DNA from: Planctomycetota bacterium | GTDB lineage: Bacteria; Planctomycetota; Phycisphaerae; Phycisphaerales; UBA1924 | Direction: 5' to 3' | Length of the DNA: 64,000 nucleotides | Assembly (NCBI GenBank): GCA_024276195.1 | Contig: JAJRXR010000021.1 | Span: forward strand, 56,688-120,687 | Shown here: in pieces, positions 1 to 64,000 of the stretch | How the letters are laid out: each line of letters starts with the position of its first letter | Numbering within the stretch: the stretch's first letter is position 1 | Notes under the pieces: generated by a model | Told to the model about the DNA's origin: nothing | The model's input: the letters and a program-made list of their open reading frames with translations, nothing else | Database searches by the model: none | Translations under genes and position numbers: made by a program

Positions 1-1124
1 TCGGCGCGATCAACAGCCAGAACAACCTCCTGTTCTGGCTGTTCGGGATGGCGGTGGGGGCCATCATCATCTCGGGCATCGCCAGCGGCGCCGCCCTCAT
101 GGGCCTCCACGCCCGGCGCATCGCCCCGACCATGATCGAGGCCGGGTCGCGCGCCCCGATCAGCTACGAGTTGCGCCACCGCGGGCGCTTCATCCCCGCC
201 TTCGCCCTGCTCATCCGCGAGATCCCCGCCGCGTCTCCCGCAGAGGGGCGCGTCGGCACGCTCGAACCCGCCTGGACCCACATCGACCACCTCTCGCCCG
301 GCTCCAAGGCCCGCGGGCGTTGTTGGGCGCTGGCCGGGCGCCGGGGCATGGTCCGCCTGGATCGTTTTGAGGTCTCTTCGACCTTCCCGTTCGGGCTCTT
401 CCGCAAGGCGCTGATCTTCGAGCAGCCAGAGCTGATCGCGATCACACCGGTCAAGCTGGAGGTGCGCGAGCGCCTGCTCGAAGCGATGGTCACGGGCTTC
501 GAGCGCGGCGCCCCGCACGCCGCTCGCTCCGGCATCAGCGACGAGTTCTATGGCCTGCGCGCCTATGTCCCGGGCGATAGCCCGCGCACCATCGCCTGGC
601 GCCGGTCCGCGGCGCTCGGCGAGCTGGTCGTCCGCCAGTTCGCCGCCCCGATGCCGCCCCGGATCGTGCTCGAGCTCCATCCTGACCTCGCTGAAGCTGA
701 CGACCGAACCAAAGAGCTCACGATCGCGCTGGTTTCGAGCCTCGCCGCCAGCGCCGGCGCCAGGGGTTTGAGCGTCGGGATCGACGCGCCCTGGGCGGGC
801 TACCGCAGCCCACTCGGCGGCGGATTCCGCCTGACCCATCGCCGCCTCCATGAGCTCGCCTCGCTCGAACTGGAAACAACGCCGGGCGAAGCTCACCCCA
901 TGCCCATGAGCCGATCCGCCGGGCGGGCCGTGCTGTTCAACTCGAGCCAGGGCGCCCCGCCCCGGGATCGTCCGGCGATCGACGTGTCGGATGAAAGTCT
1001 CTGGCTGGTTCCCGGCGCCAAGCTCCCGAGCGTGCTCGGGCCGCCCGGTGATCCCCAAAAGCCCCACAGATTCCGGCGTGGACGCAACGCCCGGGCTCCC
1101 TCGCGTGTGAAAGAGCCGGCATGA
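1..1124 (+). CDS. DUF58 domain protein (5' end outside window)
   Basis: The reading frame is open from base 3, so the gene starts upstream. The first ATG in the window (base 48) lies inside a hydrophobic segment that fits the second N-terminal membrane helix of DUF58 proteins. The family signature, an aromatic-x-x-LR-x-Y-x-PGD-x-x-R-x-I-x-W pattern, is clear at about bases 545-600. DUF58 proteins are membrane-anchored with a vWA-like domain and usually sit beside a MoxR ATPase and a transglutaminase-like protein. The next gene here is such a transglutaminase and overlaps this stop by 4 bp (ATGA). A MoxR gene just upstream is expected but not visible. The family is well supported; its exact cellular function is not known. 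Confidence 0.85.
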   Translation, partial: GAINSQNNLLFWLFGMAVGAIIISGIASGAALMGLHARRIAPTMIEAGSRAPISYELRHRGRFIPAFALLIREIPAASPAEGRVGTLEPAWTHIDHLSPGSKARGRCWALAGRRGMVRLDRFEVSSTFPFGLFRKALIFEQPELIAITPVKLEVRERLLEAMVTGFERGAPHAARSGISDEFYGLRAYVPGDSPRTIAWRRSAALGELVVRQFAAPMPPRIVLELHPDLAEADDRTKELTIALVSSLAASAGARGLSVGIDAPWAGYRSPLGGGFRLTHRRLHELASLELETTPGEAHPMPMSRSAGRAVLFNSSQGAPPRDRPAIDVSDESLWLVPGAKLPSVLGPPGDPQKPHRFRRGRNARAPSRVKEPA

Positions 1125-3346
1125 ACCCGCGTCTGGAACGACTCCTCCTGGCGACCTCGCTCATCGCCGCCTCGGCGTACGCTGTCGCCGCCGAAAATCC
1201 CGCGATGCTCCTCGTCGCCTGGGTCGGCGTGATCGCGTCGTGGTCGATCGTGCAGGCGCGGGGCGGCAAGGCGCTGCCGATGAGCGCGACGATCCCGCTG
1301 ACACTCGCCGCGGTCGGCTACGCGATGCTCCGCCTCGTGGGCGAGGGGTTCAGGGTCAGCGTCTTCAGCGAGTTTGTGCTGGCGCTGCTCATCGTCAAGC
1401 TCGTGGACCGGCGCAGCTCACGCGACAACGCCCAGGTGCTCCTGCTGAGTGTTTTTCTCGTTGTGGGCGCGATCCTGACGAGCAACCGCCTGCTGCTGGC
1501 GATGCTCATCCTCGTGTTTGTGCCGGTGTTCGGCGCCACGGTCGTGCGACACCAGATCGAGGCGACGCGCGAAGCCGCCAGCGCCAGCGGCGACCGACCC
1601 GCAGGCCCGATCTCCCCCGGTGAACGCCTCGACCTGCGCCGCCTCGTCTGGTTCCTCACGCTCGGCAGCCTCGTCGTCAGCATCGGCATCTTCGTGCTTA
1701 TGCCCCGGGGCGTGGGCGTGCAGGCGTTCGGCGCCTGGGGCAACACCTCGCTCGGCTCCGTCACCTCCTTCACCGACGAGGTCCAGCTCGGACGCGGCGG
1801 GCTCATCAGCCAGTCGAGCACACCCGTGCTCGACCTGCAGGTCCGCAGCGTCAACGGCAACACACTCGGATCAGCCAGCCAGGTGTTCTACCTGCGCGGC
1901 GCGGTTCTTGATAGCTACGAGAACGGCTCGTGGCGTCGCTCTTCGAAATCCCAGGCCACGCTCGGACCAGGCCAGGAGATCCCCCTCGGCGCCGACGGTA
2001 CGCAGCGGGTCGCCAACCTGCCCGCCAGCGCGAGCGATGTCGAGCTTCACATCACCATGCGCAATATCCGGAGCGGTGAAACCCATCTGTTCTCGACGTG
2101 GCGCCCGATCGAGTTTGAGACCCTCTCCCCGATGTGGTTCAAGCGAAATATGCGCGACGGCACGATGCTCCGCTCCGGGCAGCCGGGCAAGTACGAGTAC
2201 ATCGTCCGGTGCCTCGAGCTGGCCAGAGACGCCACCCTGGAGCAGGCGTCTCGTTCCCCGGTCTCGTTCCCGTCGGAGTCGATCACAAGCCTGACTCAAC
2301 GCTTGTTTCGTGAATCCGAAGTCCCCGTGGATCTGGATCCGCTGACGCGTCCGCTTGTGGACACCTCGCGGGGCGTGAGGATCATCCGGAACTATCTGGT
2401 CTCGAACTATGCGTACTCGCTCGAAACGAGAACCCCGCCACCTCTCCAGGATCCAACAGAGTGGTTCCTCTTCGGCGAGGATCGGCGGGGGCACTGCGAG
2501 TACTTCGCCTCTGCCATGGCCGCGATGTGCCGCAGCGTCGGGATCAACTCCAGAGTCGTCACCGGCTACGTTGCCACCGAGTGGAACTCGCCGACATCCC
2601 ATTACATCGTGCGCGAATCCAACGCCCACGCATGGGTCGAGGTCGAGGTACAACCCGGTTTCTGGCAGCGCCAGGATCCCACACCCACCTGGGATCTCGA
2701 CGCCATCCACAAGCCGTCGCAGTCGATCCTGGCGCGCGTCCGGCGCATGCTCGATACCGCCGAATACGCATGGATCAACTCCGTCGTCGGGTTCAACAGG
2801 CGCAGCCGCTCAAGCATGGTCGATTCCTCCATCGACGGCGCGATGACCTCCTGGTCGCAAGACCTCGGCGAGCGGGTGCGCGCCGGCGGGCTGGCCCTGG
2901 GGATGCGGGCGTTCGCCGCGGGCCTGATCTCGTTCGCCTTCACCATGGCGATCGGGCTGCTGCTCGTCTGGCTCGCCCGGGGTCCGTGGAAGGGCGCCGC
3001 CCAGCGCCTCGCCTCGATGCTCCCGCGCCTGCGTTTGCCGCTGGGACGCTTGGGCGCACAATCCACGCACGAGCTGCTCCGATCCGATCTGCTCAGGCTC
3101 TTCGAGCGCCTCGGGCGCCCCAAGCCCGCGTGGCGCCCGCTCCGCGCCCACGCCCAGGTGATCCGGGCACACGCCGATGGCGCACAGGACGCGGGTCCAG
3201 TCATTCAGCGCGTCATCGGAGCGATCTACCGCGAGCGATTCGGCGCCGAGACGCTGAATCGGGATCGGGTCGCCCGCGACAGGTCCGATCTTGCCCGCCT
3301 GACCCGGGTCGCCCGCAAACGTCCCTCCGGATCTGACAGCGCCTGA
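1121..3346 (+). CDS. TgpA-like membrane transglutaminase (DUF3488 / transglutaminase core / DUF4129)
   Basis: This 741-aa protein starts at the ATG overlapping the DUF58 stop. The first 200 residues hold several hydrophobic helices (DUF3488/TgpA N region). An extracytoplasmic transglutaminase-like domain follows, with the catalytic triad visible: Cys459 in GHCEYF, His503 in NAHAWVEV and Asp519 in QDPTP. A further membrane helix lies at about 595-620 and a cytoplasmic C-terminal region resembles DUF4129. In TgpA-type proteins the transglutaminase domain faces the periplasm; substrates are generally unknown. Overlap with the DUF58 gene supports a conserved membrane module. Domain assignment is solid, while the reaction performed here is inference. 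Confidence 0.88.
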   Translation: MNPRLERLLLATSLIAASAYAVAAENPAMLLVAWVGVIASWSIVQARGGKALPMSATIPLTLAAVGYAMLRLVGEGFRVSVFSEFVLALLIVKLVDRRSSRDNAQVLLLSVFLVVGAILTSNRLLLAMLILVFVPVFGATVVRHQIEATREAASASGDRPAGPISPGERLDLRRLVWFLTLGSLVVSIGIFVLMPRGVGVQAFGAWGNTSLGSVTSFTDEVQLGRGGLISQSSTPVLDLQVRSVNGNTLGSASQVFYLRGAVLDSYENGSWRRSSKSQATLGPGQEIPLGADGTQRVANLPASASDVELHITMRNIRSGETHLFSTWRPIEFETLSPMWFKRNMRDGTMLRSGQPGKYEYIVRCLELARDATLEQASRSPVSFPSESITSLTQRLFRESEVPVDLDPLTRPLVDTSRGVRIIRNYLVSNYAYSLETRTPPPLQDPTEWFLFGEDRRGHCEYFASAMAAMCRSVGINSRVVTGYVATEWNSPTSHYIVRESNAHAWVEVEVQPGFWQRQDPTPTWDLDAIHKPSQSILARVRRMLDTAEYAWINSVVGFNRRSRSSMVDSSIDGAMTSWSQDLGERVRAGGLALGMRAFAAGLISFAFTMAIGLLLVWLARGPWKGAAQRLASMLPRLRLPLGRLGAQSTHELLRSDLLRLFERLGRPKPAWRPLRAHAQVIRAHADGAQDAGPVIQRVIGAIYRERFGAETLNRDRVARDRSDLARLTRVARKRPSGSDSA

Positions 3347-3500
3347 GCGTCCGAGAACGCGCCCGCATTCTTGATACCCCCGACACGCGCATCCCATGCG
3401 CTCGGGCGGCGCCAGCCCGCGCCCTCTTCGCCTTGAGCGGACCCTCGTGTGCGCCCGATGCCCCGATTGGATCAGCCTCAGAAACCATCGGAGATCGGAC

Positions 3501-4337
3501 ATGCCCGCGAGCAGATCACGGACCGAACGCTGGCGCGAGTCGCTCGCAAAAATCCATCAACGCGGCGGCGGCCTCGAGTTCACCGCAGATGTCGGAGGCC
3601 AGCCCGACGCGGGCAACCTGGTCTGGCGCGTCCGCCTGCTGGACATGACCGACTCCGAGCTGGTTATCGAGGCTCCCGGCTCGATGGGAAAGCGGTTTTC
3701 TGTCGAAACCGGCGCACGCCTCATCGGCATCATGAACGTCGGTCAAAACCGCTGGATGTTCCACACCCAGGTTCTCGGGCGTGCCGGCGGGCAGAGCCCG
3801 GCGTTCCGCCTGGCCATGCCCGAGCGCGTCGAGCGCTGCATGCGCCGGAGCTTCGACCGCATCTCCAACGCCTCGATCAGCCTGCCGAGCGTCGAGTGCT
3901 GGGCTCTGCGCGATCCACGCTCGGCTGTCGCGGCCGAGGTCGCCAACCGGATCAAGATTCTCGACCAGCTCGACTCTGACATCACGGGCGTTGTGTCTGA
4001 CGGGTCGATCGACCCCGTCGAGCTGCCCGACGTTGGCCCCAAGTTCACTGCGGAGCTGGCCAACATCGGCGGCGGGGGCGTCGGGCTCCGCATCGCCCGT
4101 GACTCCGGCCCGACCATCGAGGGCTCGCACCTGTTCTGGATCAGGATCGACCTCCGTCCGACCGTGCCCGTGCCGCTCGCGCTCACAGCCCGCCGGTCCC
4201 ACACCCACATCGACAGCGGGCAGAACATCTACGCGGGTATGGCGTTCGAGTTCCAGCTCAACCCGCCCCACAAGCTGTTCGTGATCGACCAGATCAGCCG
4301 CTACTTTGAGGCCGGGCAGCGCAAGGCCGCAGCCTGA
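3501..4337 (+). CDS. PilZ domain protein, YcgR-like
   Basis: The start is set at ATG 3501 because GGAG lies 7 bases before it; an in-frame start at 3396 has no such site. The 278-aa product has an N-terminal beta-rich region like the PilZN/YcgR-N domain, then a C-terminal PilZ-like domain. Residues 116-120 match the RxxxR c-di-GMP motif (RSFDR) and residues 188-196 (NIGGGGVGL) match the loosely conserved (D/N)xSxxG motif, with the Ser replaced by Gly. PilZ proteins bind cyclic di-GMP and act on flagella, pili or exopolysaccharide synthesis. An EAL-type protein is encoded at 57767-59548. No flagellar genes are nearby, so the target is unknown. The Ser replacement could weaken binding. Confidence 0.7.
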   Translation: MPASRSRTERWRESLAKIHQRGGGLEFTADVGGQPDAGNLVWRVRLLDMTDSELVIEAPGSMGKRFSVETGARLIGIMNVGQNRWMFHTQVLGRAGGQSPAFRLAMPERVERCMRRSFDRISNASISLPSVECWALRDPRSAVAAEVANRIKILDQLDSDITGVVSDGSIDPVELPDVGPKFTAELANIGGGGVGLRIARDSGPTIEGSHLFWIRIDLRPTVPVPLALTARRSHTHIDSGQNIYAGMAFEFQLNPPHKLFVIDQISRYFEAGQRKAAA

Positions 4338-4363
4338 ACGTCTCACCCGAGCCGCCTCGACAC

Positions 4364-4408
4364 CCCATCAAAGAAACAAGGCGTCCGCCCGCAATGGGTG
4401 AACGCCTT
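4364..4408 (-). terminator. Intrinsic terminator of the minus-strand lipoprotein gene
   Basis: Inverted repeat AAGGCGT (4378-4384) / ACGCCTT (4402-4408), extended by an inner CGCCC/GGGTG pairing. On the minus strand the hairpin is followed by a T-rich run (complement of 4364-4377). It lies between convergent genes, 27 bases past the minus-strand stop. Confidence 0.7.
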
Positions 4409-4434
4409 GAGGTGGGTGAACTGATTCCGTTGGC

Positions 4435-5307
4435 TCAATCGAAGAACGAGAAGGCGGGGCCGACCGAGTGGGTGCGCGGACGCTCGACGACCTTCATCAG
4501 GGCGTCGCGCTGGCCCGCGTACAGCTCGATGCGGTTGGCGCCCTCGTTCCAGACCCCGGTCCAGTGGTTGCGTGTCGGGTGGACACCCGTGACGCGACCG
4601 AAGGTGGTGTTGAACTCGGCCCGACCCTCGGGGCTCTGGATGTCCAGCGTGCCGCGCGATCCCGGGGGGACGACCAGGTAGACCGGACCGACCGATGAGG
4701 TCAGACGCACCGGCTCGACCAGCGGCTCGACGGCGCGAACCTCGACGCGCCCGCCCTTGCCCCCGGCGAACCCGTTCTCGACGGTAATCGCGCCGCGGAT
4801 GCCGTTGATCTCCACGTCACCGCCCGAGTTGCGCACCAGCAGCCCGTCGCAGACCGGGGTCTTGATGACCAGGTCAATTCGTGGGTGAAAGCCGCTCGGC
4901 AGCGGGGCGTTGAGCGTGGTGACGCGCAGGATCGACCGGTTCGGGCCGGCCTCGTGGACCGCCTCGATCCAGTCGGCGCTGTCGGACGTGTCGATCCCGA
5001 ACGACGCGATCTCGGCTCGGTCCGAGCGCGGGATGCGCCACTCGATGACCGCTTCAGTGAGCCTGTCGCTCGCCTCGATGGTGATCGAGCCGTTCTGGTT
5101 CTCGATGTCCAGGGCCGTGAATCGACCGCGGACCACCGGCGGGCCGCTGATCTCGACCATCTTCGAGCGCTGGATCGTCACCAGGCGGCTTCGCACCCCG
5201 CCCCTTCGGCATCCGGTCATCATCAGGGCGCTGGGCAGCACAACGGCGCACACCAGCAGTCCCAGCATGACCCGGGCGCCTGTCCCTTGTCTCGTGAGTG
5301 TCGTCAT
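4435..5307 (-). CDS. Predicted lipoprotein with DUF4097-like beta-repeat domain
   Basis: The start is taken as ATG at 5307, with AGGTGG 8 bases upstream; a GTG four codons earlier (5319) is possible. The 290-aa product opens with a hydrophobic signal ending in MMTGC, a loose lipobox. The remainder consists of short alternating strands (for example IENQNGSITIEA, NSGGDVEINGIRGAITVENG), the pattern of DUF4097/DUF2807 beta-helix proteins. These are usually exported or envelope-associated and often encoded near regulators, but have no defined activity. It is transcribed convergently to the PilZ gene and ends in its own terminator. Lipidation is likely but the -3 residue is not ideal. Confidence 0.6.
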   Translation of the reverse strand: MTTLTRQGTGARVMLGLLVCAVVLPSALMMTGCRRGGVRSRLVTIQRSKMVEISGPPVVRGRFTALDIENQNGSITIEASDRLTEAVIEWRIPRSDRAEIASFGIDTSDSADWIEAVHEAGPNRSILRVTTLNAPLPSGFHPRIDLVIKTPVCDGLLVRNSGGDVEINGIRGAITVENGFAGGKGGRVEVRAVEPLVEPVRLTSSVGPVYLVVPPGSRGTLDIQSPEGRAEFNTTFGRVTGVHPTRNHWTGVWNEGANRIELYAGQRDALMKVVERPRTHSVGPAFSFFD

Positions 5308-5891
5308 GGGTCGATCCACCTGTCTGTTGCTCTAGAGATTTACAGGAAATGTTCGGGAAGGCCCGCTGGCCTTGCGAGTTGTCTATCGACCGAGAACCCG
5401 TGTCCCCTGATCGAGATCCGCCCTCACGGGCAAGTTTCGTCTGATACCGCCAAAAGCCCGCTGGAAGGGATTGGTTCGGAGCGCGTCCGGAAATTATCTC
5501 TGACGCATGGTAGGATCCACCCGTAGGACTCGAGACGCCCCGGGGTTCGGTGAATCCTGACGATGGGCGGTTGATTGATTACGGGCGGTCGATTCCGCCT
5601 CGGACGGTACGGATGACCCGCATCGCGCTGGCCCGCAGGGCGGATGCGTTCGCGGGATGAACTTGGGCTGGCGATTTCAGGACCGACACTTTCTCATTCA
5701 TGATCGGCATTCTCTCGACGCTTTCGCGTTCTGACGCTCACAGCCGCCCACTTTGATGCGCCTCGCTGAGGCGTACGCCAGGCCCCGCCCCCAGGGGAGG
5801 GCTTGGCCGCATCCACACCGTCCAACACACTCCGTGGCCCGTGCGCGCTGGCGCACCGGCCAAAACTGGCGCCATCGGCGCGGGGGCTGAC
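5308..5891. other. 584-bp intergenic region between divergent genes
   Basis: No convincing ORF or RNA gene was seen. It should hold promoters for the minus-strand lipoprotein gene and for rny, but no clear -35/-10 pair could be read. Two short hairpins are visible: CGCCTC/GAGGCG at 5759-5773 and GTGCGC/GCGCAC at 5841-5856. The second lies just before the rny start and could shape its leader. Confidence 0.5.
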
Positions 5892-7493
5892 ATGGACACA
5901 CACACCGATCTCTTGCTCGCCCAGGCTGGCTCTCCGGCGTCCCAGATTCTCTGGGGGGTGCTCGGCCTGGTGCTGGGCATTGTGCTCGGAGGGCTCGCCG
6001 CTCGTTTCCTCGGCGCCAAACGACTCGCCGACGCCAAAAGCGAGGGCGAGCGCATCAGCGCCCAGGCCCGCGACGAGGGCGAGACCATCCGCGAGAAGGC
6101 CAAGCTCGGGGCCGAGAAGCTCGCGCTGGAACGCAAAACCGAGTTCGAGAAGGAGGCCGAGGAGGCCCGCTCCGAGCTGCGCGACCGCGACCGCCGCCTG
6201 ACCAAACGCGAGGACCAGTTCGACCGCAAGGAACAATCACTCGACGACCGGGACCAGAGCCTGCGAGCCAAGAGCCAGACCCTCGACGACCGGGCGACCA
6301 AGCTCAGCGAGCGCGAGAGCGAGGTCAAAGCTCTGGTCGAGCAGCAGACGGAGAAGCTGCACCAGGTCGCGGGCCTGAGCCCCGACGCCGCGCGTGAGAT
6401 GCTGCTCGAGCGGGTCGAGGAGAAGTGCCGCGACGAGGCGGCCAAGCTCACACGCAAGATCGTTGAAGAAGCCGAGGAGGGCGCCCGCGAGCGGGCCAAC
6501 GAGATCACGCTCCAGGCGATCCAGCGCTACGCCAGCGAGACGACCAGCGAGTCCACCGTCCGCACGGTCGCGATCCCGTCCGACGACATGAAGGGACGGA
6601 TCATCGGGCGCGAGGGGCGGAACATCCGTGCGATCGAGAAGGCCACGGGCGTGGACATCATCGTGGACGACACGCCGGGCGTGATCGTGGTCTCGTGCTT
6701 TGACAAGGTGCGACAGGCGGTCGCGGTCGAGTCGATGAACCGCCTGATCGCCGACGGGCGTCTGCACCCGACGCGGATCGAAGAGGTCGTCGAGAAGGTT
6801 CGGGGCGAGATCGACGAGGGCGTGATCAAGTCCGGCAAAGAGGCGGCCATCGAGGTCAAGCTCAAGGGCTTCCACCCCAAGGTCATCGAGGCGATGGGCA
6901 AGATGAGCTACCGAACCAGCTACGGGCAGAACGTGCTGCGCCACTCGATCGAGGTCGCGTTCCTGAGCCAGATCATCGCCGAGCAGCTCGGGCTCGACGG
7001 GCGCCTGGCGCGCCGCTGCGGGTTCCTCCACGACATCGGCAAGGCGATGGACCACGAGATGGAGGGCGGGCACCCGAAGATCGGCATGGACTTCGCCCGC
7101 CAGTATGGGGAGAAGGACGAGGCCGTCCTCAACGCCATCGGCGGGCACCACGCCGACATCCCCGCGACAACGTGGTACACCCCGATCGTCATGGCCGCCG
7201 ACGCCGTCAGCTCGTCACGCCCGGGCGCCCGGCGTGAGTCGATGGAACGCTACATCCAGCGCCTCAACGAGCTGCAGGACATCGCGATGAGCCAGCCGGG
7301 TGTGATCGAGGCGTACGCGATCCAGGCGGGGCGTGAGGTGCGTGTGATGATCGACGCCGACCGCGTGTCCGACGACGAGGCGTACCTGATCGCGCACAAC
7401 ATCGCCAAGCGTGTGGCCGACGAGATGACGTTCCCCGGCGAGATCCGCGTCACGGTGCTGCGTGAGACGAGGGCGATCGAGGTCGCACGCTGA
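5892..7493 (+). CDS. rny: Ribonuclease Y
   Basis: The start is set at ATG 5892, giving 533 aa, close to the usual RNase Y length of about 520; an in-frame GTG at 5841 would add 17 non-conserved residues. Domain order is textbook: an N-terminal membrane helix (about 13-35), a long charged coiled coil to about residue 210, a KH domain (MKGRIIGREGRNIRAIE) and an HD domain with His380-Asp381 in LHDIGKAMDHE. RNase Y is a membrane-anchored endoribonuclease that initiates mRNA decay in many bacteria lacking RNase E. It stands alone, read away from the lipoprotein gene. Confidence 0.97.
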   Translation: MDTHTDLLLAQAGSPASQILWGVLGLVLGIVLGGLAARFLGAKRLADAKSEGERISAQARDEGETIREKAKLGAEKLALERKTEFEKEAEEARSELRDRDRRLTKREDQFDRKEQSLDDRDQSLRAKSQTLDDRATKLSERESEVKALVEQQTEKLHQVAGLSPDAAREMLLERVEEKCRDEAAKLTRKIVEEAEEGARERANEITLQAIQRYASETTSESTVRTVAIPSDDMKGRIIGREGRNIRAIEKATGVDIIVDDTPGVIVVSCFDKVRQAVAVESMNRLIADGRLHPTRIEEVVEKVRGEIDEGVIKSGKEAAIEVKLKGFHPKVIEAMGKMSYRTSYGQNVLRHSIEVAFLSQIIAEQLGLDGRLARRCGFLHDIGKAMDHEMEGGHPKIGMDFARQYGEKDEAVLNAIGGHHADIPATTWYTPIVMAADAVSSSRPGARRESMERYIQRLNELQDIAMSQPGVIEAYAIQAGREVRVMIDADRVSDDEAYLIAHNIAKRVADEMTFPGEIRVTVLRETRAIEVAR

Positions 7494-7506
7494 TACGAGG
7501 CTTATA

Positions 7507-7553
7507 CCGGGCCGATACCCGGATGGGGGGTTGTCCGGCGCAGCAGGCGCCGG
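7507..7553 (+). terminator. Paired hairpins after rny (weak terminator candidate)
   Basis: Two small stem-loops follow the rny stop: CCGGG/CCCGG at about 7507-7522 and CCGGCGC/GCGCCGG at 7535-7553 with a 5-nt loop. There is no clear T tract, so intrinsic termination is uncertain. Confidence 0.3.
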
Positions 7554-7598
7554 TAGGCTCATGGCTCGAGTGGAGAGACTCGATCGGAGGTCTCAACC

Positions 7599-9053
7599 AT
7601 GCGCCGGTATCGTTTCATCTCATTCGTTTCACTCGGGCTTGCCTGCGGGTTTGCCATGCCCGCGACGGCCGCGGCACAACCGCTCGCGGGCGACGCCGGC
7701 GCCGCTCGCTACGACGGGCAGGTGGGCGCTCATATCGACGCCCGGACGCCCGAGGATCTGGAACGGTTGGAGTCGATCGGCGCAGCGTTGGTGTCGTGCG
7801 AGCTGTCCCCCGCAGGCGGCGATTTCATCCTCCCGCCCGGGACCATCGCCGGCGCCGAGGCGCTCGGGTTTACCATCACGATTGTCGAGCCCGATGTGCA
7901 GGGCGCCCTTGATCGTGAGTCGGCCCGCATCCGGGCCAGCCTGGATCTGTACCGCCAGCGGGGTGAGGGTGAGGGCTCGTTCTTCGACGACTACCGCCCG
8001 CTGCCGGAGGTCGATGCGTTTATTGACGAGCTGATCGCACGCCGCCCGGATCTGGTCTCGCGGTTTGAGATCGGACAATCCCACGAGGGGCGCCCGATCT
8101 GGGGGATGCGCATCAGCGCCGCCCAGGACGGGTGCAAGCCCGCGTTTATCCTCAACGGCCTCACCCACGCGCGCGAGTGGTTGACGGTGATGAATGTGCT
8201 GTACCTGGCCGAGCAGCTCGTCGATGGCTACGGCGTTGACCCGCAGGTGACCGACCTCGTCGATCGCGTCGAGTGGCTCATCATCCCCGTGCTCAACCCG
8301 GACGGGTACGAGTACACCTGGACGACAGAGCGGTTCTGGCGCAAGAACCGGCGCGAGCCCCCGCCCAGCGCGCCGACGCGATGGGGTGTCGATCCAAACC
8401 GGAACTATTCCTTCCGCTGGGGGCTCGCCGGGTCCAGCGGGAATCCGGCGTCACAGACCTACCGAGGCCCGGCGCCGTTTTCTGAACCCGAGACCCGCGC
8501 CCTGCGCGATTTTGTGTTCGCGACCCCCCAGATCCGTGCGCACAACGATGTCCACAGCTATGGCCACGACATCCTCTTCCCATGGTCGCAACTGACCGAG
8601 CCCAGCCCGGACCACGACGAATACCAGGCGCTGGGTGACGCGATGGCGGACCTGATGGTTGAGACGCACGACGTAGGGCGCTGGTCGGTCGGGCCGCTCT
8701 CGACGACGCTCTACCGCGTTTCGGGCGGATCGACAGATTGGTTCTACGTCGAGGGCGGCGCCATGTCCTTGACCTACGAGCTTCGAGGCGGGAGCTTCAA
8801 CCCGGAGGCGTCAGAGATCCTCCCGGGGTGCCGGGACACATACGAGGCGACCCTGCTCCACGCGGCGCATGTCGCGGATCGCTCATCGTTCCGCGCGGAT
8901 ATGGACAACGACTGCGACTTCGACTTCGACGACGTGCTCGCCTTTCTCGTCGCCTTCGGCGCGGGCGAGGACGCTGCCGATTTCGACGCCGACGCCGATC
9001 ACGATATCGACGATGTGCTCGCCTTCCTCGCAGCGTTCGGCGAGATGTCGTAG
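7599..9053 (+). CDS. Secreted M14 zinc carboxypeptidase with EF-hand/dockerin-like tail
   Basis: A GGAGG site precedes the ATG. The 484-aa product has a signal peptide (about residues 1-27, ending AAAQ). The M14 carboxypeptidase core is recognisable: zinc ligands His190 and Glu193 in HAREW, third ligand His319 in DVHSYGHD, substrate-binding NPDGYEY and DPNRNYSF, and catalytic Glu394 in TYELRG. The last 50 residues hold two copies of an Asp-rich Ca-binding loop followed by DDVLAFLxAFG, a dockerin/EF-hand-like pair of a type often seen on secreted Phycisphaerae proteins. It is predicted to cleave C-terminal residues of peptides outside the cell. The tail may bind calcium or mediate anchoring. 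The secretin system in this window is a conceivable export route, but nothing links them directly. Confidence 0.9.
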   Translation: MRRYRFISFVSLGLACGFAMPATAAAQPLAGDAGAARYDGQVGAHIDARTPEDLERLESIGAALVSCELSPAGGDFILPPGTIAGAEALGFTITIVEPDVQGALDRESARIRASLDLYRQRGEGEGSFFDDYRPLPEVDAFIDELIARRPDLVSRFEIGQSHEGRPIWGMRISAAQDGCKPAFILNGLTHAREWLTVMNVLYLAEQLVDGYGVDPQVTDLVDRVEWLIIPVLNPDGYEYTWTTERFWRKNRREPPPSAPTRWGVDPNRNYSFRWGLAGSSGNPASQTYRGPAPFSEPETRALRDFVFATPQIRAHNDVHSYGHDILFPWSQLTEPSPDHDEYQALGDAMADLMVETHDVGRWSVGPLSTTLYRVSGGSTDWFYVEGGAMSLTYELRGGSFNPEASEILPGCRDTYEATLLHAAHVADRSSFRADMDNDCDFDFDDVLAFLVAFGAGEDAADFDADADHDIDDVLAFLAAFGEMS

Positions 9054-9076
9054 CGAGAGACCGATTTTTGTTCGGG

Positions 9077-9961
9077 TCAGGCGAGCAGGATCAATGCCCC
9101 GACAAACGCGATGCACGCGGGGCGGAGATCAACCAGTGTCTTGATCGCGCCCGGGCGGGCGAGGATGACCAGCGCAGCGCTGACGGGCGGGGCGACAGCC
9201 CACAACGCGGTGATCCACGGGCTTTCTGCGGGGTGTGTGAGGAGCAGGGCGCCGCCCGCGAGCGCCATGAGACCGATCGCCAGCCCCGAGGCGAGCCCCG
9301 GTCCGATCAGGACCGGCAGGGTTCTCACCCCGAACGCGCGGTCTGCTTCTTCATCGGGCAGGTCGCAGAGCAAGGCGTCGGAGGCGACGAGGCAGAGCAG
9401 GAATGCTGCCGTCACTACAACCGCGTTTGTGCGCACCGTGCCCAAATCTCGCCCGAGCGCGATGGTCACGGATAGCCCGACGATCCCGAACGCGACGAAG
9501 ATGTTTTTTACGACCGGGATATCTTTGAGCCTCAGTGCGCTCGGGCGTCCCGCGCCCGGGCGCCCGGCGTAGAGCCCGATCGCCGCGTACCCGAGCATCA
9601 CGCCAGCGCTGGCGACGAGCCCCCCTGTGATCCAGGCAAGGCCCGCGCCGACCAGACCGCAGAGGACCACAACGGTGCGCCACACACCCGGGCGTGCGCG
9701 AACCAACGCGGCGCTCGCGGGATTCGTGCTCTCGTCGGCAGGGTCGAGCAGCGCATCGCGCCACTTGACGCGGTCGAGCAGCATCATCCCGAACGCGCTG
9801 ACCGCCGTCGCTGCGAGCACGAGCGCGACCTGCTCTGTCGGAACGCCTGTCCATCGCGCGCTCAGCTGGAGCAGCGCGGCGCTGATCCCGGCGCTGTACA
9901 GCGCCGGACCCAGCCCGGCGTGCCAGAGCCCGCGCCAGGAGGCGTTGGGGGCGCCGCTCAC
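9077..9961 (-). CDS. UbiA-superfamily-like prenyltransferase (membrane)
   Basis: The start is chosen at GTG 9961, which overlaps the upstream stop as GTGA and has a G-rich site (GGGAGGGGC) before it. The 294-aa product has about eight hydrophobic helices. One inter-helix loop (about residues 197-206) reads CDLPDEEAD, like the second Asp-rich motif of UbiA prenyltransferases. The first motif is less canonical (LLDRVKWRDALL instead of NDxxDxxxD). UbiA enzymes join prenyl chains to aromatic acceptors for quinones, hemes, chlorophylls or archaeal-type lipids. The acceptor cannot be predicted here. Translational coupling to the PpiC-like lipoprotein suggests joint expression only. Family placement is moderate because of the atypical first motif. 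Confidence 0.6.
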   Translation of the reverse strand: MSGAPNASWRGLWHAGLGPALYSAGISAALLQLSARWTGVPTEQVALVLAATAVSAFGMMLLDRVKWRDALLDPADESTNPASAALVRARPGVWRTVVVLCGLVGAGLAWITGGLVASAGVMLGYAAIGLYAGRPGAGRPSALRLKDIPVVKNIFVAFGIVGLSVTIALGRDLGTVRTNAVVVTAAFLLCLVASDALLCDLPDEEADRAFGVRTLPVLIGPGLASGLAIGLMALAGGALLLTHPAESPWITALWAVAPPVSAALVILARPGAIKTLVDLRPACIAFVGALILLA

Positions 9962-10986
9962 CTGCCGCCGCCCCGCCCCTCCCACGACCACGCCAGCGAC
10001 GGATCGAGCACGCTCACGCTCGTCTGGTCGAGCAGGCGATCGGCCAGGCGGTCCATCTCGAGGCGCTGCTTCCGGCGGAGCAGCTCGCGCTCGATCTGGG
10101 CGCGCTGGGCGGCGCTGGGCGTTTCGACGGGCATGTCCCGTTCAACCATGAGAATGGCGAACCCGCCGTCGATCGCCAGGACGCTCGAGAGCTGTCCTTG
10201 CCCGAGCGAGTCGAGGGCGCGCCGGATCGAGTCGGGGAACGCGGGGTCCACGGGGCTGACGCTGCCGATCTGCCCGCCGCGCGCGCCCGAGGCGTCGATC
10301 GATCGCGTGCTGGCTCGGGCGGTGAAGGCGTCGAGTCGGTCGCCGGGCAGGGCCAGGATTTCTCGGCGCAGCGCCGCGGCCTCGCGCTCCGAGGGCGCGA
10401 CAATGATGCGGGCGAGCTTGCGCGGGCCGAAGCGGATCTGCGCGGACAGATCAACTTCTCGCTGCTCAACCCGGACGCCCGGGCTGGCCAGGGCTCGGAG
10501 CCTGGCGTTGCGTTGGAGCAACCCCTCGAATCCGACGCTGCCCAGGGCACGCTGGCGGCGGACGATCTCGAGGATCTGTGCGCTCGCCGCCAAGTCGCCC
10601 GAGGGCGAGAGTTCATCGAGCAGCAGGTCGCGTTCCCGGGTGATGGCGCCCGGGTCGAGCGAGGTTCCGGTCCGGAGCATCTCACGCTCCAGAGCGCGGT
10701 CGAGGGCGAGCTCTTCAAGGGCGACGGCGCCGGCGATCTCGCTGGTTCGGTCGCGCAGCTCCGCCCACGAGACCACCTGCCCGTTGATGATCGCGGGGAC
10801 TCGGGAAGATTCCGGTTGGGTCTCCACAGAGACACCGACCGAGGGCGAGGGGGGTCGGCGGGCCTGGCGCCCGGTCGAGGAGGGAGCGGAGCAGGCTCCG
10901 AGAATGAGCGTCAAAGCCCCGCACAGGGCGATCCGTCCTGGCGTTCCCCTTGACGCGGAGCCCGCCGATGCGCACAGTTGGTTCAT
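9958..10986 (-). CDS. Parvulin-type (PpiC/PrsA-like) foldase lipoprotein
   Basis: The start is set at ATG 10986 so that the 342-aa product begins with a compact signal peptide ending in the lipobox LGAC (residues 29-32); upstream extensions would bury this signal. An N-terminal helical region (about 70-170) with SurA/PrsA-like character precedes a parvulin domain at about 187-285, recognised by the RKLARIIVAP opening, the GARGGQIG turn and the FAILMVERDMP end. Such lipoproteins assist folding of exported proteins by peptidyl-prolyl isomerisation. It is co-transcribed with the UbiA-like gene through a 4-bp overlap and is divergent from the zinc-ribbon gene. Isomerase activity is probable but not certain. 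Confidence 0.75.
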   Translation of the reverse strand: MNQLCASAGSASRGTPGRIALCGALTLILGACSAPSSTGRQARRPPSPSVGVSVETQPESSRVPAIINGQVVSWAELRDRTSEIAGAVALEELALDRALEREMLRTGTSLDPGAITRERDLLLDELSPSGDLAASAQILEIVRRQRALGSVGFEGLLQRNARLRALASPGVRVEQREVDLSAQIRFGPRKLARIIVAPSEREAAALRREILALPGDRLDAFTARASTRSIDASGARGGQIGSVSPVDPAFPDSIRRALDSLGQGQLSSVLAIDGGFAILMVERDMPVETPSAAQRAQIERELLRRKQRLEMDRLADRLLDQTSVSVLDPSLAWSWEGRGGGR

Positions 10987-11134
10987 GGCAGGATCTGAGA
11001 CCGGGTCCGCCCCCGGGTCAACCGGGCGAGGATTGCCCGCGTATGGACCGATGGTGTGATCCGGGCGGCAAGGCCCATTGGATCCCAGGAAAGGCGCCGG
11101 GTCCACGCCCCGCGAGGCGTGCGACCAAACGACC

Positions 11135-12232
11135 ATGACCCAGCCCAACCCGATTCACGATGCGCCAAAGCCCCCGGCCCGGGCTCGACCCGCGCCCACG
11201 CCCCAGCCCCGCGCGATCGTCTGCCCGTACTGCGGCGCCATCTCGGGCAACACATCCCGGTGCGACGCGTGTTCCGGGCGGTTCGATCCGCTCTCGCGCC
11301 AGGCGACGCAGAACGCGATGGGGCCTTGGCATGTCCGCGACGAGCGGAACCCGAACCTGCCCGGGTGCTCGTACGACACGCTGGTGTCGCGGATCAACCA
11401 GGGCAAGGTGACGGTCAGCAGCGTGGTGCGCGGGCCGACGACGCGCCAGTTCTGGATGCTGGCCAAGCGAGTGCCCGGCGCCGCCCACCTGCTGGGCTTC
11501 TGCCACGCGTGCCAGGCCCGGGTCGATCCGGAGCAGTACGCGTGCACCAAGTGCGGGGCGGTGTTCCAGGTCGATCGGGACCGCCAGCACCTCGGGCTCG
11601 GGCCTGCGCGGATGCTGCCCGGGCAGGGCTCGCCCGAGCGCATCGCGGCGTTCTCGCGGGCGTCGCACGCCTCGGTCGAGAGCCCGAGCTGGACGCCGGA
11701 GGCGAGCGCGGGCGATGAGGCGCACCCGGCGCCAACAGATGAGCTTGAGCACATCGCCCCTGTTCCACTCGCGGGCGATGCGATGAAGGTCAAACGCCTC
11801 GAACGGATGGTGGCGCGCCAGCGGACGGCCTCGCGCACGCTCATGGGTGTGTGCGTCCTGCTCATCGCGGCGATCTTCGTTGTCAGTGTCTGGTCGCGCT
11901 CGCAGAGCGAGCCCGCAATGCCAGACGCAGCGCCCGGGCTCGCGGCGGCGGGCGCCGACACAGCCCCCGAGAAGCAGGCGGAAGAACCCGCTCCGGTTCC
12001 CGTGGTCTCGCCTGCTGACGAGCTCGGCTCGCTCGGCAGCGAGCCGGATTGGGCGAGCGTCCGAGACCGCGTCATGCTCCTGATCGCGCAGGGCTCGAGC
12101 GAGTCGCTCAACGCGGGTGTGCTGGAGCTTGAGGCGTTGATGGACCGCGATGAGCTGCCCGCCGAGGGTGTTGAGCTGCTCGAACGCCTGCGCACCGAGG
12201 TGGACGACGGGCGTTTGCGGAATATCCCCTGA
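11135..12232 (+). CDS. Zinc-ribbon / GYF-like membrane protein
   Basis: The start is set at ATG 11135 (365 aa); no strong Shine-Dalgarno is visible, and an in-frame start at 11078 is less likely. Two CxxC pairs near the N-terminus (CPYC and CDAC) form a zinc ribbon. A region with the GYF_2-like pattern follows (MGPWHV, then INQGKV and QFWMLAKRV), then a second Cys cluster (CHAC, CTKC). A single membrane helix lies at about residues 235-255, followed by an Ala/Pro/Glu-rich linker and a short helical C-terminus. Proteins of this architecture recur in planctomycetes without known function. The ribbon half is probably cytoplasmic. Confidence 0.65.
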   Translation: MTQPNPIHDAPKPPARARPAPTPQPRAIVCPYCGAISGNTSRCDACSGRFDPLSRQATQNAMGPWHVRDERNPNLPGCSYDTLVSRINQGKVTVSSVVRGPTTRQFWMLAKRVPGAAHLLGFCHACQARVDPEQYACTKCGAVFQVDRDRQHLGLGPARMLPGQGSPERIAAFSRASHASVESPSWTPEASAGDEAHPAPTDELEHIAPVPLAGDAMKVKRLERMVARQRTASRTLMGVCVLLIAAIFVVSVWSRSQSEPAMPDAAPGLAAAGADTAPEKQAEEPAPVPVVSPADELGSLGSEPDWASVRDRVMLLIAQGSSESLNAGVLELEALMDRDELPAEGVELLERLRTEVDDGRLRNIP

Positions 12233-12324
12233 TCAACTCCCCGGACGGGGATGAGCGGGCCAGATTTCGGAGGCGTGGGGCTTTGGGGTACGCTGTGCGG
12301 GTCATGCTCAAGACCGGAGCCCCG

Positions 12325-13341
12325 ATGCGAGAATCCGTGCATAAGCCGAGGCGAGCCCGGGCGTTCACGCTGATCGAGCTGCTGGTGGTCATCGCGATCA
12401 TCGCGCTGCTGATCGGGATCCTGCTGCCGGCGTTGTCGTCGGCGCGCAACTCCGCCCGGACGGCGGTCTGCCTGTCGAACATGCGTCAGCTTGGTATCGG
12501 GGCGGCGGGGTACACCGCCGACGCGGGCGACACCATCCCCGCGTTCAGTTGGAAGGGAACAACCAACCCGCTGCCCTCGCCCTACACAGACCTCCAAGAC
12601 GCCGGAGGCGACGACCGGATCTCGACCAAGTACCAGACGCTCGCCATCGTCCGCGAGCGCACGGGCGACGCCAACATCCCCGAGAGCAGCGTTGCGACCT
12701 TCTGGTTCTCGCACCTGTGGTTCTCACACCTGACCTTTATTGACTATCTGAGCGAGCGCCCCGAGGAGTTTGCAGCGGTGTGCCCGGAGGACAGCGTCCA
12801 GTTCGAGCGGCTGGACACGCCGCTCAGCGAGATCCAGGGCCTGGGCGGTGTCAAGGTCCGGCGCTTCGAGAGCTCCTACGAAACCAGTGTTGTCACCTAC
12901 TCGCTGGACCGGCAGGTCGGCGCCCGCAGGCCCATCGACCAGCACGGCGCATCGCCCGGGATATTCAACCGCGACCCGGATTACCTGACCCCGCGCCGCG
13001 CGACCGAGGTCAGCTTCCCCTCGAGCAAGGCCCACATGTTCGACACGTTCGACCGCCATTTCTCGGGCGAGGACGGGTACTACTTCTTCAACACCGACGC
13101 GCGCCAGCCTATCCTCTTCTTCGACGGCTCGGTCCAGGTCCGAACGACCAGCGACGCCAACCCCGGGTTCCGACCGCGCGACCCGGGTTCTCCCGAGCCG
13201 ACGATGATCACGATCACCATCCCGGGCGTGAGGATCGACGAGTTTTTCGGGTACTACCGCTGGACGCGCGGCGGGCTCCGGGGCGTTGACTTCGGTGGGT
13301 CGGAGATCAACACCGGGCAGCCGCGGGGGGGGGCGCCCTGA
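12325..13341 (+). CDS. Type II pseudopilin-like protein (DUF1559-like)
   Basis: The start is chosen at ATG 12325 because GGAG lies about 6 bases before it. The 338-aa product starts with a short basic leader and the prepilin motif RAFTLIELLVVIAIIALL, cleaved before Phe with Glu at +5. The following SARNSARTAVCLSNMRQLG is typical of the DUF1559-type pseudopilins that are greatly expanded in planctomycetes. Near the C-terminus ILFFDGSVQVR resembles the H-X9-DG element of this group. These proteins are thought to be exported and possibly assembled by type II secretion/type IV pilus machinery. It is separate from the gsp operon 7 kb away. Confidence 0.85.
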   Translation: MRESVHKPRRARAFTLIELLVVIAIIALLIGILLPALSSARNSARTAVCLSNMRQLGIGAAGYTADAGDTIPAFSWKGTTNPLPSPYTDLQDAGGDDRISTKYQTLAIVRERTGDANIPESSVATFWFSHLWFSHLTFIDYLSERPEEFAAVCPEDSVQFERLDTPLSEIQGLGGVKVRRFESSYETSVVTYSLDRQVGARRPIDQHGASPGIFNRDPDYLTPRRATEVSFPSSKAHMFDTFDRHFSGEDGYYFFNTDARQPILFFDGSVQVRTTSDANPGFRPRDPGSPEPTMITITIPGVRIDEFFGYYRWTRGGLRGVDFGGSEINTGQPRGGAP

Positions 13342-13428
13342 CGCGCCGCGCGGGCGTTGCCGCGGCCCGACCCGAGCTACCATTCCAGCGTAGAGCCCGC
13401 CGGGCGGGCAGAGCCGGGAGGACGCGCG

Positions 13429-14412
13429 TTGAAGGTGCTGATTGCTGACAAGTTCGAGGCGGAGGGGATCGCGGCTCTGGAAGCGCTCGGCTGCAGGGTG
13501 ATGTCCGAGCCGGAACTCGGGCCGGATGCGCTGGGCGAGGCGCTGCGCCGGACCGAGGCGGAGGTGCTCGTGGTCCGCTCGACCAAAGTGCCCGCAGCGG
13601 TCTTCGAGGGCGCCTCGACGCTCAAGGGGATCATCCGTGCGGGCGCCGGGTACGACAACATTGATTTCAAGGCCGCGAAAGCCAAGGGCATAGCGGTGAG
13701 CAACTGCCCGGGCATGAACGCCGTCGCCGTGGCGGAACTGACCATCGGGCACCTGATCGCGCTGGACCGGCGCCTGCCCGAGCAGGACAGGGCGTTGCGC
13801 GAGGGGCACTGGGACAAGGCGGGCTTCGCCAAGGCCCGCGGGCTCAAGGGGCGGACGCTGCTGGTTGTCGGTACGGGCGCCATCGGTACCGAGGTCATCA
13901 AGCGGGCCAAGGCGTTTGAGATGAAGATCATGGCCCAGTCGCGCTCGCTCGGCGACGACACGGCCCGGGCGCTGGGCATCGAGCCGATCGCGTACACACG
14001 CCAGGCGCTGATCGAGGCGCTGGGGCGGGCGGACGCGGTGAGTGTTCATGTCGCCTCGACGCCGGACACGCACAACCTGTGCGGGCCTGGGTTCTTCGCG
14101 TCGATGAAGCCCGGGGCGTACTTCGTGAACACGAGCCGCGGCGAGATCGTCGATGAGGCGGCCCTGCGCGAGGCGATCGAGTCCAAGGGCATCAGGGCCG
14201 CCCTTGACGTCCACCAGAACCAGCCCTCAGCCAAGACGACGGACTGGACCACCCCCGTCGCCCAGGCGAAGGGCGTCGCCCACTTCACGCACCACTGCGG
14301 CGCCTCGACCGATCAGGCCCAGCTCGCCGTCGCCGAGGAGACCGTGCGGATCGTGCGCACGGCCATGGAAACCGGGAAGTTCATCAACTGCGTCAATGCT
14401 GTCGGCGCCTGA
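13429..14412 (+). CDS. serA: D-3-phosphoglycerate dehydrogenase
   Basis: The likely start is TTG 13429: GGGAGG lies 7 bases upstream and conserved sequence (LKVLIADKF) begins there, giving 327-328 aa. The fold is a D-2-hydroxyacid dehydrogenase: NAD-binding GTGAIG at about residues 147-153, the TSRGEIVDE segment with the catalytic Arg region at about 236, and the catalytic His in THHCGAST near 288. It lacks the ACT regulatory domain found in longer SerA proteins. SerA oxidises 3-phosphoglycerate to phosphohydroxypyruvate, the first step of serine synthesis. The next gene is serC, the second step, which strongly supports this substrate over other hydroxy acids. Confidence 0.88.
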   Translation: MKVLIADKFEAEGIAALEALGCRVMSEPELGPDALGEALRRTEAEVLVVRSTKVPAAVFEGASTLKGIIRAGAGYDNIDFKAAKAKGIAVSNCPGMNAVAVAELTIGHLIALDRRLPEQDRALREGHWDKAGFAKARGLKGRTLLVVGTGAIGTEVIKRAKAFEMKIMAQSRSLGDDTARALGIEPIAYTRQALIEALGRADAVSVHVASTPDTHNLCGPGFFASMKPGAYFVNTSRGEIVDEAALREAIESKGIRAALDVHQNQPSAKTTDWTTPVAQAKGVAHFTHHCGASTDQAQLAVAEETVRIVRTAMETGKFINCVNAVGA

Positions 14413-14458
14413 GACTGTGAACGATCGGGCGCGCTTGCGCCCGCGATGGAGAACGAGC

Positions 14459-15562
14459 ATGTCCGAGCGAATCTTCAACTTCTCCGCAGGCCCCGCCGCC
14501 CTGCCCGAGCCCGTGATCCGCCAAGCCCAGAAGGACCTCTGGGATATCGATAGCTCCGGCATCGGCATCCTTGAGCACTCGCACCGGGGCAAGGTCTTCG
14601 ACAAGATCACGCACGAGACCGAGGCCGATTGCCGCACCGTCGGCGGGATCAGTGACGAGTACTCCGTGTTCTGGATGCAGGGCGGAGCCACGAGCCAGTG
14701 CTACTTCGTCCCCGCCAACTTCCTGCCCTCCGACCGCACGGCCGACTACTTCGAGACCGGCAAGTGGGCCCAGGACTCGATCAAGGACTGCCCGCACTAC
14801 GGCGCCTGCCACGTCTGCGCCAGCTCCAGGGACACCAACTTCAACGCGATCCCGACGCCCGAGCAGACCAACTACTCGGACAACCCCGTGTACGTCCACT
14901 TCACGGCGAACAACACGATCATGGGCACGGAGTTCCACGCGGAGCCGACAGCGCCCAAGGGCGCGTTCCTCGTCAGCGACATGTCGAGCAACATCTTCTC
15001 GCGCCCGCTGGACGTGTCGAAGTACGGCCTGATCTACGCCGGCGCCCAGAAGAACCTGGGGCCTTCGGGGACAACGCTGCTGATCGGGCGAAGGGATCTG
15101 ATCGAGAACCCCGTCCGAGATCTGCCGCAGATGATGAAGTTCTCCAACCACGCCAAGAAGGAAGGACGGTTCAACACGCCCAACACCTTCGGCGTGTACC
15201 TCATGGGTCAGGTCTTCAAATGGATCCTCGCCGAGGGCGGGCTCAAGGCGATGCAGGAACGCAACGACGAGGTCGCGGGCGTGCTGTACTCGTTCCTCGA
15301 CAGCCAGGATTTTTATATCCCGCACGCCCAGCACGCGAGCCGCTCGAACATGAACATCACGTTCAAGTGCCCGACGCCCGAGCTGGACAAGGCGTTCCTG
15401 GTCGGGGCCGGGTCGCGCGGGCTCGACGGGCTCAAGGGGCACCGCTCGATCGGCGGGATGCGCGCGAGCATGTACAACGCGTTCCCGAAGGCGGGCGCCA
15501 AGGCGCTCGTCGAGTTCATGAAGACCTTCGCCCACGAGCACGCCGCCGCAGCCAAGGCCTGA
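14459..15562 (+). CDS. serC: Phosphoserine aminotransferase
   Basis: ATG 14459 is preceded by GGAG at 7 bases and gives 367 aa, the usual SerC size. The start reads IFNFSAGPAALP, a hallmark of SerC. PLP-binding Lys198 sits in AGAQKNLGPSG, and HHRGK-like HSHRGKVF and the C-terminal HRSIGGMRASMYNA are also conserved. The enzyme transfers an amino group from glutamate to phosphohydroxypyruvate, giving phosphoserine; it can also act in PLP synthesis. It lies 46 bases behind serA, so the two form a serine biosynthesis operon. No serB is visible in this window. Confidence 0.96.
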   Translation: MSERIFNFSAGPAALPEPVIRQAQKDLWDIDSSGIGILEHSHRGKVFDKITHETEADCRTVGGISDEYSVFWMQGGATSQCYFVPANFLPSDRTADYFETGKWAQDSIKDCPHYGACHVCASSRDTNFNAIPTPEQTNYSDNPVYVHFTANNTIMGTEFHAEPTAPKGAFLVSDMSSNIFSRPLDVSKYGLIYAGAQKNLGPSGTTLLIGRRDLIENPVRDLPQMMKFSNHAKKEGRFNTPNTFGVYLMGQVFKWILAEGGLKAMQERNDEVAGVLYSFLDSQDFYIPHAQHASRSNMNITFKCPTPELDKAFLVGAGSRGLDGLKGHRSIGGMRASMYNAFPKAGAKALVEFMKTFAHEHAAAAKA

Positions 15563-15570
15563 TCAGCCCG

Positions 15571-15608
15571 TCAAGAAAAAAGATGGTGGGATAGGCGTCC
15601 CGCCTGTC
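15571..15608 (-). terminator. Terminator between convergent serC and GT9 gene
   Basis: Stem GATAGGCG (15590-15597) / CGCCTGTC (15601-15608) with a 3-nt loop, overlapping the GT9 stop. Read on the minus strand it is followed by a CTTTTTTC tract (complement of about 15574-15582). It may also help end serC transcription. Confidence 0.65.
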
Positions 15609-16641
15609 ATCCTTTCCCCGCGAGCCGATCAGCGCACGCACTGAAAACCTCATCGACACCGATCCGCTCCATGAGCGATCGGTTCGCGTCGGTCTTGTGG
15701 TCCATGGGGTCGCCCGGCTCGACGTGCTGGATGACATCACGCTCGCGTTGGTACGGTCCGACGAGATTGACACGGGTCGGGCCATACAGCGCGACAAGCG
15801 GGCGGTCGAAGCCGACACCCATGTGCAGGGCCGCCGAGTCGTTGGCGACGAGCAGGTCGCAGCGTTCGATGAGCGCCATCAGCCCGCCGATGTCCGTGCC
15901 CCCGATCAGGTTCAGCACGCGGGGCTCGCGCTCGCAGAGGCGGACCAGCTCGGGGCACTGGGCTTCTTCGCCCGGGGCGCCGACGAGGAGGATCCGTGCG
16001 GTTCCCTCAGCGAGCAATCGCCCGCACAACTCGGCGAACCGGGCGTCGGGCCACTGCTTGGCCTTCCATCGGCTCGTCGGCGCCAGCACGACGTACCCGC
16101 CCTCGCTCAGCTCGGGATGCTCCCGCCCGACCCACGTCCGCCCCTCGCGGGGCGAGAACAGACGCATGTCTTGGACGGGCTCGATCCCGGCGCGTTCGAG
16201 CAGCCCGAGCATCCGATCGACGCTGTGGAGCGAGCGATCGACCGCGTGGCGCTCGTTGTAGAACACCCATCCAAGCTCGCGGGCGTTGCGGTAGCCGATG
16301 CGGCGCTCGGCGCCCGTGGCCCCGGCAAAGAACCCGGACCGGAACAGCCCCTGGGCGTCAACAACCATGTGGTAGCCGGCGCGCCGCAGGTCCGCCGCCA
16401 GGCGCCAGGTCGGGGCCAGATTTCCGCGCCGCGACGATCGCCCCAGCGCCGCCCGGTTGAACGGGACGATTTCGTTGAGATCAGGGCGCCCACGCACCGC
16501 GTCGGCGAACGAGTCCTGCACCAGCCAGTCGATCGACGCCTCGGGGAACGCGCCCTTGAGCGACGCGAGCACCGGGACCGAGCGGCAGACATCGCCCAGG
16601 GCGCTCGGGCGGATGATCAGGATCTTCTCTGGAGGTCGCAC
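15607..16641 (-). CDS. Glycosyltransferase family 9 (heptosyltransferase-like)
   Basis: The 344-aa product starts with KILIIRPSALGDV, the typical opening of ADP-heptose:LPS heptosyltransferases. It also has DAQGLFRSG and, near residues 266-290, ANDSAALHMGVG followed by RPLVALYGPT, the nucleotide-sugar binding half of this GT-B fold. It probably adds a heptose or related sugar to an outer-membrane glycolipid core from the cytoplasmic side. It is last in a minus-strand run after queD and gspE (34-bp gap from gspE). That link to secretion is probably incidental. Family assignment is strong; the exact donor and acceptor are unknown. Confidence 0.9.
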   Translation of the reverse strand: MRPPEKILIIRPSALGDVCRSVPVLASLKGAFPEASIDWLVQDSFADAVRGRPDLNEIVPFNRAALGRSSRRGNLAPTWRLAADLRRAGYHMVVDAQGLFRSGFFAGATGAERRIGYRNARELGWVFYNERHAVDRSLHSVDRMLGLLERAGIEPVQDMRLFSPREGRTWVGREHPELSEGGYVVLAPTSRWKAKQWPDARFAELCGRLLAEGTARILLVGAPGEEAQCPELVRLCEREPRVLNLIGGTDIGGLMALIERCDLLVANDSAALHMGVGFDRPLVALYGPTRVNLVGPYQRERDVIQHVEPGDPMDHKTDANRSLMERIGVDEVFSACADRLAGKG

Positions 16642-16675
16642 AGCCGAGGACGATACCGGAGCGCGGGGCGGCGCG

Positions 16676-18370
16676 TCAGACGGCCAGCGCCCGCGTCACC
16701 TCGTCGAGGGTCGTCACCCCCGCCCGGACCTTCTCGAACCCGTCCTCCCGGAGGCGGGTCAGATCACCATCGGCGCTCGCCCGGGCGGCGATCTCCGGGG
16801 CGCTGGCCCGGCGCATGATCAGCTCTCGCGTCGCGTCGCTCAGGCGGAGCATCTCGTACACGCCCACACGCCCGCGGTAGCCCGTGTTCCGGTTCGCCCG
16901 CGAGGGGACGCCCCGCGTGAGCTGCTCGCCCGCTGCCAGGGTAAAGCCCGGGGGCAGATCGCCGGGCTCGGGCGTGTATCGCTCGTTGCTCTCGGTGCAG
17001 ATGCGCCGGACGAGGCGCTGGGCGAGCACGCCCTCGACCGAGCTGGACACAAGGAACGGCTCGACGCCCATGTCCAGCAGGCGCGTCGAGGCGCCGGGGG
17101 CGTCGTTGGTGTGGAGGGTCGAGAAGACCAGGTGCCCGGTGAGCGAGGCCTGGATGGCGGTCTCGGCGGTCTCCTTGTCACGGATCTCGCCGATCATCAC
17201 GACGTCCGGGTCGTGGCGCAGGATCGAACGCAACCCCGCAGCGAACGTCAGCCCGGTCTTGGTGTTGACCTGGATCTGGTTGACGCCCGGGACGTTGTAC
17301 TCGACCGGGTCCTCGACGGTGATCGCCTTGATCGCGTCGGTGACGATCCGCCCGAGCGAGGCGTACAGTGTCGTGGACTTGCCCGAGCCGGTCGGACCCG
17401 TGACGAGCAGGATGCCGTGCGGGCGGGCGATGAGCGCGTCCCACCGGGCGCTCATGGATGCGCTCATGCCCAGATCATCGAGCGACATCAGCACGGCGGA
17501 CTTGCTGAGCACGCGCAGCACCACGCCCTCGCCGAACATCATCGGGATGACGCTGACGCGCAGGTCAAACTCTTGCGATGGCTTGCCGCGCTCGCGTTGG
17601 ATGAACGTGATCCGCCCGTCCTGCGGGCGGCGTTTCTCGGCGATGTTCAGGCTCGCCATGATCTTCAGGCGAGAGATGATCGCGGCCCCGAATCGGTTGA
17701 TCGAAGCCGGGACGCTGGCGCGCAGGAGCACGCCATCGACCCGGTAGCGGACGGTCAGCTCGTGCTCGTACGGCTCGATGTGGATATCGGTCGCCCGCTC
17801 GCTGACGGCCTCGCTGATGATGTCGTTGACGAGCTTGATGACCGAGGCTTCCTGCGCCTGCTCGATGTCCTGATCGGCTCCGCCCTCGCCCTCGCCCTCG
17901 CCCTCGAGCGCGATCGGCGCGTCGGCGTCCATCTGCGCGAGCGTGTCACCGCCTACGCCGTAGTGCTTGCGGATGAACCGGTGCAGTTCTTCTTCGTCGG
18001 CCAGGACCAGCTCGATCGAGCACCCGGTCAGCAGGCGCAGCTCGTCGAGGGCCGAGAGCTCGAACGGGTCGCTCGTGGCGATGGTCAGCGCGCCGTTGTC
18101 GCGCCGGACGGGGACGCAGTTTTGCCGGTAAACGAGCGAGGCGGGCAGGGCCGAGAGCGTCTCCGGATCGACGACAAGCTCGGTCATATCAACCACGGGC
18201 ATCTGGAACTGCTCGCCCAGGGCGAAGACGATGTCCTCGCGCCGGGTGTGTCCGAGTCGGAGCAGAACCTTGTCGAGTCGTTCGCCCGAGCGCCTTTGCT
18301 CGGCGATGGCCTCGTCGAGCTGCTCGCGCGAGATCATGCCGCGTTCGATGAGGATCAGGCCGATGCCCAT
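16676..18370 (-). CDS. gspE: Type II secretion / pilus assembly ATPase GspE-like
   Basis: The 564-aa product has an N1E-type N domain (about 1-140), an acidic linker, a PAS-like N2E domain and a RecA-like ATPase core. Walker A is GPTGSGKST with Lys331. The Asp box (EDPVEYNVPG), Walker B (DPDVVMIGEIRD) and His box (STLHTNDA) are all present. The usual C-terminal zinc module, two CxxC pairs about 30-50 residues apart, is lost: only one Cys remains (RRICTESNE) and the second pair reads SRANRNTGYRGR. GspE powers pseudopilus assembly from the cytoplasm. It is encoded opposite to, and about 1.7 kb before, the gspF-D run and is the only assembly ATPase in the window. Confidence 0.93.
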   Translation of the reverse strand: MGIGLILIERGMISREQLDEAIAEQRRSGERLDKVLLRLGHTRREDIVFALGEQFQMPVVDMTELVVDPETLSALPASLVYRQNCVPVRRDNGALTIATSDPFELSALDELRLLTGCSIELVLADEEELHRFIRKHYGVGGDTLAQMDADAPIALEGEGEGEGGADQDIEQAQEASVIKLVNDIISEAVSERATDIHIEPYEHELTVRYRVDGVLLRASVPASINRFGAAIISRLKIMASLNIAEKRRPQDGRITFIQRERGKPSQEFDLRVSVIPMMFGEGVVLRVLSKSAVLMSLDDLGMSASMSARWDALIARPHGILLVTGPTGSGKSTTLYASLGRIVTDAIKAITVEDPVEYNVPGVNQIQVNTKTGLTFAAGLRSILRHDPDVVMIGEIRDKETAETAIQASLTGHLVFSTLHTNDAPGASTRLLDMGVEPFLVSSSVEGVLAQRLVRRICTESNERYTPEPGDLPPGFTLAAGEQLTRGVPSRANRNTGYRGRVGVYEMLRLSDATRELIMRRASAPEIAARASADGDLTRLREDGFEKVRAGVTTLDEVTRALAV

Positions 18371-18413
18371 GCCAGCAGTCTAGCGTGGGGGCGGGCCGCG
18401 CCGGGCGCGAATC

Positions 18414-19220
18414 TCACGCCGGGTAGGCGGCGCTGGTGCGATCCGTCTCCCAGACGGTGACGCGCACAAGCTCCGCCGGCGGGTCGCCTGCGTTGATCGT
18501 GGGGGCGAGCTTCTCGAAAAAGACCCGGGCGATGTTCTCGACGGTCGGGTTGACGCCGTTCTCGGACGAGAACTCCTCGGTGTCCTCGTTGAGGTGTTTG
18601 TGGTCGAACGGGGCGATGATCGTGTCCTGGACCGCTCGCTCGATGGTGTCGCCCATCCCGCTCGGAGGCGCCCCGCTGGGCACACTCACGCAGACCTCGA
18701 CGCGGTAGTTGTGCCCGTGCCCGGCCCGGTTGTTGCACTTGCCGAACAGCTCGCGGTTCTGCTCGTCGCTGAGCCCGGGCACATGCAGGCGGTGGGCCGC
18801 GGCCAGGTCAAACGTGGACCGGAGCACCACCCGGGTTGTGTCAACACTGTTCATCGTCGTCTCCATCGCAACCGACTGGCTCGGGCTCAGACGCCAGACC
18901 GCGCCCGCGTAGATTTCGCCGAGCGCTTCGGGCAGCCCAGCGAGCAGGACGCCGATCGCGGCGCCGGGCTCTGTCTCCGGGCGCTCTCGGAACAGGCGCC
19001 CGAGCGCCGGCACGAACGTCGCCCGCACCGCGCTGTCGATCCGTTTGATATCAATCAGGTACCCGGTCCGGGCGTCCGGCTCGCCCCGGCAGATGACCTC
19101 CAGCTCGCCCGTGATCCCCAGCGAGCGAACCGGGGGTTTCCCCCCGAACCCGTTGAGCCCGCCCTCGCTGGACCCGTCCGGGGCGATCGAAAACCGAACC
19201 GTGCGTCTGAGTTCCACCAT
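18414..19220 (-). CDS. queD: 6-pyruvoyltetrahydropterin synthase/QueD family, tandem domains
   Basis: The start is set at ATG 19220 (268 aa), about twice the usual QueD length. The C-terminal half (about 128-268) is a full PTPS domain with zinc ligands His143, His168 and His170 (AAHRL, GHGHNY), Cys162 in GKCNN and His207/209. The N-terminal half (1-115) aligns by eye with a second PTPS domain (RFSIAPD, NGFGGKP, ITGELEVICRGEPD, GYLIDIKRID) but has lost the zinc histidines. QueD converts dihydroneopterin triphosphate to carboxytetrahydropterin for queuosine and deazapurine synthesis. No other queuosine genes are nearby, so a pterin role is also possible. It is 43 bp upstream of gspE on the same strand. 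Confidence 0.82.
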   Translation of the reverse strand: MVELRRTVRFSIAPDGSSEGGLNGFGGKPPVRSLGITGELEVICRGEPDARTGYLIDIKRIDSAVRATFVPALGRLFRERPETEPGAAIGVLLAGLPEALGEIYAGAVWRLSPSQSVAMETTMNSVDTTRVVLRSTFDLAAAHRLHVPGLSDEQNRELFGKCNNRAGHGHNYRVEVCVSVPSGAPPSGMGDTIERAVQDTIIAPFDHKHLNEDTEEFSSENGVNPTVENIARVFFEKLAPTINAGDPPAELVRVTVWETDRTSAAYPA

Positions 19221-19247
19221 CGCCAGACTGTAGGGGAATATCAGAAG

Positions 19248-19265
19248 AGATCGCGGACGCGATCT
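19248..19265. promoter_or_regulatory. Operator-like palindrome in divergent promoter region
   Basis: AGATCGCG-GA-CGCGATCT is a perfect 8+8 inverted repeat, 28 bases from the queD start and 55 bases before the peroxidase start. GTACA occurs twice shortly after it. The position suggests a repressor or activator site; no regulator is identified. Confidence 0.4.
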
Positions 19266-19319
19266 GGTCCCGTACACTCTGCCTGTACATGCTCGGCACA
19301 GAGCGAAGGGATGTTGACC

Positions 19320-20045
19320 ATGGCATTGTGCAAATGCTCTTCCAGCGGATCGGTCTGGTTGCTGATGATCGTCGCGGCGGTCGCCGGCGCCTGGGGCGGC
19401 AGCTCCCGCCTGGACCGGACGAAGGACCAGCTGGCGCCAGCAGATGCTGCCCAGTCCAGCGCCGCCGAGCCCGGCGAAAACCAACCCGGCGAGAACCAGC
19501 CAAGCGAGAACCAGCCCGCGACGACCGACCCGCGCTACGCCCTCGCCTTTGAGGCGCCCCGGATCGACGGGACGGTGACGGATCTTCGCGCGTTTGAGGG
19601 CAAGGTCGTGCTCATTGTCAACGTCGCCAGCGAGTGCGGGCTGACCCCGCAGTACGAGGCGCTCGAGAAGCTGTACCGCGAGAAGAAGGACGAGGGCTTT
19701 GTGATCCTGGCCTTCCCCGCGAACAACTTCGGCTCTCAGGAGCCCGGCTCCAACGAGCAGATCATGGAGTTTTGCTCGTCAAAGTTCGGCGTCACCTTCC
19801 CGATGTTCGAGAAAATCAGCGTCAAGGGCGACGACGCCCACCCGCTGTATCGGCGTCTGGCCAAGCTGCCGCTGGACGTGGTGGGGGCGAAAGAGAAAGC
19901 CGTCGGCGGCGAGCCGCGCTGGAACTTCGCCAAGTTCCTGGTCGATCGCGCCGGTCGGGTCGATTCACGGTACTTTCCGAAGGTCACGCCCGACGACGAG
20001 CGACTGACACAGCGCATCGACGAGCTGCTCGGGCAAGGCGGCTGA
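19320..20045 (+). CDS. Glutathione/thioredoxin peroxidase (Gpx family), membrane-anchored or exported
   Basis: The start is chosen at ATG 19320 with AAGGG 9 bases upstream. The 241-aa product adds about 75 residues to the usual Gpx: a hydrophobic N-terminal segment (about 12-27), then a linker with three near-copies of GENQP. The Gpx core carries peroxidatic Cys106 (NVASECGLT), the Gln motif FGSQEPG and the Trp motif RWNFAKF. Cys152 (MEFCSSKFG) matches the resolving Cys of thioredoxin-dependent members. The usual Cys in FPCNQF is Ala here. It reduces hydroperoxides, probably outside the cytoplasmic membrane. It ends 21 bp before gspF, so it may share a transcript. Confidence 0.88.
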   Translation: MALCKCSSSGSVWLLMIVAAVAGAWGGSSRLDRTKDQLAPADAAQSSAAEPGENQPGENQPSENQPATTDPRYALAFEAPRIDGTVTDLRAFEGKVVLIVNVASECGLTPQYEALEKLYREKKDEGFVILAFPANNFGSQEPGSNEQIMEFCSSKFGVTFPMFEKISVKGDDAHPLYRRLAKLPLDVVGAKEKAVGGEPRWNFAKFLVDRAGRVDSRYFPKVTPDDERLTQRIDELLGQGG

Positions 20046-20066
20046 GCGGTTCTTGCGGGGACGGGC

Positions 20067-21254
20067 ATGGCGACCTTTGAGTACACGGCACTCGATACCG
20101 CTGGCGCCCGCGTGAGCGGGGCGCTCGGCGGCGCGAGCGAGGGGGCTGTGCTCGCCGAGCTTGAGACCCGCAACCTCACGCCCATCCGTGTCCGGGAGAG
20201 ACGCGAGCGCCGGTCTGTGCGCCGGGGCGTGTCCGCCCGGGCGTTGGCTTCGAGCTATATCCAGCTTGGTGATCTGCTGAATGCGGGCGTGCCGGTGATG
20301 CGATCGCTGACGCTGCTGAGCCGCCAGAAGAGCTCGCCGAAGCTCTCGGCGGTGTACCGAGCTGTCGCCGAGGCGGTCTCGGACGGGGGCGACCTGGGCG
20401 AGGCGATGGCCAGGCGCCCCGAGGTCTTCCCGCGCACACACATCGCCATGGTCAGCGCGGGCGAGAAGGGCGGCTTCCTGGAGCAGGTTTTCGTCCGCCT
20501 CGGCGCCTTCGTCCAGGGCCAGGCCGAGCTCCGGTCCAAGCTCATGGGCGGGATGATCTACCCGGCCGTGCTCGTCGTCTTCGGCGTCGCGATCCTCGCG
20601 GTCATCTTCGGGATCTTCATCCCCAAGTTTGAACCTCTCTTCGCGCGCCTCGACGAGCTGCCCATGGTCACGACGATTGTTCTCGGGTTCTCGAAGCTGA
20701 TCTCTGGGTACGCATGGCTCGCGGCCATCGTGCTCGCGCTCTTGGCGGGCGGGTTTGTCGCCATGCGCCGGAACCCTGCGGGCGCGCGCCGTCTCGCGGT
20801 TATCCGGAACCGGCTCCCGTTCATCGGGGCGCTCTCTCGGGACATCGCCGCAGCCCGGTTCTGCCGGATGCTCGGCACGATGGAGACCAACGGGGTGCCG
20901 CTGATCCAGGCGATGAAGATCGCGCGCGACGCCGCGGGGCATGTGCTCCTTGAGGAGGCGATCGAGAAGGCGATCGAGTCGGTCCGGGCGGGGGCGGCGT
21001 TGGCCCCGCCCCTGGGCGCCTCGGGGATGTTCGCCGAGGACACGATCGAGATGATCTCGGTCGGCGAGGCCGCAGGCAACGTGGACCAGGTGCTGCTGAA
21101 CATCGCCGGGGCGATCGAGCGGCGCGTGGACCACACGTTCACGATCGGCGTTCGCCTGATCGAGCCGCTGCTGCTGGCGGTCATCGCGATGGTGATCGCG
21201 ACTGTGGCCATCTCGCTGATCCTGCCGATGATGCAGCTCAGCGGGGCAGCCTGA
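20067..21254 (+). CDS. gspF: Type II secretion inner-membrane platform protein GspF
   Basis: The 395-aa product has the family layout: an N-terminal start (FEYTALDTAGARVSG) and two T2SSF domains (about 65-190 and 270-390), each ending in membrane helices, with conserved GVPVMRSL and GVPLIQAMKIA segments. GspF is the polytopic membrane protein that couples GspE to pseudopilus growth. It is the first secretion gene of the plus-strand run. A 257-bp gap with hairpins separates it from gspG, unlike the tight overlaps further on. Confidence 0.95.
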   Translation: MATFEYTALDTAGARVSGALGGASEGAVLAELETRNLTPIRVRERRERRSVRRGVSARALASSYIQLGDLLNAGVPVMRSLTLLSRQKSSPKLSAVYRAVAEAVSDGGDLGEAMARRPEVFPRTHIAMVSAGEKGGFLEQVFVRLGAFVQGQAELRSKLMGGMIYPAVLVVFGVAILAVIFGIFIPKFEPLFARLDELPMVTTIVLGFSKLISGYAWLAAIVLALLAGGFVAMRRNPAGARRLAVIRNRLPFIGALSRDIAAARFCRMLGTMETNGVPLIQAMKIARDAAGHVLLEEAIEKAIESVRAGAALAPPLGASGMFAEDTIEMISVGEAAGNVDQVLLNIAGAIERRVDHTFTIGVRLIEPLLLAVIAMVIATVAISLILPMMQLSGAA

Positions 21255-21405
21255 GACGCCCCTGCGGGCGATTGGAAATGTGAGGGCCAGACCGGGTATT
21301 GCCTTGCGGCGTCCCCGGGGAGTTGCTAGTGTGGACTAAGACTAGTGCCGGCTAATCTCGGAAGAGCCCGGGTGATGGGGACTTCGGGAGGGGCGGAACT
21401 GGCAG

Positions 21406-21491
21406 GCCCCAGCTCTGGGGCGAGATTCTGCCCGCCGGGAGTGGCGGGTAATGCACACCAAGGATGGCACGCCCCGGACCAATGCCCGGGG
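21406..21491 (+). promoter_or_regulatory. Three consecutive stem-loops in the gspG leader
   Basis: In the gap before gspG there are three GC-rich hairpins: GCCCCAG/CTGGGGC (21406-21421), CCCGCC/GGCGGG (21431-21448) and CCCCGG/CCGGGG (21472-21491). The last ends 20 bases before the gspG start. They could stabilise or attenuate the transcript so that the major pseudopilin is made at a different level. No known riboswitch pattern was recognised. Confidence 0.35.
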
Positions 21492-21511
21492 TTGAAGAAA
21501 GGAAGCACGCG

Positions 21512-22042
21512 ATGAGACACCCGTCCCGACCACAGCGCAGGCCCAGGGTCGCCCGAGCGTTCAGCCTGATCGAGATCATGATCGTGCTGGCGATCATGCT
21601 GGTGCTCGCGGGCATCGTGGGGTTCGCGGTCTTCGGGCAGCGCGACAAGGCGGACATCCAGGCGACGCGCGTGCAGCTCGAGTCGTTCGAGAGCGCCATG
21701 GAAATCTTCCGACTCGATTTCCGGCGCTACCCGACAGAAGAAGAGGGAATCAGCGTGCTCTGGAGCAAGGAGACGCTCGACCCGGACGCGGACACCGCGG
21801 CCTGGACCATCTACATGGAAACCCCGGTTGCTCGCGATCTCTGGGGCTCGGAGTGGGGCTACTCGACCGAGGCCGATGAGTTTGCTCTTAACGACGAGGA
21901 CACGCCGACCGGCCCGACGTTTGACATCTGGTCCTTCGGCCCCGACAAGGAAGACGGGACCGACGACGACATCCACCTGCGCACAAGCTCGGACGAGGGG
22001 GATGAGTTCGGCGGCGATCTGTTGGCGCCCGGTGGGCCATGA
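21512..22042 (+). CDS. gspG: Major pseudopilin GspG
   Basis: ATG 21512 is chosen with GGAAG just upstream, giving 176 aa. The prepilin leader is basic and short, followed by RAFSLIEIMIVLAIMLVL, cleaved between Ala16 and Phe17, with Glu21 at mature position +5. Ser replaces the common Thr at +2. The FRLDFRRYPTEEEGISVLW segment and the Asp-rich C-terminal loop (DKEDGTDDDI) are typical of GspG, where the loop binds calcium. GspG forms the main body of the periplasmic pseudopilus. It leads the tightly packed minor pseudopilin genes. Confidence 0.95.
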   Translation: MRHPSRPQRRPRVARAFSLIEIMIVLAIMLVLAGIVGFAVFGQRDKADIQATRVQLESFESAMEIFRLDFRRYPTEEEGISVLWSKETLDPDADTAAWTIYMETPVARDLWGSEWGYSTEADEFALNDEDTPTGPTFDIWSFGPDKEDGTDDDIHLRTSSDEGDEFGGDLLAPGGP

Positions 22043-22096
22043 TTCTCGGCGCGGGGCGCTCTGCCCTGCGCGCGTTTGAACATCCGGCGGAGCGGG

Positions 22097-22798
22097 ATGA
22101 TGCGCACACGGGGGTTTACACTCCTTGAGATTCTTGTCGCACTGAGCGTGCTCGTTGTTGTGCTCGCCCTGTCGCTGCCTGCGCTGACCGGACGCCTTGA
22201 GCGCGGGTCGTTCCGGGCCAACGCGGACCAGCTCGCAGGCGCCCTGCGCCGGGCGCGGAGCGAGGCTCGGGCCGCCGGAGAGCCGGTCAGTGTCCGGGCC
22301 AGGCCGCTCGCGTCGGGCGAGAACGTCATCGAATGGGCGTTCGCCAGCGGGGGAGAGCCCGATTCGCAGCAGGATGTGACGCAAACCAACGCCGATTCTC
22401 TTGTGTGGACCCCGCTGGCGGAGCTGGTCCGGAGTGTGACGCTCACCGATCAAGACCCGGATCAGATGCTTGATGATGACCCGGGCGCCGAGGGGTTGCT
22501 GTTTGAGGCGGGGGTAATGGGGGCGGAGGACGAGGGCGTGCGCACGCTGTGCGTGTTTCTGCCCGGCGCCGAGGCGATCGTGCCGGGGGCGGTCTGGCTT
22601 CTCGACGCCGAGGCGCAGGATGTTGGTGATGCGCGCCGATGGGTGAAAGTCACGGTCAGCCCGTGGACGGGGCGCGTGAGATCCGAAGCCGGATCTCGTT
22701 CGAGTCCAGAATCGGTCAATGAAGACATGGAAGAGGCTTCCGGGCTGCTCGCGCCGAGTGGGGCGCGGGATGAGCCGCCTGCGGGGAGGGCGCCATGA
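22097..22798 (+). CDS. gspH: Minor pseudopilin GspH-like
   Basis: Two adjacent ATGs (22097 and 22100) follow a GGAG; either may be used. The product (about 233 aa) starts MMRTRGFTLLEILVALSVL, a standard prepilin motif with Gly/Phe cleavage and Glu at +5, followed by the helix and a GspH-like region (ANADQLAGALRRARSEARAAGE). The C-terminal tail is longer and more acidic than in typical GspH. Minor pseudopilins form the pseudopilus tip. It overlaps gspI by 4 bp. Confidence 0.8.
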   Translation: MMRTRGFTLLEILVALSVLVVVLALSLPALTGRLERGSFRANADQLAGALRRARSEARAAGEPVSVRARPLASGENVIEWAFASGGEPDSQQDVTQTNADSLVWTPLAELVRSVTLTDQDPDQMLDDDPGAEGLLFEAGVMGAEDEGVRTLCVFLPGAEAIVPGAVWLLDAEAQDVGDARRWVKVTVSPWTGRVRSEAGSRSSPESVNEDMEEASGLLAPSGARDEPPAGRAP

Positions 22799-23325
22799 CC
22801 GTCCGGTGTGCGCGCGCCGCGTTGCTGCTTGAGGTGCTGGTCTCGCTGGCGATCCTCGTCACGATGTCGATGGCGATCGGCTCGGTCGTGCGCGACGCGA
22901 GCGAGCGTCTGATCCGCTCGGGCGATCGGGGCGAGGCGGCGGACCTGGCGCGCAGCGCGTTGGCGCAGATCGAGGCGGGCATCGCGACGCCCGAGGCGCT
23001 CAACGGCCCCGTCCCGGCGTGGGACAGCGAGAGCGCTGCGCTGGAAACCAGGGACAAGACCGGCCCCCGCGCGTCCGACGAGATCGGGCTGAGCCCGGGC
23101 TCGGGCGAGGCGAGCGGGTGGACGCTGGAGATCGAGACGCAGGCGTCGCCGTACGAGGGGTTGACGCTCGTGAGTGTGCGCGCGCTCCGCGACGACGCCC
23201 CGGGCGTGAGCGCGACGCTGCATCAGCTTATTCGCTTTGGCGTCGAAAGGCCCGAGGGCGTGGGCGATCTTGATGAGATCACCGAGCGCGTCAACCGAGC
23301 CGCCGGGCGGGGGGGACGCCCGTGA
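22795..23325 (+). CDS. gspI: Minor pseudopilin GspI-like
   Basis: It begins at the ATG of an ATGA overlap with gspH. The 176-aa product has a divergent prepilin site, CARAALLLEVLVSLAIL: cleavage would fall between Ala8 and Ala9, with Glu13 at +5. The Gly -1 and Phe +1 residues usual in prepilins are replaced. The helix then enters a small periplasmic domain. Position between gspH and gspJ fits GspI, which nucleates the tip complex with GspJ and GspK. Sequence alone would not fix its identity; the gene order does. Confidence 0.78.
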   Translation: MTVRCARAALLLEVLVSLAILVTMSMAIGSVVRDASERLIRSGDRGEAADLARSALAQIEAGIATPEALNGPVPAWDSESAALETRDKTGPRASDEIGLSPGSGEASGWTLEIETQASPYEGLTLVSVRALRDDAPGVSATLHQLIRFGVERPEGVGDLDEITERVNRAAGRGGRP

Positions 23326-24032
23326 ACGGTGCAGGCGATAGATCCCGGGCGTTCACGCTGATCGAGGTGCTGCTCGCGTTGGCGCTGCTGGCGGGCGTCA
23401 CCGGCGCGGCGATGGGGCTGCTCTCGAACCTGACCCGGCGCCAGGAGCACATCCGTGCGCACAGCGAGCGTTCTCTGGGCGGGGGCTTGCTCATCGATCG
23501 CCTCGAACGGGCGCTGGCGACGAGCTACGCGCAGGACGGCGCGGGCGAGGCGGGGGTCAAGGGTGACGGGCGTTCGATCCGTGTCCTGCACCGGGGGGTG
23601 ATCGGGCACAGCGAGCTTCCCGGTGGCGACCGGCGAGCATTCGACCTGCGCTGGTCCGAGACCGATCGGAACATCAGCGTCACGTTCTCGGGCGATGGCG
23701 CGGAGGGCGCGAGCGAGATCCTCGCCGATCGGGTTGAGCGTCTGCGCCTGCGGTACTTCTCCGGCGCCCGGTGGCGGTCGTCGTTTGATTCGGTTAGCGC
23801 GGGCGAGCTGCCCAGCGCTGTCGAGATCGCGATCTGGTTCGAACGCGCCGGAGCGGAAAATGACGCGCTACATGGGGGTTCTTTGGCGCCGCCCGGCGGT
23901 GCGATGGATGACCCGTTCGCTCTGGCGGGTGAGCCCGACGAGGACCGGGCGCTGCCGACGCGCCGCCCGGATCGTGTGCGTGTGATGGTTGTGCCCGATG
24001 CGCCCAGCGCGTCGTGGGAGGTGGGCGGATGA
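23322..24032 (+). CDS. gspJ: Minor pseudopilin GspJ-like
   Basis: The start is GTG 23322, overlapping the gspI stop (GTGA). The 236-aa product has a clear prepilin signal SRAFTLIEVLLALALL with Ala10/Phe11 cleavage and Glu15 at +5. The size and the DRLERALATSY and ADRVERLRLRYF segments agree with GspJ. It overlaps gspK by 4 bp. It is expected in the pseudopilus tip with GspI and GspK. Confidence 0.85.
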   Translation: MNGAGDRSRAFTLIEVLLALALLAGVTGAAMGLLSNLTRRQEHIRAHSERSLGGGLLIDRLERALATSYAQDGAGEAGVKGDGRSIRVLHRGVIGHSELPGGDRRAFDLRWSETDRNISVTFSGDGAEGASEILADRVERLRLRYFSGARWRSSFDSVSAGELPSAVEIAIWFERAGAENDALHGGSLAPPGGAMDDPFALAGEPDEDRALPTRRPDRVRVMVVPDAPSASWEVGG

Positions 24033-25504
24033 TTGACGCCCGCACAAAGACCCGGGCGCCGGCGCGGGGGCTGGTGATCCTTGTGGTGCTGGTGGTGGTG
24101 ACGCTCTCGGCGTTGATCGCTTCGTCGGTGCTGCTGATGGGCGAGAGCGCCAGCGAGGAGGCGACGCACGACCGTCGCGGGGCGCAGTCGCGCCTGGCCG
24201 CGTGGTCGGGGGTGCAGGCGGTGATGTCACGTTTGAGCTCGCAGCGCGATGATCTGCTCGACGGCGGTGCGCCGGTGCTGCCCGAGTCGTGGACGTTCCC
24301 CGTCGCGGGCGGCGGCCCCGCGCCCGCGTTCCGCGTGGTGGGCGTTGGCGGGCGGATGACGGCGACGAGCGAGAACGCAAGGCTTGATGTGAATCTGGCC
24401 AGCGCCGAGATGCTCGAGAGTCTGCCCATGATTGACGTGGCGCTGGCGCGAGCGATCGTCGGGGCGCGCCCATTTTCAAGCATGGCGGAGCTTGCGGGGG
24501 TTGCGGGCGTGACGCCTGCGCTGCTCTACGGCGAGGTCGGGGATGATCTGGTTGAATCGGACGCCCCGGCGAGCTTGTTCGAGGTGCTGACGGTCTTCTC
24601 GTTCGACCCGAATATCCAGCGGGGCGAGGGCGAGAATGGCGAGGCCCATCGCGGCGAGCGGCGCATCAACCTCGGGCTGGGCTGGTCGGAAGAGCTCGAA
24701 CGGGGTGTCACGGATCGCTGGAACGAGTCGGCTGCGGCTGTTCTGAAGAACCTCTTTGAGCAGGGCGAGAGCCTGGAGCGGACGAGCGACGTGGTCGGGC
24801 TGTACCGGCGCTTCGGCGCCGCGCCTGCGGATTGGGTCGAGGGGCTCGATGCGCTGACGACGGTAGACAGCGAGCATGTGCGCGGGCTTGTGGACCTGAA
24901 CCGGGCGCCGCCGGCGGTGCTCGCGGCGATCCCGGGGATCGATGAGTCGGCTGCGGGCGAGATCGGCGATGCGCGCGAGCGTCTGGGGCTGGACCAGCGC
25001 ACGTCGATCGTCTGGCCTGTGATCGAGGGGATCCTGAGCGAGGACGAGTTCCAGCAGGCGTCTGACTGGTTGACGACGCGATCGATGCAGTGGCGCGTCC
25101 GCATTGAGGGCGGGACTCAGACTGGTTCCGGGCTTGCGCGAGACGCAAGCGAGGCGGCGCTGCGCGATCGCGTGGTGTATGAGTGTGTGATTGATGTCTC
25201 GTCGCGACGCCCGCGCGTGGCGTACCTGCGCGATGTCACCGGGCTGGAGCTGGCGCTGGCGATGGGGCGGACGATCGAGCCCGAACTCGAGTTAGATACA
25301 GAGATCGAACGAGAGGCGAGCGCCGTTGATGAGCCTGGGGCGATGGATGATGCGCCTGCGGATCTTGCCAGGAACCTGCGCCGGGAGGCGCCTGCGCCCG
25401 ACGAGGATGAGGCGGGTGAATCAGAGGCGAGCGAGCCGGCGGCGCCCGCGGGGCGGATCGGGCGATGGAGCGTCGGGCAGGTTCAGCGGGAGGATGGACC
25501 GTGA
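24029..25504 (+). CDS. gspK: Minor pseudopilin GspK-like
   Basis: The ATG at 24029 overlaps the gspJ stop (ATGA). The 491-aa product is long, as GspK usually is. After a basic leader the helix reads RGLVILVVLVVVTLSALIASSV and lacks the +5 Glu, a known feature of GspK, which caps the pseudopilus. Two helix-hairpin-helix-like segments are seen (NLASAEMLESLPMID and DLNRAPPAVLAAIPGID), also typical. An acidic, Ala-rich tail of about 80 residues extends the family length. It overlaps gspL by 4 bp. Confidence 0.9.
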   Translation: MIDARTKTRAPARGLVILVVLVVVTLSALIASSVLLMGESASEEATHDRRGAQSRLAAWSGVQAVMSRLSSQRDDLLDGGAPVLPESWTFPVAGGGPAPAFRVVGVGGRMTATSENARLDVNLASAEMLESLPMIDVALARAIVGARPFSSMAELAGVAGVTPALLYGEVGDDLVESDAPASLFEVLTVFSFDPNIQRGEGENGEAHRGERRINLGLGWSEELERGVTDRWNESAAAVLKNLFEQGESLERTSDVVGLYRRFGAAPADWVEGLDALTTVDSEHVRGLVDLNRAPPAVLAAIPGIDESAAGEIGDARERLGLDQRTSIVWPVIEGILSEDEFQQASDWLTTRSMQWRVRIEGGTQTGSGLARDASEAALRDRVVYECVIDVSSRRPRVAYLRDVTGLELALAMGRTIEPELELDTEIEREASAVDEPGAMDDAPADLARNLRREAPAPDEDEAGESEASEPAAPAGRIGRWSVGQVQREDGP

Positions 25505-26988
25505 AGCGTTCTGAAACGACCATCCTGATGGACTTCGACCGCGACCACTTCGGCGCGATCGGTGTGCTCGGGCACGGTGCGTCGGCGCATGTCTCGGGGT
25601 GGCGCCTGATCAAACGCCCGGAGAGCGTTCGCGCTGACGAGCCCGAAGCGCTCGGGCGTTGGCTCAAGGGCCAGCTCGACGAGGCGGGGCTGGGGTCTGG
25701 GCGTGTGGTCATCGGGGCGCCTCGCTCGGAGGTTGTGCTCAAGCTGCTGAGCGTTCCCGGGGGGCGGGCGCTCGATGAGCACGAGCTGGCGGGCGTGGTC
25801 CGGTTGCAGATGCTCCGCCAGACGGCCGTGGCGATCGAGGACGCGGTGCTTGATTACATGGCGTTCGACGACGAGGGTGAGGGCGCTGACCGGCGGGTGC
25901 TTGTCGGGGCGATCCCGGGCGAGCGGCTGAGCTGGCGGCGGCGGGTGGTCGAGAGCGCGGGGCTCAAGCTGACGGGGCTGCGATTGCGCGCGTCGGGGAT
26001 CGCCGAGCTTGTCGGCTCGGCGGCGGGCTCGGGCGACGCGCCGGCGCTGGGCATCGGGATCGGGTTCGCCTCGGTCGAGTTTGCGCTCGTCGAGCACGGG
26101 CGATTGGTCTTTGCGCGGACGGCGGACCTGCCCGACTCGGGCGAGGATGCCGCGGCGCTGGCGCGCCGGATCACGGTCGAGGCGAAGCGCACGGCGATGA
26201 GCTTCCGGGTGGCGCAGCGGACGCCGGACGTGGGATCGGTGGTGGTGCTGGGCGATGACGCGCTGGCGCGGGGCGTGGCGAGGGGGTGCGCCGAGGATCT
26301 CGGGGTGCCGAGCACGACGCTGGTCCCGCCGATCCGGGGGCTCGATGCGCTGCCGGCGGAGGCGGTGCGGGCGATGGCGCCGCTCGTTGGGCTGGCGATC
26401 CAGGACGAGCGCGGGCGCCCGGGGCTGGACTTCATCAACCCGAGGCGGGAGCCGGACCGGAACATCGGCAAACGCCGGGCGGCGCTGCTGGCGCTGCTGG
26501 GTGTGATGCTCGTGGGCGGCGGGGGGTACGTCGTCCGTGCATCGACGCTGGGCTCACTCAACACCGAACTCGAGGCGGTCCGGGCGCGGAGCGCGACCCT
26601 GACAACCGAGTATCTGGACGCGATGGCTCGTGACGCGCGGGCGGAGCACCTCGAGGCGTGGATCGACGCGGCGCCAGAGTGGAGCGCCGAGCTTGAGCGC
26701 GTCATCGGGCTGCTGCCGGCGCCCGAGCAGGGGCCGCTCGATGCGCTCGCGGGCGCGAGCAACCCGGAGGTGCGCTTCACGAGCGGGAGCGGGGCGCCCT
26801 ACCCCGGGGTCTGGACCGCAGCGACGGTCGAACGGATCACGCTTGATGGGCGCGTCAGCTCGCGCCGGGTCTCAACGGAGCTGCGCGAACGGATCCTGGC
26901 GGAGGGGCATTTCCGCCTGAGCGTGCGCGGCGCCGACGTCGCGGATCGGTTCTCGCTGGAGCTTCGCGCCGCGGGGGAGACGCCATGA
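25501..26988 (+). CDS. gspL: GspL-like protein with PilM-like and PilN-like parts
   Basis: The start is GTG 25501, overlapping gspK (GTGA). The 495-aa product has an actin-like N-terminal part (about 1-325) with the PilM/GspL pattern (VVIGAPRSEVVLKLL, then LGIGIGFASVEFALVE). A single membrane helix (about 326-345), a short coiled coil and a periplasmic ferredoxin-like domain follow, as in PilN. GspL recruits the ATPase GspE to the membrane platform. The next gene supplies GspM and GspC parts. Remote homology and gene order together support the call. Confidence 0.8.
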   Translation: MKRSETTILMDFDRDHFGAIGVLGHGASAHVSGWRLIKRPESVRADEPEALGRWLKGQLDEAGLGSGRVVIGAPRSEVVLKLLSVPGGRALDEHELAGVVRLQMLRQTAVAIEDAVLDYMAFDDEGEGADRRVLVGAIPGERLSWRRRVVESAGLKLTGLRLRASGIAELVGSAAGSGDAPALGIGIGFASVEFALVEHGRLVFARTADLPDSGEDAAALARRITVEAKRTAMSFRVAQRTPDVGSVVVLGDDALARGVARGCAEDLGVPSTTLVPPIRGLDALPAEAVRAMAPLVGLAIQDERGRPGLDFINPRREPDRNIGKRRAALLALLGVMLVGGGGYVVRASTLGSLNTELEAVRARSATLTTEYLDAMARDARAEHLEAWIDAAPEWSAELERVIGLLPAPEQGPLDALAGASNPEVRFTSGSGAPYPGVWTAATVERITLDGRVSSRRVSTELRERILAEGHFRLSVRGADVADRFSLELRAAGETP

Positions 26989-27971
26989 GCGATCGGCGCA
27001 GGCTGCTGATCTGGGGCGGCGGAGGGCTGGCGCTGGCGGCGGGGGTGTACCTGCTGGCGTTGGTGTTCATCCTGAGCCCGGCGGCGGAGCTGCGGGAACG
27101 GATCGCGCGTGCGCGAGAGATATCGCAGGGCCTGAGCGCGCAGATCGATCGGTTCGCGGACGCCGGCGATCGCCTCGGGGCGGTGGGGGCGACGATGCTG
27201 GCGCGAGATCGGGACGTGTTCGAGCATCGCCTGCGGGCGGGGCTGAGCGCGATCGCGACGGGGGCTGGTCTTGATGAGGTGGTGGTGACGAGCACGCCGC
27301 CGCGCGCGGCTGCGAACCCGGGCGCCAGCGTCCGGATGTCGGGGGGCTTTGGCGCCTTGCGCGCGCGCCTGCGCCGCCAGACGGATTTTTATATTGTTCG
27401 CGGGCGTGTCCAGGGCACGGGCACGCTGGAGGAGGCGCTGCGAACGCTCGCGATGCTCGAGGGGCAGGAATGGATCCACAGGATCGAGGGGTTGAGCCTC
27501 CGCCCGGTTGGGGGGGATCGCGAGCGGGTCGAGCTGAAAGTGGATTTCGGGATCGCGATGGCGGCGGACTTGGCGCCGCGGGATGCGGGGGCGCATGCGC
27601 CTGTTGCGTCTGAGGGGAGGCCCGAGGCTTTGGCGTTGGCTGGGCGGGTGGCGAAGCGGGGGCTGTTTCGGGTTCCGCCGAGGGCGCCCGAGGCGGCGCA
27701 GGTCCAGGCGCCCCAGCCGGTTGAGCCTCCGAAGGCGCCGCCCCCGCCCTATCAGGATTGGCGCCTGGCGGGGGTGATGGGGGGGACCCGGGCCGAGGCG
27801 GTGCTGGTGCATCGGGCCAGCGGGAAGTCGCGGGTGCTCGGGGCGGGGGAAGGGCTGCTCGGGGCGGTGTTTGAGGGGGGCGAGGGCGAGCGGGCGGTCT
27901 TCCGGATCGGGGACAAGCGGTACGAGGTTTTTCTGGGGAAGTCACTCGCAGATCGACGCGAGCTGAAATAG
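26985..27971 (+). CDS. GspM/PilO-like protein fused to a GspC HR-like domain
   Basis: The ATG overlaps the gspL stop (ATGA). The 328-aa product has a membrane helix at about 10-30, a coiled coil, and a PilO/GspM-like ferredoxin domain to about residue 195. A Pro-rich linker (about 230-255) leads to a C-terminal domain beginning DWRLAGVMGG, with EAVLVHRASGKSRVLGAGE and RYEVFLGKSL. This last part has the layout of the GspC homology region (PilP-like), which contacts the N0 domain of the secretin. A single protein may therefore replace GspM and GspC. No separate gspC is present in the window. The fusion is inferred by pattern, not by a profile search. Confidence 0.68.
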   Translation: MSDRRRLLIWGGGGLALAAGVYLLALVFILSPAAELRERIARAREISQGLSAQIDRFADAGDRLGAVGATMLARDRDVFEHRLRAGLSAIATGAGLDEVVVTSTPPRAAANPGASVRMSGGFGALRARLRRQTDFYIVRGRVQGTGTLEEALRTLAMLEGQEWIHRIEGLSLRPVGGDRERVELKVDFGIAMAADLAPRDAGAHAPVASEGRPEALALAGRVAKRGLFRVPPRAPEAAQVQAPQPVEPPKAPPPPYQDWRLAGVMGGTRAEAVLVHRASGKSRVLGAGEGLLGAVFEGGEGERAVFRIGDKRYEVFLGKSLADRRELK

Positions 27972-28036
27972 GTACACTGCGGGCGACGGGCAGGACGCCC
28001 ATCGCCCGCTATGGGCGGACGTGACGGAGCACGACA

Positions 28037-31000
28037 ATGAAGCGGCAACTCTCAGCCCGCGCCATCACGGCGTGGAGTCTCGCGGCGACGGCCGGATTCG
28101 CGGTCTCGGCGCGAGGCGGGCTCCAGCCCGAACCGGCGCCAGACGCGAGTTCTGACCTGGCCCCGGGCGCAGGCGACATCGGGGACGCGATCGAGCCCCG
28201 GATCCGGTTCAACTTTATCGAACTCCCGTTCGGCGAGGTCATGAACTTCATGGCCCGCGAGTCCGGGCTGCCCGTGATCCGCGAGGCGCCGCTGCCCCCG
28301 GGCGCGATGACGTTTATCAGCGCGGCCGACTACACGCTCGAAGAAGCGATCGAGATTCTAAACCTGAACCTGCGGATGCACGGCGCCCGCCTCGAACGCG
28401 GCGAGAAGTATCTGACGCTGCGTTCGATCGAGGACGCGGCCCGGCGCCCGACGCCCGTGCTCAGCGATGAGGATCTCGAGGGGATCGACCCGAGCAAGTT
28501 CCTGACGATCTACCTGCCCCTGAACAACGCGATCGCGTCGCAGGTGAGCGAGCAGATCGCGCCGCTGATCAAAGCGCCGGGGATGGTGCAGGCGATCGAC
28601 GCGCAGAACATGCTGATCATCGTCGAGACGGCGGCCCAGTGCAGGCGCCTGCGCGAGATTGTCAACCAGATCGACAGCGTTCGCCCGGCGGACATCGGGC
28701 TGCGGGTCTTCCCGGTGACGAACACATCGGCGGCGGGGCTGGCCGAGTCGTTGCGGGCGCTCGTGCCCGAGCGCGACCAGGTGATGACGATCGACAAGAA
28801 CGGGCAGCCGAAGATTGTCGAGGACGTGTCCAAGCCGCCGCTGAAGATCCAGGCGGACGAGCGCCTCAACGCGGTGATCGCGGTCGGACCGAGCCAGCGG
28901 ATGGGGACCATCGAGGAGCTGATCGCGCTGCTGGACACGCCCGAGACCGGGGCGCCCAGTGGGCGGCGGATGATGACGTTCACGCTCGCCGACGCTGACG
29001 CAACAGCCGCGGCGGCCCAGCTCGAGTCGCTGTTCCGGGCGCTGCCCGAGCGGCGCAGGCCGACGGTCCAGGCGCTGGCGGATGTGGGCAAGGTGGTGGT
29101 CGTCGCGTCGGCGGATCTGCTGGCGCAGTCCAAGGCGCTGCTCGAAGAGCTCGACCCGGGCCTGGGGGATGGGCAGGGGGCGGGCGTGCGCTCGGCGCGG
29201 GTGATCCCGCTCGAGCATGTGACATCGCAGCAGGCCGAGCAGATCGTTCGGCGCTTGCTCTCGCCCAGACAGAGCAAGGTCATCCGGTTTGCGCCGCTGC
29301 CCGGCGGATCTGGGCTTGTGGTCGCGGGGCCGAGCGGGGATGTGGAGCAGTTCGAGAAGCTGGTGCGCGGCCTGGATGTCCAGCCTGACCGGCGGCACGA
29401 GGCGCGCGTGGTGCGCATCACAGAGGGCGATCCGGCGCAGATTGTCGAGATGGCGCGGGGTGTGGAGGCGCTGACGGGCGATGAAGCGCGTGACCCTGTG
29501 CGCACGATCATCGACGCCGATTCTCGGTCTGTCACGCTCGTGGGCACACGCGAGGGCGTGACGCGGTTCGAGCAGCGCCTGCGCGCGGCGCAGTCGCAGG
29601 CGGGCGTAGAGCTTGAGACGAGGACGTACCGCCTGGACAGCGTCAACGCGACGCAGCTGAGCGGGCGTCTGAGCCGGCTGGCGCGTCCGTTGCTGACGCC
29701 GACGGACGGGTCGGCGTACCGGGCGCCGAGCTTTGAGGCGCTCGATGAGCTTGAGACGCTGGTGGTCCGGGCGCTGCCGGGGCAGTTTTCGACGATCGAG
29801 GGGCTGATCGATCAGCTCGACGGGGAGCGCGGTTCCGACCGGCGGCTGCAGGTGCTTGATCTGGTCGGGAGCGATCCCGAGGGGACGCTGGCGCGCGCGC
29901 TGGCGTTGTATGAGGAGCAGACACGCGGCCTGCCGGTGAGCGAGGCGGGGACGATCGACGCGGAGATCGACAAGGTTGCGGGGAAGCTGATTGTTCGGGC
30001 GAACGCCGCGGGGATGACGCGGTTCACGGGTCTGCTGCGTCAGGTGCAGCAGCTCATGCCCCCGGCGCGGACGACGCGGATCATCGACATCCAGCAGGTG
30101 AAAGCGGCGGACCTGATCGAGCCGTTGCAGGAGTTTCTGGCGTCGGGCGACCCGGTGGATCCGGGGCGTGAGACGCCCGAGCCGACGCTGCGGGTGATCG
30201 AGCGGACGAACTCGATCGTGGTGAAGGCCGAGGAGTTGCAGCACCGGGTGATCGCGGATTATGTGCGTCGCCTGGACAAGATCGAGCCGAGCGAGCTGCC
30301 GCCGCTGCGGTTGTTGCAGCTTCGCACGGCGGATGCGCTGGGCATCGCGTCGATGCTGCAGCAGCAGTACAACAAGCGTCCGTCGGCGGATCGCCTGGCG
30401 CGCCCGGTCGAGGTCCGGGCGGACGGGACGACGAACACGCTGATCGTGGCGGCGCACGAGGAGCTGCTGGGCGAGATCCGGGCGTTTGTGGACGAGCTGA
30501 ACACGGACGCGGACGAGCCGGAGCGGATTACGTTTTTGTTCCCGCTGAAGGTGGCGCGGGCGGTGGATGTGGCCAAGGCGATGGACAAGCTGTACCCGCA
30601 GCCGCCGATGCCTCGGGATCGGTACAACCGCCCGATGCCGTGGCTGCAGGAGCAGAAGGAGGTGACGGTCAGCGCGGACGCGTCGAGCAATAGTCTTATT
30701 ATCGACGCGATTGCGGACCGGCGCGAGTCGCTCGAGGAGCTTGCCGAGAAGCTCGACCGGGTGGAGGTGCCGCCGGTCGCGGAGCTGCGGACGTACCGGG
30801 TTGTGGAGGCGGACCTGAACGCGGTGGCGCGGATGCTCTCCGGGCTTGCACGCCAGGGGACGCTGGCGGGGCCGGCGCAGGCGGGCAAGGCGAAGGTGCA
30901 GGTCGTGATCGAGACCGAGCCGGCAAGCTCGACGCTGATCGTCGCGGGCGACGAGGTGACATTCGCGAAGGTCGAGCAGGTGCTCGCGTCGCTCGAAGCG

Positions 31001-34000
31001 GCGCCGATCGAGCGGGGGCTGCGGATCGTGCCGATCGCTAATGCGCAGGCTACGGTCATCCGGGACCGGGCGATGGCGATCTATGAGTCGCAGGTCGCGC
31101 AGATCCCGAGCGCGGGGTCGGTCAACGTTTCGGTCAACGATGAGACGAACACGCTGGAGGTTGTCGCCGACGAGAAGGCGATGAATCGGTTCCTGGGGAT
31201 CCTCGATGAGCTGCAGGACCAGATCGGCGCGGCGAGAGAGGTGCGCCTGATCGAGCTGCGCCTGGCGGCGGTGGGCGAGGTGATCGGGTTCCTCGAAGAG
31301 CTGGTCGAGGCGAGCGATTCGCTGCGCATCGGCGGCGGCCCGAGGCCGGTGTTTGAGCCGATCGAGACGACCAACTCGATCATGGTCGCGGCCCAGCCCG
31401 AGCAGTTTGCGATCATCGAACAGCTTGTCCGCTCGCTCGACGCGCAGCAGACGGGCGATCGCCCGCCGCTGCGGATCTTGCGGTTGCGATCGACCGAGGC
31501 GGGGAACCTGGCGCAGGTGCTCAACCGGTCGTACCAGCAGCGCCCGGTGGACGAGCGGACGCTCAAGCCGGTGAACATCCAGGCGGACCCGGCGACGAAC
31601 ACGCTGATTGTCTCGGCCCACCCGGACGTGTTGCCCGAGATCGAGCGGATCATCTCGGAGCTGAACGACGCGCAGTCATTCGATTCAGCGGCGAGGCAGA
31701 TCCGGATCTTCCCGCTGCGCGTGGCGCGGGCGGAGGAGCTGGCGAAGACCATCGATGAGATGTACCCGGAGCCGCCGATGCCGCGCGATTCGCGCGGGCG
31801 TCCGAGGCCCGATCTGCAGCTTCCCAAGGAGATCTTTGTCCGGGCGGACCGGGCGACGAACTCGCTGATTGTTGACGCGCCGACGGACCGGCTTGCGGGG
31901 TTTGAGCAGATCGTCGAGCAGCTCGACAAGGCGAGCCTGAGCGCGGATGTGGAGCTGCGGACGTACCGCGTGGCGCGGGCGGACCTGGCGGCGGTCGAGC
32001 GGACGATCCGTGATCTCGCGGACCGGGGGGCGTTGGCGACAACCGGGCAGGCGCCGGTGACGGTCAGCACCGAGCCGGCGAGCCGGACGCTGATCGTGTC
32101 CGGGCCGAGCGCGGTGTTCGAGCGGATCGAGTCGGTGCTTGCGGAGGTGGACGCGGGGGCGAACCGCCCGGTGACGGGGCTGAAGATGTACGCGCTCGAG
32201 CACACGCGGGCCGAGCGTCTGGCGCCGTTGCTCGAGGGGCTGCTTGAGACGAGGCTGCGCGAGCAGCAGCTCTCGGGGGAGGGAGTGATCGCCGGCGAGA
32301 CGGAGACGCTGCTCGACATTGTGTCGGACGGGGCGAGCAACACGCTGATTATTTCGGCGCCGGAATCAATCCTGGATATCGCCGAGCAGCTGATCGAGGC
32401 GCTCGATACCGAGGCGGCGAGCATCGGGCGGAGCGTGATCCGCGTGGCGCCGCTGACGTACGCCGAGGCGAGGTCGGTGGCGCAGACGATCAACGAGGCG
32501 CTGCCGACGATCGAGCTGCCTTCGGGCGGGCCGGTGCGAGTGATCGCGGCGGCGGGATCGAACGCGCTGCTGCTCTCGGGCAGCGAGAAGGACCTGGAGA
32601 AGATCGAGGCGCTGATCGACTCGCTCGATCGCCAGCCGTTCGACCCGGAAAAACCGGCGGTCGAGACGTTTATGTTGCAGCACGCCGACGCGCGGGCGAT
32701 CGCGGCGACGGTCGAGCGGCTGCTCGTTGACCAGCAGCAGACAGACCCGCGCATCCTCGCGCTGCAGCTCCGGTACACCCGCGGGCGGGTTCCTCTCCAG
32801 CCCAAGATCCGGGTCGAGGCGGAGCAGCGGACCAACAGCCTGATCGTGTCCGGCCCGGGTTCGACGATCGAGCTGGCGCGTGCGCTCATTGCGCGCCTCG
32901 ATCAGCAGGGCGAGGAGCCGGGGCGGACGGTGGTGACGTTCACGCCTGCCAAGGGAGACCCGGCGCGCCTGGCGCAGACCGTGCGTGAGATCGTCAAGGC
33001 GACCATGGCCCAGGGGCGGCGCCCGCTGGAGCTCACGCCCGAGCCTTCGACCGGGAGCGTGATTGTCATCGGGACGGACGAGCAGGTGGCGCGTGCGGTC
33101 GGGTTGTTGCAGGAGCACGACGACCGGACGGTCGGGATGCCGCTCGTTGAGATCCGGTCGTTTGATCTTGCGCACGCGGATGCGGACGCGGTGGCGAAGA
33201 CGGTGCAGTCGCTGCTGAGCGATCGGTCGCGTTGGCCCGAGGGGCTGTTGCGTGCAGAGCGTGCGGGGGTGTCGCTGCCGCGCCCGGCGCTCGAGGCGGA
33301 CCGCGGCTCGTCGCGCGTGATCGTCAGCGCTCCCGCCGCGCTTATGGCGATGGCTGAGCAACTCATCACCACCCTCGATCGCCCGTCGGCGTCGGGCGGC
33401 GTCGAGATCCGGGTCTTTACGCTGAGCGAGGGTGACGCGGGCTCGGTGGCCAAGGCGCTCGAACAGGCGTTGTCGATGGGCGTCTCTCCGGCCGAGCCCA
33501 GGCCCAGCGTCAGCGCCGAGGTGCGGAGCAACTCGGTCGTGGTCGCGGGATCGCGTCAGCGCGTCGAGATGGCGGCGGGCCTGATCGCCTCGATGGATTC
33601 GGTCGCGATGGAGACGAGCGAGATCGGCGTTCGGACGATCTTTCTTGAACACGCGCGGGCGGAGGCGCTGGCGCCGATCGTCGAGAGCGTGCTGACGCAG
33701 GATTCGGTGCTGTCGATGGCGCCCGAGTGGGGGCGTTGGCAGCTTGCCAACACCATGATCAACCGGGGACAGGCGCCGGATTTCAACGGGATCAGGGTCG
33801 CGCCCGAGCGCCGCCTCAACGCGCTGGTTGTCAGCGCCCCGCTGGCGATGCTGGAGCTGGCCGAGCAGGTGATCTCGGGGCTGGATGTGGACCCGGGCGA
33901 CGGGCCGGGCGGGGGGCGGGTGGTGCGCGTGATCACCCTGACCAACGCCGACGCGCAGGAGCTGGCGGGGAACATCGAGGCGGTGTTCGACGAGGACGCG

Positions 34001-37000
34001 ACCGGGGCGGCGGCGCCGACGGTGCGGGTCGATACCTCGAGCAACTCGCTGATTGTGCGCGCGACGAGCGGGCAGTTCGAGACGATCGAGTCGCTCGCCC
34101 AGACGCTCGACGCTGCGACGCTGACCACGCGATCGCAGATCCGGATGATCCCGCTTGACCGCTCGCGCGTGAGCGCGGCGGAGATGGCGCAGACGCTCAA
34201 ACGCCTGCTCGAACAGCGCGGCGGGGTCCGGGTTGACGTGATTTCCGCCGAGGAGCTGCTTGAAGGCGGAGAGGACGAGCCGGGCGCGTCGGCGCCAGTT
34301 GATCAGCTCCCGCTGCTCACCCCCGCGTGGGTCACGCTCTTTCAGCACGCGATGGGTCTGCTGGCGCTCGAGCCGATCGAGGTGGAGCCAAGCGAGAGCG
34401 CGACTGTGACGATCGCGGTTGATCCGGTGAGCAACACGCTGATGGTGGTGGGGTCGCCACGGATCACGGATCGGATTGCGGCGCTGGCGGCGGAGCTGGC
34501 GATGCAGATGCCCGTCGAACCGACGGGCGTGCGCATTGTTGAGTTGCCCGCCTCGCTGGATCCGGCGAGGGTGGCGCAGGTCGTGAACCAGACGGTGCGC
34601 CAGGTCGGGCGCAGCGGCGCGACGAACCCGGGCGGGTTCACCGGGCGCGTCTCGGTGAGCCCGGACACCCAGGGTCAGGCGCTGATCGTCTGGGCCAACG
34701 AGACGGACTTTGCCAGCGTGCGCGATCTGGTCTCGGGCCTTGCCCGGTTGAACCGATCCGATGAACTGGCGGTCAAGGTGTACCCGCTGCGGAACGTCTC
34801 GGCCAGGTCCGCGGCTTCGTCCGTGCGCGATCTCGTCAGCCCCAGACCGCGCGGGCGCCAGGCCCGGCGCGTCCGGACGCTGGACCTGAGCGTGCAGGGC
34901 AGCGACGGGCAGGTTGTCCGCCGGACGATCGACCCGGCCCGCGTGAGCGTGACGATGGACCCGGGGCAGGGCTCGCTGATCGTGACTGCCCCGAGCGATG
35001 CGCTCCAGCTTATTGACCGCTTTGTCGAGCTCATCGACCAGAGCCCGGCGGGCGAACGCCTCGCGATCCGTCAGTACACGCTCGAGTACGCGCGGGCGTC
35101 GGCCCTCTCGCGGACGCTTCAGGCGCTGTTCGACGCCCAGCGCCAGGGCGCGGGCGCCAACGAGCGCACGCGGGCAAGGTTTGTGGCCGACGATCGCACG
35201 AACGCGCTCCTTGTCACCGCGTCGGGCGAGCAGCACGCGGAGATTGAGCGGTTGCTCGCGGCGGCGGATATCTCGCTGGAGGACGACGAGCTGGAGCTGG
35301 CGATCATCCCGCTGCAGCTTGCGCGCCCGTCGGCGGTGCAGCAGATCATCGAGCAGGTTGTCATCGGGCGCGACCCGGCGATGCGCGAGAAGGTGCTCAT
35401 CTCGGCCCAGGACAACTCGGGTGTGTTCGTCGTGCGGGCGCCCAAAGAGAAGATCGCCCAGATCCGCGAGATCGTGGCCCAGGTCGATACGTCCGAGGCT
35501 GCGGCGTACCCGGTGCGTTCGATCAAGCTCGAGCGTGCCGACGCGCTGAGCGTGGCGGCGTCGCTGCAGGAGTTTTTCCAAAATCGCGCCCGCGTGGGGC
35601 AGGCTAGGAGCAACGGGCGGGGCGGGGGCGACGCGGCGATCGTGGGCGACCGGCGCTCGGGGACGCTCGTGATCGCGGCTTCCGACGAGGACTTTGAGCA
35701 GATCAGCGAGCTTGCGGCGCAGTTCGACGCGCCTGCGGCTGGGAAAGAGATTCAGTACAAGATCATCGAGCTGCAGCATGCGCGGGCGACGGATATTCGC
35801 GACAGCATCGAGAATATCGTGTACGACCTGCAGTGGGAGCGGTCGAGCAGGTTCCGGGGCAATGCAGATACGGGCAGCCAGGACCGCGTGCTCATCGAGG
35901 TCAACGAGCGCACCAACACAGTGCTCGTGTTCGGGCAGGGCGAGACTCTGGAGGTGCTCACGAAGATCATCGCGGACCTGGACCGGGCGCCGGGCGAGCA
36001 GGGCAAGCGCGTGGTGCGGGCGCTCACGGCCGAGGGGGCCGATCTCGATGCGCTGGCACGCCTGATTGAAGAGGTGACGGCGTCTCCCGGGTGGCGCTGG
36101 TGGATGGGGACGGACCCGGAGCAGGTCTCGGTCGAGGTGGACCGGGATCGGCGGTTGCTGATTCTGATTGGTGTCAAGGCGCGGGTGGACGAGGCGGCGG
36201 CTTACGTTGAAGAGATCGCGGCGGCCGGGGGCGACGACGGACGCTCGATTGTTCCAATCAGGCTTGAGCACGCGCGGGCGGACCGGGCGGCGAGCTCGCT
36301 GCAGCGGTTCTTCCGTGATCGCGCCCGGGCCGAGGGGCGCCGCGCGGACAGCGTCGCGATCATCGGCTCGCGCGAGGGGAACCTGATCATCGTCAGCGCC
36401 GACGAGGAGGATCTGGCGATTGTCCGCGAGCTGATCGAGCAGATCGACCTGCCGGACCTCGCGGCGGACCGGGAGATCCGCGTCTTTGCGCTGAGCAACG
36501 CCGAGCCGAGCGAGACGGCGCGGACGATCAACCAGATGATCTCGCGCACCGGTCGGGACGAGGACCGGGTGATTATTTCGGCGCAGGAGACGATGCGATC
36601 GCTGATCGTCTCGGCTCCAGGCGAGCGGATGGAAGAGATCGAGTCGCTGATCGGTCGCCTCGACGCGCTGCCGGGCGCCGAGCACGCGCAGATCGAGACG
36701 GTGACGCTCGAGGTGGCGCGTGCCAGCGCGGTGGCGCGCGAGCTGGAGATGGCCCTGCCCGAGAGCGTGCGTGTCGAGATCACGCCGGTGGCGCGGACGA
36801 ACTCGATCATGCTGACGGGGTCGCGTGAGGCGATCGCGCTCGCCCGGGCGCAGATCGAGGCGTTGGACATCGAGGCGCCGCGTGCGCCCGTTGAGTTCCG
36901 GCGCTACGAGGTCCAGCACACGACGGCGTCGGACATCGCGTACTCGCTGTCGGCGCTGCTGCGCAACCGCCCGCGGGGCGAGGGCGAGCCGGTCCCGGTG

Positions 37001-40000
37001 GTGGACGCGAACTTCAACGATGATGTGCTGAGCGTGACGGCGGGCGCCGACGAGATGCGGTTTATCGAATCGCTCGTCGAGCAGCTCGATGTGCCGCAGC
37101 AGACAGCGCGGACGACGGAGTTCATCAAGCTGGAGTTCGCGGGGGCTGCGCAGGCGGCCGATGCGCTGAAGGTATTTTATGGCCCGGGCTCGTTCGAGGC
37201 CCGGACGCCGGCGGAGCGGAACGTGACGATCGTTGCCGACCCGGCGTCCAACTCGCTGGTGGTCAGCGCCGACGAGAGCGTCTGGTCGGGGCTGCGCGGG
37301 CTGCTCGAAAAGCTCGACACGCCCGAGTACGACACGACGCAGCAGCTCGTGGTGATCCCGCTCACGCACGCGAGCGCGACGAGCGTGGCCCGGGCGCTCA
37401 ACGAGGGTCTGCGGGCGCCGCTGGAGAACCAGCTCGAGCGCGAGCGGGTGCGCCTGGAGGCGGAGCGGCGCGGGCAGAACGGGCGTGATGGGCGCGACGG
37501 CGCTGTGGCGCCGGCGGTGCTGATCGACGCCGAGGGCGTGCCGACGGTCTCGGCCGAGCGAGAGACCAACTCGCTGATCGTGTTTGCGGGTCGGAAGGAT
37601 CTCGAGCGGATCCGAGAGATTGTGGCGCAGCTGGACGTTCCCGACATTCTCAAGCTGCCCGAGGCGCGGCTGATCGCGCTGCGATCTGGGCGTGCGAGTG
37701 TGCTGGCTGAGGCGGTGCGTCGGGTATTTCTTGCACAGGACGACCCGGACAACCCGCGGCGCGTCATGGTGTACGGGGATGACTCGTCGAACGTGATCAT
37801 CGTCCGGGCCGAGGACGCGGAGTTCGAGCAGATTTCGCGCCTGGCCGAGCAGTTGCAGAGCCAGGCCGCGACGGCCGAATCAACACCCAGGGTGATGCGT
37901 CTGAGCCATGTCCCGGCGGCGCGTGTGCGTGAGACGGTCATGCGGACCTTTGCGCCGATCGCGGCCCAGCGGGGCGAGACGTTCGCCGTGGAGATCGATC
38001 GCGGCTCGAACAGCCTTGTCATCGCGGCCAGCGAGACGCTCCACGAGCAGATCAAGAGCATCGTCGAAGAGCTCGACCGCGCGAGCGCTCCAGAGGACGG
38101 GGGCGACAGCGCCGGGATTGGGCAGAATGTTTCAATCATCGAGGTCGTGAACAACGCGCCGGACGAGATCGTCGCGTCACTCGTGGCGCTCGGCGTGACC
38201 CAGGCGCAGCCAGCGGACCGACCCGTGCTTGTGTCCGAGCCGGTGAGACTGGTGGCGCTGACGACGCGGCGCGCAATCAGCGTGCTGGCCAACCCGAGCG
38301 ACGGTCGGGCCATTGAGCGGCTGATCCGCGAGCTCGACGCCAGCCCGATCCGCCCGGACGAGCAGTTGAAAGTCGTCAAGCTCTATGTGGCCGAGGCGCA
38401 GGGTGTGGCGAGGTTGCTCGGGCAGATGCTGACGCTCGACCCGAGCGGAGAGCGGTCGGGCGCCGCGAGCGGGCTGGTTGAGCAGGTGCGCCGCCTGAAC
38501 CTGATGCGCACCGGGATCGACGATGGCCCGGTGCGTCTGGATCTGTCGCGCCCGATCCGCCTGATCGCGGACCCGCAGACCAACTCGATCATCATCGGGT
38601 CGTCGGCGGCGAACGCAATCGCGGTCGCCGAGCTGATCGCGACCTTTGACACGCTGCCGATCGGCGAGGCCGTGACCGTCCGTGTGTTCCCGCTGAGAAA
38701 TGCGTCGGCAACGCGCCTTCAGACGATCATCGAGGATCTGTTCCGGCGCGGCGAAGAGATCCGGCGCATCCCCGGCACCCAGCGTCAGGGGCAGCCCACG
38801 ACGACGGTGGGGCGGGCGCTGGCGGGCTCGATCGCCGTGACGGTTGACGAGCGGACCAACGCGCTCGTGATCGCGGGGCGGGAGGAGGCGTTGGCGTTGG
38901 TCGAGGTGCTGCTCAAGGATCTCGACAACGGCGATTCAGAACGCGGGTGGATCGAGACAGAGCTGACCGTGCTCGAGTACGCCGACGCGGTGAGCATGGC
39001 GGACAAGCTCCGGCGTGTGCTCATTGATGGGCTTGGCGAGACGCCCGACGCGATCGGGCTGCGAACCCAGGTCGGGCGATTGCGGGTGGCGCTGCGCGAG
39101 GGCGGCGAGGCGGTTGTCAGCGACCGGTACGCGGTGATGTCCGGGCTGGTGATCGAGCCGGAGGAGAGCCTCAATGCGCTGATTCTTGTCGGCTCTCGGG
39201 CCAACATCGACGCGGTGCGCGAGCTGGTCAAGATTCTTGACGTTGAGCAGGCGTCTGCGGCGAATACGGTTCGCGTGATCCCGCTCAAGCACGCCTCGGC
39301 GGAGCGTGCAGCGGGAATCATCGAGGACGTGTTCTCGAAGCGAGAGGGGCAGCGGTCGTCCCGACCGGAGGACCGGGTCATCGTTTCTATCGATAACAGG
39401 ACGAACGCGCTGATCGTTTCGACGAGCCCGCGGAGCTTTGCACTGCTCGAGGGTTTGATTCGTACGATCGATACCGAGGAGGCGCGTTTCGCGGTGGGGC
39501 TGCACGTGATCCCGGCGCCGAACGCGGACGTCAACCGTCTGGCGCCGAAGATCCAGCGTCTGATGCGTGAGCGGATCAACGCGAGCCAGGTGCGCGGGGG
39601 AAGGCAGTCGGCGCTGGACGTGTTCCAGATCGAGGCCGAGCCAGCGACCAGCTCGCTGATCGTCGCGTGCTCGGATGAGAATCTTGAGCTGGTGTACGAG
39701 CTGATCGAGGCGTTGACGACGGGCGAGGTTGAGGCTGCGGGCGCAGACCGGACCGCGCTGATCCAGGTCGAGTCTCCCGGGCAGGCGGGGGTGATCGCCC
39801 AGGCGGTGCGAGAGCTGTATGTTGACCGGGAGAATACGCGCCGGGGAGAGCGGTCTGTCTCGGTGACGTCGAACGAGCGTCTGAACGCGCTGATTGTCAG
39901 CGGCACGGAGCGCGACATCGAGGCGATCCGGGAGCTTGTGACGCAGCTCGACGAGGCGCCGGTCGATCTGGTGCAGGAGATCAGGCGGGTGCGTCTCGAG

Positions 40001-41806
40001 TCGGCGGGGGCGCGTGAGATGGTGCGCCTGATCGAGAGCGTGCTGGCCGGGCGGGCGATGGGCGGCGGACGGATCGGGCCGAGCGCCACGCGCGTGCAAA
40101 TGCTTGGCGAGCAGCTCGCCGAGATCGCGGCCGAGGCGACGATGGACGGGACGCTGCGCGACCATGTGACACTCACGCCCGATCCGAGGACCAACTCGGT
40201 GCTGATCAAGGCGCCGCCTGAGATGATGAACCTGATCGCGACGATGATCGAGGATCTCGACGGCGAGAAACGCGGCGACCGGGTGATCGAGCAGTTCCGT
40301 CTGGTCAACGCGGACGCGGACCAGATGCAGAGCCTGCTGGTCCAGCTGTTCAACCTGCGCCAGGATGGCGATCGGTATGTGCTGGCGCCGGCGGGCGACG
40401 AGATGGCGGACGAGTTCGCGTCGGGCACGTTCACACCGATCGCCGACGGGCGCCAGGAGCTCTCGATCACGGTTGATCGGCGGACCAACACGCTGCTGGT
40501 TTCTGGAACCAGCGAGTACATCGAGGAGGTCCGCAAGATCGTCATCGAGCTTGACGGGATCGAGGCGACGGAGCGGGAACGCCTCGTCTACCACCTCCAC
40601 AACGCCAAGGCAAAGGACATCGAGGAGACGCTACAGTCGTACTTCAGCGGCGAGCGCGAGCTGCGCCGGTCAACCCTCGGCCCGCAGTTCACCGGCTCGC
40701 TCATGCGCGAGCTTGAGCAGGAAGTCACCGTCGTTGGCGACGAGAAAAGCAACAAGCTCGTGATCTCGGCGTCACCTCGGTACATCGATACGGTCGCGCA
40801 GATCGTTGAAGAGCTCGACGCGGCGCCGCCGCAGGTGATGATCCAGGTCCTGCTGGCCGAGGTGACGATCGACGATTCGAGCGAGTTCGGGATCGATGTT
40901 TCGATCGGCGGCGTGCTGAGCGAGGGCGAGGGCGTTGCCGATCTTGTGAACCGATCCAAGATCGGCGGCGACGGGTTCGCGTTCCAGAAGCTGGCTGCGG
41001 GCGCTGGCATCGCGACGGCTCTGGGCGTTCCGAACTTTGCGATCGCGAGCACGGACTTCGGGCTGCTCATCCGGGCGTTGCAGGAGCAGGGCAAGCTCGA
41101 GGTGCTTAGCCGCCCGATGGTGCAGGTCAACAACAACGAACGCGCCTTCATCCAGGTCGGTGAGAACATCGGCATCACCGACGGCATCGAGCGGCGCGAC
41201 ACGGGCGGCACCAGCGCCGTCATCCGGCGCGAGGACGTTGGCATCATCCTTGAAGTGACTCCCAGCATCAGCGCCGACGGCTTCGTTCGCATGGATATCA
41301 CGCCCGAGATCTCCACGCTCAGCGATCGGACTACGCAGATCGACGAAAACTTCGCGGCTCCGATCATCACCCAGCGGCGCGTGCAGACCACCGTCACCGT
41401 CAAGGACGGGCAGACCGTGGTCATAGGCGGGCTCATGCAGACCACCGATCAGCTCCGCAAAACTAAGGTCCCTCTGCTCGGTGACATCCCAGTTCTTGGT
41501 GAGCTGTTCAAGTCAGAGAAACAGTCGAGCGTGAAAACCGAGCTGCTCATCATCCTCACGCCGTATGTCATCCCGGGCGATGCGAGCGGACGCGAGCGTC
41601 AGGAGCGTCTGACCAGGCACGCGATTAATCTTCTCGAGGATCCGACCAAGATCCGAGAGGTGCTCAAGCAGGAGCACACCATCGACCTCGACCCCGTTCC
41701 CGGGAGTTCGCTCGACACCGCGATCAAGCGGATCGACGGCCTCCATCACTCGGACATCAAAGACGGCGACGGGGAGTCCTCGATCGGGAAGGGTGACGGG
41801 CAATGA
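28037..41806 (+). CDS. gspD: Giant GspD-like secretin, 4589 aa, about 50 N1-type domains
   Basis: GGAG lies 10 bases before the ATG. Residues 1-26 look like a signal peptide. Residues 55-133 form an N0 domain (FNFIELPFGEVMNFMARESG). From about 150 to 4265 there are roughly 50 tandem N1/NolW-like (secretin_N) modules of about 78-85 residues. Each runs beta-helix-beta into a strand signature like (T/S)N(S/T)LIV and closes with an LD-ending helix. Residues 4266-4510 are a full secretin domain: MIQVLLAEVTIDD, RPMVQVNNNERAFIQVGE, QRRVQTTVTVKDGQTVVIGG, KTKVPLLGDIPVLGELF and LLIILTPYVIPGD. Normal GspD/PilQ proteins are about 600-750 aa with three or four N domains. Secretins form outer-membrane channels for secreted proteins or pili. 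The frame is uninterrupted over 13.77 kb, and the gene overlaps the following lipoprotein gene by 4 bp. Confidence 0.95.
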   Translation: MKRQLSARAITAWSLAATAGFAVSARGGLQPEPAPDASSDLAPGAGDIGDAIEPRIRFNFIELPFGEVMNFMARESGLPVIREAPLPPGAMTFISAADYTLEEAIEILNLNLRMHGARLERGEKYLTLRSIEDAARRPTPVLSDEDLEGIDPSKFLTIYLPLNNAIASQVSEQIAPLIKAPGMVQAIDAQNMLIIVETAAQCRRLREIVNQIDSVRPADIGLRVFPVTNTSAAGLAESLRALVPERDQVMTIDKNGQPKIVEDVSKPPLKIQADERLNAVIAVGPSQRMGTIEELIALLDTPETGAPSGRRMMTFTLADADATAAAAQLESLFRALPERRRPTVQALADVGKVVVVASADLLAQSKALLEELDPGLGDGQGAGVRSARVIPLEHVTSQQAEQIVRRLLSPRQSKVIRFAPLPGGSGLVVAGPSGDVEQFEKLVRGLDVQPDRRHEARVVRITEGDPAQIVEMARGVEALTGDEARDPVRTIIDADSRSVTLVGTREGVTRFEQRLRAAQSQAGVELETRTYRLDSVNATQLSGRLSRLARPLLTPTDGSAYRAPSFEALDELETLVVRALPGQFSTIEGLIDQLDGERGSDRRLQVLDLVGSDPEGTLARALALYEEQTRGLPVSEAGTIDAEIDKVAGKLIVRANAAGMTRFTGLLRQVQQLMPPARTTRIIDIQQVKAADLIEPLQEFLASGDPVDPGRETPEPTLRVIERTNSIVVKAEELQHRVIADYVRRLDKIEPSELPPLRLLQLRTADALGIASMLQQQYNKRPSADRLARPVEVRADGTTNTLIVAAHEELLGEIRAFVDELNTDADEPERITFLFPLKVARAVDVAKAMDKLYPQPPMPRDRYNRPMPWLQEQKEVTVSADASSNSLIIDAIADRRESLEELAEKLDRVEVPPVAELRTYRVVEADLNAVARMLSGLARQGTLAGPAQAGKAKVQVVIETEPASSTLIVAGDEVTFAKVEQVLASLEAAPIERGLRIVPIANAQATVIRDRAMAIYESQVAQIPSAGSVNVSVNDETNTLEVVADEKAMNRFLGILDELQDQIGAAREVRLIELRLAAVGEVIGFLEELVEASDSLRIGGGPRPVFEPIETTNSIMVAAQPEQFAIIEQLVRSLDAQQTGDRPPLRILRLRSTEAGNLAQVLNRSYQQRPVDERTLKPVNIQADPATNTLIVSAHPDVLPEIERIISELNDAQSFDSAARQIRIFPLRVARAEELAKTIDEMYPEPPMPRDSRGRPRPDLQLPKEIFVRADRATNSLIVDAPTDRLAGFEQIVEQLDKASLSADVELRTYRVARADLAAVERTIRDLADRGALATTGQAPVTVSTEPASRTLIVSGPSAVFERIESVLAEVDAGANRPVTGLKMYALEHTRAERLAPLLEGLLETRLREQQLSGEGVIAGETETLLDIVSDGASNTLIISAPESILDIAEQLIEALDTEAASIGRSVIRVAPLTYAEARSVAQTINEALPTIELPSGGPVRVIAAAGSNALLLSGSEKDLEKIEALIDSLDRQPFDPEKPAVETFMLQHADARAIAATVERLLVDQQQTDPRILALQLRYTRGRVPLQPKIRVEAEQRTNSLIVSGPGSTIELARALIARLDQQGEEPGRTVVTFTPAKGDPARLAQTVREIVKATMAQGRRPLELTPEPSTGSVIVIGTDEQVARAVGLLQEHDDRTVGMPLVEIRSFDLAHADADAVAKTVQSLLSDRSRWPEGLLRAERAGVSLPRPALEADRGSSRVIVSAPAALMAMAEQLITTLDRPSASGGVEIRVFTLSEGDAGSVAKALEQALSMGVSPAEPRPSVSAEVRSNSVVVAGSRQRVEMAAGLIASMDSVAMETSEIGVRTIFLEHARAEALAPIVESVLTQDSVLSMAPEWGRWQLANTMINRGQAPDFNGIRVAPERRLNALVVSAPLAMLELAEQVISGLDVDPGDGPGGGRVVRVITLTNADAQELAGNIEAVFDEDATGAAAPTVRVDTSSNSLIVRATSGQFETIESLAQTLDAATLTTRSQIRMIPLDRSRVSAAEMAQTLKRLLEQRGGVRVDVISAEELLEGGEDEPGASAPVDQLPLLTPAWVTLFQHAMGLLALEPIEVEPSESATVTIAVDPVSNTLMVVGSPRITDRIAALAAELAMQMPVEPTGVRIVELPASLDPARVAQVVNQTVRQVGRSGATNPGGFTGRVSVSPDTQGQALIVWANETDFASVRDLVSGLARLNRSDELAVKVYPLRNVSARSAASSVRDLVSPRPRGRQARRVRTLDLSVQGSDGQVVRRTIDPARVSVTMDPGQGSLIVTAPSDALQLIDRFVELIDQSPAGERLAIRQYTLEYARASALSRTLQALFDAQRQGAGANERTRARFVADDRTNALLVTASGEQHAEIERLLAAADISLEDDELELAIIPLQLARPSAVQQIIEQVVIGRDPAMREKVLISAQDNSGVFVVRAPKEKIAQIREIVAQVDTSEAAAYPVRSIKLERADALSVAASLQEFFQNRARVGQARSNGRGGGDAAIVGDRRSGTLVIAASDEDFEQISELAAQFDAPAAGKEIQYKIIELQHARATDIRDSIENIVYDLQWERSSRFRGNADTGSQDRVLIEVNERTNTVLVFGQGETLEVLTKIIADLDRAPGEQGKRVVRALTAEGADLDALARLIEEVTASPGWRWWMGTDPEQVSVEVDRDRRLLILIGVKARVDEAAAYVEEIAAAGGDDGRSIVPIRLEHARADRAASSLQRFFRDRARAEGRRADSVAIIGSREGNLIIVSADEEDLAIVRELIEQIDLPDLAADREIRVFALSNAEPSETARTINQMISRTGRDEDRVIISAQETMRSLIVSAPGERMEEIESLIGRLDALPGAEHAQIETVTLEVARASAVARELEMALPESVRVEITPVARTNSIMLTGSREAIALARAQIEALDIEAPRAPVEFRRYEVQHTTASDIAYSLSALLRNRPRGEGEPVPVVDANFNDDVLSVTAGADEMRFIESLVEQLDVPQQTARTTEFIKLEFAGAAQAADALKVFYGPGSFEARTPAERNVTIVADPASNSLVVSADESVWSGLRGLLEKLDTPEYDTTQQLVVIPLTHASATSVARALNEGLRAPLENQLERERVRLEAERRGQNGRDGRDGAVAPAVLIDAEGVPTVSAERETNSLIVFAGRKDLERIREIVAQLDVPDILKLPEARLIALRSGRASVLAEAVRRVFLAQDDPDNPRRVMVYGDDSSNVIIVRAEDAEFEQISRLAEQLQSQAATAESTPRVMRLSHVPAARVRETVMRTFAPIAAQRGETFAVEIDRGSNSLVIAASETLHEQIKSIVEELDRASAPEDGGDSAGIGQNVSIIEVVNNAPDEIVASLVALGVTQAQPADRPVLVSEPVRLVALTTRRAISVLANPSDGRAIERLIRELDASPIRPDEQLKVVKLYVAEAQGVARLLGQMLTLDPSGERSGAASGLVEQVRRLNLMRTGIDDGPVRLDLSRPIRLIADPQTNSIIIGSSAANAIAVAELIATFDTLPIGEAVTVRVFPLRNASATRLQTIIEDLFRRGEEIRRIPGTQRQGQPTTTVGRALAGSIAVTVDERTNALVIAGREEALALVEVLLKDLDNGDSERGWIETELTVLEYADAVSMADKLRRVLIDGLGETPDAIGLRTQVGRLRVALREGGEAVVSDRYAVMSGLVIEPEESLNALILVGSRANIDAVRELVKILDVEQASAANTVRVIPLKHASAERAAGIIEDVFSKREGQRSSRPEDRVIVSIDNRTNALIVSTSPRSFALLEGLIRTIDTEEARFAVGLHVIPAPNADVNRLAPKIQRLMRERINASQVRGGRQSALDVFQIEAEPATSSLIVACSDENLELVYELIEALTTGEVEAAGADRTALIQVESPGQAGVIAQAVRELYVDRENTRRGERSVSVTSNERLNALIVSGTERDIEAIRELVTQLDEAPVDLVQEIRRVRLESAGAREMVRLIESVLAGRAMGGGRIGPSATRVQMLGEQLAEIAAEATMDGTLRDHVTLTPDPRTNSVLIKAPPEMMNLIATMIEDLDGEKRGDRVIEQFRLVNADADQMQSLLVQLFNLRQDGDRYVLAPAGDEMADEFASGTFTPIADGRQELSITVDRRTNTLLVSGTSEYIEEVRKIVIELDGIEATERERLVYHLHNAKAKDIEETLQSYFSGERELRRSTLGPQFTGSLMRELEQEVTVVGDEKSNKLVISASPRYIDTVAQIVEELDAAPPQVMIQVLLAEVTIDDSSEFGIDVSIGGVLSEGEGVADLVNRSKIGGDGFAFQKLAAGAGIATALGVPNFAIASTDFGLLIRALQEQGKLEVLSRPMVQVNNNERAFIQVGENIGITDGIERRDTGGTSAVIRREDVGIILEVTPSISADGFVRMDITPEISTLSDRTTQIDENFAAPIITQRRVQTTVTVKDGQTVVIGGLMQTTDQLRKTKVPLLGDIPVLGELFKSEKQSSVKTELLIILTPYVIPGDASGRERQERLTRHAINLLEDPTKIREVLKQEHTIDLDPVPGSSLDTAIKRIDGLHHSDIKDGDGESSIGKGDGQ
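28490..40830 (+). repeat. Coding array of about 50 divergent secretin_N modules
   Basis: By eye I counted 50 copies of the module signature: a short strand, an x-D-x-x-(T/S)-N-(S/T/A)-L-(I/V)-V-x-(A/G) turn-strand, an amphipathic helix and a final L-D. Copies differ strongly at protein and DNA level, so this is an old expansion, not a recent slippage or assembly error. A few early and central modules are degenerate (for example LGSGLVVAG-like or RLLILIG cores). Spacing is 78-100 residues, with longer inserts in some modules. Confidence 0.88.
29846..32179 (+). repeat. Two tandem five-module super-repeats inside gspD
   Basis: Block A (29846-31018, residues 604-994) and block B (31019-32179, residues 995-1381) align module by module in the same order. 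Matching landmarks are PPLRLLQLR / PPLRILRLR, QPPMPRDRYNRP / EPPMPRDSRGRP, ELRTYRVVEADL / ELRTYRVARADL and TNTLIVAAHEEL / TNTLIVSAHPDV. The period is about 389 aa. The module just before block A (RTYRLDSVNATQL) is in phase with the last module of each block. This shows duplication of a five-domain unit. Confidence 0.8.
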
Positions 41807-42312
41807 GGCGCGCTCTTACCCTTGGTATTGCGGGGATTCTGATCGTCCTCAGCGGGTGCGCTTCATCGCCTGAATCGCGATCTCAGACCGCGCGGGCTCC
41901 GAGGGCGAAACCCGCGAGTGTTCACGCTCCGCAGCAGCTGTGGCTGGCGGTCGCCAGCCCGACGGACGCCGACGGGAACGGCTACGCGGACACCTTCCAG
42001 GTGATCGTCTATCTCTTCCCGGATCGCGAAATCTCGGCGATCCCGGTCTGGGCCGATGGGCGTTTTGACTTTCTACTCCGATCGCCCGAGGGGAAGCTGA
42101 TCGACCGATGGGTTTTCGGGCAGGAGTCGAGCGAGAAGGCGCGCCAGCGTCTGGCGCCGGGGCCTGGGTACTCGTTTTTCCTGCGTCTGTCGGGAGGATT
42201 GGACGTGCGCGAGCCGGTTGTCGCCACCCTTCACGCCTCGTTCACGCCTGTGGATGACTCGCCAAGGCTAGAAGGCGGAGGCGCCGCAAGTGTCAGGCTG
42301 GGCGGGAGTTAG
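41803..42312 (+). CDS. Small lipoprotein coupled to the giant secretin
   Basis: The ATG overlaps the gspD stop (ATGA), so translation is probably coupled. The 169-aa product has a signal peptide with the lipobox LSGC (Cys19). After a basic, Pro/Ala-rich stretch there is a single globular domain with an EF-hand-like loop, DADGNGYAD. No family was recognised. Position right after a secretin gene and lipidation recall pilotins (GspS, PilF/PilW), which carry secretins to the outer membrane, but the sequence is not like known pilotins. It could also be an accessory calcium-binding envelope protein. The role is inference from context. Confidence 0.7.
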   Translation: MRRALTLGIAGILIVLSGCASSPESRSQTARAPRAKPASVHAPQQLWLAVASPTDADGNGYADTFQVIVYLFPDREISAIPVWADGRFDFLLRSPEGKLIDRWVFGQESSEKARQRLAPGPGYSFFLRLSGGLDVREPVVATLHASFTPVDDSPRLEGGGAASVRLGGS

Positions 42313-42317
42313 GGATT

Positions 42318-42335
42318 CTTGACGGTTTCTTCACA
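42318..42335 (+). promoter_or_regulatory. Pho-box-like direct repeat upstream of pstS
   Basis: CTTGACG (42318-42324) and CTTCACA (42329-42335) are 7-mers with an 11-bp start-to-start spacing, the geometry of a PhoB box. CTTGACA follows directly at 42336. It lies about 85-100 bp before the pstS ATG. The match to the enterobacterial consensus is only partial and no clear -10 was found. Confidence 0.35.
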
Positions 42336-42419
42336 CTTGACAGGCAGACAGAGCGGGGCGTTTGGCAGACACTGCCGCGTAACTCACTGACGCCCGAACT
42401 CGTGTGAAGGAGCAAGAGA

Positions 42420-43388
42420 ATGATCAGACCAGTGTGCGCGGCCGCGATCTGTGCTGTGATGGCTCTCGGGATGGGCCAGCCGGCGGATTCGCTGCTCGAC
42501 GACGACCTGCCCAGCTACGAGCCCCAGCAGCGGGTGGCGGGCAATCTGCGGACCGTCGGCTCTGACACGATGGGCAACGTCATGGGGCTATGGGCCGAGG
42601 GGTTCAAGCGGTTCCACCCGGGGGTTCGGATCCAGGTCGAGGCCAAGGGGTCGTCCACGGGTCCGCCCGCGTTGATGGAGGGCCAGGCGCACTTCGCGCC
42701 GATGAGCCGCGCGATGGACCCGGAGGAGGTTGACGAGTTCGTCGAGCGCTTTGGGTATGAGCCGACGGAGCTGCGGGCCGCGATCGACTGCATCGCGGTG
42801 TTTGTTCACAAGGACAGCCCGATCGATGAGATCACGATCGACCAGCTTCGTGAGGTGTTCTCGGTCGGCGGGCCTGACATGACCTGGGGCGACCTGGGGG
42901 CGACCGACCCCGCGTGGTCGGACCGCCCGGTGAGCACCTACGGGCGCAACAGCGCGTCGGGGACGTACAAGTTCTTCAAGAAGGTCGCGTGCTCCAAGAT
43001 CGATTTCAAGCGCACCGTCAAGGAGCAGCCCGGCTCGGCGGGCGTGGTCAGCGCCGTCGCGTCCGATCCTGCGGGGATGGGCTATTCGGGCATCGGGTTC
43101 AAGACGCCGGATGTCAAGGTGCTCCGGGTCGCGTTTGACGCGGACTCGCCCGCGGTCGAGCCCGGGCTCGAGGGGGCGCTCAGCGGCGACTACCCGCTCG
43201 CACGGTTTTTGTATATCTACATGAACTACGACCGCCGGCGAGCGCTCGACCCGCTGCGGGCGGAGTTTGCGCGATATATCTTCAGCCGCGAGGGTCAGGA
43301 GACGGTCATCAAGGATGGTTCGTACCCGCTGACAGCAGAGATCGCGCATGAGGAGCTGGACAAGCTCGGGCTGAGCCCCGCAGGGTGA
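42420..43388 (+). CDS. pstS: Phosphate ABC transporter substrate-binding protein
   Basis: AAGGAG lies about 10 bases before the ATG. The 322-aa product has a signal peptide (about 1-20) and the PBP-like phosphate binding pattern: TVGSDTMGNVM, AKGSSTGPPALMEG, APMSRAMDPEE, and STYGRNSASGTYKFF. PstS binds inorganic phosphate in the periplasm and delivers it to PstCA. The gene overlaps pstC by 4 bp (GTGA). A putative Pho box precedes it. No phoU or phoBR follows the operon in this window. Confidence 0.95.
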   Translation: MIRPVCAAAICAVMALGMGQPADSLLDDDLPSYEPQQRVAGNLRTVGSDTMGNVMGLWAEGFKRFHPGVRIQVEAKGSSTGPPALMEGQAHFAPMSRAMDPEEVDEFVERFGYEPTELRAAIDCIAVFVHKDSPIDEITIDQLREVFSVGGPDMTWGDLGATDPAWSDRPVSTYGRNSASGTYKFFKKVACSKIDFKRTVKEQPGSAGVVSAVASDPAGMGYSGIGFKTPDVKVLRVAFDADSPAVEPGLEGALSGDYPLARFLYIYMNYDRRRALDPLRAEFARYIFSREGQETVIKDGSYPLTAEIAHEELDKLGLSPAG

Positions 43389-46276
43389 ACGCAGACCCGC
43401 ACGACGATCACAACCAGCGCAGGCCCGGGGCGGAACGCCCGGGCCTGACTTCGCTGCGCCAAACCGGGTCGTGGGTCCGGTTCTGGGATCGGGTCGCGGG
43501 AGTTGTCATCACCGGGGGCGGGCTGGGCGTGCTCGCGGCGATGCTCGGGATTTGTGTGTTCCTCATCGCCAGCGCGGCGCCGTTGTTCGAGGGGGGCAGG
43601 GCCGAGCCCGCACAAACCGCCGCCTCTCCGCTCGATCGTCAAACGCCCATGCTCACCCGTCTGGGTGTGCGCAAAGAATCTGTACTCGTGCTTGATACGA
43701 GCGGCGACCTGCTCGAGCTCTCGCTCGTGACGGGCGAGCGCGTCGCTTCGGTGGATCTGCGGTCCGATGGGGCCGCCCCGTCCGCCGCATCTTACGATGC
43801 GCAGGGGCATTCGCTGACCCTGGCCTACTCGGACGGGAGTGTACGCTCGGTCAGCATCGAACAGCCCGACATCCTGCTCGACTCTGCGATCGCGCGCCGG
43901 ACCTGGGGCGGGCTCGCGATCGACCAGTCGGCGGCGCTCGACGAGGCGCAGCGGGATGAGATTACCTCGCTCCTCCGCCTGCGCACAGAACTGAGCGAGC
44001 AGGCGCGCGTGGTCCGGTCGGGCGATGACGAGTGGCTGGTCGAGGATCTCCGGGGCGAGCTCTCGCCGCCCGCTTCGATCCCTGGCATCACGGGCGAGCC
44101 GGTGCTGATCCACAGCGTCCGGGCGTCCGCTCGCCTGGGACGCATGGTCTGCATGACCGACGACGGGCGCCTTTTCTACGCAGAGTTGCGCAGGACCGTG
44201 CGCCTCGGGGGCGGCGGATCGCGCCAGCGCATCAGTGCGCGCGAGGTCACGCTCGACCGGAATCTCGCTGATGTCGTCGGCGTCTTTGTCACCAGCGACG
44301 GCGCCAGCATCCTGCTCGTCCACGCCAACGGGCTGCTGCGCCGGTTTGATTCGCGCGCCGGGGTCCGGGGAGAGATCCCCGAGGTGGAATCAATCAGCTT
44401 GATCGATGGCGACGCGCGGATCACGTCGGTCCAGATGGCCCTCGGCGGGATGAGCCTGCTCGTGGGCGATTCTGGCGGGCGCATCACCTCGTGGACCGTG
44501 GTTTCCGATGTGGTCAACGGTGGCTCCGACGGACGGAGCTTGCGACGTGCGTTGAGCGCTGACACCGGATCGGCGCCGATCACCGCGATCGGTGTCGGCG
44601 AGCGCGACCGGACCGTGGCGCTCGGGCTGGGCGATGGCGGTGTTGAACTCCGCAACATGATCAGCGGCAAACGCATCGCGCGCCTGCCCGCCTCGGATAC
44701 TCGCGTGATCAGTGTCGCGCTCGCCCCGGCGCTCGATCGTGTGATCGCGATCGGCGAAGACGGGTCGCTGCGCTCTGCTGGTGTCGAACCGGGGCATCCA
44801 CAGGCGGGGTGGTCGGCGTTGTTCGGTCGTGTGCTCTACGAGGGCTACGACAAGCCCGAGTTCATCTACCAGTCCACCGGCGCCCAGGGGGTCGAGTCCA
44901 AGCTGAGCCTGACGCCGCTGATCTGGGGGACGCTCAAGGCGACGATTGTCGCGATGCTCATCGCGGCCCCGATCGCCGTGCTCGGCGCCGTGTTCTCCAG
45001 CGAGTTCCTGCACCCGCGCGTGCGCCGGAAGGTCAAGCCCACGGTCGAGCTCATGGCCAGCCTGCCCTCGGTGGTGCTCGGGTTCATCGCGGCGGTCCTG
45101 GTAGCGCCGTACGTTCGCGACTGGTTGCCCTCGATCCTCGTCGCCTTCGCCGTCGTCCCGATGGTGGTGATGGGCGCTGCGCACACATGGCGCCTTGCGC
45201 CGATGTCCTGGGTCCGGCGCCTGACAAGCGTTCGCCTCATGGCGATGATCGGCGTTGTTCTCGCGCTGGGCGTGGGGTTGTCGGCTGTGCTCGGGCCGGC
45301 GATCGAGCGGTCGCTCTTCGCCCCCGACGCGGTGGACCGGGCTCTGGCCAGCGCCCTGTACGAGCCGGCGGACGCGGGCGCCGCCCCGGCGTGGCTCGAC
45401 GGGCGGACCGAGCTGAGCGCCAGCGAATCGCGCCGCCTCCGCGCCGACGGGCTCGCGATCCGCGATGGCGAGCTTGTCCGGGCGCGCGTGGACCTGCTCG
45501 ATGGCGGTGCGACGCAGGGCGGCGAACCGAGCATCCGGCGCTGGCTCGACAGCTCCATCGGGGGCGCCTGGCCCGGGTGGGTGCTGGTGTTGGTGCTGCC
45601 GATGGCGGTTTTCGTCGCGATTGTCAACGCCCGGGTCGTCGCCCGCCCGTGGGCGGGGCTGGTCGCGGGCAGGTCGAAGCGCTCCGGCGCCGCGTTTGAG
45701 CTTTGGCGGTTCGCCCTCAGCGTGCTTCTCACGCTCGCGCTCGCGCTGCTGGGCGCGTCGGCGCTGACGAGCATGGGGTTCGACGCGCGAGATTCGATCT
45801 TCGGCCCGTTTACACAGCGCAACACCCTGGTGGTGGGGATGGTGATGGGGTTTGCGGTGATCCCGATCATCTACACCATCGCCGACGACGCGATGCGGGC
45901 GGTGCCCGACACCCTGCGCTCGGCGTCGCTCGGCGCCGGGGCGACGCGCTGGCAGACGGCCGTCCGGGTTGTCATGCCCGTCGCCGGCTCTGGCATCTTC
46001 TCGGCGTGCATGATCGGGCTCGGGCGCGCCGTCGGCGAGACCATGATCGTGCTCATGGCCACCGGGAACACGCCCGAGATGACGCTCAACATCTTTGCCG
46101 GCTTCCGCACACTCGCGGCCAACATCGCCGTGGAGCTGCCCGAGGCGCCCCTGGGCGGGACGCACTACCGCGTGCTGTTCCTGTGCGGGCTTGTGCTCTT
46201 TGCGATGACCGCCGTGATCAACACCTCCGCCGAACTCGTGCGCAGCTCGTTCCGCAAAAAGAACGCGGCCCTGTAG
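43385..46276 (+). CDS. pstC: Phosphate ABC transporter permease PstC with a large beta-propeller-like insertion
   Basis: The start is GTG 43385, overlapping pstS. At 963 aa it is about three times the normal PstC length. After a membrane helix (about 40-63) comes a soluble region to about 500 with repeated strands like LDTSGDLLELSLVTGERVAS and LVHANGLLRRFDSRAG, resembling a WD40/PQQ-type propeller. The permease core starts near 508 (LSLTPLIWGTLKATIV) and carries the EAA loop at about 845-865 (SLGAGATRWQTAVRVVMP). A second soluble insert of about 100 residues lies around 640-745. The core is the membrane channel for phosphate. The propeller probably faces the periplasm and could interact with PstS or the cell wall. 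Confidence 0.92.
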   Translation: MNADPHDDHNQRRPGAERPGLTSLRQTGSWVRFWDRVAGVVITGGGLGVLAAMLGICVFLIASAAPLFEGGRAEPAQTAASPLDRQTPMLTRLGVRKESVLVLDTSGDLLELSLVTGERVASVDLRSDGAAPSAASYDAQGHSLTLAYSDGSVRSVSIEQPDILLDSAIARRTWGGLAIDQSAALDEAQRDEITSLLRLRTELSEQARVVRSGDDEWLVEDLRGELSPPASIPGITGEPVLIHSVRASARLGRMVCMTDDGRLFYAELRRTVRLGGGGSRQRISAREVTLDRNLADVVGVFVTSDGASILLVHANGLLRRFDSRAGVRGEIPEVESISLIDGDARITSVQMALGGMSLLVGDSGGRITSWTVVSDVVNGGSDGRSLRRALSADTGSAPITAIGVGERDRTVALGLGDGGVELRNMISGKRIARLPASDTRVISVALAPALDRVIAIGEDGSLRSAGVEPGHPQAGWSALFGRVLYEGYDKPEFIYQSTGAQGVESKLSLTPLIWGTLKATIVAMLIAAPIAVLGAVFSSEFLHPRVRRKVKPTVELMASLPSVVLGFIAAVLVAPYVRDWLPSILVAFAVVPMVVMGAAHTWRLAPMSWVRRLTSVRLMAMIGVVLALGVGLSAVLGPAIERSLFAPDAVDRALASALYEPADAGAAPAWLDGRTELSASESRRLRADGLAIRDGELVRARVDLLDGGATQGGEPSIRRWLDSSIGGAWPGWVLVLVLPMAVFVAIVNARVVARPWAGLVAGRSKRSGAAFELWRFALSVLLTLALALLGASALTSMGFDARDSIFGPFTQRNTLVVGMVMGFAVIPIIYTIADDAMRAVPDTLRSASLGAGATRWQTAVRVVMPVAGSGIFSACMIGLGRAVGETMIVLMATGNTPEMTLNIFAGFRTLAANIAVELPEAPLGGTHYRVLFLCGLVLFAMTAVINTSAELVRSSFRKKNAAL

Positions 46277-46285
46277 CCCTTTCCC

Positions 46286-48607
46286 ATGAGCGACCAAACA
46301 CACAACCCGCCAGAGACGCCCGCGATCGAGAGGCCGCGCCGGCGCACCCCGATGGCCGCCCACGGCGAGCCCGTGGTCTGGCTCACGGGCGTTGCGTTGC
46401 TGCTGTGCCTGATCCTCGTCGTCGGGGTCATCGCGTTGATCCTCTACCGTGGCGGGCGCAGCTTCTGGCCCAACGAGATCCAGACCGTCACCCTCCGCTC
46501 GGGCGAAACATTCCTGGGCCAGCCGGGCGCCACCGAGCGGTACACACCGGGCGCCGCCGAGAGTGAACGCCTGCAAGGGCTCATCGAGTCTGGAGTCATT
46601 GACGAGCAGGCGTTTGACGAGGACGGGCGAGCGTTGCGCCGGCGCTACCGGGTCGGCAACCGCGATCTCGGGCAGCAGTCTTTCCGATCGGTCCCGGTGT
46701 ACGAGATCGAGTCGATCGAGCTGGACCCGGCGTCGCTGCTGCTCGAACGCCGCCAGTGGGGCGTCTTTCTCGGGACGCCCGAGGGGATATACGAGGAGCG
46801 GGTGCTCGATCTGGGCGCTGGCGACGCGATCGAGAGCGCGGACCCGATGGTCGAGCGCGAGCTGATCGAGCGTCTGGACGACGGGACGATCCGGGTGCGC
46901 CAGCGCCGCTGGGCGAGCCGCGGGAGCGAGCAGACGCTCGAGCGGTTCGGACAGTTGCACACCGAGGCGCTCGAGCGGAGGCGCCAGATCGACGCGATCA
47001 ACGAGGGCGAGGCGCCGCGCCTGCAAGACCGCCTGACACACCTGGGGTGGGCTCGGCGCGACGCCCAGCTCCGGGCGGCGCTCGACCCGGGCGAGCGGCT
47101 CGGGCTCGGCGCATGGATCGCGCTGTGCGCCGGCGCTCTCGGCGCCATCGGCGGTGCGATGTTCTGGACGCGCTCGTGTTCGAGCCGTGGCGCCGGCGGG
47201 AGGTCACGGATCGCTGCCGCCGGGATGACATTGGCGTGGGGGGGCGCGGCGGCGCTCGCGCTCGCGGCTGTTCTCGAAAGCCCCCTGCTGAACAAGAGCA
47301 TCACCGCAGAGCAACTGGCGAGCACTGAGGCGCGAATCGACGCGCGTGAGGCGGAGCTGCGAACTCAGCAGTTGGTCGCGCTCGAGCGGGTGGACCGCCT
47401 GCGCGAGATCGACGCCCGCTGGCGGATGGTGGTTGTCGAGCCGACGACGGGGCGGTTCAGCCCGATGAGCCAGTCACGCCCGGACGAGCCGATGACCGTC
47501 TCGCACGTTGTCCGGGCGGCGCCATCGAACGACCTCGCCCTCGGCGCCAAGCTCCGGGTCTACCTGTCGCGCTGGTGGGAGTTTGTCGCGGGCCAGCCGC
47601 GAGAGAACGCGAGCGAGGGCGGGGTGCTACCCGTGATCGTGGGCACGATCACGCTCACGCTGCTGCTAACGATCAGCGTGGTGCCGCTGGGTGTGATCGC
47701 GGCGATCTATCTGCGCGAGTACGCGAGGCAGGGCCTGCTCACGAGCATCATCCGGATCGCGGTGAACAATCTCGCGGGCGTGCCGAGCATCGTCTACGGC
47801 ATGTTCGGGCTCGGGTTTTTCTGCTACACGCTGGGCGGGTATGTGGACGCGGGTCCGAGCGCGCCCATGGTCCGGACGGGGTGGTGGGGGATCGTCGGCG
47901 TGGCGTTGCTCGTGGTGACCATGGCGACGCTATTGACCGTCGCCAGCGCCCGTAAGCCGGGCAAGCCCGCGTCGGTGGCGGCGCGGGTGTGCGGCGTGGG
48001 CGCCGCGCTCGCGTGGCTCGGTGTTGTCGTCCTCGCGATGGTGCTCGTCGCCAGGACGCCCTACTTCTCGGGGCTGTTCAGCGAGCGCCTGCCCGAGAAC
48101 CCGACCTTCGGCGGGCGGGGCATCCTCTGGGCCTCGCTCACACTGGCGCTCATGACCCTGCCCGTCGTGATCGTCGCGACCGAGGAGGCGATCAGCGCGG
48201 TGCCCGGCTCGATGCGCGAGGGCAGCCTCGCGAGCGGCGCCACCCGTTGGCAGACCATCCGGCGCATCGTCCTGCCCGCAGCACTGCCCGGGATCATGAC
48301 CGGCGCCATCCTCGCGATGGCCCGCGGCGCGGGCGAGGTGGCTCCGCTGATGCTTGTTGGCGCGGTCAACCTGGCCCCGGCGCTGCCGATCAGCGCCGAA
48401 GCCCCCTTTCTGCACGCCGACCGCACCTTCATGCATCTCGGGTTCCACATCTTCAACCTGGGCTTCCAGAGCCCGGATTCCGAAGCGACCGAGCCGCTCG
48501 TCTGGACGACGACCCTTTTACTCATCACCATCGTGCTCGCGCTCAACTTCGCGGCAATCATTCTCCGAGGACGCCTCCGCGCCCGCTCTCAGGGCGCAAG
48601 CGTGTAG
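46286..48607 (+). CDS. pstA: Phosphate ABC transporter permease PstA with N-terminal extension
   Basis: The gene starts 9 bases after pstC. At 773 aa it is much longer than usual PstA (about 280-300 aa). A first membrane helix (about 29-54) is followed by a soluble domain of about 200 residues, two further helices (about 270-325), a coiled coil (about 335-380), and then the permease core from about 448 ([20 protein letters not shown]). The EAA loop is clear near 645 ([19 protein letters not shown]). Together with the oversized PstC it indicates a Pst permease with large extracytoplasmic parts on both subunits. Confidence 0.92.
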
Positions 48608-48620
48608 GCCTGGACCAGCG

Positions 48621-49535
48621 ATGAGCATGATGGACCCACCAGCAGCCGACCAGCACCGTCCGCCAATCGCCGCCAGGGCGCCCGCGATGTCGAGCGCGCC
48701 GCTCGAAAGCCTGAGCGTGCTCGAGGCGATCCGCGCCGGGCGCCCGGTTGAGTCCGTCGTCCACCCCGAGCTTGCTCAAGCGCCCAGCGTGATCGAGGCA
48801 CGCGACTTTTCGCTCTGGTACGGCAAGGCGAAGACGATCCACGAGGTCTCGATGGGCGTGCCCCGGGGAAAGGTGACGGCCCTCATCGGTCCCTCGGGGT
48901 GCGGCAAGTCCACCATGCTCCGCTCGATCAACCGCCTCAACGACCTGATCGACGGCGTCCGAATCGAGGGCGATATCTCGCTCAACAACGAGCCGATCTA
49001 CTCGCCCGATGTCGATGTCATCGAGCTCCGCAAACGCCTGGGCATGGTCTTTCAACGCCCCAACCCGTTCCCGATGTCGATCTTCGAGAACGTGGTCTAC
49101 CCGCTCCGCATCGACGGTGAGCGACGCAAACCCGTCCTGCGCGAGGCCTGCGAGCGGGCGCTCCGGGCTGCGGCCCTGTGGGACGAGGTCAAGGACCGCC
49201 TCTCGGGTCCGGCCCTGAGCCTCTCGGGCGGGCAGCAACAACGTCTGTGCATCGCCCGGGCGGTCGTTGCGGACCCCGAGGTCCTGCTCCTCGACGAGCC
49301 ATGCTCGGCCTTGGACCCGCTCTCGACCATCCGCATCGAGGAACTGATCCACGAGATTTCGAGCCGGTACACCGTGCTGATTGTCACCCACAACATGCAG
49401 CAGGCCGCCCGGGTCAGCGATTTCACGGCGTTTATGTACCTCGGGCGCCTGGTCGAGTACGGGCCCACGGCCACCATCTTCCAGAATCCCCGCCTGCCCG
49501 AGACCGAGCAGTACGTCACCGGGCGGTTCGGCTGA
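48621..49535 (+). CDS. pstB: Phosphate ABC transporter ATP-binding protein
   Basis: ATG 48621 starts 13 bases after pstA and gives 304 aa, with about 55 extra N-terminal residues; an internal start such as the Met of MSSAPLE would be closer to the usual length. Walker [10 protein letters not shown] (Lys96), the Q-loop [10 protein letters not shown], signature [14 protein letters not shown], Walker B VLLLDEP and the H-loop VTHN are intact. PstB drives phosphate import with PstCA. It ends the pst operon, followed by 173 bp and sucA. Confidence 0.97.
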
Positions 49536-49708
49536 TTCTGCGCGTCGGGCGCCCACCGCGAAATGGGCCATTGGACGAACGAAATCAGCAGTCCCCGAGC
49601 CCAACAGCCGATACGCTTGACTATGATCGGACGAGGCGTCTGCGGGTTGTCTCGTGAACGCTTCTCCGCCCCCAATCCCGGGCGTTCGACGCCCCCGGCG
49701 AGGCAGAC

Positions 49709-52657
49709 ATGAGTTCGGCTCCGCGACCTGTTCCTCCGTCGCTCAACACCTGGAACGCAAAGTTCCTCGAAGAGCAGTACCGCCAGTACCAGCTTGACCA
49801 GGGGTCTGTCCCCGCGGACATGCGGGCGTTCTTCCAGGGCTTCGACCTGGCCAGCGCCGGAGAGCTCAACCTCTCTCCCGGGGCGGGCAAGTCTGCGTCC
49901 CAGGCTGGCCCTCCGCCGGTTCGCCTTGATCCGGACGAGTGCGGCGCCGTCAAGATCACGCCCGCCGCCGGACGCTCGGCCGGGCAGGCGTCCCACTCCC
50001 AGGCGGTGGTGGACGATCTCATCAACGCCTACCGAGACCTCGGACACCTCGTGGCCAACATAGACCCGTTCGGGCGCACGAACCCGCGCCCCCGATCGCT
50101 CACGCTCGAGTACCACGCCCTGAGCGAGAGCGACCTCGACCAGATGGTTGACGCCGAGGGTCTGGGGCTTGACTGCCAGCAGACGCTGCGCGACGTGATC
50201 GCACGCCTCGAATCGACGTACTGCTCGACGGTCGGCGTCGAGCTGATGCACATCCAGGATGAGGAGCAACGGGCTTGGCTGCTCAATCGGTTCGAGCGCT
50301 CCGGCGGGCGGATGGAGCTGACCCGCCCCCAGCGTGCGCACATCCTCGAACTGCTGGTCCGGTCGGAGCTGTTCGAGAAGTTCCTGGGCAAGCGCTACCC
50401 GGGCGAGAAGCGGTTCAGTTTGGAGGGCGCCGAGGCGTTGATTCCGCTGCTGGACCACATGCTCGAGGCCGCGAGCGATACGGGTGTCGAGGAGGTCGTG
50501 CTGGGCATGGCCCACCGCGGGCGCCTCAACGTGCTCAACAGCATCATCGGCAAGACAAACGAACAGATCTTCACCGAGTTCGAGGAGACCTGGACCGACG
50601 ACATCGACTCGGGCGGCGACGTCAAGTACCATCGGGGCTACTCCGGCACGCGGCGCTTCCCCAACGGAAAGATGGTCCACCTTGCCCTGGCCAGTAATCC
50701 GAGCCACCTCGAAGCCGTTGACGGCGTCGTCGAGGGCAGATGTCGGGCCAAGCAGCGACTCCGGGCTGACTTTGATCGCAGGCGTGTGATCCCGGTTCTC
50801 ATCCACGGCGACGCCGCGATCGTCGGTCAGGGTATCGTCGCCGAGACGATCAACATGTCCCAGCTCGAGGGCTACACCACGGGCGGCACCATCCATGTGG
50901 TCGTCAACAACCACATCGGCTTTACGACACTCCCCGAGGACGCACGCTCGAGCCGCTACTGCACGGATATCGGCAAGGCGATCGACGCGCCTATCTTCCA
51001 CGTCAACGGGGACGACCCCGAGGCGTGTGTCGCGGTGGCGCAGTTCGCCGTCGAGTTCCGCCAGAAGTTCAGGCGTGATGTCTTCATCGATCTGCAGTGC
51101 TTCCGTCGCTACGGGCACAACGAGCAGGACGAAGTCTCGTTCACGCAACCCAAGATGGTCAAGATGATCAAGAGCAAGCCCAGCGTGCTCAAGACATATT
51201 CTGACAGGCTGCTGAGCGAGCAGGTGATTCAAGAGGCCGACATTCAGGCGATCCGCCATCGGCGCGACGAGGCGCTCGAGCAGGCCCAGGCCGCGGCCCG
51301 CAAGGCGCCCAACGACCCGACCATCGACCCCGGCTCGGCCCGCTGGGACGGGCAGCAGCACGACTACTCGCACGACCCCGTTGACACGAGCGTCTCAATG
51401 GACACGCTCCGCGAGGTCTGCGCCGGGCTCGGGCGCACACCCGAGGGCTTCAGCGTCAACCCCAAGCTCAAGGCTCTGCTCAAGAGCAGGTCCGAGCTGC
51501 CTGAGACCGGGCGTATCAGCTACGCCGACGCCGAGACCCTGGCCTACGGCACGCTGCTGGTCGAGGGCTTTGCGCTCCGGTTGTCCGGCCAGGACTGCCG
51601 GCGCGGCACGTTCAGCCATCGGCACGCGGTGCTGCGCGACACCGAGACCGCCGAGGCGTTTACGCCGCTCAACCACATCCGCGACCTGGGCCTCCTCGGC
51701 ACCGACACGCCGCCCGGGTCGATCGGATCGCACGGCTTGCCACGCCAGGCCAAGATCTGCGTCTACGACTCGCCGCTTTCGGAGGCGAGCGTCCTGGGCT
51801 TTGAGTACGGCTACTCGCTCTCAGACCCGAACATGCTTGTCCTTTGGGAGGCGCAGTTCGGCGACTTCGTCAACGGCGCCCAGGCCATCATCGATCAGTT
51901 CCTCGCCTCGGCCGAGGCCAAGTGGGAACGCTGGTCGGGCCTGACCATGCTTCTGCCGCACGGGTACGAGGGCGCCGGACCCGAGCACTCATCGTGCCGA
52001 ATCGAGCGGTTCCTCGAGCTCTGCGGGCAGGACAACCTCCAGGTTGTCTACCCGACCGACGCGGCCCAGACCTTCCACGTCTTCCGCCGCCAGGTCAAAC
52101 GCAGCTTCCGCAAGCCATTGATTGTCATGACGCCCAAGAGCCTGCTCCGCATTCCGACGAGCGACATCTCGGAGCTGGTGGACGGGCGGTTCCGCGAGAT
52201 GATCGACGACCCGATGTTCGAGCGCGAGGGCGCCGACCGGGCCAAGGTCAGCAAGGTCGTGCTCGTCTGCGGCAAGCTCTACTTCGAGCTTGACCACCGC
52301 CGGCGCGAGCTCGGGATGAATGACATCGCCCTCGTGCGCATCGAGCAGCTCTACCCGTTCCATCACCAGATGCTGGCCGAGATTCTACGTCGATACCCGG
52401 TCGGGGCCGAACTGGTGTACGCCCAGGAGGAGCCGCGCAACGCCGCGGGGTATCTGTTTGTGAGCGACCACATCCAGACAGACCTCGGGCGCGATCGCCC
52501 GCGCTACATCGGGCGCCCGGAGGCGGGCTCACCCGCGACCGGATCCAAAAAGGCGCACAAGCGCGAGCAGGAACAACTCATCACCGATGTCATCGGCCCC
52601 AAGCCCGCCTCGGGGACCGACGCCAGCAAGGGCGCCCACGCATCGGCCCACGCCTGA
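49709..52657 (+). CDS. sucA: 2-oxoglutarate dehydrogenase E1 component
   Basis: The 982-aa product is a full-length E1. The N-terminal segment FLEEQYRQYQLDQGSVPADMRAFF matches the E2-binding/oligomer region. AHRGRLNVL at about 269 and the TPP/Mg region starting GDAAIVGQG at about 368, ending VVNNHIGFTT, are conserved, as is the C-terminal YAQEEPRNAAGY. It decarboxylates 2-oxoglutarate and passes the succinyl group to the lipoyl of SucB in the TCA cycle. sucB follows after 23 bp. The E3 gene (lpd) is not in the window. Confidence 0.96.
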   Translation: MSSAPRPVPPSLNTWNAKFLEEQYRQYQLDQGSVPADMRAFFQGFDLASAGELNLSPGAGKSASQAGPPPVRLDPDECGAVKITPAAGRSAGQASHSQAVVDDLINAYRDLGHLVANIDPFGRTNPRPRSLTLEYHALSESDLDQMVDAEGLGLDCQQTLRDVIARLESTYCSTVGVELMHIQDEEQRAWLLNRFERSGGRMELTRPQRAHILELLVRSELFEKFLGKRYPGEKRFSLEGAEALIPLLDHMLEAASDTGVEEVVLGMAHRGRLNVLNSIIGKTNEQIFTEFEETWTDDIDSGGDVKYHRGYSGTRRFPNGKMVHLALASNPSHLEAVDGVVEGRCRAKQRLRADFDRRRVIPVLIHGDAAIVGQGIVAETINMSQLEGYTTGGTIHVVVNNHIGFTTLPEDARSSRYCTDIGKAIDAPIFHVNGDDPEACVAVAQFAVEFRQKFRRDVFIDLQCFRRYGHNEQDEVSFTQPKMVKMIKSKPSVLKTYSDRLLSEQVIQEADIQAIRHRRDEALEQAQAAARKAPNDPTIDPGSARWDGQQHDYSHDPVDTSVSMDTLREVCAGLGRTPEGFSVNPKLKALLKSRSELPETGRISYADAETLAYGTLLVEGFALRLSGQDCRRGTFSHRHAVLRDTETAEAFTPLNHIRDLGLLGTDTPPGSIGSHGLPRQAKICVYDSPLSEASVLGFEYGYSLSDPNMLVLWEAQFGDFVNGAQAIIDQFLASAEAKWERWSGLTMLLPHGYEGAGPEHSSCRIERFLELCGQDNLQVVYPTDAAQTFHVFRRQVKRSFRKPLIVMTPKSLLRIPTSDISELVDGRFREMIDDPMFEREGADRAKVSKVVLVCGKLYFELDHRRRELGMNDIALVRIEQLYPFHHQMLAEILRRYPVGAELVYAQEEPRNAAGYLFVSDHIQTDLGRDRPRYIGRPEAGSPATGSKKAHKREQEQLITDVIGPKPASGTDASKGAHASAHA

Positions 52658-52680
52658 GACACTGACCCAAGGACGAAGCG

Positions 52681-53961
52681 ATGTCTACCCCGATCACGAT
52701 GCCCGAAGCGGGCGAGAGTGTTGTCAGCGGCGTGCTGTCCGCGTGGCTCAAGAACGACGGCGACTGGGTCGAGCGCGACGACATTATCGCCGAGGTCGAG
52801 ACCGACAAGATCACCGTCGAGATCCTCGCCCCCGCCTCGGGCGCGCTCAAGCGAACCGTGGACGAGGGCGCCGACATCGACATCGGCGCCACGATCGGCG
52901 AGATCGACGAGACCGCCCAGAAGCCCGCCCAGCAGACCGCCGAGACCAGCGCCGCCCAGCTCGCTCAGGCCCAGGCCAGCGAGGGGAGCTCTGCTGGCGC
53001 CGCCACCATCGCCCCGCCCGCACCGCCGCCCGCTGTCCAGCCCTCAACAAGCAACGGCGATGTCAAGGCCACCCCCCTGGCCCGCAAGATCGCCGACCAG
53101 CACGGCGTAGACCTCGGATCGATCAGCGGTACCGGCGTCGGCGATCGTGTCTCAGAGCACGACGTCCTGCACGCGCTCGAGAGCGCAGGCGCTGCAGCAG
53201 CCAGCGCCGGGGCCGCGCTCGCTCGCGCCGCCGGCTCGCGCGAGATCACCCTCGAGCGCATGTCGCCCATGCGCCAGAAGATCGCCAGCCGTCTCGTCGA
53301 GGCCCAGCAGACCGCGGCGATGCTCACGACCTTCAACGAGTGCGACATGGGCCCGGTCATGGAGCTGCGCAAGCAGTACAAAGAAAAATTCGCCGAGAAG
53401 CACGGCGTCGGCCTCGGCTTCATGAGCTTCTTTGTCAAGGCCGTGTGCGGGGCGCTCGAAAAATTCCCACTCGTCAACGCCTCGATCACCGCCGACGCCA
53501 ACGGCAAGCCCGCGATCCAGAAGCACGGCTACTCCGACATCGCCATCGCCGTCGCCAGCCCCAAGGGCCTCGTCGTCCCCGTCATCCGCAGCGCTGAGAC
53601 GCTCAGCTACGCGGGCATCGAGGCCACGATCAAGGACTTCGGCGCCCGCGCCAAGGCGGGCAAGATTACTCTTGAAGAGATGCAGGGCGGTACTTTTACT
53701 ATCACCAACGGCGGCGTCTTCGGCTCCCTCATGTCCACCCCCATCCTCAACCCGCCCCAGTCCGCCATCCTCGGCATGCACACCATCAAAAAGCGCCCAG
53801 CCGAAGACCCCGACAACCCGGGCCAGGTCGCCCTGCGCCCCATGATGTACCTCGCCCTGAGCTACGACCACCGCCTCGTGGACGGCGCCGAGGCGGTGCA
53901 GTTCTTGGTGTCGATCAAGGATTCGATCGAGGATCCGCGAAGGATTATGCTGGATCTGTGA
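52681..53961 (+). CDS. sucB: Dihydrolipoyllysine-residue succinyltransferase (E2)
   Basis: AGGA precedes the ATG by about 7 bases. The 426-aa product has a lipoyl domain (1-77) with the lipoylated Lys43 in ETDKITVE and an Ala/Pro-rich linker. An E3/E1-binding domain (about 120-160, [14 protein letters not shown]) precedes the catalytic acyltransferase domain with His397 and Asp401 in YDHRLVDG. It forms the core of the 2-oxoglutarate dehydrogenase complex with the E1 encoded just upstream. One lipoyl domain is present, as is usual for SucB. Confidence 0.97.
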
Positions 53962-53979
53962 GTGGGCAAGTATGGCGGT

Positions 53980-54012
53980 GCCACGGGCGACCGCGCAGCG
54001 GCGCCCGTGCTC
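53980..54012. repeat. Palindromic repeat, copy 1
   Basis: CACGGGCG (53982-53989) and CGCCCGTG (54002-54009) form an inverted repeat around CCGCGCAGCGG. Copy 2 at 54272 is nearly identical over 33 bp (two differences). The two copies flank a small low-GC ORF, immediately after sucB. Confidence 0.7.
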
Positions 54013-54061
54013 TTGCGCGGCTGCCTCTGTACGAACGCTGGCCATGTTGCGGGGCTGCGAA

Positions 54062-54262
54062 ATGAACGCAATCGAGCTCGTACTTTGGACTGCCGTCCTC
54101 TGGGGAGCAACTTCACTGACAATCTGGATGGCGGACGTGACTCATCTCCCCGTGCCGTTGGTATCTTTCGGAGTTGTTGTCGGATTTGTGTCCATTATGT
54201 ATGTGGCCTCACGCATCGCTCGAGAACGACAGTCTGAGCAGCAGCCGCCATCTGATATCTGA
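54062..54262 (+). CDS. Small membrane protein of unknown function
   Basis: The 66-aa product from ATG 54062 has two hydrophobic helices (about 3-20 and 27-47) and a charged C-terminal tail (RIARERQSEQQ). No family was recognised. The DNA has visibly more A/T and less codon bias than the surrounding genes. It lies between two nearly identical palindromic repeats. Both points suggest acquisition as a cassette, or a poorly conserved ORF. A GGGG run before the ATG is a weak ribosome site. Whether it is expressed is uncertain. Confidence 0.45.
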   Translation: MNAIELVLWTAVLWGATSLTIWMADVTHLPVPLVSFGVVVGFVSIMYVASRIARERQSEQQPPSDI

Positions 54263-54271
54263 TTGGCCGGA

Positions 54272-54336
54272 TGCCACGGGTGACCGCGCAGCGGCGCCCG
54301 TGTTCCTGAGCACGGCTGCCCTTGCGGGTCAGCCGT
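54272..54336. repeat. Palindromic repeat, copy 2, with adjoining second hairpin
   Basis: The first part repeats copy 1 (CACGGGTG ... CGCCCGTG, 54274-54301). A second perfect inverted repeat follows directly: CACGGCTG (54310-54317) / CAGCCGTG (54329-54336). It sits between convergent genes and could also stop transcription from both sides. Confidence 0.68.
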
Positions 54337-54355
54337 GGCGCCGATGCGGTCGCCA

Positions 54356-54835
54356 TTATTCGAACGAGTCGAGCAACCCCTCACACGCCCTCGTCAGCAT
54401 GTCGTACACGCGCTCAAACCCATCCCCGCGCCCGTAGTACGGGTCTGGCACGTCCAGCACGTTCGCGTCGGCTTCGCTGAGCGTCGGGTCGAACGATCGC
54501 ATCAGGCGCACCCGCTCCCTCGGCGCCCCTTCGCTAAGTAGGTCCCGCTCGTTCTGGCGGTCCATCGCCAGGATCAGATCGAAGCGTTCGATGTCCGTGC
54601 TCGCCTCGAACTGGCGGGCGATCGAGGGGATCTTAATGCCGTGCTTCTTGCCAATCGCGATCGAGCGCGGGTCGGCCTTCTCGCCGGCGTGCCAGGCGCC
54701 GGTCCCGCACGAGTCCACATCGAAGCGGTCGAGCACGCCGCGCTGGCGGGCCAAGTGAATAAATATCCCCTCGCCCAGCGGCGAGCGGCAGATGTTGCCC
54801 ATGCACACAAACAGCACGCCCGTCGCCCCGCTCAC
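54356..54835 (-). CDS. Low-molecular-weight protein tyrosine phosphatase
   Basis: The start is GTG 54835, overlapping the upstream stop (GTGA). The 159-aa product has the signature loop CMGNICRS with nucleophile Cys11 and Arg17 near the N-terminus and the general acid Asp131 in DPYYG. LMW-PTPs dephosphorylate tyrosine or related phosphoesters, often with bacterial tyrosine kinases in polysaccharide export; some act as arsenate reductases. No kinase or capsule genes are adjacent. It is the last gene of a minus-strand group. Confidence 0.93.
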   Translation of the reverse strand: MSGATGVLFVCMGNICRSPLGEGIFIHLARQRGVLDRFDVDSCGTGAWHAGEKADPRSIAIGKKHGIKIPSIARQFEASTDIERFDLILAMDRQNERDLLSEGAPRERVRLMRSFDPTLSEADANVLDVPDPYYGRGDGFERVYDMLTRACEGLLDSFE

Positions 54836-55815
54836 GCGACACCCTCCAGCACTTCGAGCATCGGGCGGATCATGTCCGGCGGCGTCGGCCCGCTGACTTC
54901 TGTGTACTCGGGACGCTCGTACGCACGGACTCCCGCGCACGCCGCGGCGTGTTCGAGAACGCGCCGGGAGCCTCGCGCCTGGCGGCGCGTCGGGTCCGGG
55001 ATCACGCACGCATCGAGCACGCGGAGTTGCTCGATGAGCGGCTGACCTGAGAACAGCAGGCGGTAATCGCGGTTGATGACCCGCGCGTACCGCCGCCCCG
55101 CCTCGATCAGGCGGGCGCCCGCGGGCGCGAGCCCGACTGTGCGGTGCTCGCTGACCGCGAGGATGCAGAGCAGGAACGAGAGGCGCCGGAAATCCGTGTC
55201 GCTCGGATGGTCGAACAGCGTCCCGAGCAGCAGCTCGGACTCGCCCACGCCGAGCCCACGCTGCAGGCGCCGGCGGGCTTGGTCTTGCGCCTCGGCGAGA
55301 TCGGGCGCCGAAGCGTCGATCCCGGCGACCCGGCATTCAACCCCGAGCCCGCGCCACGCGCTCGCGTCCTCGTCATCAAACACGTCGATCGACTCAACCC
55401 TCGCCGCGGCCCTGCGGATGAGCTTCTCATCGCCCCCCGGCGCCTCGACCAGCGTCGCGCGGATCGGCGCCCCGTGAACACGGGCGAGCGCACTGGCCAG
55501 GCGCAGCGTTGGCAGCGACCAGCACCGGACCGAGCCCGGGCGGCGCGAGCGGATGAGACGCACAAGCGGGCTCCACGCCAGAGCGATCCGCCCCGTCGGC
55601 GGCGCGATCCGGGCGTCCCACACGATCCCGTGCGCTCGCATCCAACGCTCGCTCATGCTGTCGCCGATGAGCGTGACCGCCCCCGGCTCGATCAGCCCGG
55701 CGCTACGTTGAATGTTCCACGCGAAGAGCGAGGACTCGCGCCCGCCGCCAGAAGCGCGGGGCGCTTCGATCAGGTGCAGTGTCTCGGCGCCGGTGCTCGC
55801 CCGCGTATCAGCCAT
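54832..55815 (-). CDS. Protein of unknown function (possible glycosyltransferase-like fold)
   Basis: I do not recognise this 327-aa protein. It has no signal peptide or membrane helix. The alternation of hydrophobic strands and Arg-rich helices (VRLIRSRRPGSVRCW, then LRLASALARVHGAPIRATLVE) and the later GLGVGESELLLGTLFDHPSD are reminiscent of a GT-B type glycosyltransferase, but no donor-binding EX7E motif is evident. It overlaps the phosphatase gene by 4 bp and follows two lipoprotein genes. An envelope-related role is a guess from context. Confidence 0.55.
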   Translation of the reverse strand: MADTRASTGAETLHLIEAPRASGGGRESSLFAWNIQRSAGLIEPGAVTLIGDSMSERWMRAHGIVWDARIAPPTGRIALAWSPLVRLIRSRRPGSVRCWSLPTLRLASALARVHGAPIRATLVEAPGGDEKLIRRAAARVESIDVFDDEDASAWRGLGVECRVAGIDASAPDLAEAQDQARRRLQRGLGVGESELLLGTLFDHPSDTDFRRLSFLLCILAVSEHRTVGLAPAGARLIEAGRRYARVINRDYRLLFSGQPLIEQLRVLDACVIPDPTRRQARGSRRVLEHAAACAGVRAYERPEYTEVSGPTPPDMIRPMLEVLEGVA

Positions 55816-55826
55816 AGCTGGGCAGC

Positions 55827-56486
55827 CTACCGCCTGACGGATTCGGTGATGTCGTGCTTGTAGAACAGCTGCGCCAGCCCGACGCCGAGGCGTTTGGCCA
55901 GCTCGGCCTCGCCCTTGAGCTTGTCCGAGGCCGATCTCGGGGCGTACCCGGTGCGTTGGCCCATGCGGACCGTCAGCGGGTAGAACTCGTCGCCCGCGGG
56001 CCAGGTCTCGCCCGTGCTCACATCCATGACCTTGACCTGCAGCGAGGCCACGGGCAGGTTTGAAACCCCGTCGGCCGAGAGCGTGAACTCCGAGAGCAGC
56101 CCCCAGATCACCACATCCGCGCCCACGGCCTCGCCGATCTCCTGCGTCGAGAGCATCTTGCCGTGGCGTTCCTTGGCGCTGGCGGTCAGCGTTGATCGCG
56201 TGTCGATCATGTCCACAACAGCCTTCTTCGCCAGCAGCACGTCCTGGGCGTTCTGGCCGATCTGCGCCCGCAAGCGGCGCTGCGAGGCCTGGCTCGACGG
56301 GTCGTCGATGAAGATGACCGTTGTCGCCTCGGGGTTGAGATTGTACTGCGGCTTGACCCGCCCCGGCCCGTGAACGGCGTAGGCGATCGGAGCCACAATG
56401 TTGCAGCCCACGATCAGGGTGGCGCCCAGCGACGCGATCCCAACCCCGGCCGTCGCCCGTGCCCAGTGCTTTGCTCTTGATCTCAT
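55827..56486 (-). CDS. Predicted lipoprotein, paralogue of the next upstream gene
   Basis: The start is set at ATG 56486 so that the 219-aa product has a compact signal peptide with lipobox IVGC (Cys28). The mature part has an alpha/beta pattern, with VVDMIDTRSTLT, EAVGADVVIWGLLSEF and a final LAKRLGVGLAQLFYKHDI. It resembles the GNA1162/LpoB-like class of envelope lipoproteins in layout, but I cannot name a family. The neighbouring lipoprotein (56498-57190) ends with a similar segment and shares the central AxxLGxxxLVxxEV pattern. The pair seems to derive from a duplication. Confidence 0.65.
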   Translation of the reverse strand: MRSRAKHWARATAGVGIASLGATLIVGCNIVAPIAYAVHGPGRVKPQYNLNPEATTVIFIDDPSSQASQRRLRAQIGQNAQDVLLAKKAVVDMIDTRSTLTASAKERHGKMLSTQEIGEAVGADVVIWGLLSEFTLSADGVSNLPVASLQVKVMDVSTGETWPAGDEFYPLTVRMGQRTGYAPRSASDKLKGEAELAKRLGVGLAQLFYKHDITESVRR

Positions 56487-56497
56487 GCGGCGCTCGC

Positions 56498-57190
56498 TCA
56501 GTACGCGATGGTGTTCAGTTCTTCGTGGTCGTAGAACAGCCACGAGACACGGTTGATAAACCGACGCGACAGCTCGCTCGTCACGCCAGACTCGGGGATG
56601 TCGGCCTTGAAAAATCCTGTCCCGTCGGGGAAGGTGACGCGGATCGCCTGCTCATAGATCGGGTCGTCGGGCAGGCCCGAGTCGGACTCGTACACCGCCA
56701 CTCCGCCCGCAGCGACGCCGTCCCAGACGTACCGGTTCCCCGCCTCGTGAAGCTGATAGTCGTAGACCTCGACCATGACCAGACGCTCGACACCGAGCAT
56801 TTTCGCGACCTCGCCCGGCGGCATCGCGGGCCACTGGGGCGTCTCGTAGAGCACGTTGAGCAGGTCCACGCTGGGGATGAACGCGCTCGCGCCCACGCCG
56901 TTCTCGGGCAGGGCTAGGCGATCGTTGATCCCGGTTGTCAGGCGGCTGACCAGCCCCGGGTGCTGGGCCCGCGTCAGACGATCGACGATCACGACGACCG
57001 CGTAGCTCTTGCCGCGCAGCCCGGTGTAGTCCGCCGGGACCTTGGTCGTCCCGGTTCGGCGCGCCGACTCGGCCATCCCGCCGATCGCGGCTCCGATGAT
57101 GCAGCTCTGCATGACGCCCATCGCAGCAACGCTCGTGATCACAACGAGCGCTCTGGCCCAGACCTGCGCGTTTCGGTCTCGTCGTCTCAT
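56498..57190 (-). CDS. Predicted lipoprotein or membrane-anchored protein, paralogue of the gene downstream
   Basis: The 230-aa product begins with a signal-like helix ending MQSC (Cys30), a weak lipobox. The domain that follows is alpha/beta (YAVVVIVDRLT, then VAKMLGVERLVMVEVYDYQ) and ends RRFINRVSWLFYDHEE, similar to the end of the adjacent lipoprotein. A GGAAGGG site lies before the ATG. The two lipoprotein genes are 11 bp apart. Function unknown; envelope assembly or surface-complex partners are possible. Confidence 0.62.
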   Translation of the reverse strand: MRRRDRNAQVWARALVVITSVAAMGVMQSCIIGAAIGGMAESARRTGTTKVPADYTGLRGKSYAVVVIVDRLTRAQHPGLVSRLTTGINDRLALPENGVGASAFIPSVDLLNVLYETPQWPAMPPGEVAKMLGVERLVMVEVYDYQLHEAGNRYVWDGVAAGGVAVYESDSGLPDDPIYEQAIRVTFPDGTGFFKADIPESGVTSELSRRFINRVSWLFYDHEELNTIAY

Positions 57191-57268
57191 CGAACGCCCT
57201 TCCAGCAGAGATCGTGCTCTGACAACCAGCGGGTGTGCCGGTCCCCAACGGTAGCCGGGCGACGCGGG

Positions 57269-57721
57269 TCACGAGCCCCAGGTGATGATCTTGTAGACCC
57301 AGGCGCCCACAGCGCCGATGCCCAACGCCCACATCACCCATTTCGTGGTCAGCGACCCGAGCACAGGCCCCAGGCGCACGCCGCTCAGGGCCGTGTGCGC
57401 CCCGCCCCAGACCGTCGCCGCCGTCCCGATCACGAGCAGAAACCCCAGCGGCTGCGTCGCCAGTGACGCGAGCAGATCCCCGCCCGCAGCGTACGCAAAG
57501 CTAGTCGTCATCCCGCACGTCGGGCAGGGCATGTCCAGGCTGGCCGTCCATGCACAGTCGGGCATCCCAAGCTGGGTGTGGGTCCCATGCCCCTCGCCCG
57601 ATGGCTTGAGCATGACCGCGGTGAGCAGCACGCTCAACGCCCCGAGCGAGACCACCGCGCCAAGCACCCTCCAACTCCGACTCAGCGGCTGTCCGTTCGT
57701 TGTTGTCGGGCTCTGGCTCAC
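57269..57721 (-). CDS. DUF2752 membrane protein
   Basis: The 150-aa product (GTG 57721, or TTG 57727) has three hydrophobic helices and the DUF2752 hallmark CPTCGMTTSFAY after the first periplasmic segment, with an additional Cys in MPDCAWTA. Function of this family is unknown; the Cys motif suggests metal or redox chemistry at the membrane. It stands first in the minus-strand group that runs to the LMW phosphatase. Confidence 0.82.
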   Translation of the reverse strand: MSQSPTTTNGQPLSRSWRVLGAVVSLGALSVLLTAVMLKPSGEGHGTHTQLGMPDCAWTASLDMPCPTCGMTTSFAYAAGGDLLASLATQPLGFLLVIGTAATVWGGAHTALSGVRLGPVLGSLTTKWVMWALGIGAVGAWVYKIITWGS

Positions 57722-57766
57722 GCCCAAGAGGATACGCCGCCCGGGGCGGGGTGGATCCGCCCAGTC

Positions 57767-59548
57767 TCAGGCCGCCCCGAGCCCGGTGCGTACGACCGAC
57801 ACGCTCGAGTCGCTCGCGTCTTCGATCGTCGCCTGGCCTCCCCGGCGTTCCAGCTCGTAAAACGCCCGGATCGAGTCGATGGTGCTGAACGGATCGAGGC
57901 AGATATTGATCCGCACGCCAACCGGCGCCAGATCCCCCGTGTTTGAGCGCACGAGCCGGTCGTTGTGGCGCAGTCGGCGTTCGAACCCCTCGGCGAGCTT
58001 GCTCGCCAGCGAGCGCACCCGACCCGTCGAGGTAATCATCAGGAACCGGTCGTCGCCCAGGTGCCCGAGGAAGGCGTCGCGCCCACCCGCATTGACCAGC
58101 GAGCACAGTTGCCCCACAAGCTCTTGCAGCAGCTCGTCGCCCAGCTCGAAGCCGAACGCCTCGTTGTACGACGCCAGGTTCCGGATATCGATGAACGCGG
58201 CGTCCGGGCCGGCGATCGGCAGATCACCCCGCGCCGCGTGGCGCTCGATCAGCCCGATCACCTGCTCATCGCAACGCACGCGCCCGGGGAGCCCCGTTGT
58301 CTGGTTGGTCCGGGTTTGCACCGCGAGGCAGACTTCCGCTGCGGTGTTCAGCAGGTCACGGACCGTCACGATCCCGCGCACGCGTTCGCCATCGGTCACG
58401 ATCAGGGGCGTTCCCGCGTCGGCGTCGCACCGGGCCGCCGCGATCTCAAGCGCCTCGACGATCGTTGTGCTCGCGCAGACCCGGTGGACGTCATCGCCGA
58501 GCAGCGACGAGATCGGGAGATCCGCGCGCCCGTCTGATGCTGCCCGCAGCGCCCGCTCGCGCGAGACCCACCCGATCGACTCGTGCCCGTCCATCGCGAG
58601 AACGCCCAGCAGCTTTCGGTCGTGGAGAAACACTTGGGCGATCTCGGTCGCGCTCTGGGTCGCGTCAACCAGGGTCGCTTCTGTGGTGATCGAGATCACG
58701 CCGACCGATCGCGGGTCGCGCATCGCCGATCCCGAAGTCGATTTCCACCCGGCGCACATCAGATCCTGCAGCTCCGGGTCTAGGCGCTGGCTGTAATCGC
58801 CCGGCATCCCCAGCAGGTACCCCTGCCCGTACGGCACCCCAAGCTCGATGAGCGTGCCCAGCTCCTCGCGCCGCTCGATCCCCTCGGCGATGATCCGCAC
58901 CCCCGACAACCGCGCAAAGTGAACCATGAACCGGACCAGGTTCTTCTTCGCCCGGTCCTTGTCAATGTCGGCCACCAACGCCCGGTCGAGCTTGAGCCAG
59001 CTCGGGCGGATGCTCATGATCCGGTTGAGCCCGCTGGTCCCGGCCCCGACATCGTCGATCGCGATCTGATACCCCTCGTCGCGAAGCTGCTGCACCTGGT
59101 CGAGCACCACGCAGTCCGCCTGCTCGTCCGAGCGCTCTGTGATCTCGATCACCACCCGCCTGGGCAGGACCCCGCCGGCGCGCTTCAGGCCTTCGCGCAG
59201 CGAGTCAAGAAACCGCGGGTCGCCGATCACCTGCGGCGAGCAGTTCATAAACAACAGCACTCCCTCGGGCCACTCCGACGCGGCCTCGAACGAGTTGTCC
59301 CGCGCCACACGCTCGATATCCCACAGCATCCCCTCGCCTTCGGCGGCATCAAAGAGCGCCAGCGGGTTCTCGAACCCGCTCTCGCGGGCCGGGCGCGTCA
59401 GGCACTCGTACGCCGCGATCCGCCCGCGCTGCAGCTCCACGATCGGCTGGAACCGAGCCTCGAGCAGGCGCCCCTCGCTCACACGGAGCAGCGCCTCCCG
59501 CGTCTCGTTCGTCTCTGTTCGGGATGGCTCGGCGTTCTCGGTCGGCAT
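57767..59548 (-). CDS. EAL-CBS-GGDEF protein (probable c-di-GMP phosphodiesterase)
   Basis: The start is set at ATG 59548 (593 aa) with a GGAG about 16 bases upstream. The N-terminal EAL domain has most catalytic residues: Glu48 (ECL in place of EAL), Asn102, Glu135, Asp165-Asp166, Lys187, Glu222 and Gln242. Two CBS motifs follow (about 275-420). The C-terminal domain (about 430-593) has a GGDEF fold but its signature is GHLGDDRF, so cyclase activity is unlikely. No membrane helix is visible; the protein is probably cytoplasmic. It would degrade c-di-GMP in response to a ligand bound by the CBS pair. The PilZ protein at 3501-4337 is a possible effector in the same network. Confidence 0.88.
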   Translation of the reverse strand: MPTENAEPSRTETNETREALLRVSEGRLLEARFQPIVELQRGRIAAYECLTRPARESGFENPLALFDAAEGEGMLWDIERVARDNSFEAASEWPEGVLLFMNCSPQVIGDPRFLDSLREGLKRAGGVLPRRVVIEITERSDEQADCVVLDQVQQLRDEGYQIAIDDVGAGTSGLNRIMSIRPSWLKLDRALVADIDKDRAKKNLVRFMVHFARLSGVRIIAEGIERREELGTLIELGVPYGQGYLLGMPGDYSQRLDPELQDLMCAGWKSTSGSAMRDPRSVGVISITTEATLVDATQSATEIAQVFLHDRKLLGVLAMDGHESIGWVSRERALRAASDGRADLPISSLLGDDVHRVCASTTIVEALEIAAARCDADAGTPLIVTDGERVRGIVTVRDLLNTAAEVCLAVQTRTNQTTGLPGRVRCDEQVIGLIERHAARGDLPIAGPDAAFIDIRNLASYNEAFGFELGDELLQELVGQLCSLVNAGGRDAFLGHLGDDRFLMITSTGRVRSLASKLAEGFERRLRHNDRLVRSNTGDLAPVGVRINICLDPFSTIDSIRAFYELERRGGQATIEDASDSSVSVVRTGLGAA

Positions 59549-59722
59549 CGGCTCTCGCGTCTCCGGGTGATCGGTGGGGGGTGGCGCCCCGAACCAGATC
59601 GACCGCCGACGCGACTGTGTCAAGGCGAGCGCCCGGACCGAGATCCCCCTGCGCACGGTTGTTCCACGCCCTCCGCCTGTGACGGGGCGCACTCGGACCG
59701 CCCGATACACGACCAACAGATC

Positions 59723-59738
59723 GTGTCGGATATGACAC
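59723..59738. promoter_or_regulatory. Operator-like palindrome upstream of the EAL gene
   Basis: GTGTC-6-GACAC is a perfect palindrome. An overlapping ACACGA/TCGTGT repeat (59707-59726) extends the symmetric region. It lies 175 bases before the EAL gene start and after the nuoA stop. No binding protein is suggested by sequence. Confidence 0.3.
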
Positions 59739-59785
59739 CTGCACAGGTTGGAAAGTGGGCTGGGGCGGCGGCTGGGGGCGCCCGC

Positions 59786-60193
59786 TCAATCGAACGTGAA
59801 CACGCCCTTGCGGAACCCGTAGAGGTACGCCACGACTGTTGTGAGCAGGAAGAACATGATCCGCCCAAGCCAGACCATCCCCTCGCTCGTCCCGGGGTCC
59901 AGGTTCGCGAACGTCACCGCCCACGGGTACAGGAACACGACCTCGACATCGAACAGCAGGAACACCATCGCGATCAGATAAAACCGGACGTTGAACCGCT
60001 TGCGGGCGGTCCCGATCGGGGTCATGCCCGATTCGTAGGTCGCGCCCTTGTTCTCGCCCGTCCGCTTGGGGCCGATCATCATCGACATCACGACGTTCAT
60101 CACGCCGAACCCCACGGCAGCCAGGACCATGATCAGGATCGGCAGATAGCTGGACAGGTCCACGCTCGCGAGCGTGAGTGCTGGTGACGGCAT
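59786..60193 (-). CDS. nuoA: NADH-quinone oxidoreductase subunit A
   Basis: The 135-aa product has three membrane helices and the NuoA core: GATYESGMTP, RFNVRFYLIAMVFLLFD and EVVFLYPWA. NuoA is a small membrane subunit of complex I next to the quinone channel. The following gene on the same strand is the EAL protein rather than nuoB, so it seems split from the rest of the nuo genes. The neighbouring strand upstream carries groEL, divergent. Confidence 0.94.
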   Translation of the reverse strand: MPSPALTLASVDLSSYLPILIMVLAAVGFGVMNVVMSMMIGPKRTGENKGATYESGMTPIGTARKRFNVRFYLIAMVFLLFDVEVVFLYPWAVTFANLDPGTSEGMVWLGRIMFFLLTTVVAYLYGFRKGVFTFD

Positions 60194-60571
60194 CAGATGG
60201 CTCTCGGCTGGGTCAGTGGGACGCGATTATAGCACCGCTCGACGCCCGCGCAAACGAGTCCCGGTCACTGCGAGCCGCCCCGTCCTCGGGGCGGTTGCTC
60301 ACCCGAGAATGGAACGCCTCATTTACCTCGATCGCGTTGACATCGCGCCCTGCCACCTTGGCAGCCTCGAATCACCCCGTCCGATCGCCTGACAGGGCCA
60401 TTTGCCCCGGAACCCCCCAAACGCCTCGCTGGGGCGATCGCGCCACTCCGAATCCGTCCGATCCTGTTGGCGCCCGGGTTGCCTCATGCTCAGGACGAGC
60501 CGGGGTCTCGATCCCCAGCCACTTCCGACGGATTCACACACACCGCACCCTCTGCAGGAGCGAGCACGTCC
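60194..60571. other. 378-bp divergent intergenic region, nuoA / groEL
   Basis: No ORF is supported here. A strong perfect hairpin CCGCCCCG-TCCT-CGGGGCGG lies at 60275-60294. TTGACA at 60337-60342 fits a -35 element but no good -10 follows. The CIRCE palindrome (TTAGCACTC-N9-GAGTGCTAA) and a sigma-32-type promoter were looked for and not found. Confidence 0.45.
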
Positions 60572-62329
60572 ATGGCAACCAAAGAGCTGACCTTCGATCT
60601 TGAGGCGCGCCAGGCCCTGCTGGCCGGCGTCGAGAAACTCTCAAAGGCCGTCAAGGCCACCCTCGGCCCCCGCGGGCGCAACGCCGTCATCGACAAGTCC
60701 TGGGGCGGCCCGACCGTCACCAAGGACGGCGTCACCGTCGCCGAGGAAATCGAACTCCGCGACAAAGCCGAGAACATGGGCGCCCTGCTCGTCAAGGAGG
60801 CCGCCAGCAAGACCTCCGACGACGCCGGCGACGGCACCACCACCGCCACCGTCCTGGCCGAGGCCCTCTTCAAGGAAGGCCTCCGCTACATCGCCGCGGG
60901 CGTAGACGCCAACGCCCTCGTCCGCGGCATGAAGCTCGCCGTCGAGCAGGCCGCCAAGAGCATTGACGACCTGGCCACGCCCATCAACGGCAAAAAGGAC
61001 ATCCAGAACGTCGCCGCCATCTCCGCCAACAACGACCCCGAGGTCGGCAAGATCATGGCCGACGCCTTCGAGAAGGTCGGCAAGGACGGCGTCATCACCG
61101 TCGAAGAGGGCAAGTCCCTCGAAACCGAGGTCGTCGTCGTCGAGGGCATGCAGTTCGACCGCGGCTTCCTCTCGCCCAACTTCGTCACCGACCCCGACGA
61201 GATGAAGGTCGAGCTCGACAAGTGCCTCGTCTTCATCCACGAGGACAAGATCGACAACGTCACCAAGCTCGTCCCGCTGCTCGAAAAGGTCATGGGCGCC
61301 AAAAAGCCTCTGCTCATCATCGCCGAGGACGTCTCGGGCGAGGCTCTCTCCACGCTCGTCATCAACAAGCTCCGCGGCACCCTCCAGGTCGTCGCCGTCA
61401 AGGCCCCCGGCTACGGCGACCGACGCAAGGCCATGCTCCAGGACCTGGCCGTCCTCACCGGCGGGACCGCCTTCATGAAGGACCTGAGCACCTCCATCGA
61501 CAAGATCGAGCTCTCCGAACTCGGCCTCGCCAAGAAGATCGAGGTGGACGCCGACAACACGACCATCATCGAGGGCGTGGGCGCCACCAAGGACATCCAG
61601 GCCCGCGTCGCCCAGATCCGCGCCGAGATCGACAACGCCACCAGCGACTACGACAAGGAGAAGCTCCAGGAGCGCCTGGCCAAGCTCTCGGGCGGCGTCG
61701 CCCAGGTCAAGGTCGGCGCCGCTTCTGAAGCCGAACTCAAAGAGAAAAAGGCCCGCGTCGAGGACGCGCTCCACTCCACCCGCGCTGCAGTTGCCGAGGG
61801 CGTCGTCCCAGGCGGCGGCGCCAGCTTCATCAACGCCCGCAACACCATCGCCAAGAGCCGCGAGTGGACCAGCGTCTTCGGCAAGGACCACGAGGTCTCC
61901 TCCGATGACATCGGGCACGTCAAGTACGATTTCGCCGCCGGCATGAACGTCGTCTTCCGCGCTCTGGCTGTGCCCCTGCGGACCATCGCCGACAACGCGG
62001 GCGCCAAGGGCTCCGTCGTCGTCGCCAGGGTCGAGGAGGCCGACGACCCGACCTTCGGCTACAACGCCCTGACCGATACCTACGGCGACCTGCTCAAGGA
62101 CGGCGTCCTGACCCCGGCCAAGGTGGACCGCAGCGCCCTGCAGAACGCCGCGAGTGTCGCGTCGATCCTGCTCGCCGCGGACTGCATCATCACCGAGAAG
62201 CCCGAGCCCAAGTCCGACGCCCCAGCCGGCGGCGCCGACCCCATGGGCGGCATGGGCGGCATGGGTGGCATGCCAGGAATGGGCGGCATGGGCGGCGGCA
62301 TGCCGGGCATGGGCGGGATGGGGTTCTAA
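60572..62329 (+). CDS. groEL: Chaperonin GroEL (first copy)
   Basis: AGGAG precedes ATG 60572. The 585-aa product is a full group I chaperonin: [40 protein letters not shown] with the ATPase Asp, and [13 protein letters not shown] are intact. The end has the Gly/Met-rich tail ([14 protein letters not shown]), longer than usual. GroEL refolds proteins inside its ring with GroES, which is encoded downstream after one small gene. A second groEL follows. The groEL-before-groES order is opposite to the common operon. Confidence 0.97.
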
Positions 62330-62751
62330 TGGAGCCTGGTGCCGGGATGTTGTGGTGGATCTGTACTTTGCTACTTAGCGCTGCTACTTCTGCAGCGATT
62401 TCTGGTCTCGTAGGCTGGCAGTTCAACGTTCGCCAGCAACGTCGGAAAGAGCGGCTAGACGTGATTTTTGGTCTTGCGAGTGCGGGATTCGGTCCTGCTG
62501 GCGAACAATGGTCACGTCTTGTGCGGAGAGCACGATTCTTGTTCTTCGATGACAGTGAGAGTGTCGAGCTCATAGACCGGTTTCTCGACCAGAGGCACGA
62601 TTATGGTTTGGAGGACTTGGACGAGTTGCTGGTGTTAGTGGGGAACCAAGGTAGGTTGCTCAACTCACTATGTAGATGCGTAGGTATCAGTCATCGGTAC
62701 ACCCGAGAGGATTATGCGAAGGTTATTCCTCCGCTACCTGAACCGATGTGA
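62329..62751 (+). CDS. Small low-GC membrane-anchored protein inserted between groEL and groES
   Basis: The ATG shares its A with the groEL stop (TAATG), suggesting coupled translation; Met7 (62347) is another possible start. The 140-aa product has one N-terminal helix (about 8-27), then a cytoplasmic helical domain (RQQRRKERLDVIFGL, LVRRARFLFFDDSESVELIDRF). No family could be assigned. Its DNA is visibly lower in GC with less skewed codon use than the chaperonin genes. It ends 6 bases before a long palindrome. It may be recently acquired cargo. Confidence 0.6.
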   Translation: MEPGAGMLWWICTLLLSAATSAAISGLVGWQFNVRQQRRKERLDVIFGLASAGFGPAGEQWSRLVRRARFLFFDDSESVELIDRFLDQRHDYGLEDLDELLVLVGNQGRLLNSLCRCVGISHRYTREDYAKVIPPLPEPM

Positions 62752-62756
62752 TCCTC

Positions 62757-62851
62757 GGGTGCCACGACTCGCGGTCTGCCGCGCAGTCGTGCGAGAGGGT
62801 TGAAGTTGAACGGGAACACGACTGCGCCGAAGACGGCGAGTCATGGCACCC
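62757..62851. repeat. Long imperfect fold-back element
   Basis: Outer arms GGGTGCCACGACTCGC (62757-62772) and GCGAGTCATGGCACCC (62836-62851) match at 15 of 16 positions. Inner arms GCGCAGTCGTG (62781-62791) and CACGACTGCGC (62817-62827) are perfect. The left arm plus inner arm resembles the repeats at 53980 and 54272 in layout (GCCACG, then CGCGCAG, then CGTG). Confidence 0.7.
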
Positions 62852-62869
62852 AGAAGTGAACGAAATGTC

Positions 62870-62888
62870 CACGGGCGAGACGCCCGTG
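62870..62888. repeat. Short palindrome upstream of groES
   Basis: CACGGGCG-AGA-CGCCCGTG is a perfect inverted repeat, with the same CACGGGCG/CGCCCGTG arms as the repeat at 53980. It ends 28 bases before the groES start. Confidence 0.65.
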
Positions 62889-62916
62889 CCACACAAGACA
62901 AGACTGGAGAATCGAA

Positions 62917-63207
62917 ATGGCAGTCAAGCCCCTTGAAGATCGTGTCCTGGTCAAGCCCATCGAGGCCGAGTCACAAACAGCCTCGGGCCTCTACCTCCCC
63001 GAGGGCGCCAAGGAGAAACCCATCCACGGCAAGGTCGTCTCCACCGGACCCGGCAAACGACTCGACAACGGCACACGCGCCCAGATGTCCGTCAAAAAGG
63101 GCGACACCGTCGTCTACGGCAAATACTCCGGCTCCGAGATCGAGATCAAGGGCGACAAGCACCTGATCCTGAAAGAGAACGAACTCCTCGGCATTGTCGG
63201 CGCCTGA
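62917..63207 (+). CDS. groES: Co-chaperonin GroES
   Basis: GGAGA lies about 9 bases before the ATG. The 96-aa product is a typical GroES: KPLEDRVLVKPIEAE, a mobile loop TASGLYLPEGAKEKP, KGDTVVYGKYSG and the LGIVGA end. It caps the GroEL ring. It sits between two groEL genes, separated from each by repeat-containing spacers, so it could serve either chaperonin. Confidence 0.97.
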   Translation: MAVKPLEDRVLVKPIEAESQTASGLYLPEGAKEKPIHGKVVSTGPGKRLDNGTRAQMSVKKGDTVVYGKYSGSEIEIKGDKHLILKENELLGIVGA

Positions 63208-63211
63208 AGAC

Positions 63212-63336
63212 GTACGCGAAGACGCGAAGATTGACGCGAAGTCGCGGAGAAAGGCAGTGAGGGTCAGGCTCGGAACTGAATCGAACGTATCTTGATTCCC
63301 TCCGCGTCTCCGCGACCCCTTCGCCCCTCCGCGTAC
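63212..63336. repeat. Fold-back repeat between groES and second groEL
   Basis: Outer arms GTACGCG (63212-63218) / CGCGTAC (63330-63336) and inner arms GTCGCGGAGA (63241-63250) / TCTCCGCGAC (63307-63316) enclose about 56 bases. The left side contains direct repeats of ACGCGAAG. This is the look of a non-autonomous, REP-like intergenic repeat. Confidence 0.65.
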
Positions 63337-63358
63337 AAGCCTGAAAGGCAACACACAC

Positions 63359-64000
63359 ATGGCACAGAAACAGATCATGTTCGACGATTCCGCCCTTCTC
63401 GAAATGAAGAAGGGTGTTGACCAACTCGCCGCCGCGGTGAAATGCACCATGGGCCCCGCCGGGCGCCATGTGGTGATCGACAAGTCCTACGGCGGTCCCA
63501 CCGTCACCAAGGACGGCGTCTCCGTCTCCAAGGAGATCACCCTCCCCGAGCCCTTCGAGTCCATGGGCGCGAAGATGGTCAACGAGGTCGCCAAGAAGAC
63601 CGCCGACAAGGCCGGCGACGGCACCACCTGCGCCACCGTCCTCGCCCAGGCCGTCTTCACCGAGGGTCTGCGCCACGTCGCCGCCGGCGCCAACCCGGTG
63701 CATCTCCAGCGCGGCATCAACAAGGCCGCCGAGGCCGCGTGCAGCGCGATCGACGATCTGGCCGTCCCCTGCAAGGGCAAGGCCGATTACAAGAAGGTCG
63801 CGACCGTCAGCGCCAACCATGATGAAGCCGTCGGCGAGCTGATCGCCGAGGCGATCTCCCAGGTCGGCGCCGAGGGCGTCGTCGAGGTCGAGGACGGCAA
63901 CTCAGCCGAGACCACGCTCGAGTACGTCGAGGGCATGCAGTTCGACAAGGGCTACCTCTCGCCGTACTTCATGACCGACCCCAAGACCGGCGAGTGCGTC
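63359..64000 (+). CDS. groEL: Chaperonin GroEL, second copy (3' end outside window)
   Basis: The frame is open from ATG 63359 to the window edge (214 codons). The start [20 protein letters not shown] differs from the first copy, but [24 protein letters not shown] and [14 protein letters not shown] are clear GroEL sequence, and [15 protein letters not shown] matches the apical-domain start. Two divergent GroEL paralogues therefore share one GroES here. The tail, which would show whether the Gly/Met repeat is kept, is not in the window. Confidence 0.95.

Follow-up and report, generated by a model that had tools for sequence, protein, structure and literature searches.

The locus described here raises the question of what use a cell could make of a secretin bearing some fifty ring-building modules. 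The window, a 64,000-nucleotide stretch of contig C2 from a planctomycete genome of the class Phycisphaerae (3.04 Mb in 88 contigs, 91% complete), carries on its forward strand a giant gspD gene (28037..41806). Its open frame runs from an ATG at 28037 to a stop at 41806 with no internal stops, and encodes a single secretin of 4589 amino acids and about 497 kDa. The initial annotation had described one 4589-codon frame with an N0 domain, about 50 N1/NolW-like modules and one intact secretin domain, and each of these elements was confirmed by Pfam, by an iterated module profile and by N0 matches across the family. No description of a giant or many-module secretin in planctomycetes was found among the listed titles and abstract openings of open-licence PMC papers.

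Over the whole protein the Pfam Secretin_N model scores 1243.7 bits against a cut-off of 28.2, with 39 stretches individually matched at E<=0.001, many rather than few, and 47 at a lax E<=10. One Secretin domain (PF00263), corresponding to the outer-membrane beta-barrel, is found at residues 4347–4512 (41075..41572, forward strand; 167.5 bits versus a cut-off of 27.5) and is also matched in the structural model and in the PDB. The GspD equivalog TIGR02517 aligns over the last 845 amino acids with 397 bits, above its cut-off of 351.35, whereas the PilQ model TIGR02515 (234.1 versus 284.35 bits) and the type III secretin model SctC, TIGR02516 (197 versus 238.45 bits), remain below their curated cut-offs; the best PDB sequence matches are GspD/XcpQ. 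The N0 domain (residues 56–130; 28202..28426, forward strand) was located with a profile of relatives. Against the Pfam GspD N0 model PF21305 the window's own copy is a weak match (E 0.085); among 20 aligned relatives, 15 match it, at best with 1.3e-11, and the family profile retrieves GspD N0 structures from the PDB (E 4e-5). A possible export signal is visible by eye at the start of the sequence (28037..28111, forward strand). A hydrophobic-segment scan gave nothing above threshold at the N-terminus of this protein or of its genus mates L049 and L050, and a clear N-terminal segment in many relatives. By its barrel, N0, profile cut-off and gene neighbours the giant is a member of the GspD family, and an extreme variant of it.

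The module array, of the Secretin_N or N1 type, occupies residues 160–4261 (28514..40819, forward strand), as delineated by Pfam, the iterated profile and the modelled fold. Our profile, grown from one module, recognised 49 modules at E<=0.05 and, with the threshold relaxed to E<=0.5, a fiftieth at residues 623–669. At the latter threshold, when the protein's residues were shuffled 20 times, one shuffle gave a single match and the other 19 none, and the reversed protein gave no module match. The modules are spaced at a median of 77 residues with linkers of median 9 residues and no gaps above 60. No consistent transmembrane segment was found within the array at the scan threshold. Module 25 (residues 2035–2154; 34139..34498, forward strand) contains a long variable loop with a hydrophobic stretch that, by eye, is retained in the 12 proteins of families f1 and f4 that were compared. 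Some of the modules look like duplicates when inspected by eye.

In secretins as reviewed in PMC10550240, N0 contacts inner-membrane partners and the number of ring-building domains depends on the machine, the norm given there for GspD being an N-module of N0 and two ring-building domains and a C-module that includes N3. Against this, the giant has 50 modules. Since the module type is the same and only the number differs, we regard the giant as an extended variant of the type II secretion system (T2SS) secretin.

AlphaFold2 models were calculated for eight mid-array modules (27–34; mean pLDDT 75.2, pTM 0.44) and for the last six modules with the barrel (mean pLDDT 66.7, pTM 0.33). Every modelled module is predicted to adopt a beta-alpha-beta-beta-alpha fold, with inserted elements in some. 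The top matches in structural comparison are secretins of T2SS, type IV pili, type III secretion and filamentous phage, and GspD/XcpQ are the best PDB matches for both models. Single modules fit the ring-building domains of secretins to within 1.3–1.7 Å at best. For several modules together, the mid-array model fits GspD/XcpQ N-domain crystal structures at 3.7–6.6 Å and the C-terminal model fits most of them at about 14–15 Å, while fits on full-length secretins are poor (20–54 Å). Module-module geometry is thus not fixed by these predictions.

The giant lies at the end of a line of forward-strand T2SS genes. These comprise gspF for the platform protein (20067..21254), gspG for the major pseudopilin (21464..22042), gspH (22076..22798), a gspI-like minor pseudopilin gene (22795..23325), gspJ (23322..24032), gspK (24014..25504), a gspL or PilM-like gene (25465..26988) and gspM (26985..27971). 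Platform and pseudopilin genes thus adjoin the giant, several of them identified by weak matches. Profile matches assign F, G, H, J and K; the gspI-like gene is assigned from its position and a weak Pfam ComGE match, gspL from weak matches below cut-offs, and gspM from a match to NF040576 (E 3e-5) that is likewise below cut-off. Downstream, a lipoprotein-like gene (41803..42312, forward strand) overlaps the gspD stop in the sequence ATGA and has a lipobox, LSGC, recognised by eye; it is a candidate pilotin. The ATPase gene gspE (16676..18370, reverse strand; profile matches) lies 1.7 kb upstream of gspF, from which it is separated by a gene with a glutathione-peroxidase domain in Pfam (18594..20045, forward strand). 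The description of this locus as a complete gsp operon therefore holds for F, G, H, the I-like gene, J, K, L and M, which stand in line, but not for gspE, on the opposite strand beyond another gene, nor for gspC, which was not recognised as a separate gene among the window genes scanned. The C-terminal beta domain of GspM resembles the HR domain of GspC/PilP by eye. A profile of this domain retrieved no GspC from the PDB, only de novo proteins and multicopper oxidases, and one of 25 members matches T2SSB in Pfam (6e-4).

This neighbourhood recurs around the relatives. The lipoprotein family, which has no Pfam or NCBIfam match and in which a script found the lipobox pattern in many members, not all, is present in 59 of 64 relative loci, the five misses being upstream-only fragments (L065–L069). 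In 58 of these 59 it is the secretin's neighbour and shares its strand; in L077 the matched stretch forms the tail of a longer frame that overlaps. The gspM gene was found in 45 loci and adjoins the array on the same strand in all 45. In 15 of the 19 loci where it was not found, no more than 124 bases precede the array; the others are L015, L031, L035 and L043, which offer 2.5–6.6 kb of upstream sequence. The 64 loci do not equate to 64 genomes, as L076 is the L181 contig, L078 is the L034 contig, and in several other cases two loci come from a single genome. Among 27 other genomes of the window's family, gspL of this operon is present in 15 of the 16 with a giant and in none of the 11 without (Fisher p 9e-7), or in one of the 11 when a marginal match with E 4.5e-4 is counted (p 1.4e-5).

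To survey the distribution of the giant, a profile of its C-terminal region (A1) was run against a sample of 298 genomes of the class. At E<=1e-120 this matched 141 genomes and gave nothing at that threshold in the other 157. We kept 125 of the 141, leaving out the window's own genome, 15 genomes in which the match lies in a frame of 685–1078 aa, and likewise three second matches of kept genomes. The frames in the kept genomes are at least 3000 aa long in 70, 2000–2999 aa in nine, 1400–1999 aa in 37 and shorter in nine, contig ends having truncated some of the frames. Counting the window's genome as well, frames of at least 3000 aa with such a secretin occur in 71 of the 298 genomes. The long frames are found in many families of the class, and 65 of the 70 are below 5000 aa. 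In four of the 70 (G013, G050, G107, G170) one stop falls inside the matched stretch; for G050 and G170 the barrel is matched without a stop. Homologues of more than 2000 aa, which the initial annotation had proposed to seek in other Phycisphaerae, are therefore plentiful. An assembly artefact, which it had also considered, is ruled out by frames of 3776–4933 aa in seven single-contig genomes (G002, G032, G038, G167, G227, G264, G296).

When modules were counted in the fetched loci, 34 complete single-gene arrays were found to contain 20–63 of them (median 40); L035, in which no N0 was found, was left out of this count, and L048, cut by a contig end, was dropped from the set. The linker median is 8–9 aa in each array protein examined, and in 21 of the longer proteins a gap above 60 aa also occurs once or twice. 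All 50 modules of the window's protein are collinear, one to one, with those of genus mate L049, with those of L011 from the same family and with modules of L014, a 52-module protein from another family of the order; L017, of the same family as L014, shares 49 of the 50. The 39-module versions L050, L009 and L012 differ from the window's protein by whole modules. Between orders the register blurs (L023, L045 and L029, with mean on-path scores of 62–80 versus 40–45 off the path).

Comparison of the window genome (G000) with L049 gives dN 0.096 and dS 0.65, an overall dN/dS of 0.15, with values of 0.03–0.37 per module across all 50 and 0.045 for the secretin region. By these ratios the giant is under purifying selection, every module included. 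Function had been argued from the intact frame, the platform genes and the coupled lipoprotein gene. That argument is strengthened by recurrence in the class, collinearity, purifying selection, the gsp neighbours and the co-occurrence with gspL, and on such sequence evidence the giant secretin is evidently real and functional.

In several lineages the array is divided between genes. Five complete two-gene pairs from families f16 and f18 consist of a first gene of 2607–3581 aa, with N0 and 24–33 modules, and a second of 1668–1754 aa, with 15 modules and the barrel. Two further loci of f18 (L189, L190) have two-gene arrays of 25+17 and 29+13 modules (totals 42 and 42), and in f20 the array extends over three genes with 10+14+15 modules. 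The totals of six complete two-gene systems are 39, 41, 41, 43, 47 and 48 modules; L068/L041 was not counted as a pair owing to masked bases in its first array gene. N0 is found in 34 of 35 single-gene arrays, in all six first pieces and in none of the nine secretin pieces of split arrays, and a Pfam scan of three first pieces (L066, L071, L069) found no Secretin domain. As N0 occurs in first pieces and never in secretin pieces, the two ends of a divided array, N0 and barrel, have to be connected all the same.

A different kind of division is seen in two f4 genomes of one genus (G161, with L069/L019; G240, with L181), where the break falls inside a module and leaves its halves on two proteins. 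The site is the long loop corresponding to the window's module 25; the genes on either side of the break overlap in G240 and are separated by about 40 bases in G161. In a maximum-likelihood tree the f4 split pair is nested within one-gene relatives (100/99). The half-proteins have signal-like starts by eye, which suggests that both are exported; no such segment was flagged by the scan in L069A or at the L019B start. The hydrophobic stretch of module 25 may be what is left of a signal peptide, if a second gene once began there, or it may have seeded a fission that came later.

The same tree, of 58 C-terminal regions, unites giant, split and Planctomycetia-type secretins in one clade (54 rows, 99/98). 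Four canonical-size secretins lie outside it: two from f17, one from f44 and one from the window's own genome, which sits on a very long branch. The eleven Planctomycetia-type relatives (f50, f91, f100, f117), which belong outside the class, have secretins of 1206–1469 aa with 6–9 detected modules. In five of these eleven genomes a secretin of 1254–1411 aa shares its gene region with a separate N0-bearing module protein, which was not found in the other six (up to about 35 kb upstream); in a named record, L083, the N0-bearing module protein lies downstream of its secretin. No Secretin domain was found by Pfam in the two such module proteins scanned. A weak N0 match (8.6–23.8 bits) is present in 7 of 16 Planctomycetia-type secretins, namely six of the eleven and one of five named records.

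We lean, with a modest measure of confidence, towards an explanation in which the giant is an extended T2SS secretin and stacked rings of its modules form a conduit from the inner-membrane platform to the outer membrane. A stacked conduit is favoured because the order of N0, modules and barrel is kept when the gene is split, linkers are short and totals are similar; the two- and three-gene versions with N0 in the first piece only are the best evidence here. Assembly might proceed as follows. The lipoprotein would guide the C-terminal barrel to the outer membrane, 12–15 copies would oligomerize with every module entering a ring, and the rings would stack from the barrel down to N0, which would dock on the inner-membrane platform (L/M). 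If 51 rings each add 2.5–3 nm, the walled conduit would extrapolate to 127–153 nm, and could carry a pseudopilus or cargo across a wide or variable periplasm. In split arrays the first product would build the part of the conduit at the inner membrane and the last product the part at the outer membrane, the two meeting ring on ring. A precedent for self-assembly of this kind of domain is the thioredoxin-fused N0-N1-N2 region of XcpQ, described as forming rings 8 nm high without the barrel (PMC5646246). The fuller proposition, that Phycisphaerae build a tube of about 40–50 stacked rings and more than 100 nm, which some lineages join from two or three segments and one lineage through half-modules completing one ring, we place slightly below an even chance.

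Several observations count against the conduit: the short secretins of the same genome, the low pTM values, the poor fits on full-length secretins and the variation from 20 to 63 modules. To these may be added the untidy N0 pattern of the Planctomycetia-type relatives, a partner module protein in just five of their eleven genomes, the four loci in which gspM was not found, a docking domain whose HR type is unconfirmed, and the mass of the oligomer, which for a 12- to 15-mer of a 497-kDa chain would be 6–7.5 MDa. The first of these bears on the width of the periplasm. The initial annotation had supposed that the tube might cross an enlarged periplasm, and an enlarged periplasm, varying between individual cells, is indeed documented for other planctomycetes, with invaginations described for Planctopirus (PMC5394234). 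The three other secretins of the window's genome, however, have 0, 1 and 3 recognised modules, so that a periplasm uniformly more than 100 nm wide is unlikely. Uniform enlargement as the whole story is accordingly unsupported. TamB, sought as a second envelope-spanning ruler, was not found in the genome. It is possible that the long tube serves sites at which the inner membrane is distant, such as invaginations, or that the array is less than fully extended.

Those short secretins would sit comfortably with a flexible tether, in which ordered rings form only at the N0 end and in the last few modules, and the module chains in between are bundled, linking platform and barrel as the inner membrane moves away. 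The want of confidence in predicted module-module orientation (pTM 0.33 and 0.44), the differences between relatives by whole modules and the cell-to-cell variation reported for the planctomycetal periplasm (PMC5394234) would also accord with it. Linkers with a median of 8–9 aa are nevertheless short for a flexible tether, different families of the order keep their modules in the same positions, and split arrays need specific contacts between their pieces, in one lineage inside a module. We consider a tether rather unlikely, though it is the alternative that survives best.

Secretin N domains have a part in substrate handling in known T2SS, and the modules could conceivably be released from the secretin by proteolysis once exported and work separately, for instance as a periplasmic scaffold or an array of substrate receptors. 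The two- and three-gene versions do indicate that not all modules need covalent attachment to the barrel. Such processing is nonetheless quite improbable, as N0 keeps to the far end from the barrel in the arrays tested in the class, whether on one gene or split, an arrangement most sensible if the array connects both, and as long single-gene frames occur in many families. A lateral arrangement, with the modules of neighbouring protomers packed as a skirt, collar or lattice round the secretin, for example in the pit-like crateriform structures, appears to us equally doubtful. Crateriform outer-membrane complexes that join the outer and inner membranes are described in planctomycetes (PMC5394234), and the pairing of secretin and separate N0-bearing module protein in five of eleven Planctomycetia-type genomes could be read in this sense; such modules, however, form rings in known secretins, and the Phycisphaeraceae described to date are reported to be without crateriform structures (PMC8882080), which weakens these as a function for the giant. 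Least probable of all, and disfavoured here, is neutral repeat expansion with no need for length: module number does shift by whole modules, some of them duplicate-like by eye, but dN/dS is low in every module, the 50-module register is kept between families of the order and totals are similar when genes split.

Returning to the stacked conduit, selection on a protein of about 50 modules, together with its split versions, indicates that cells may build an exceptionally long secretion tube. A secretin family with 20–63 modules per protein overturns the view of the N-module as a short vestibule. Were the modules to stack, guidance of a T2SS pseudopilus or of cargo could extend over more than 100 nm, and the giant would give a molecular entry point to the question of how the two membranes stay connected in planctomycetes whose periplasms are large and variable. 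Because two- and three-gene versions occur naturally, fragments can be used to test the ring-stack model. The family may have been overlooked through the way genes are annotated: one species description reserves the term 'giant' for genes over 15 kb (PMC8882080), and nearly all of the long frames found here are shorter than 5000 aa.

In comparison to the GspD proteins of known T2SS (XcpQ, PulD and those of Vibrio and E. coli), the giant has the same plan, with N0 first, ring-building modules, a C-terminal barrel and gsp neighbours, but is elaborated to about 50 modules and 4589 aa, versus 524–657 aa for the T2SS chains in the PDB that match its N and C parts; its candidate pilotin belongs to an unnamed family, and the window has no recognised separate GspC. 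The Deinococcus secretin DR_0774 (8co1) is a multi-domain secretin among the giant's PDB matches, but at 740 aa has room for far fewer modules. Planctomycete crateriform structures share with the proposed conduit the joining of membranes and an enlarged periplasm (PMC5394234), and differ in their reported absence from described Phycisphaeraceae (PMC8882080). The nearest likeness in extent is the PilQ of Thermus thermophilus, a type IV pilus and DNA uptake secretin described as exceptionally long, in which six stacked rings, N0–N5, reach 35 nm in a periplasm of ~70 nm (PMC5745081, PMC4463427). Like PilQ, the giant would present an extended periplasmic ring stack in a wide periplasm, with about 51 putative rings in place of six.

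The longest array of ring-building modules observed, with 63 modules, is encoded on the minus strand at L034:722-19219 and lies within a 6165 aa protein of family f15. Arrays were also detected in two MAG records that carry the names of other groups: 42 modules in a record labelled Verrucomicrobia (L080) and 46 in one labelled Planctomycetaceae (L077), for which the 5' end is missing. The presence of these two arrays under such names would reflect either mislabelled bins or transfer.

Within the giant secretin of a relative (locus L016, genome G249), a signal-peptide-like stretch is found at residues ~2116-2140 of an uninterrupted frame, at the same site as the break into two genes in the f4 relatives. 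In the giant secretin of the window, the modules at residues 758-986 and at 1146-1372 resemble, by eye, a duplicated block of approximately three modules. Two long open frames lie antisense to this gene on the minus strand (window 28358-31621, 1087 aa, and 32366-37369, 1667 aa); a high G+C content probably accounts for them.

Downstream of the giant gene, a phosphate-type binding protein gene (window 42420-43388) is accompanied by two ABC permease genes on the plus strand, the first adjoining it (43385-46276, 963 aa) and the second following at 46286-48607 (773 aa). Both permeases seem to exceed the normal length by a wide margin, and according to Pfam each has just one permease domain, located C-terminally.

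The own genome has 15 matches to T2SSE/PilB-type ATPases, several of them clustered on contig C2, and 13 exceed the family cut-off; our impression is that this number is high for a 3-Mb genome. Besides the giant, it encodes three further secretins. On contig C15, a 1217 aa protein (L054:4089-7742) has no recognised N domain; on C26, one of 979 aa (L052:3819-6758) shows a single weak N module, with a TPR match lying C-terminal of the barrel; and on C78, the 889 aa secretin (L053:4380-7049) comprises N0 and three modules.
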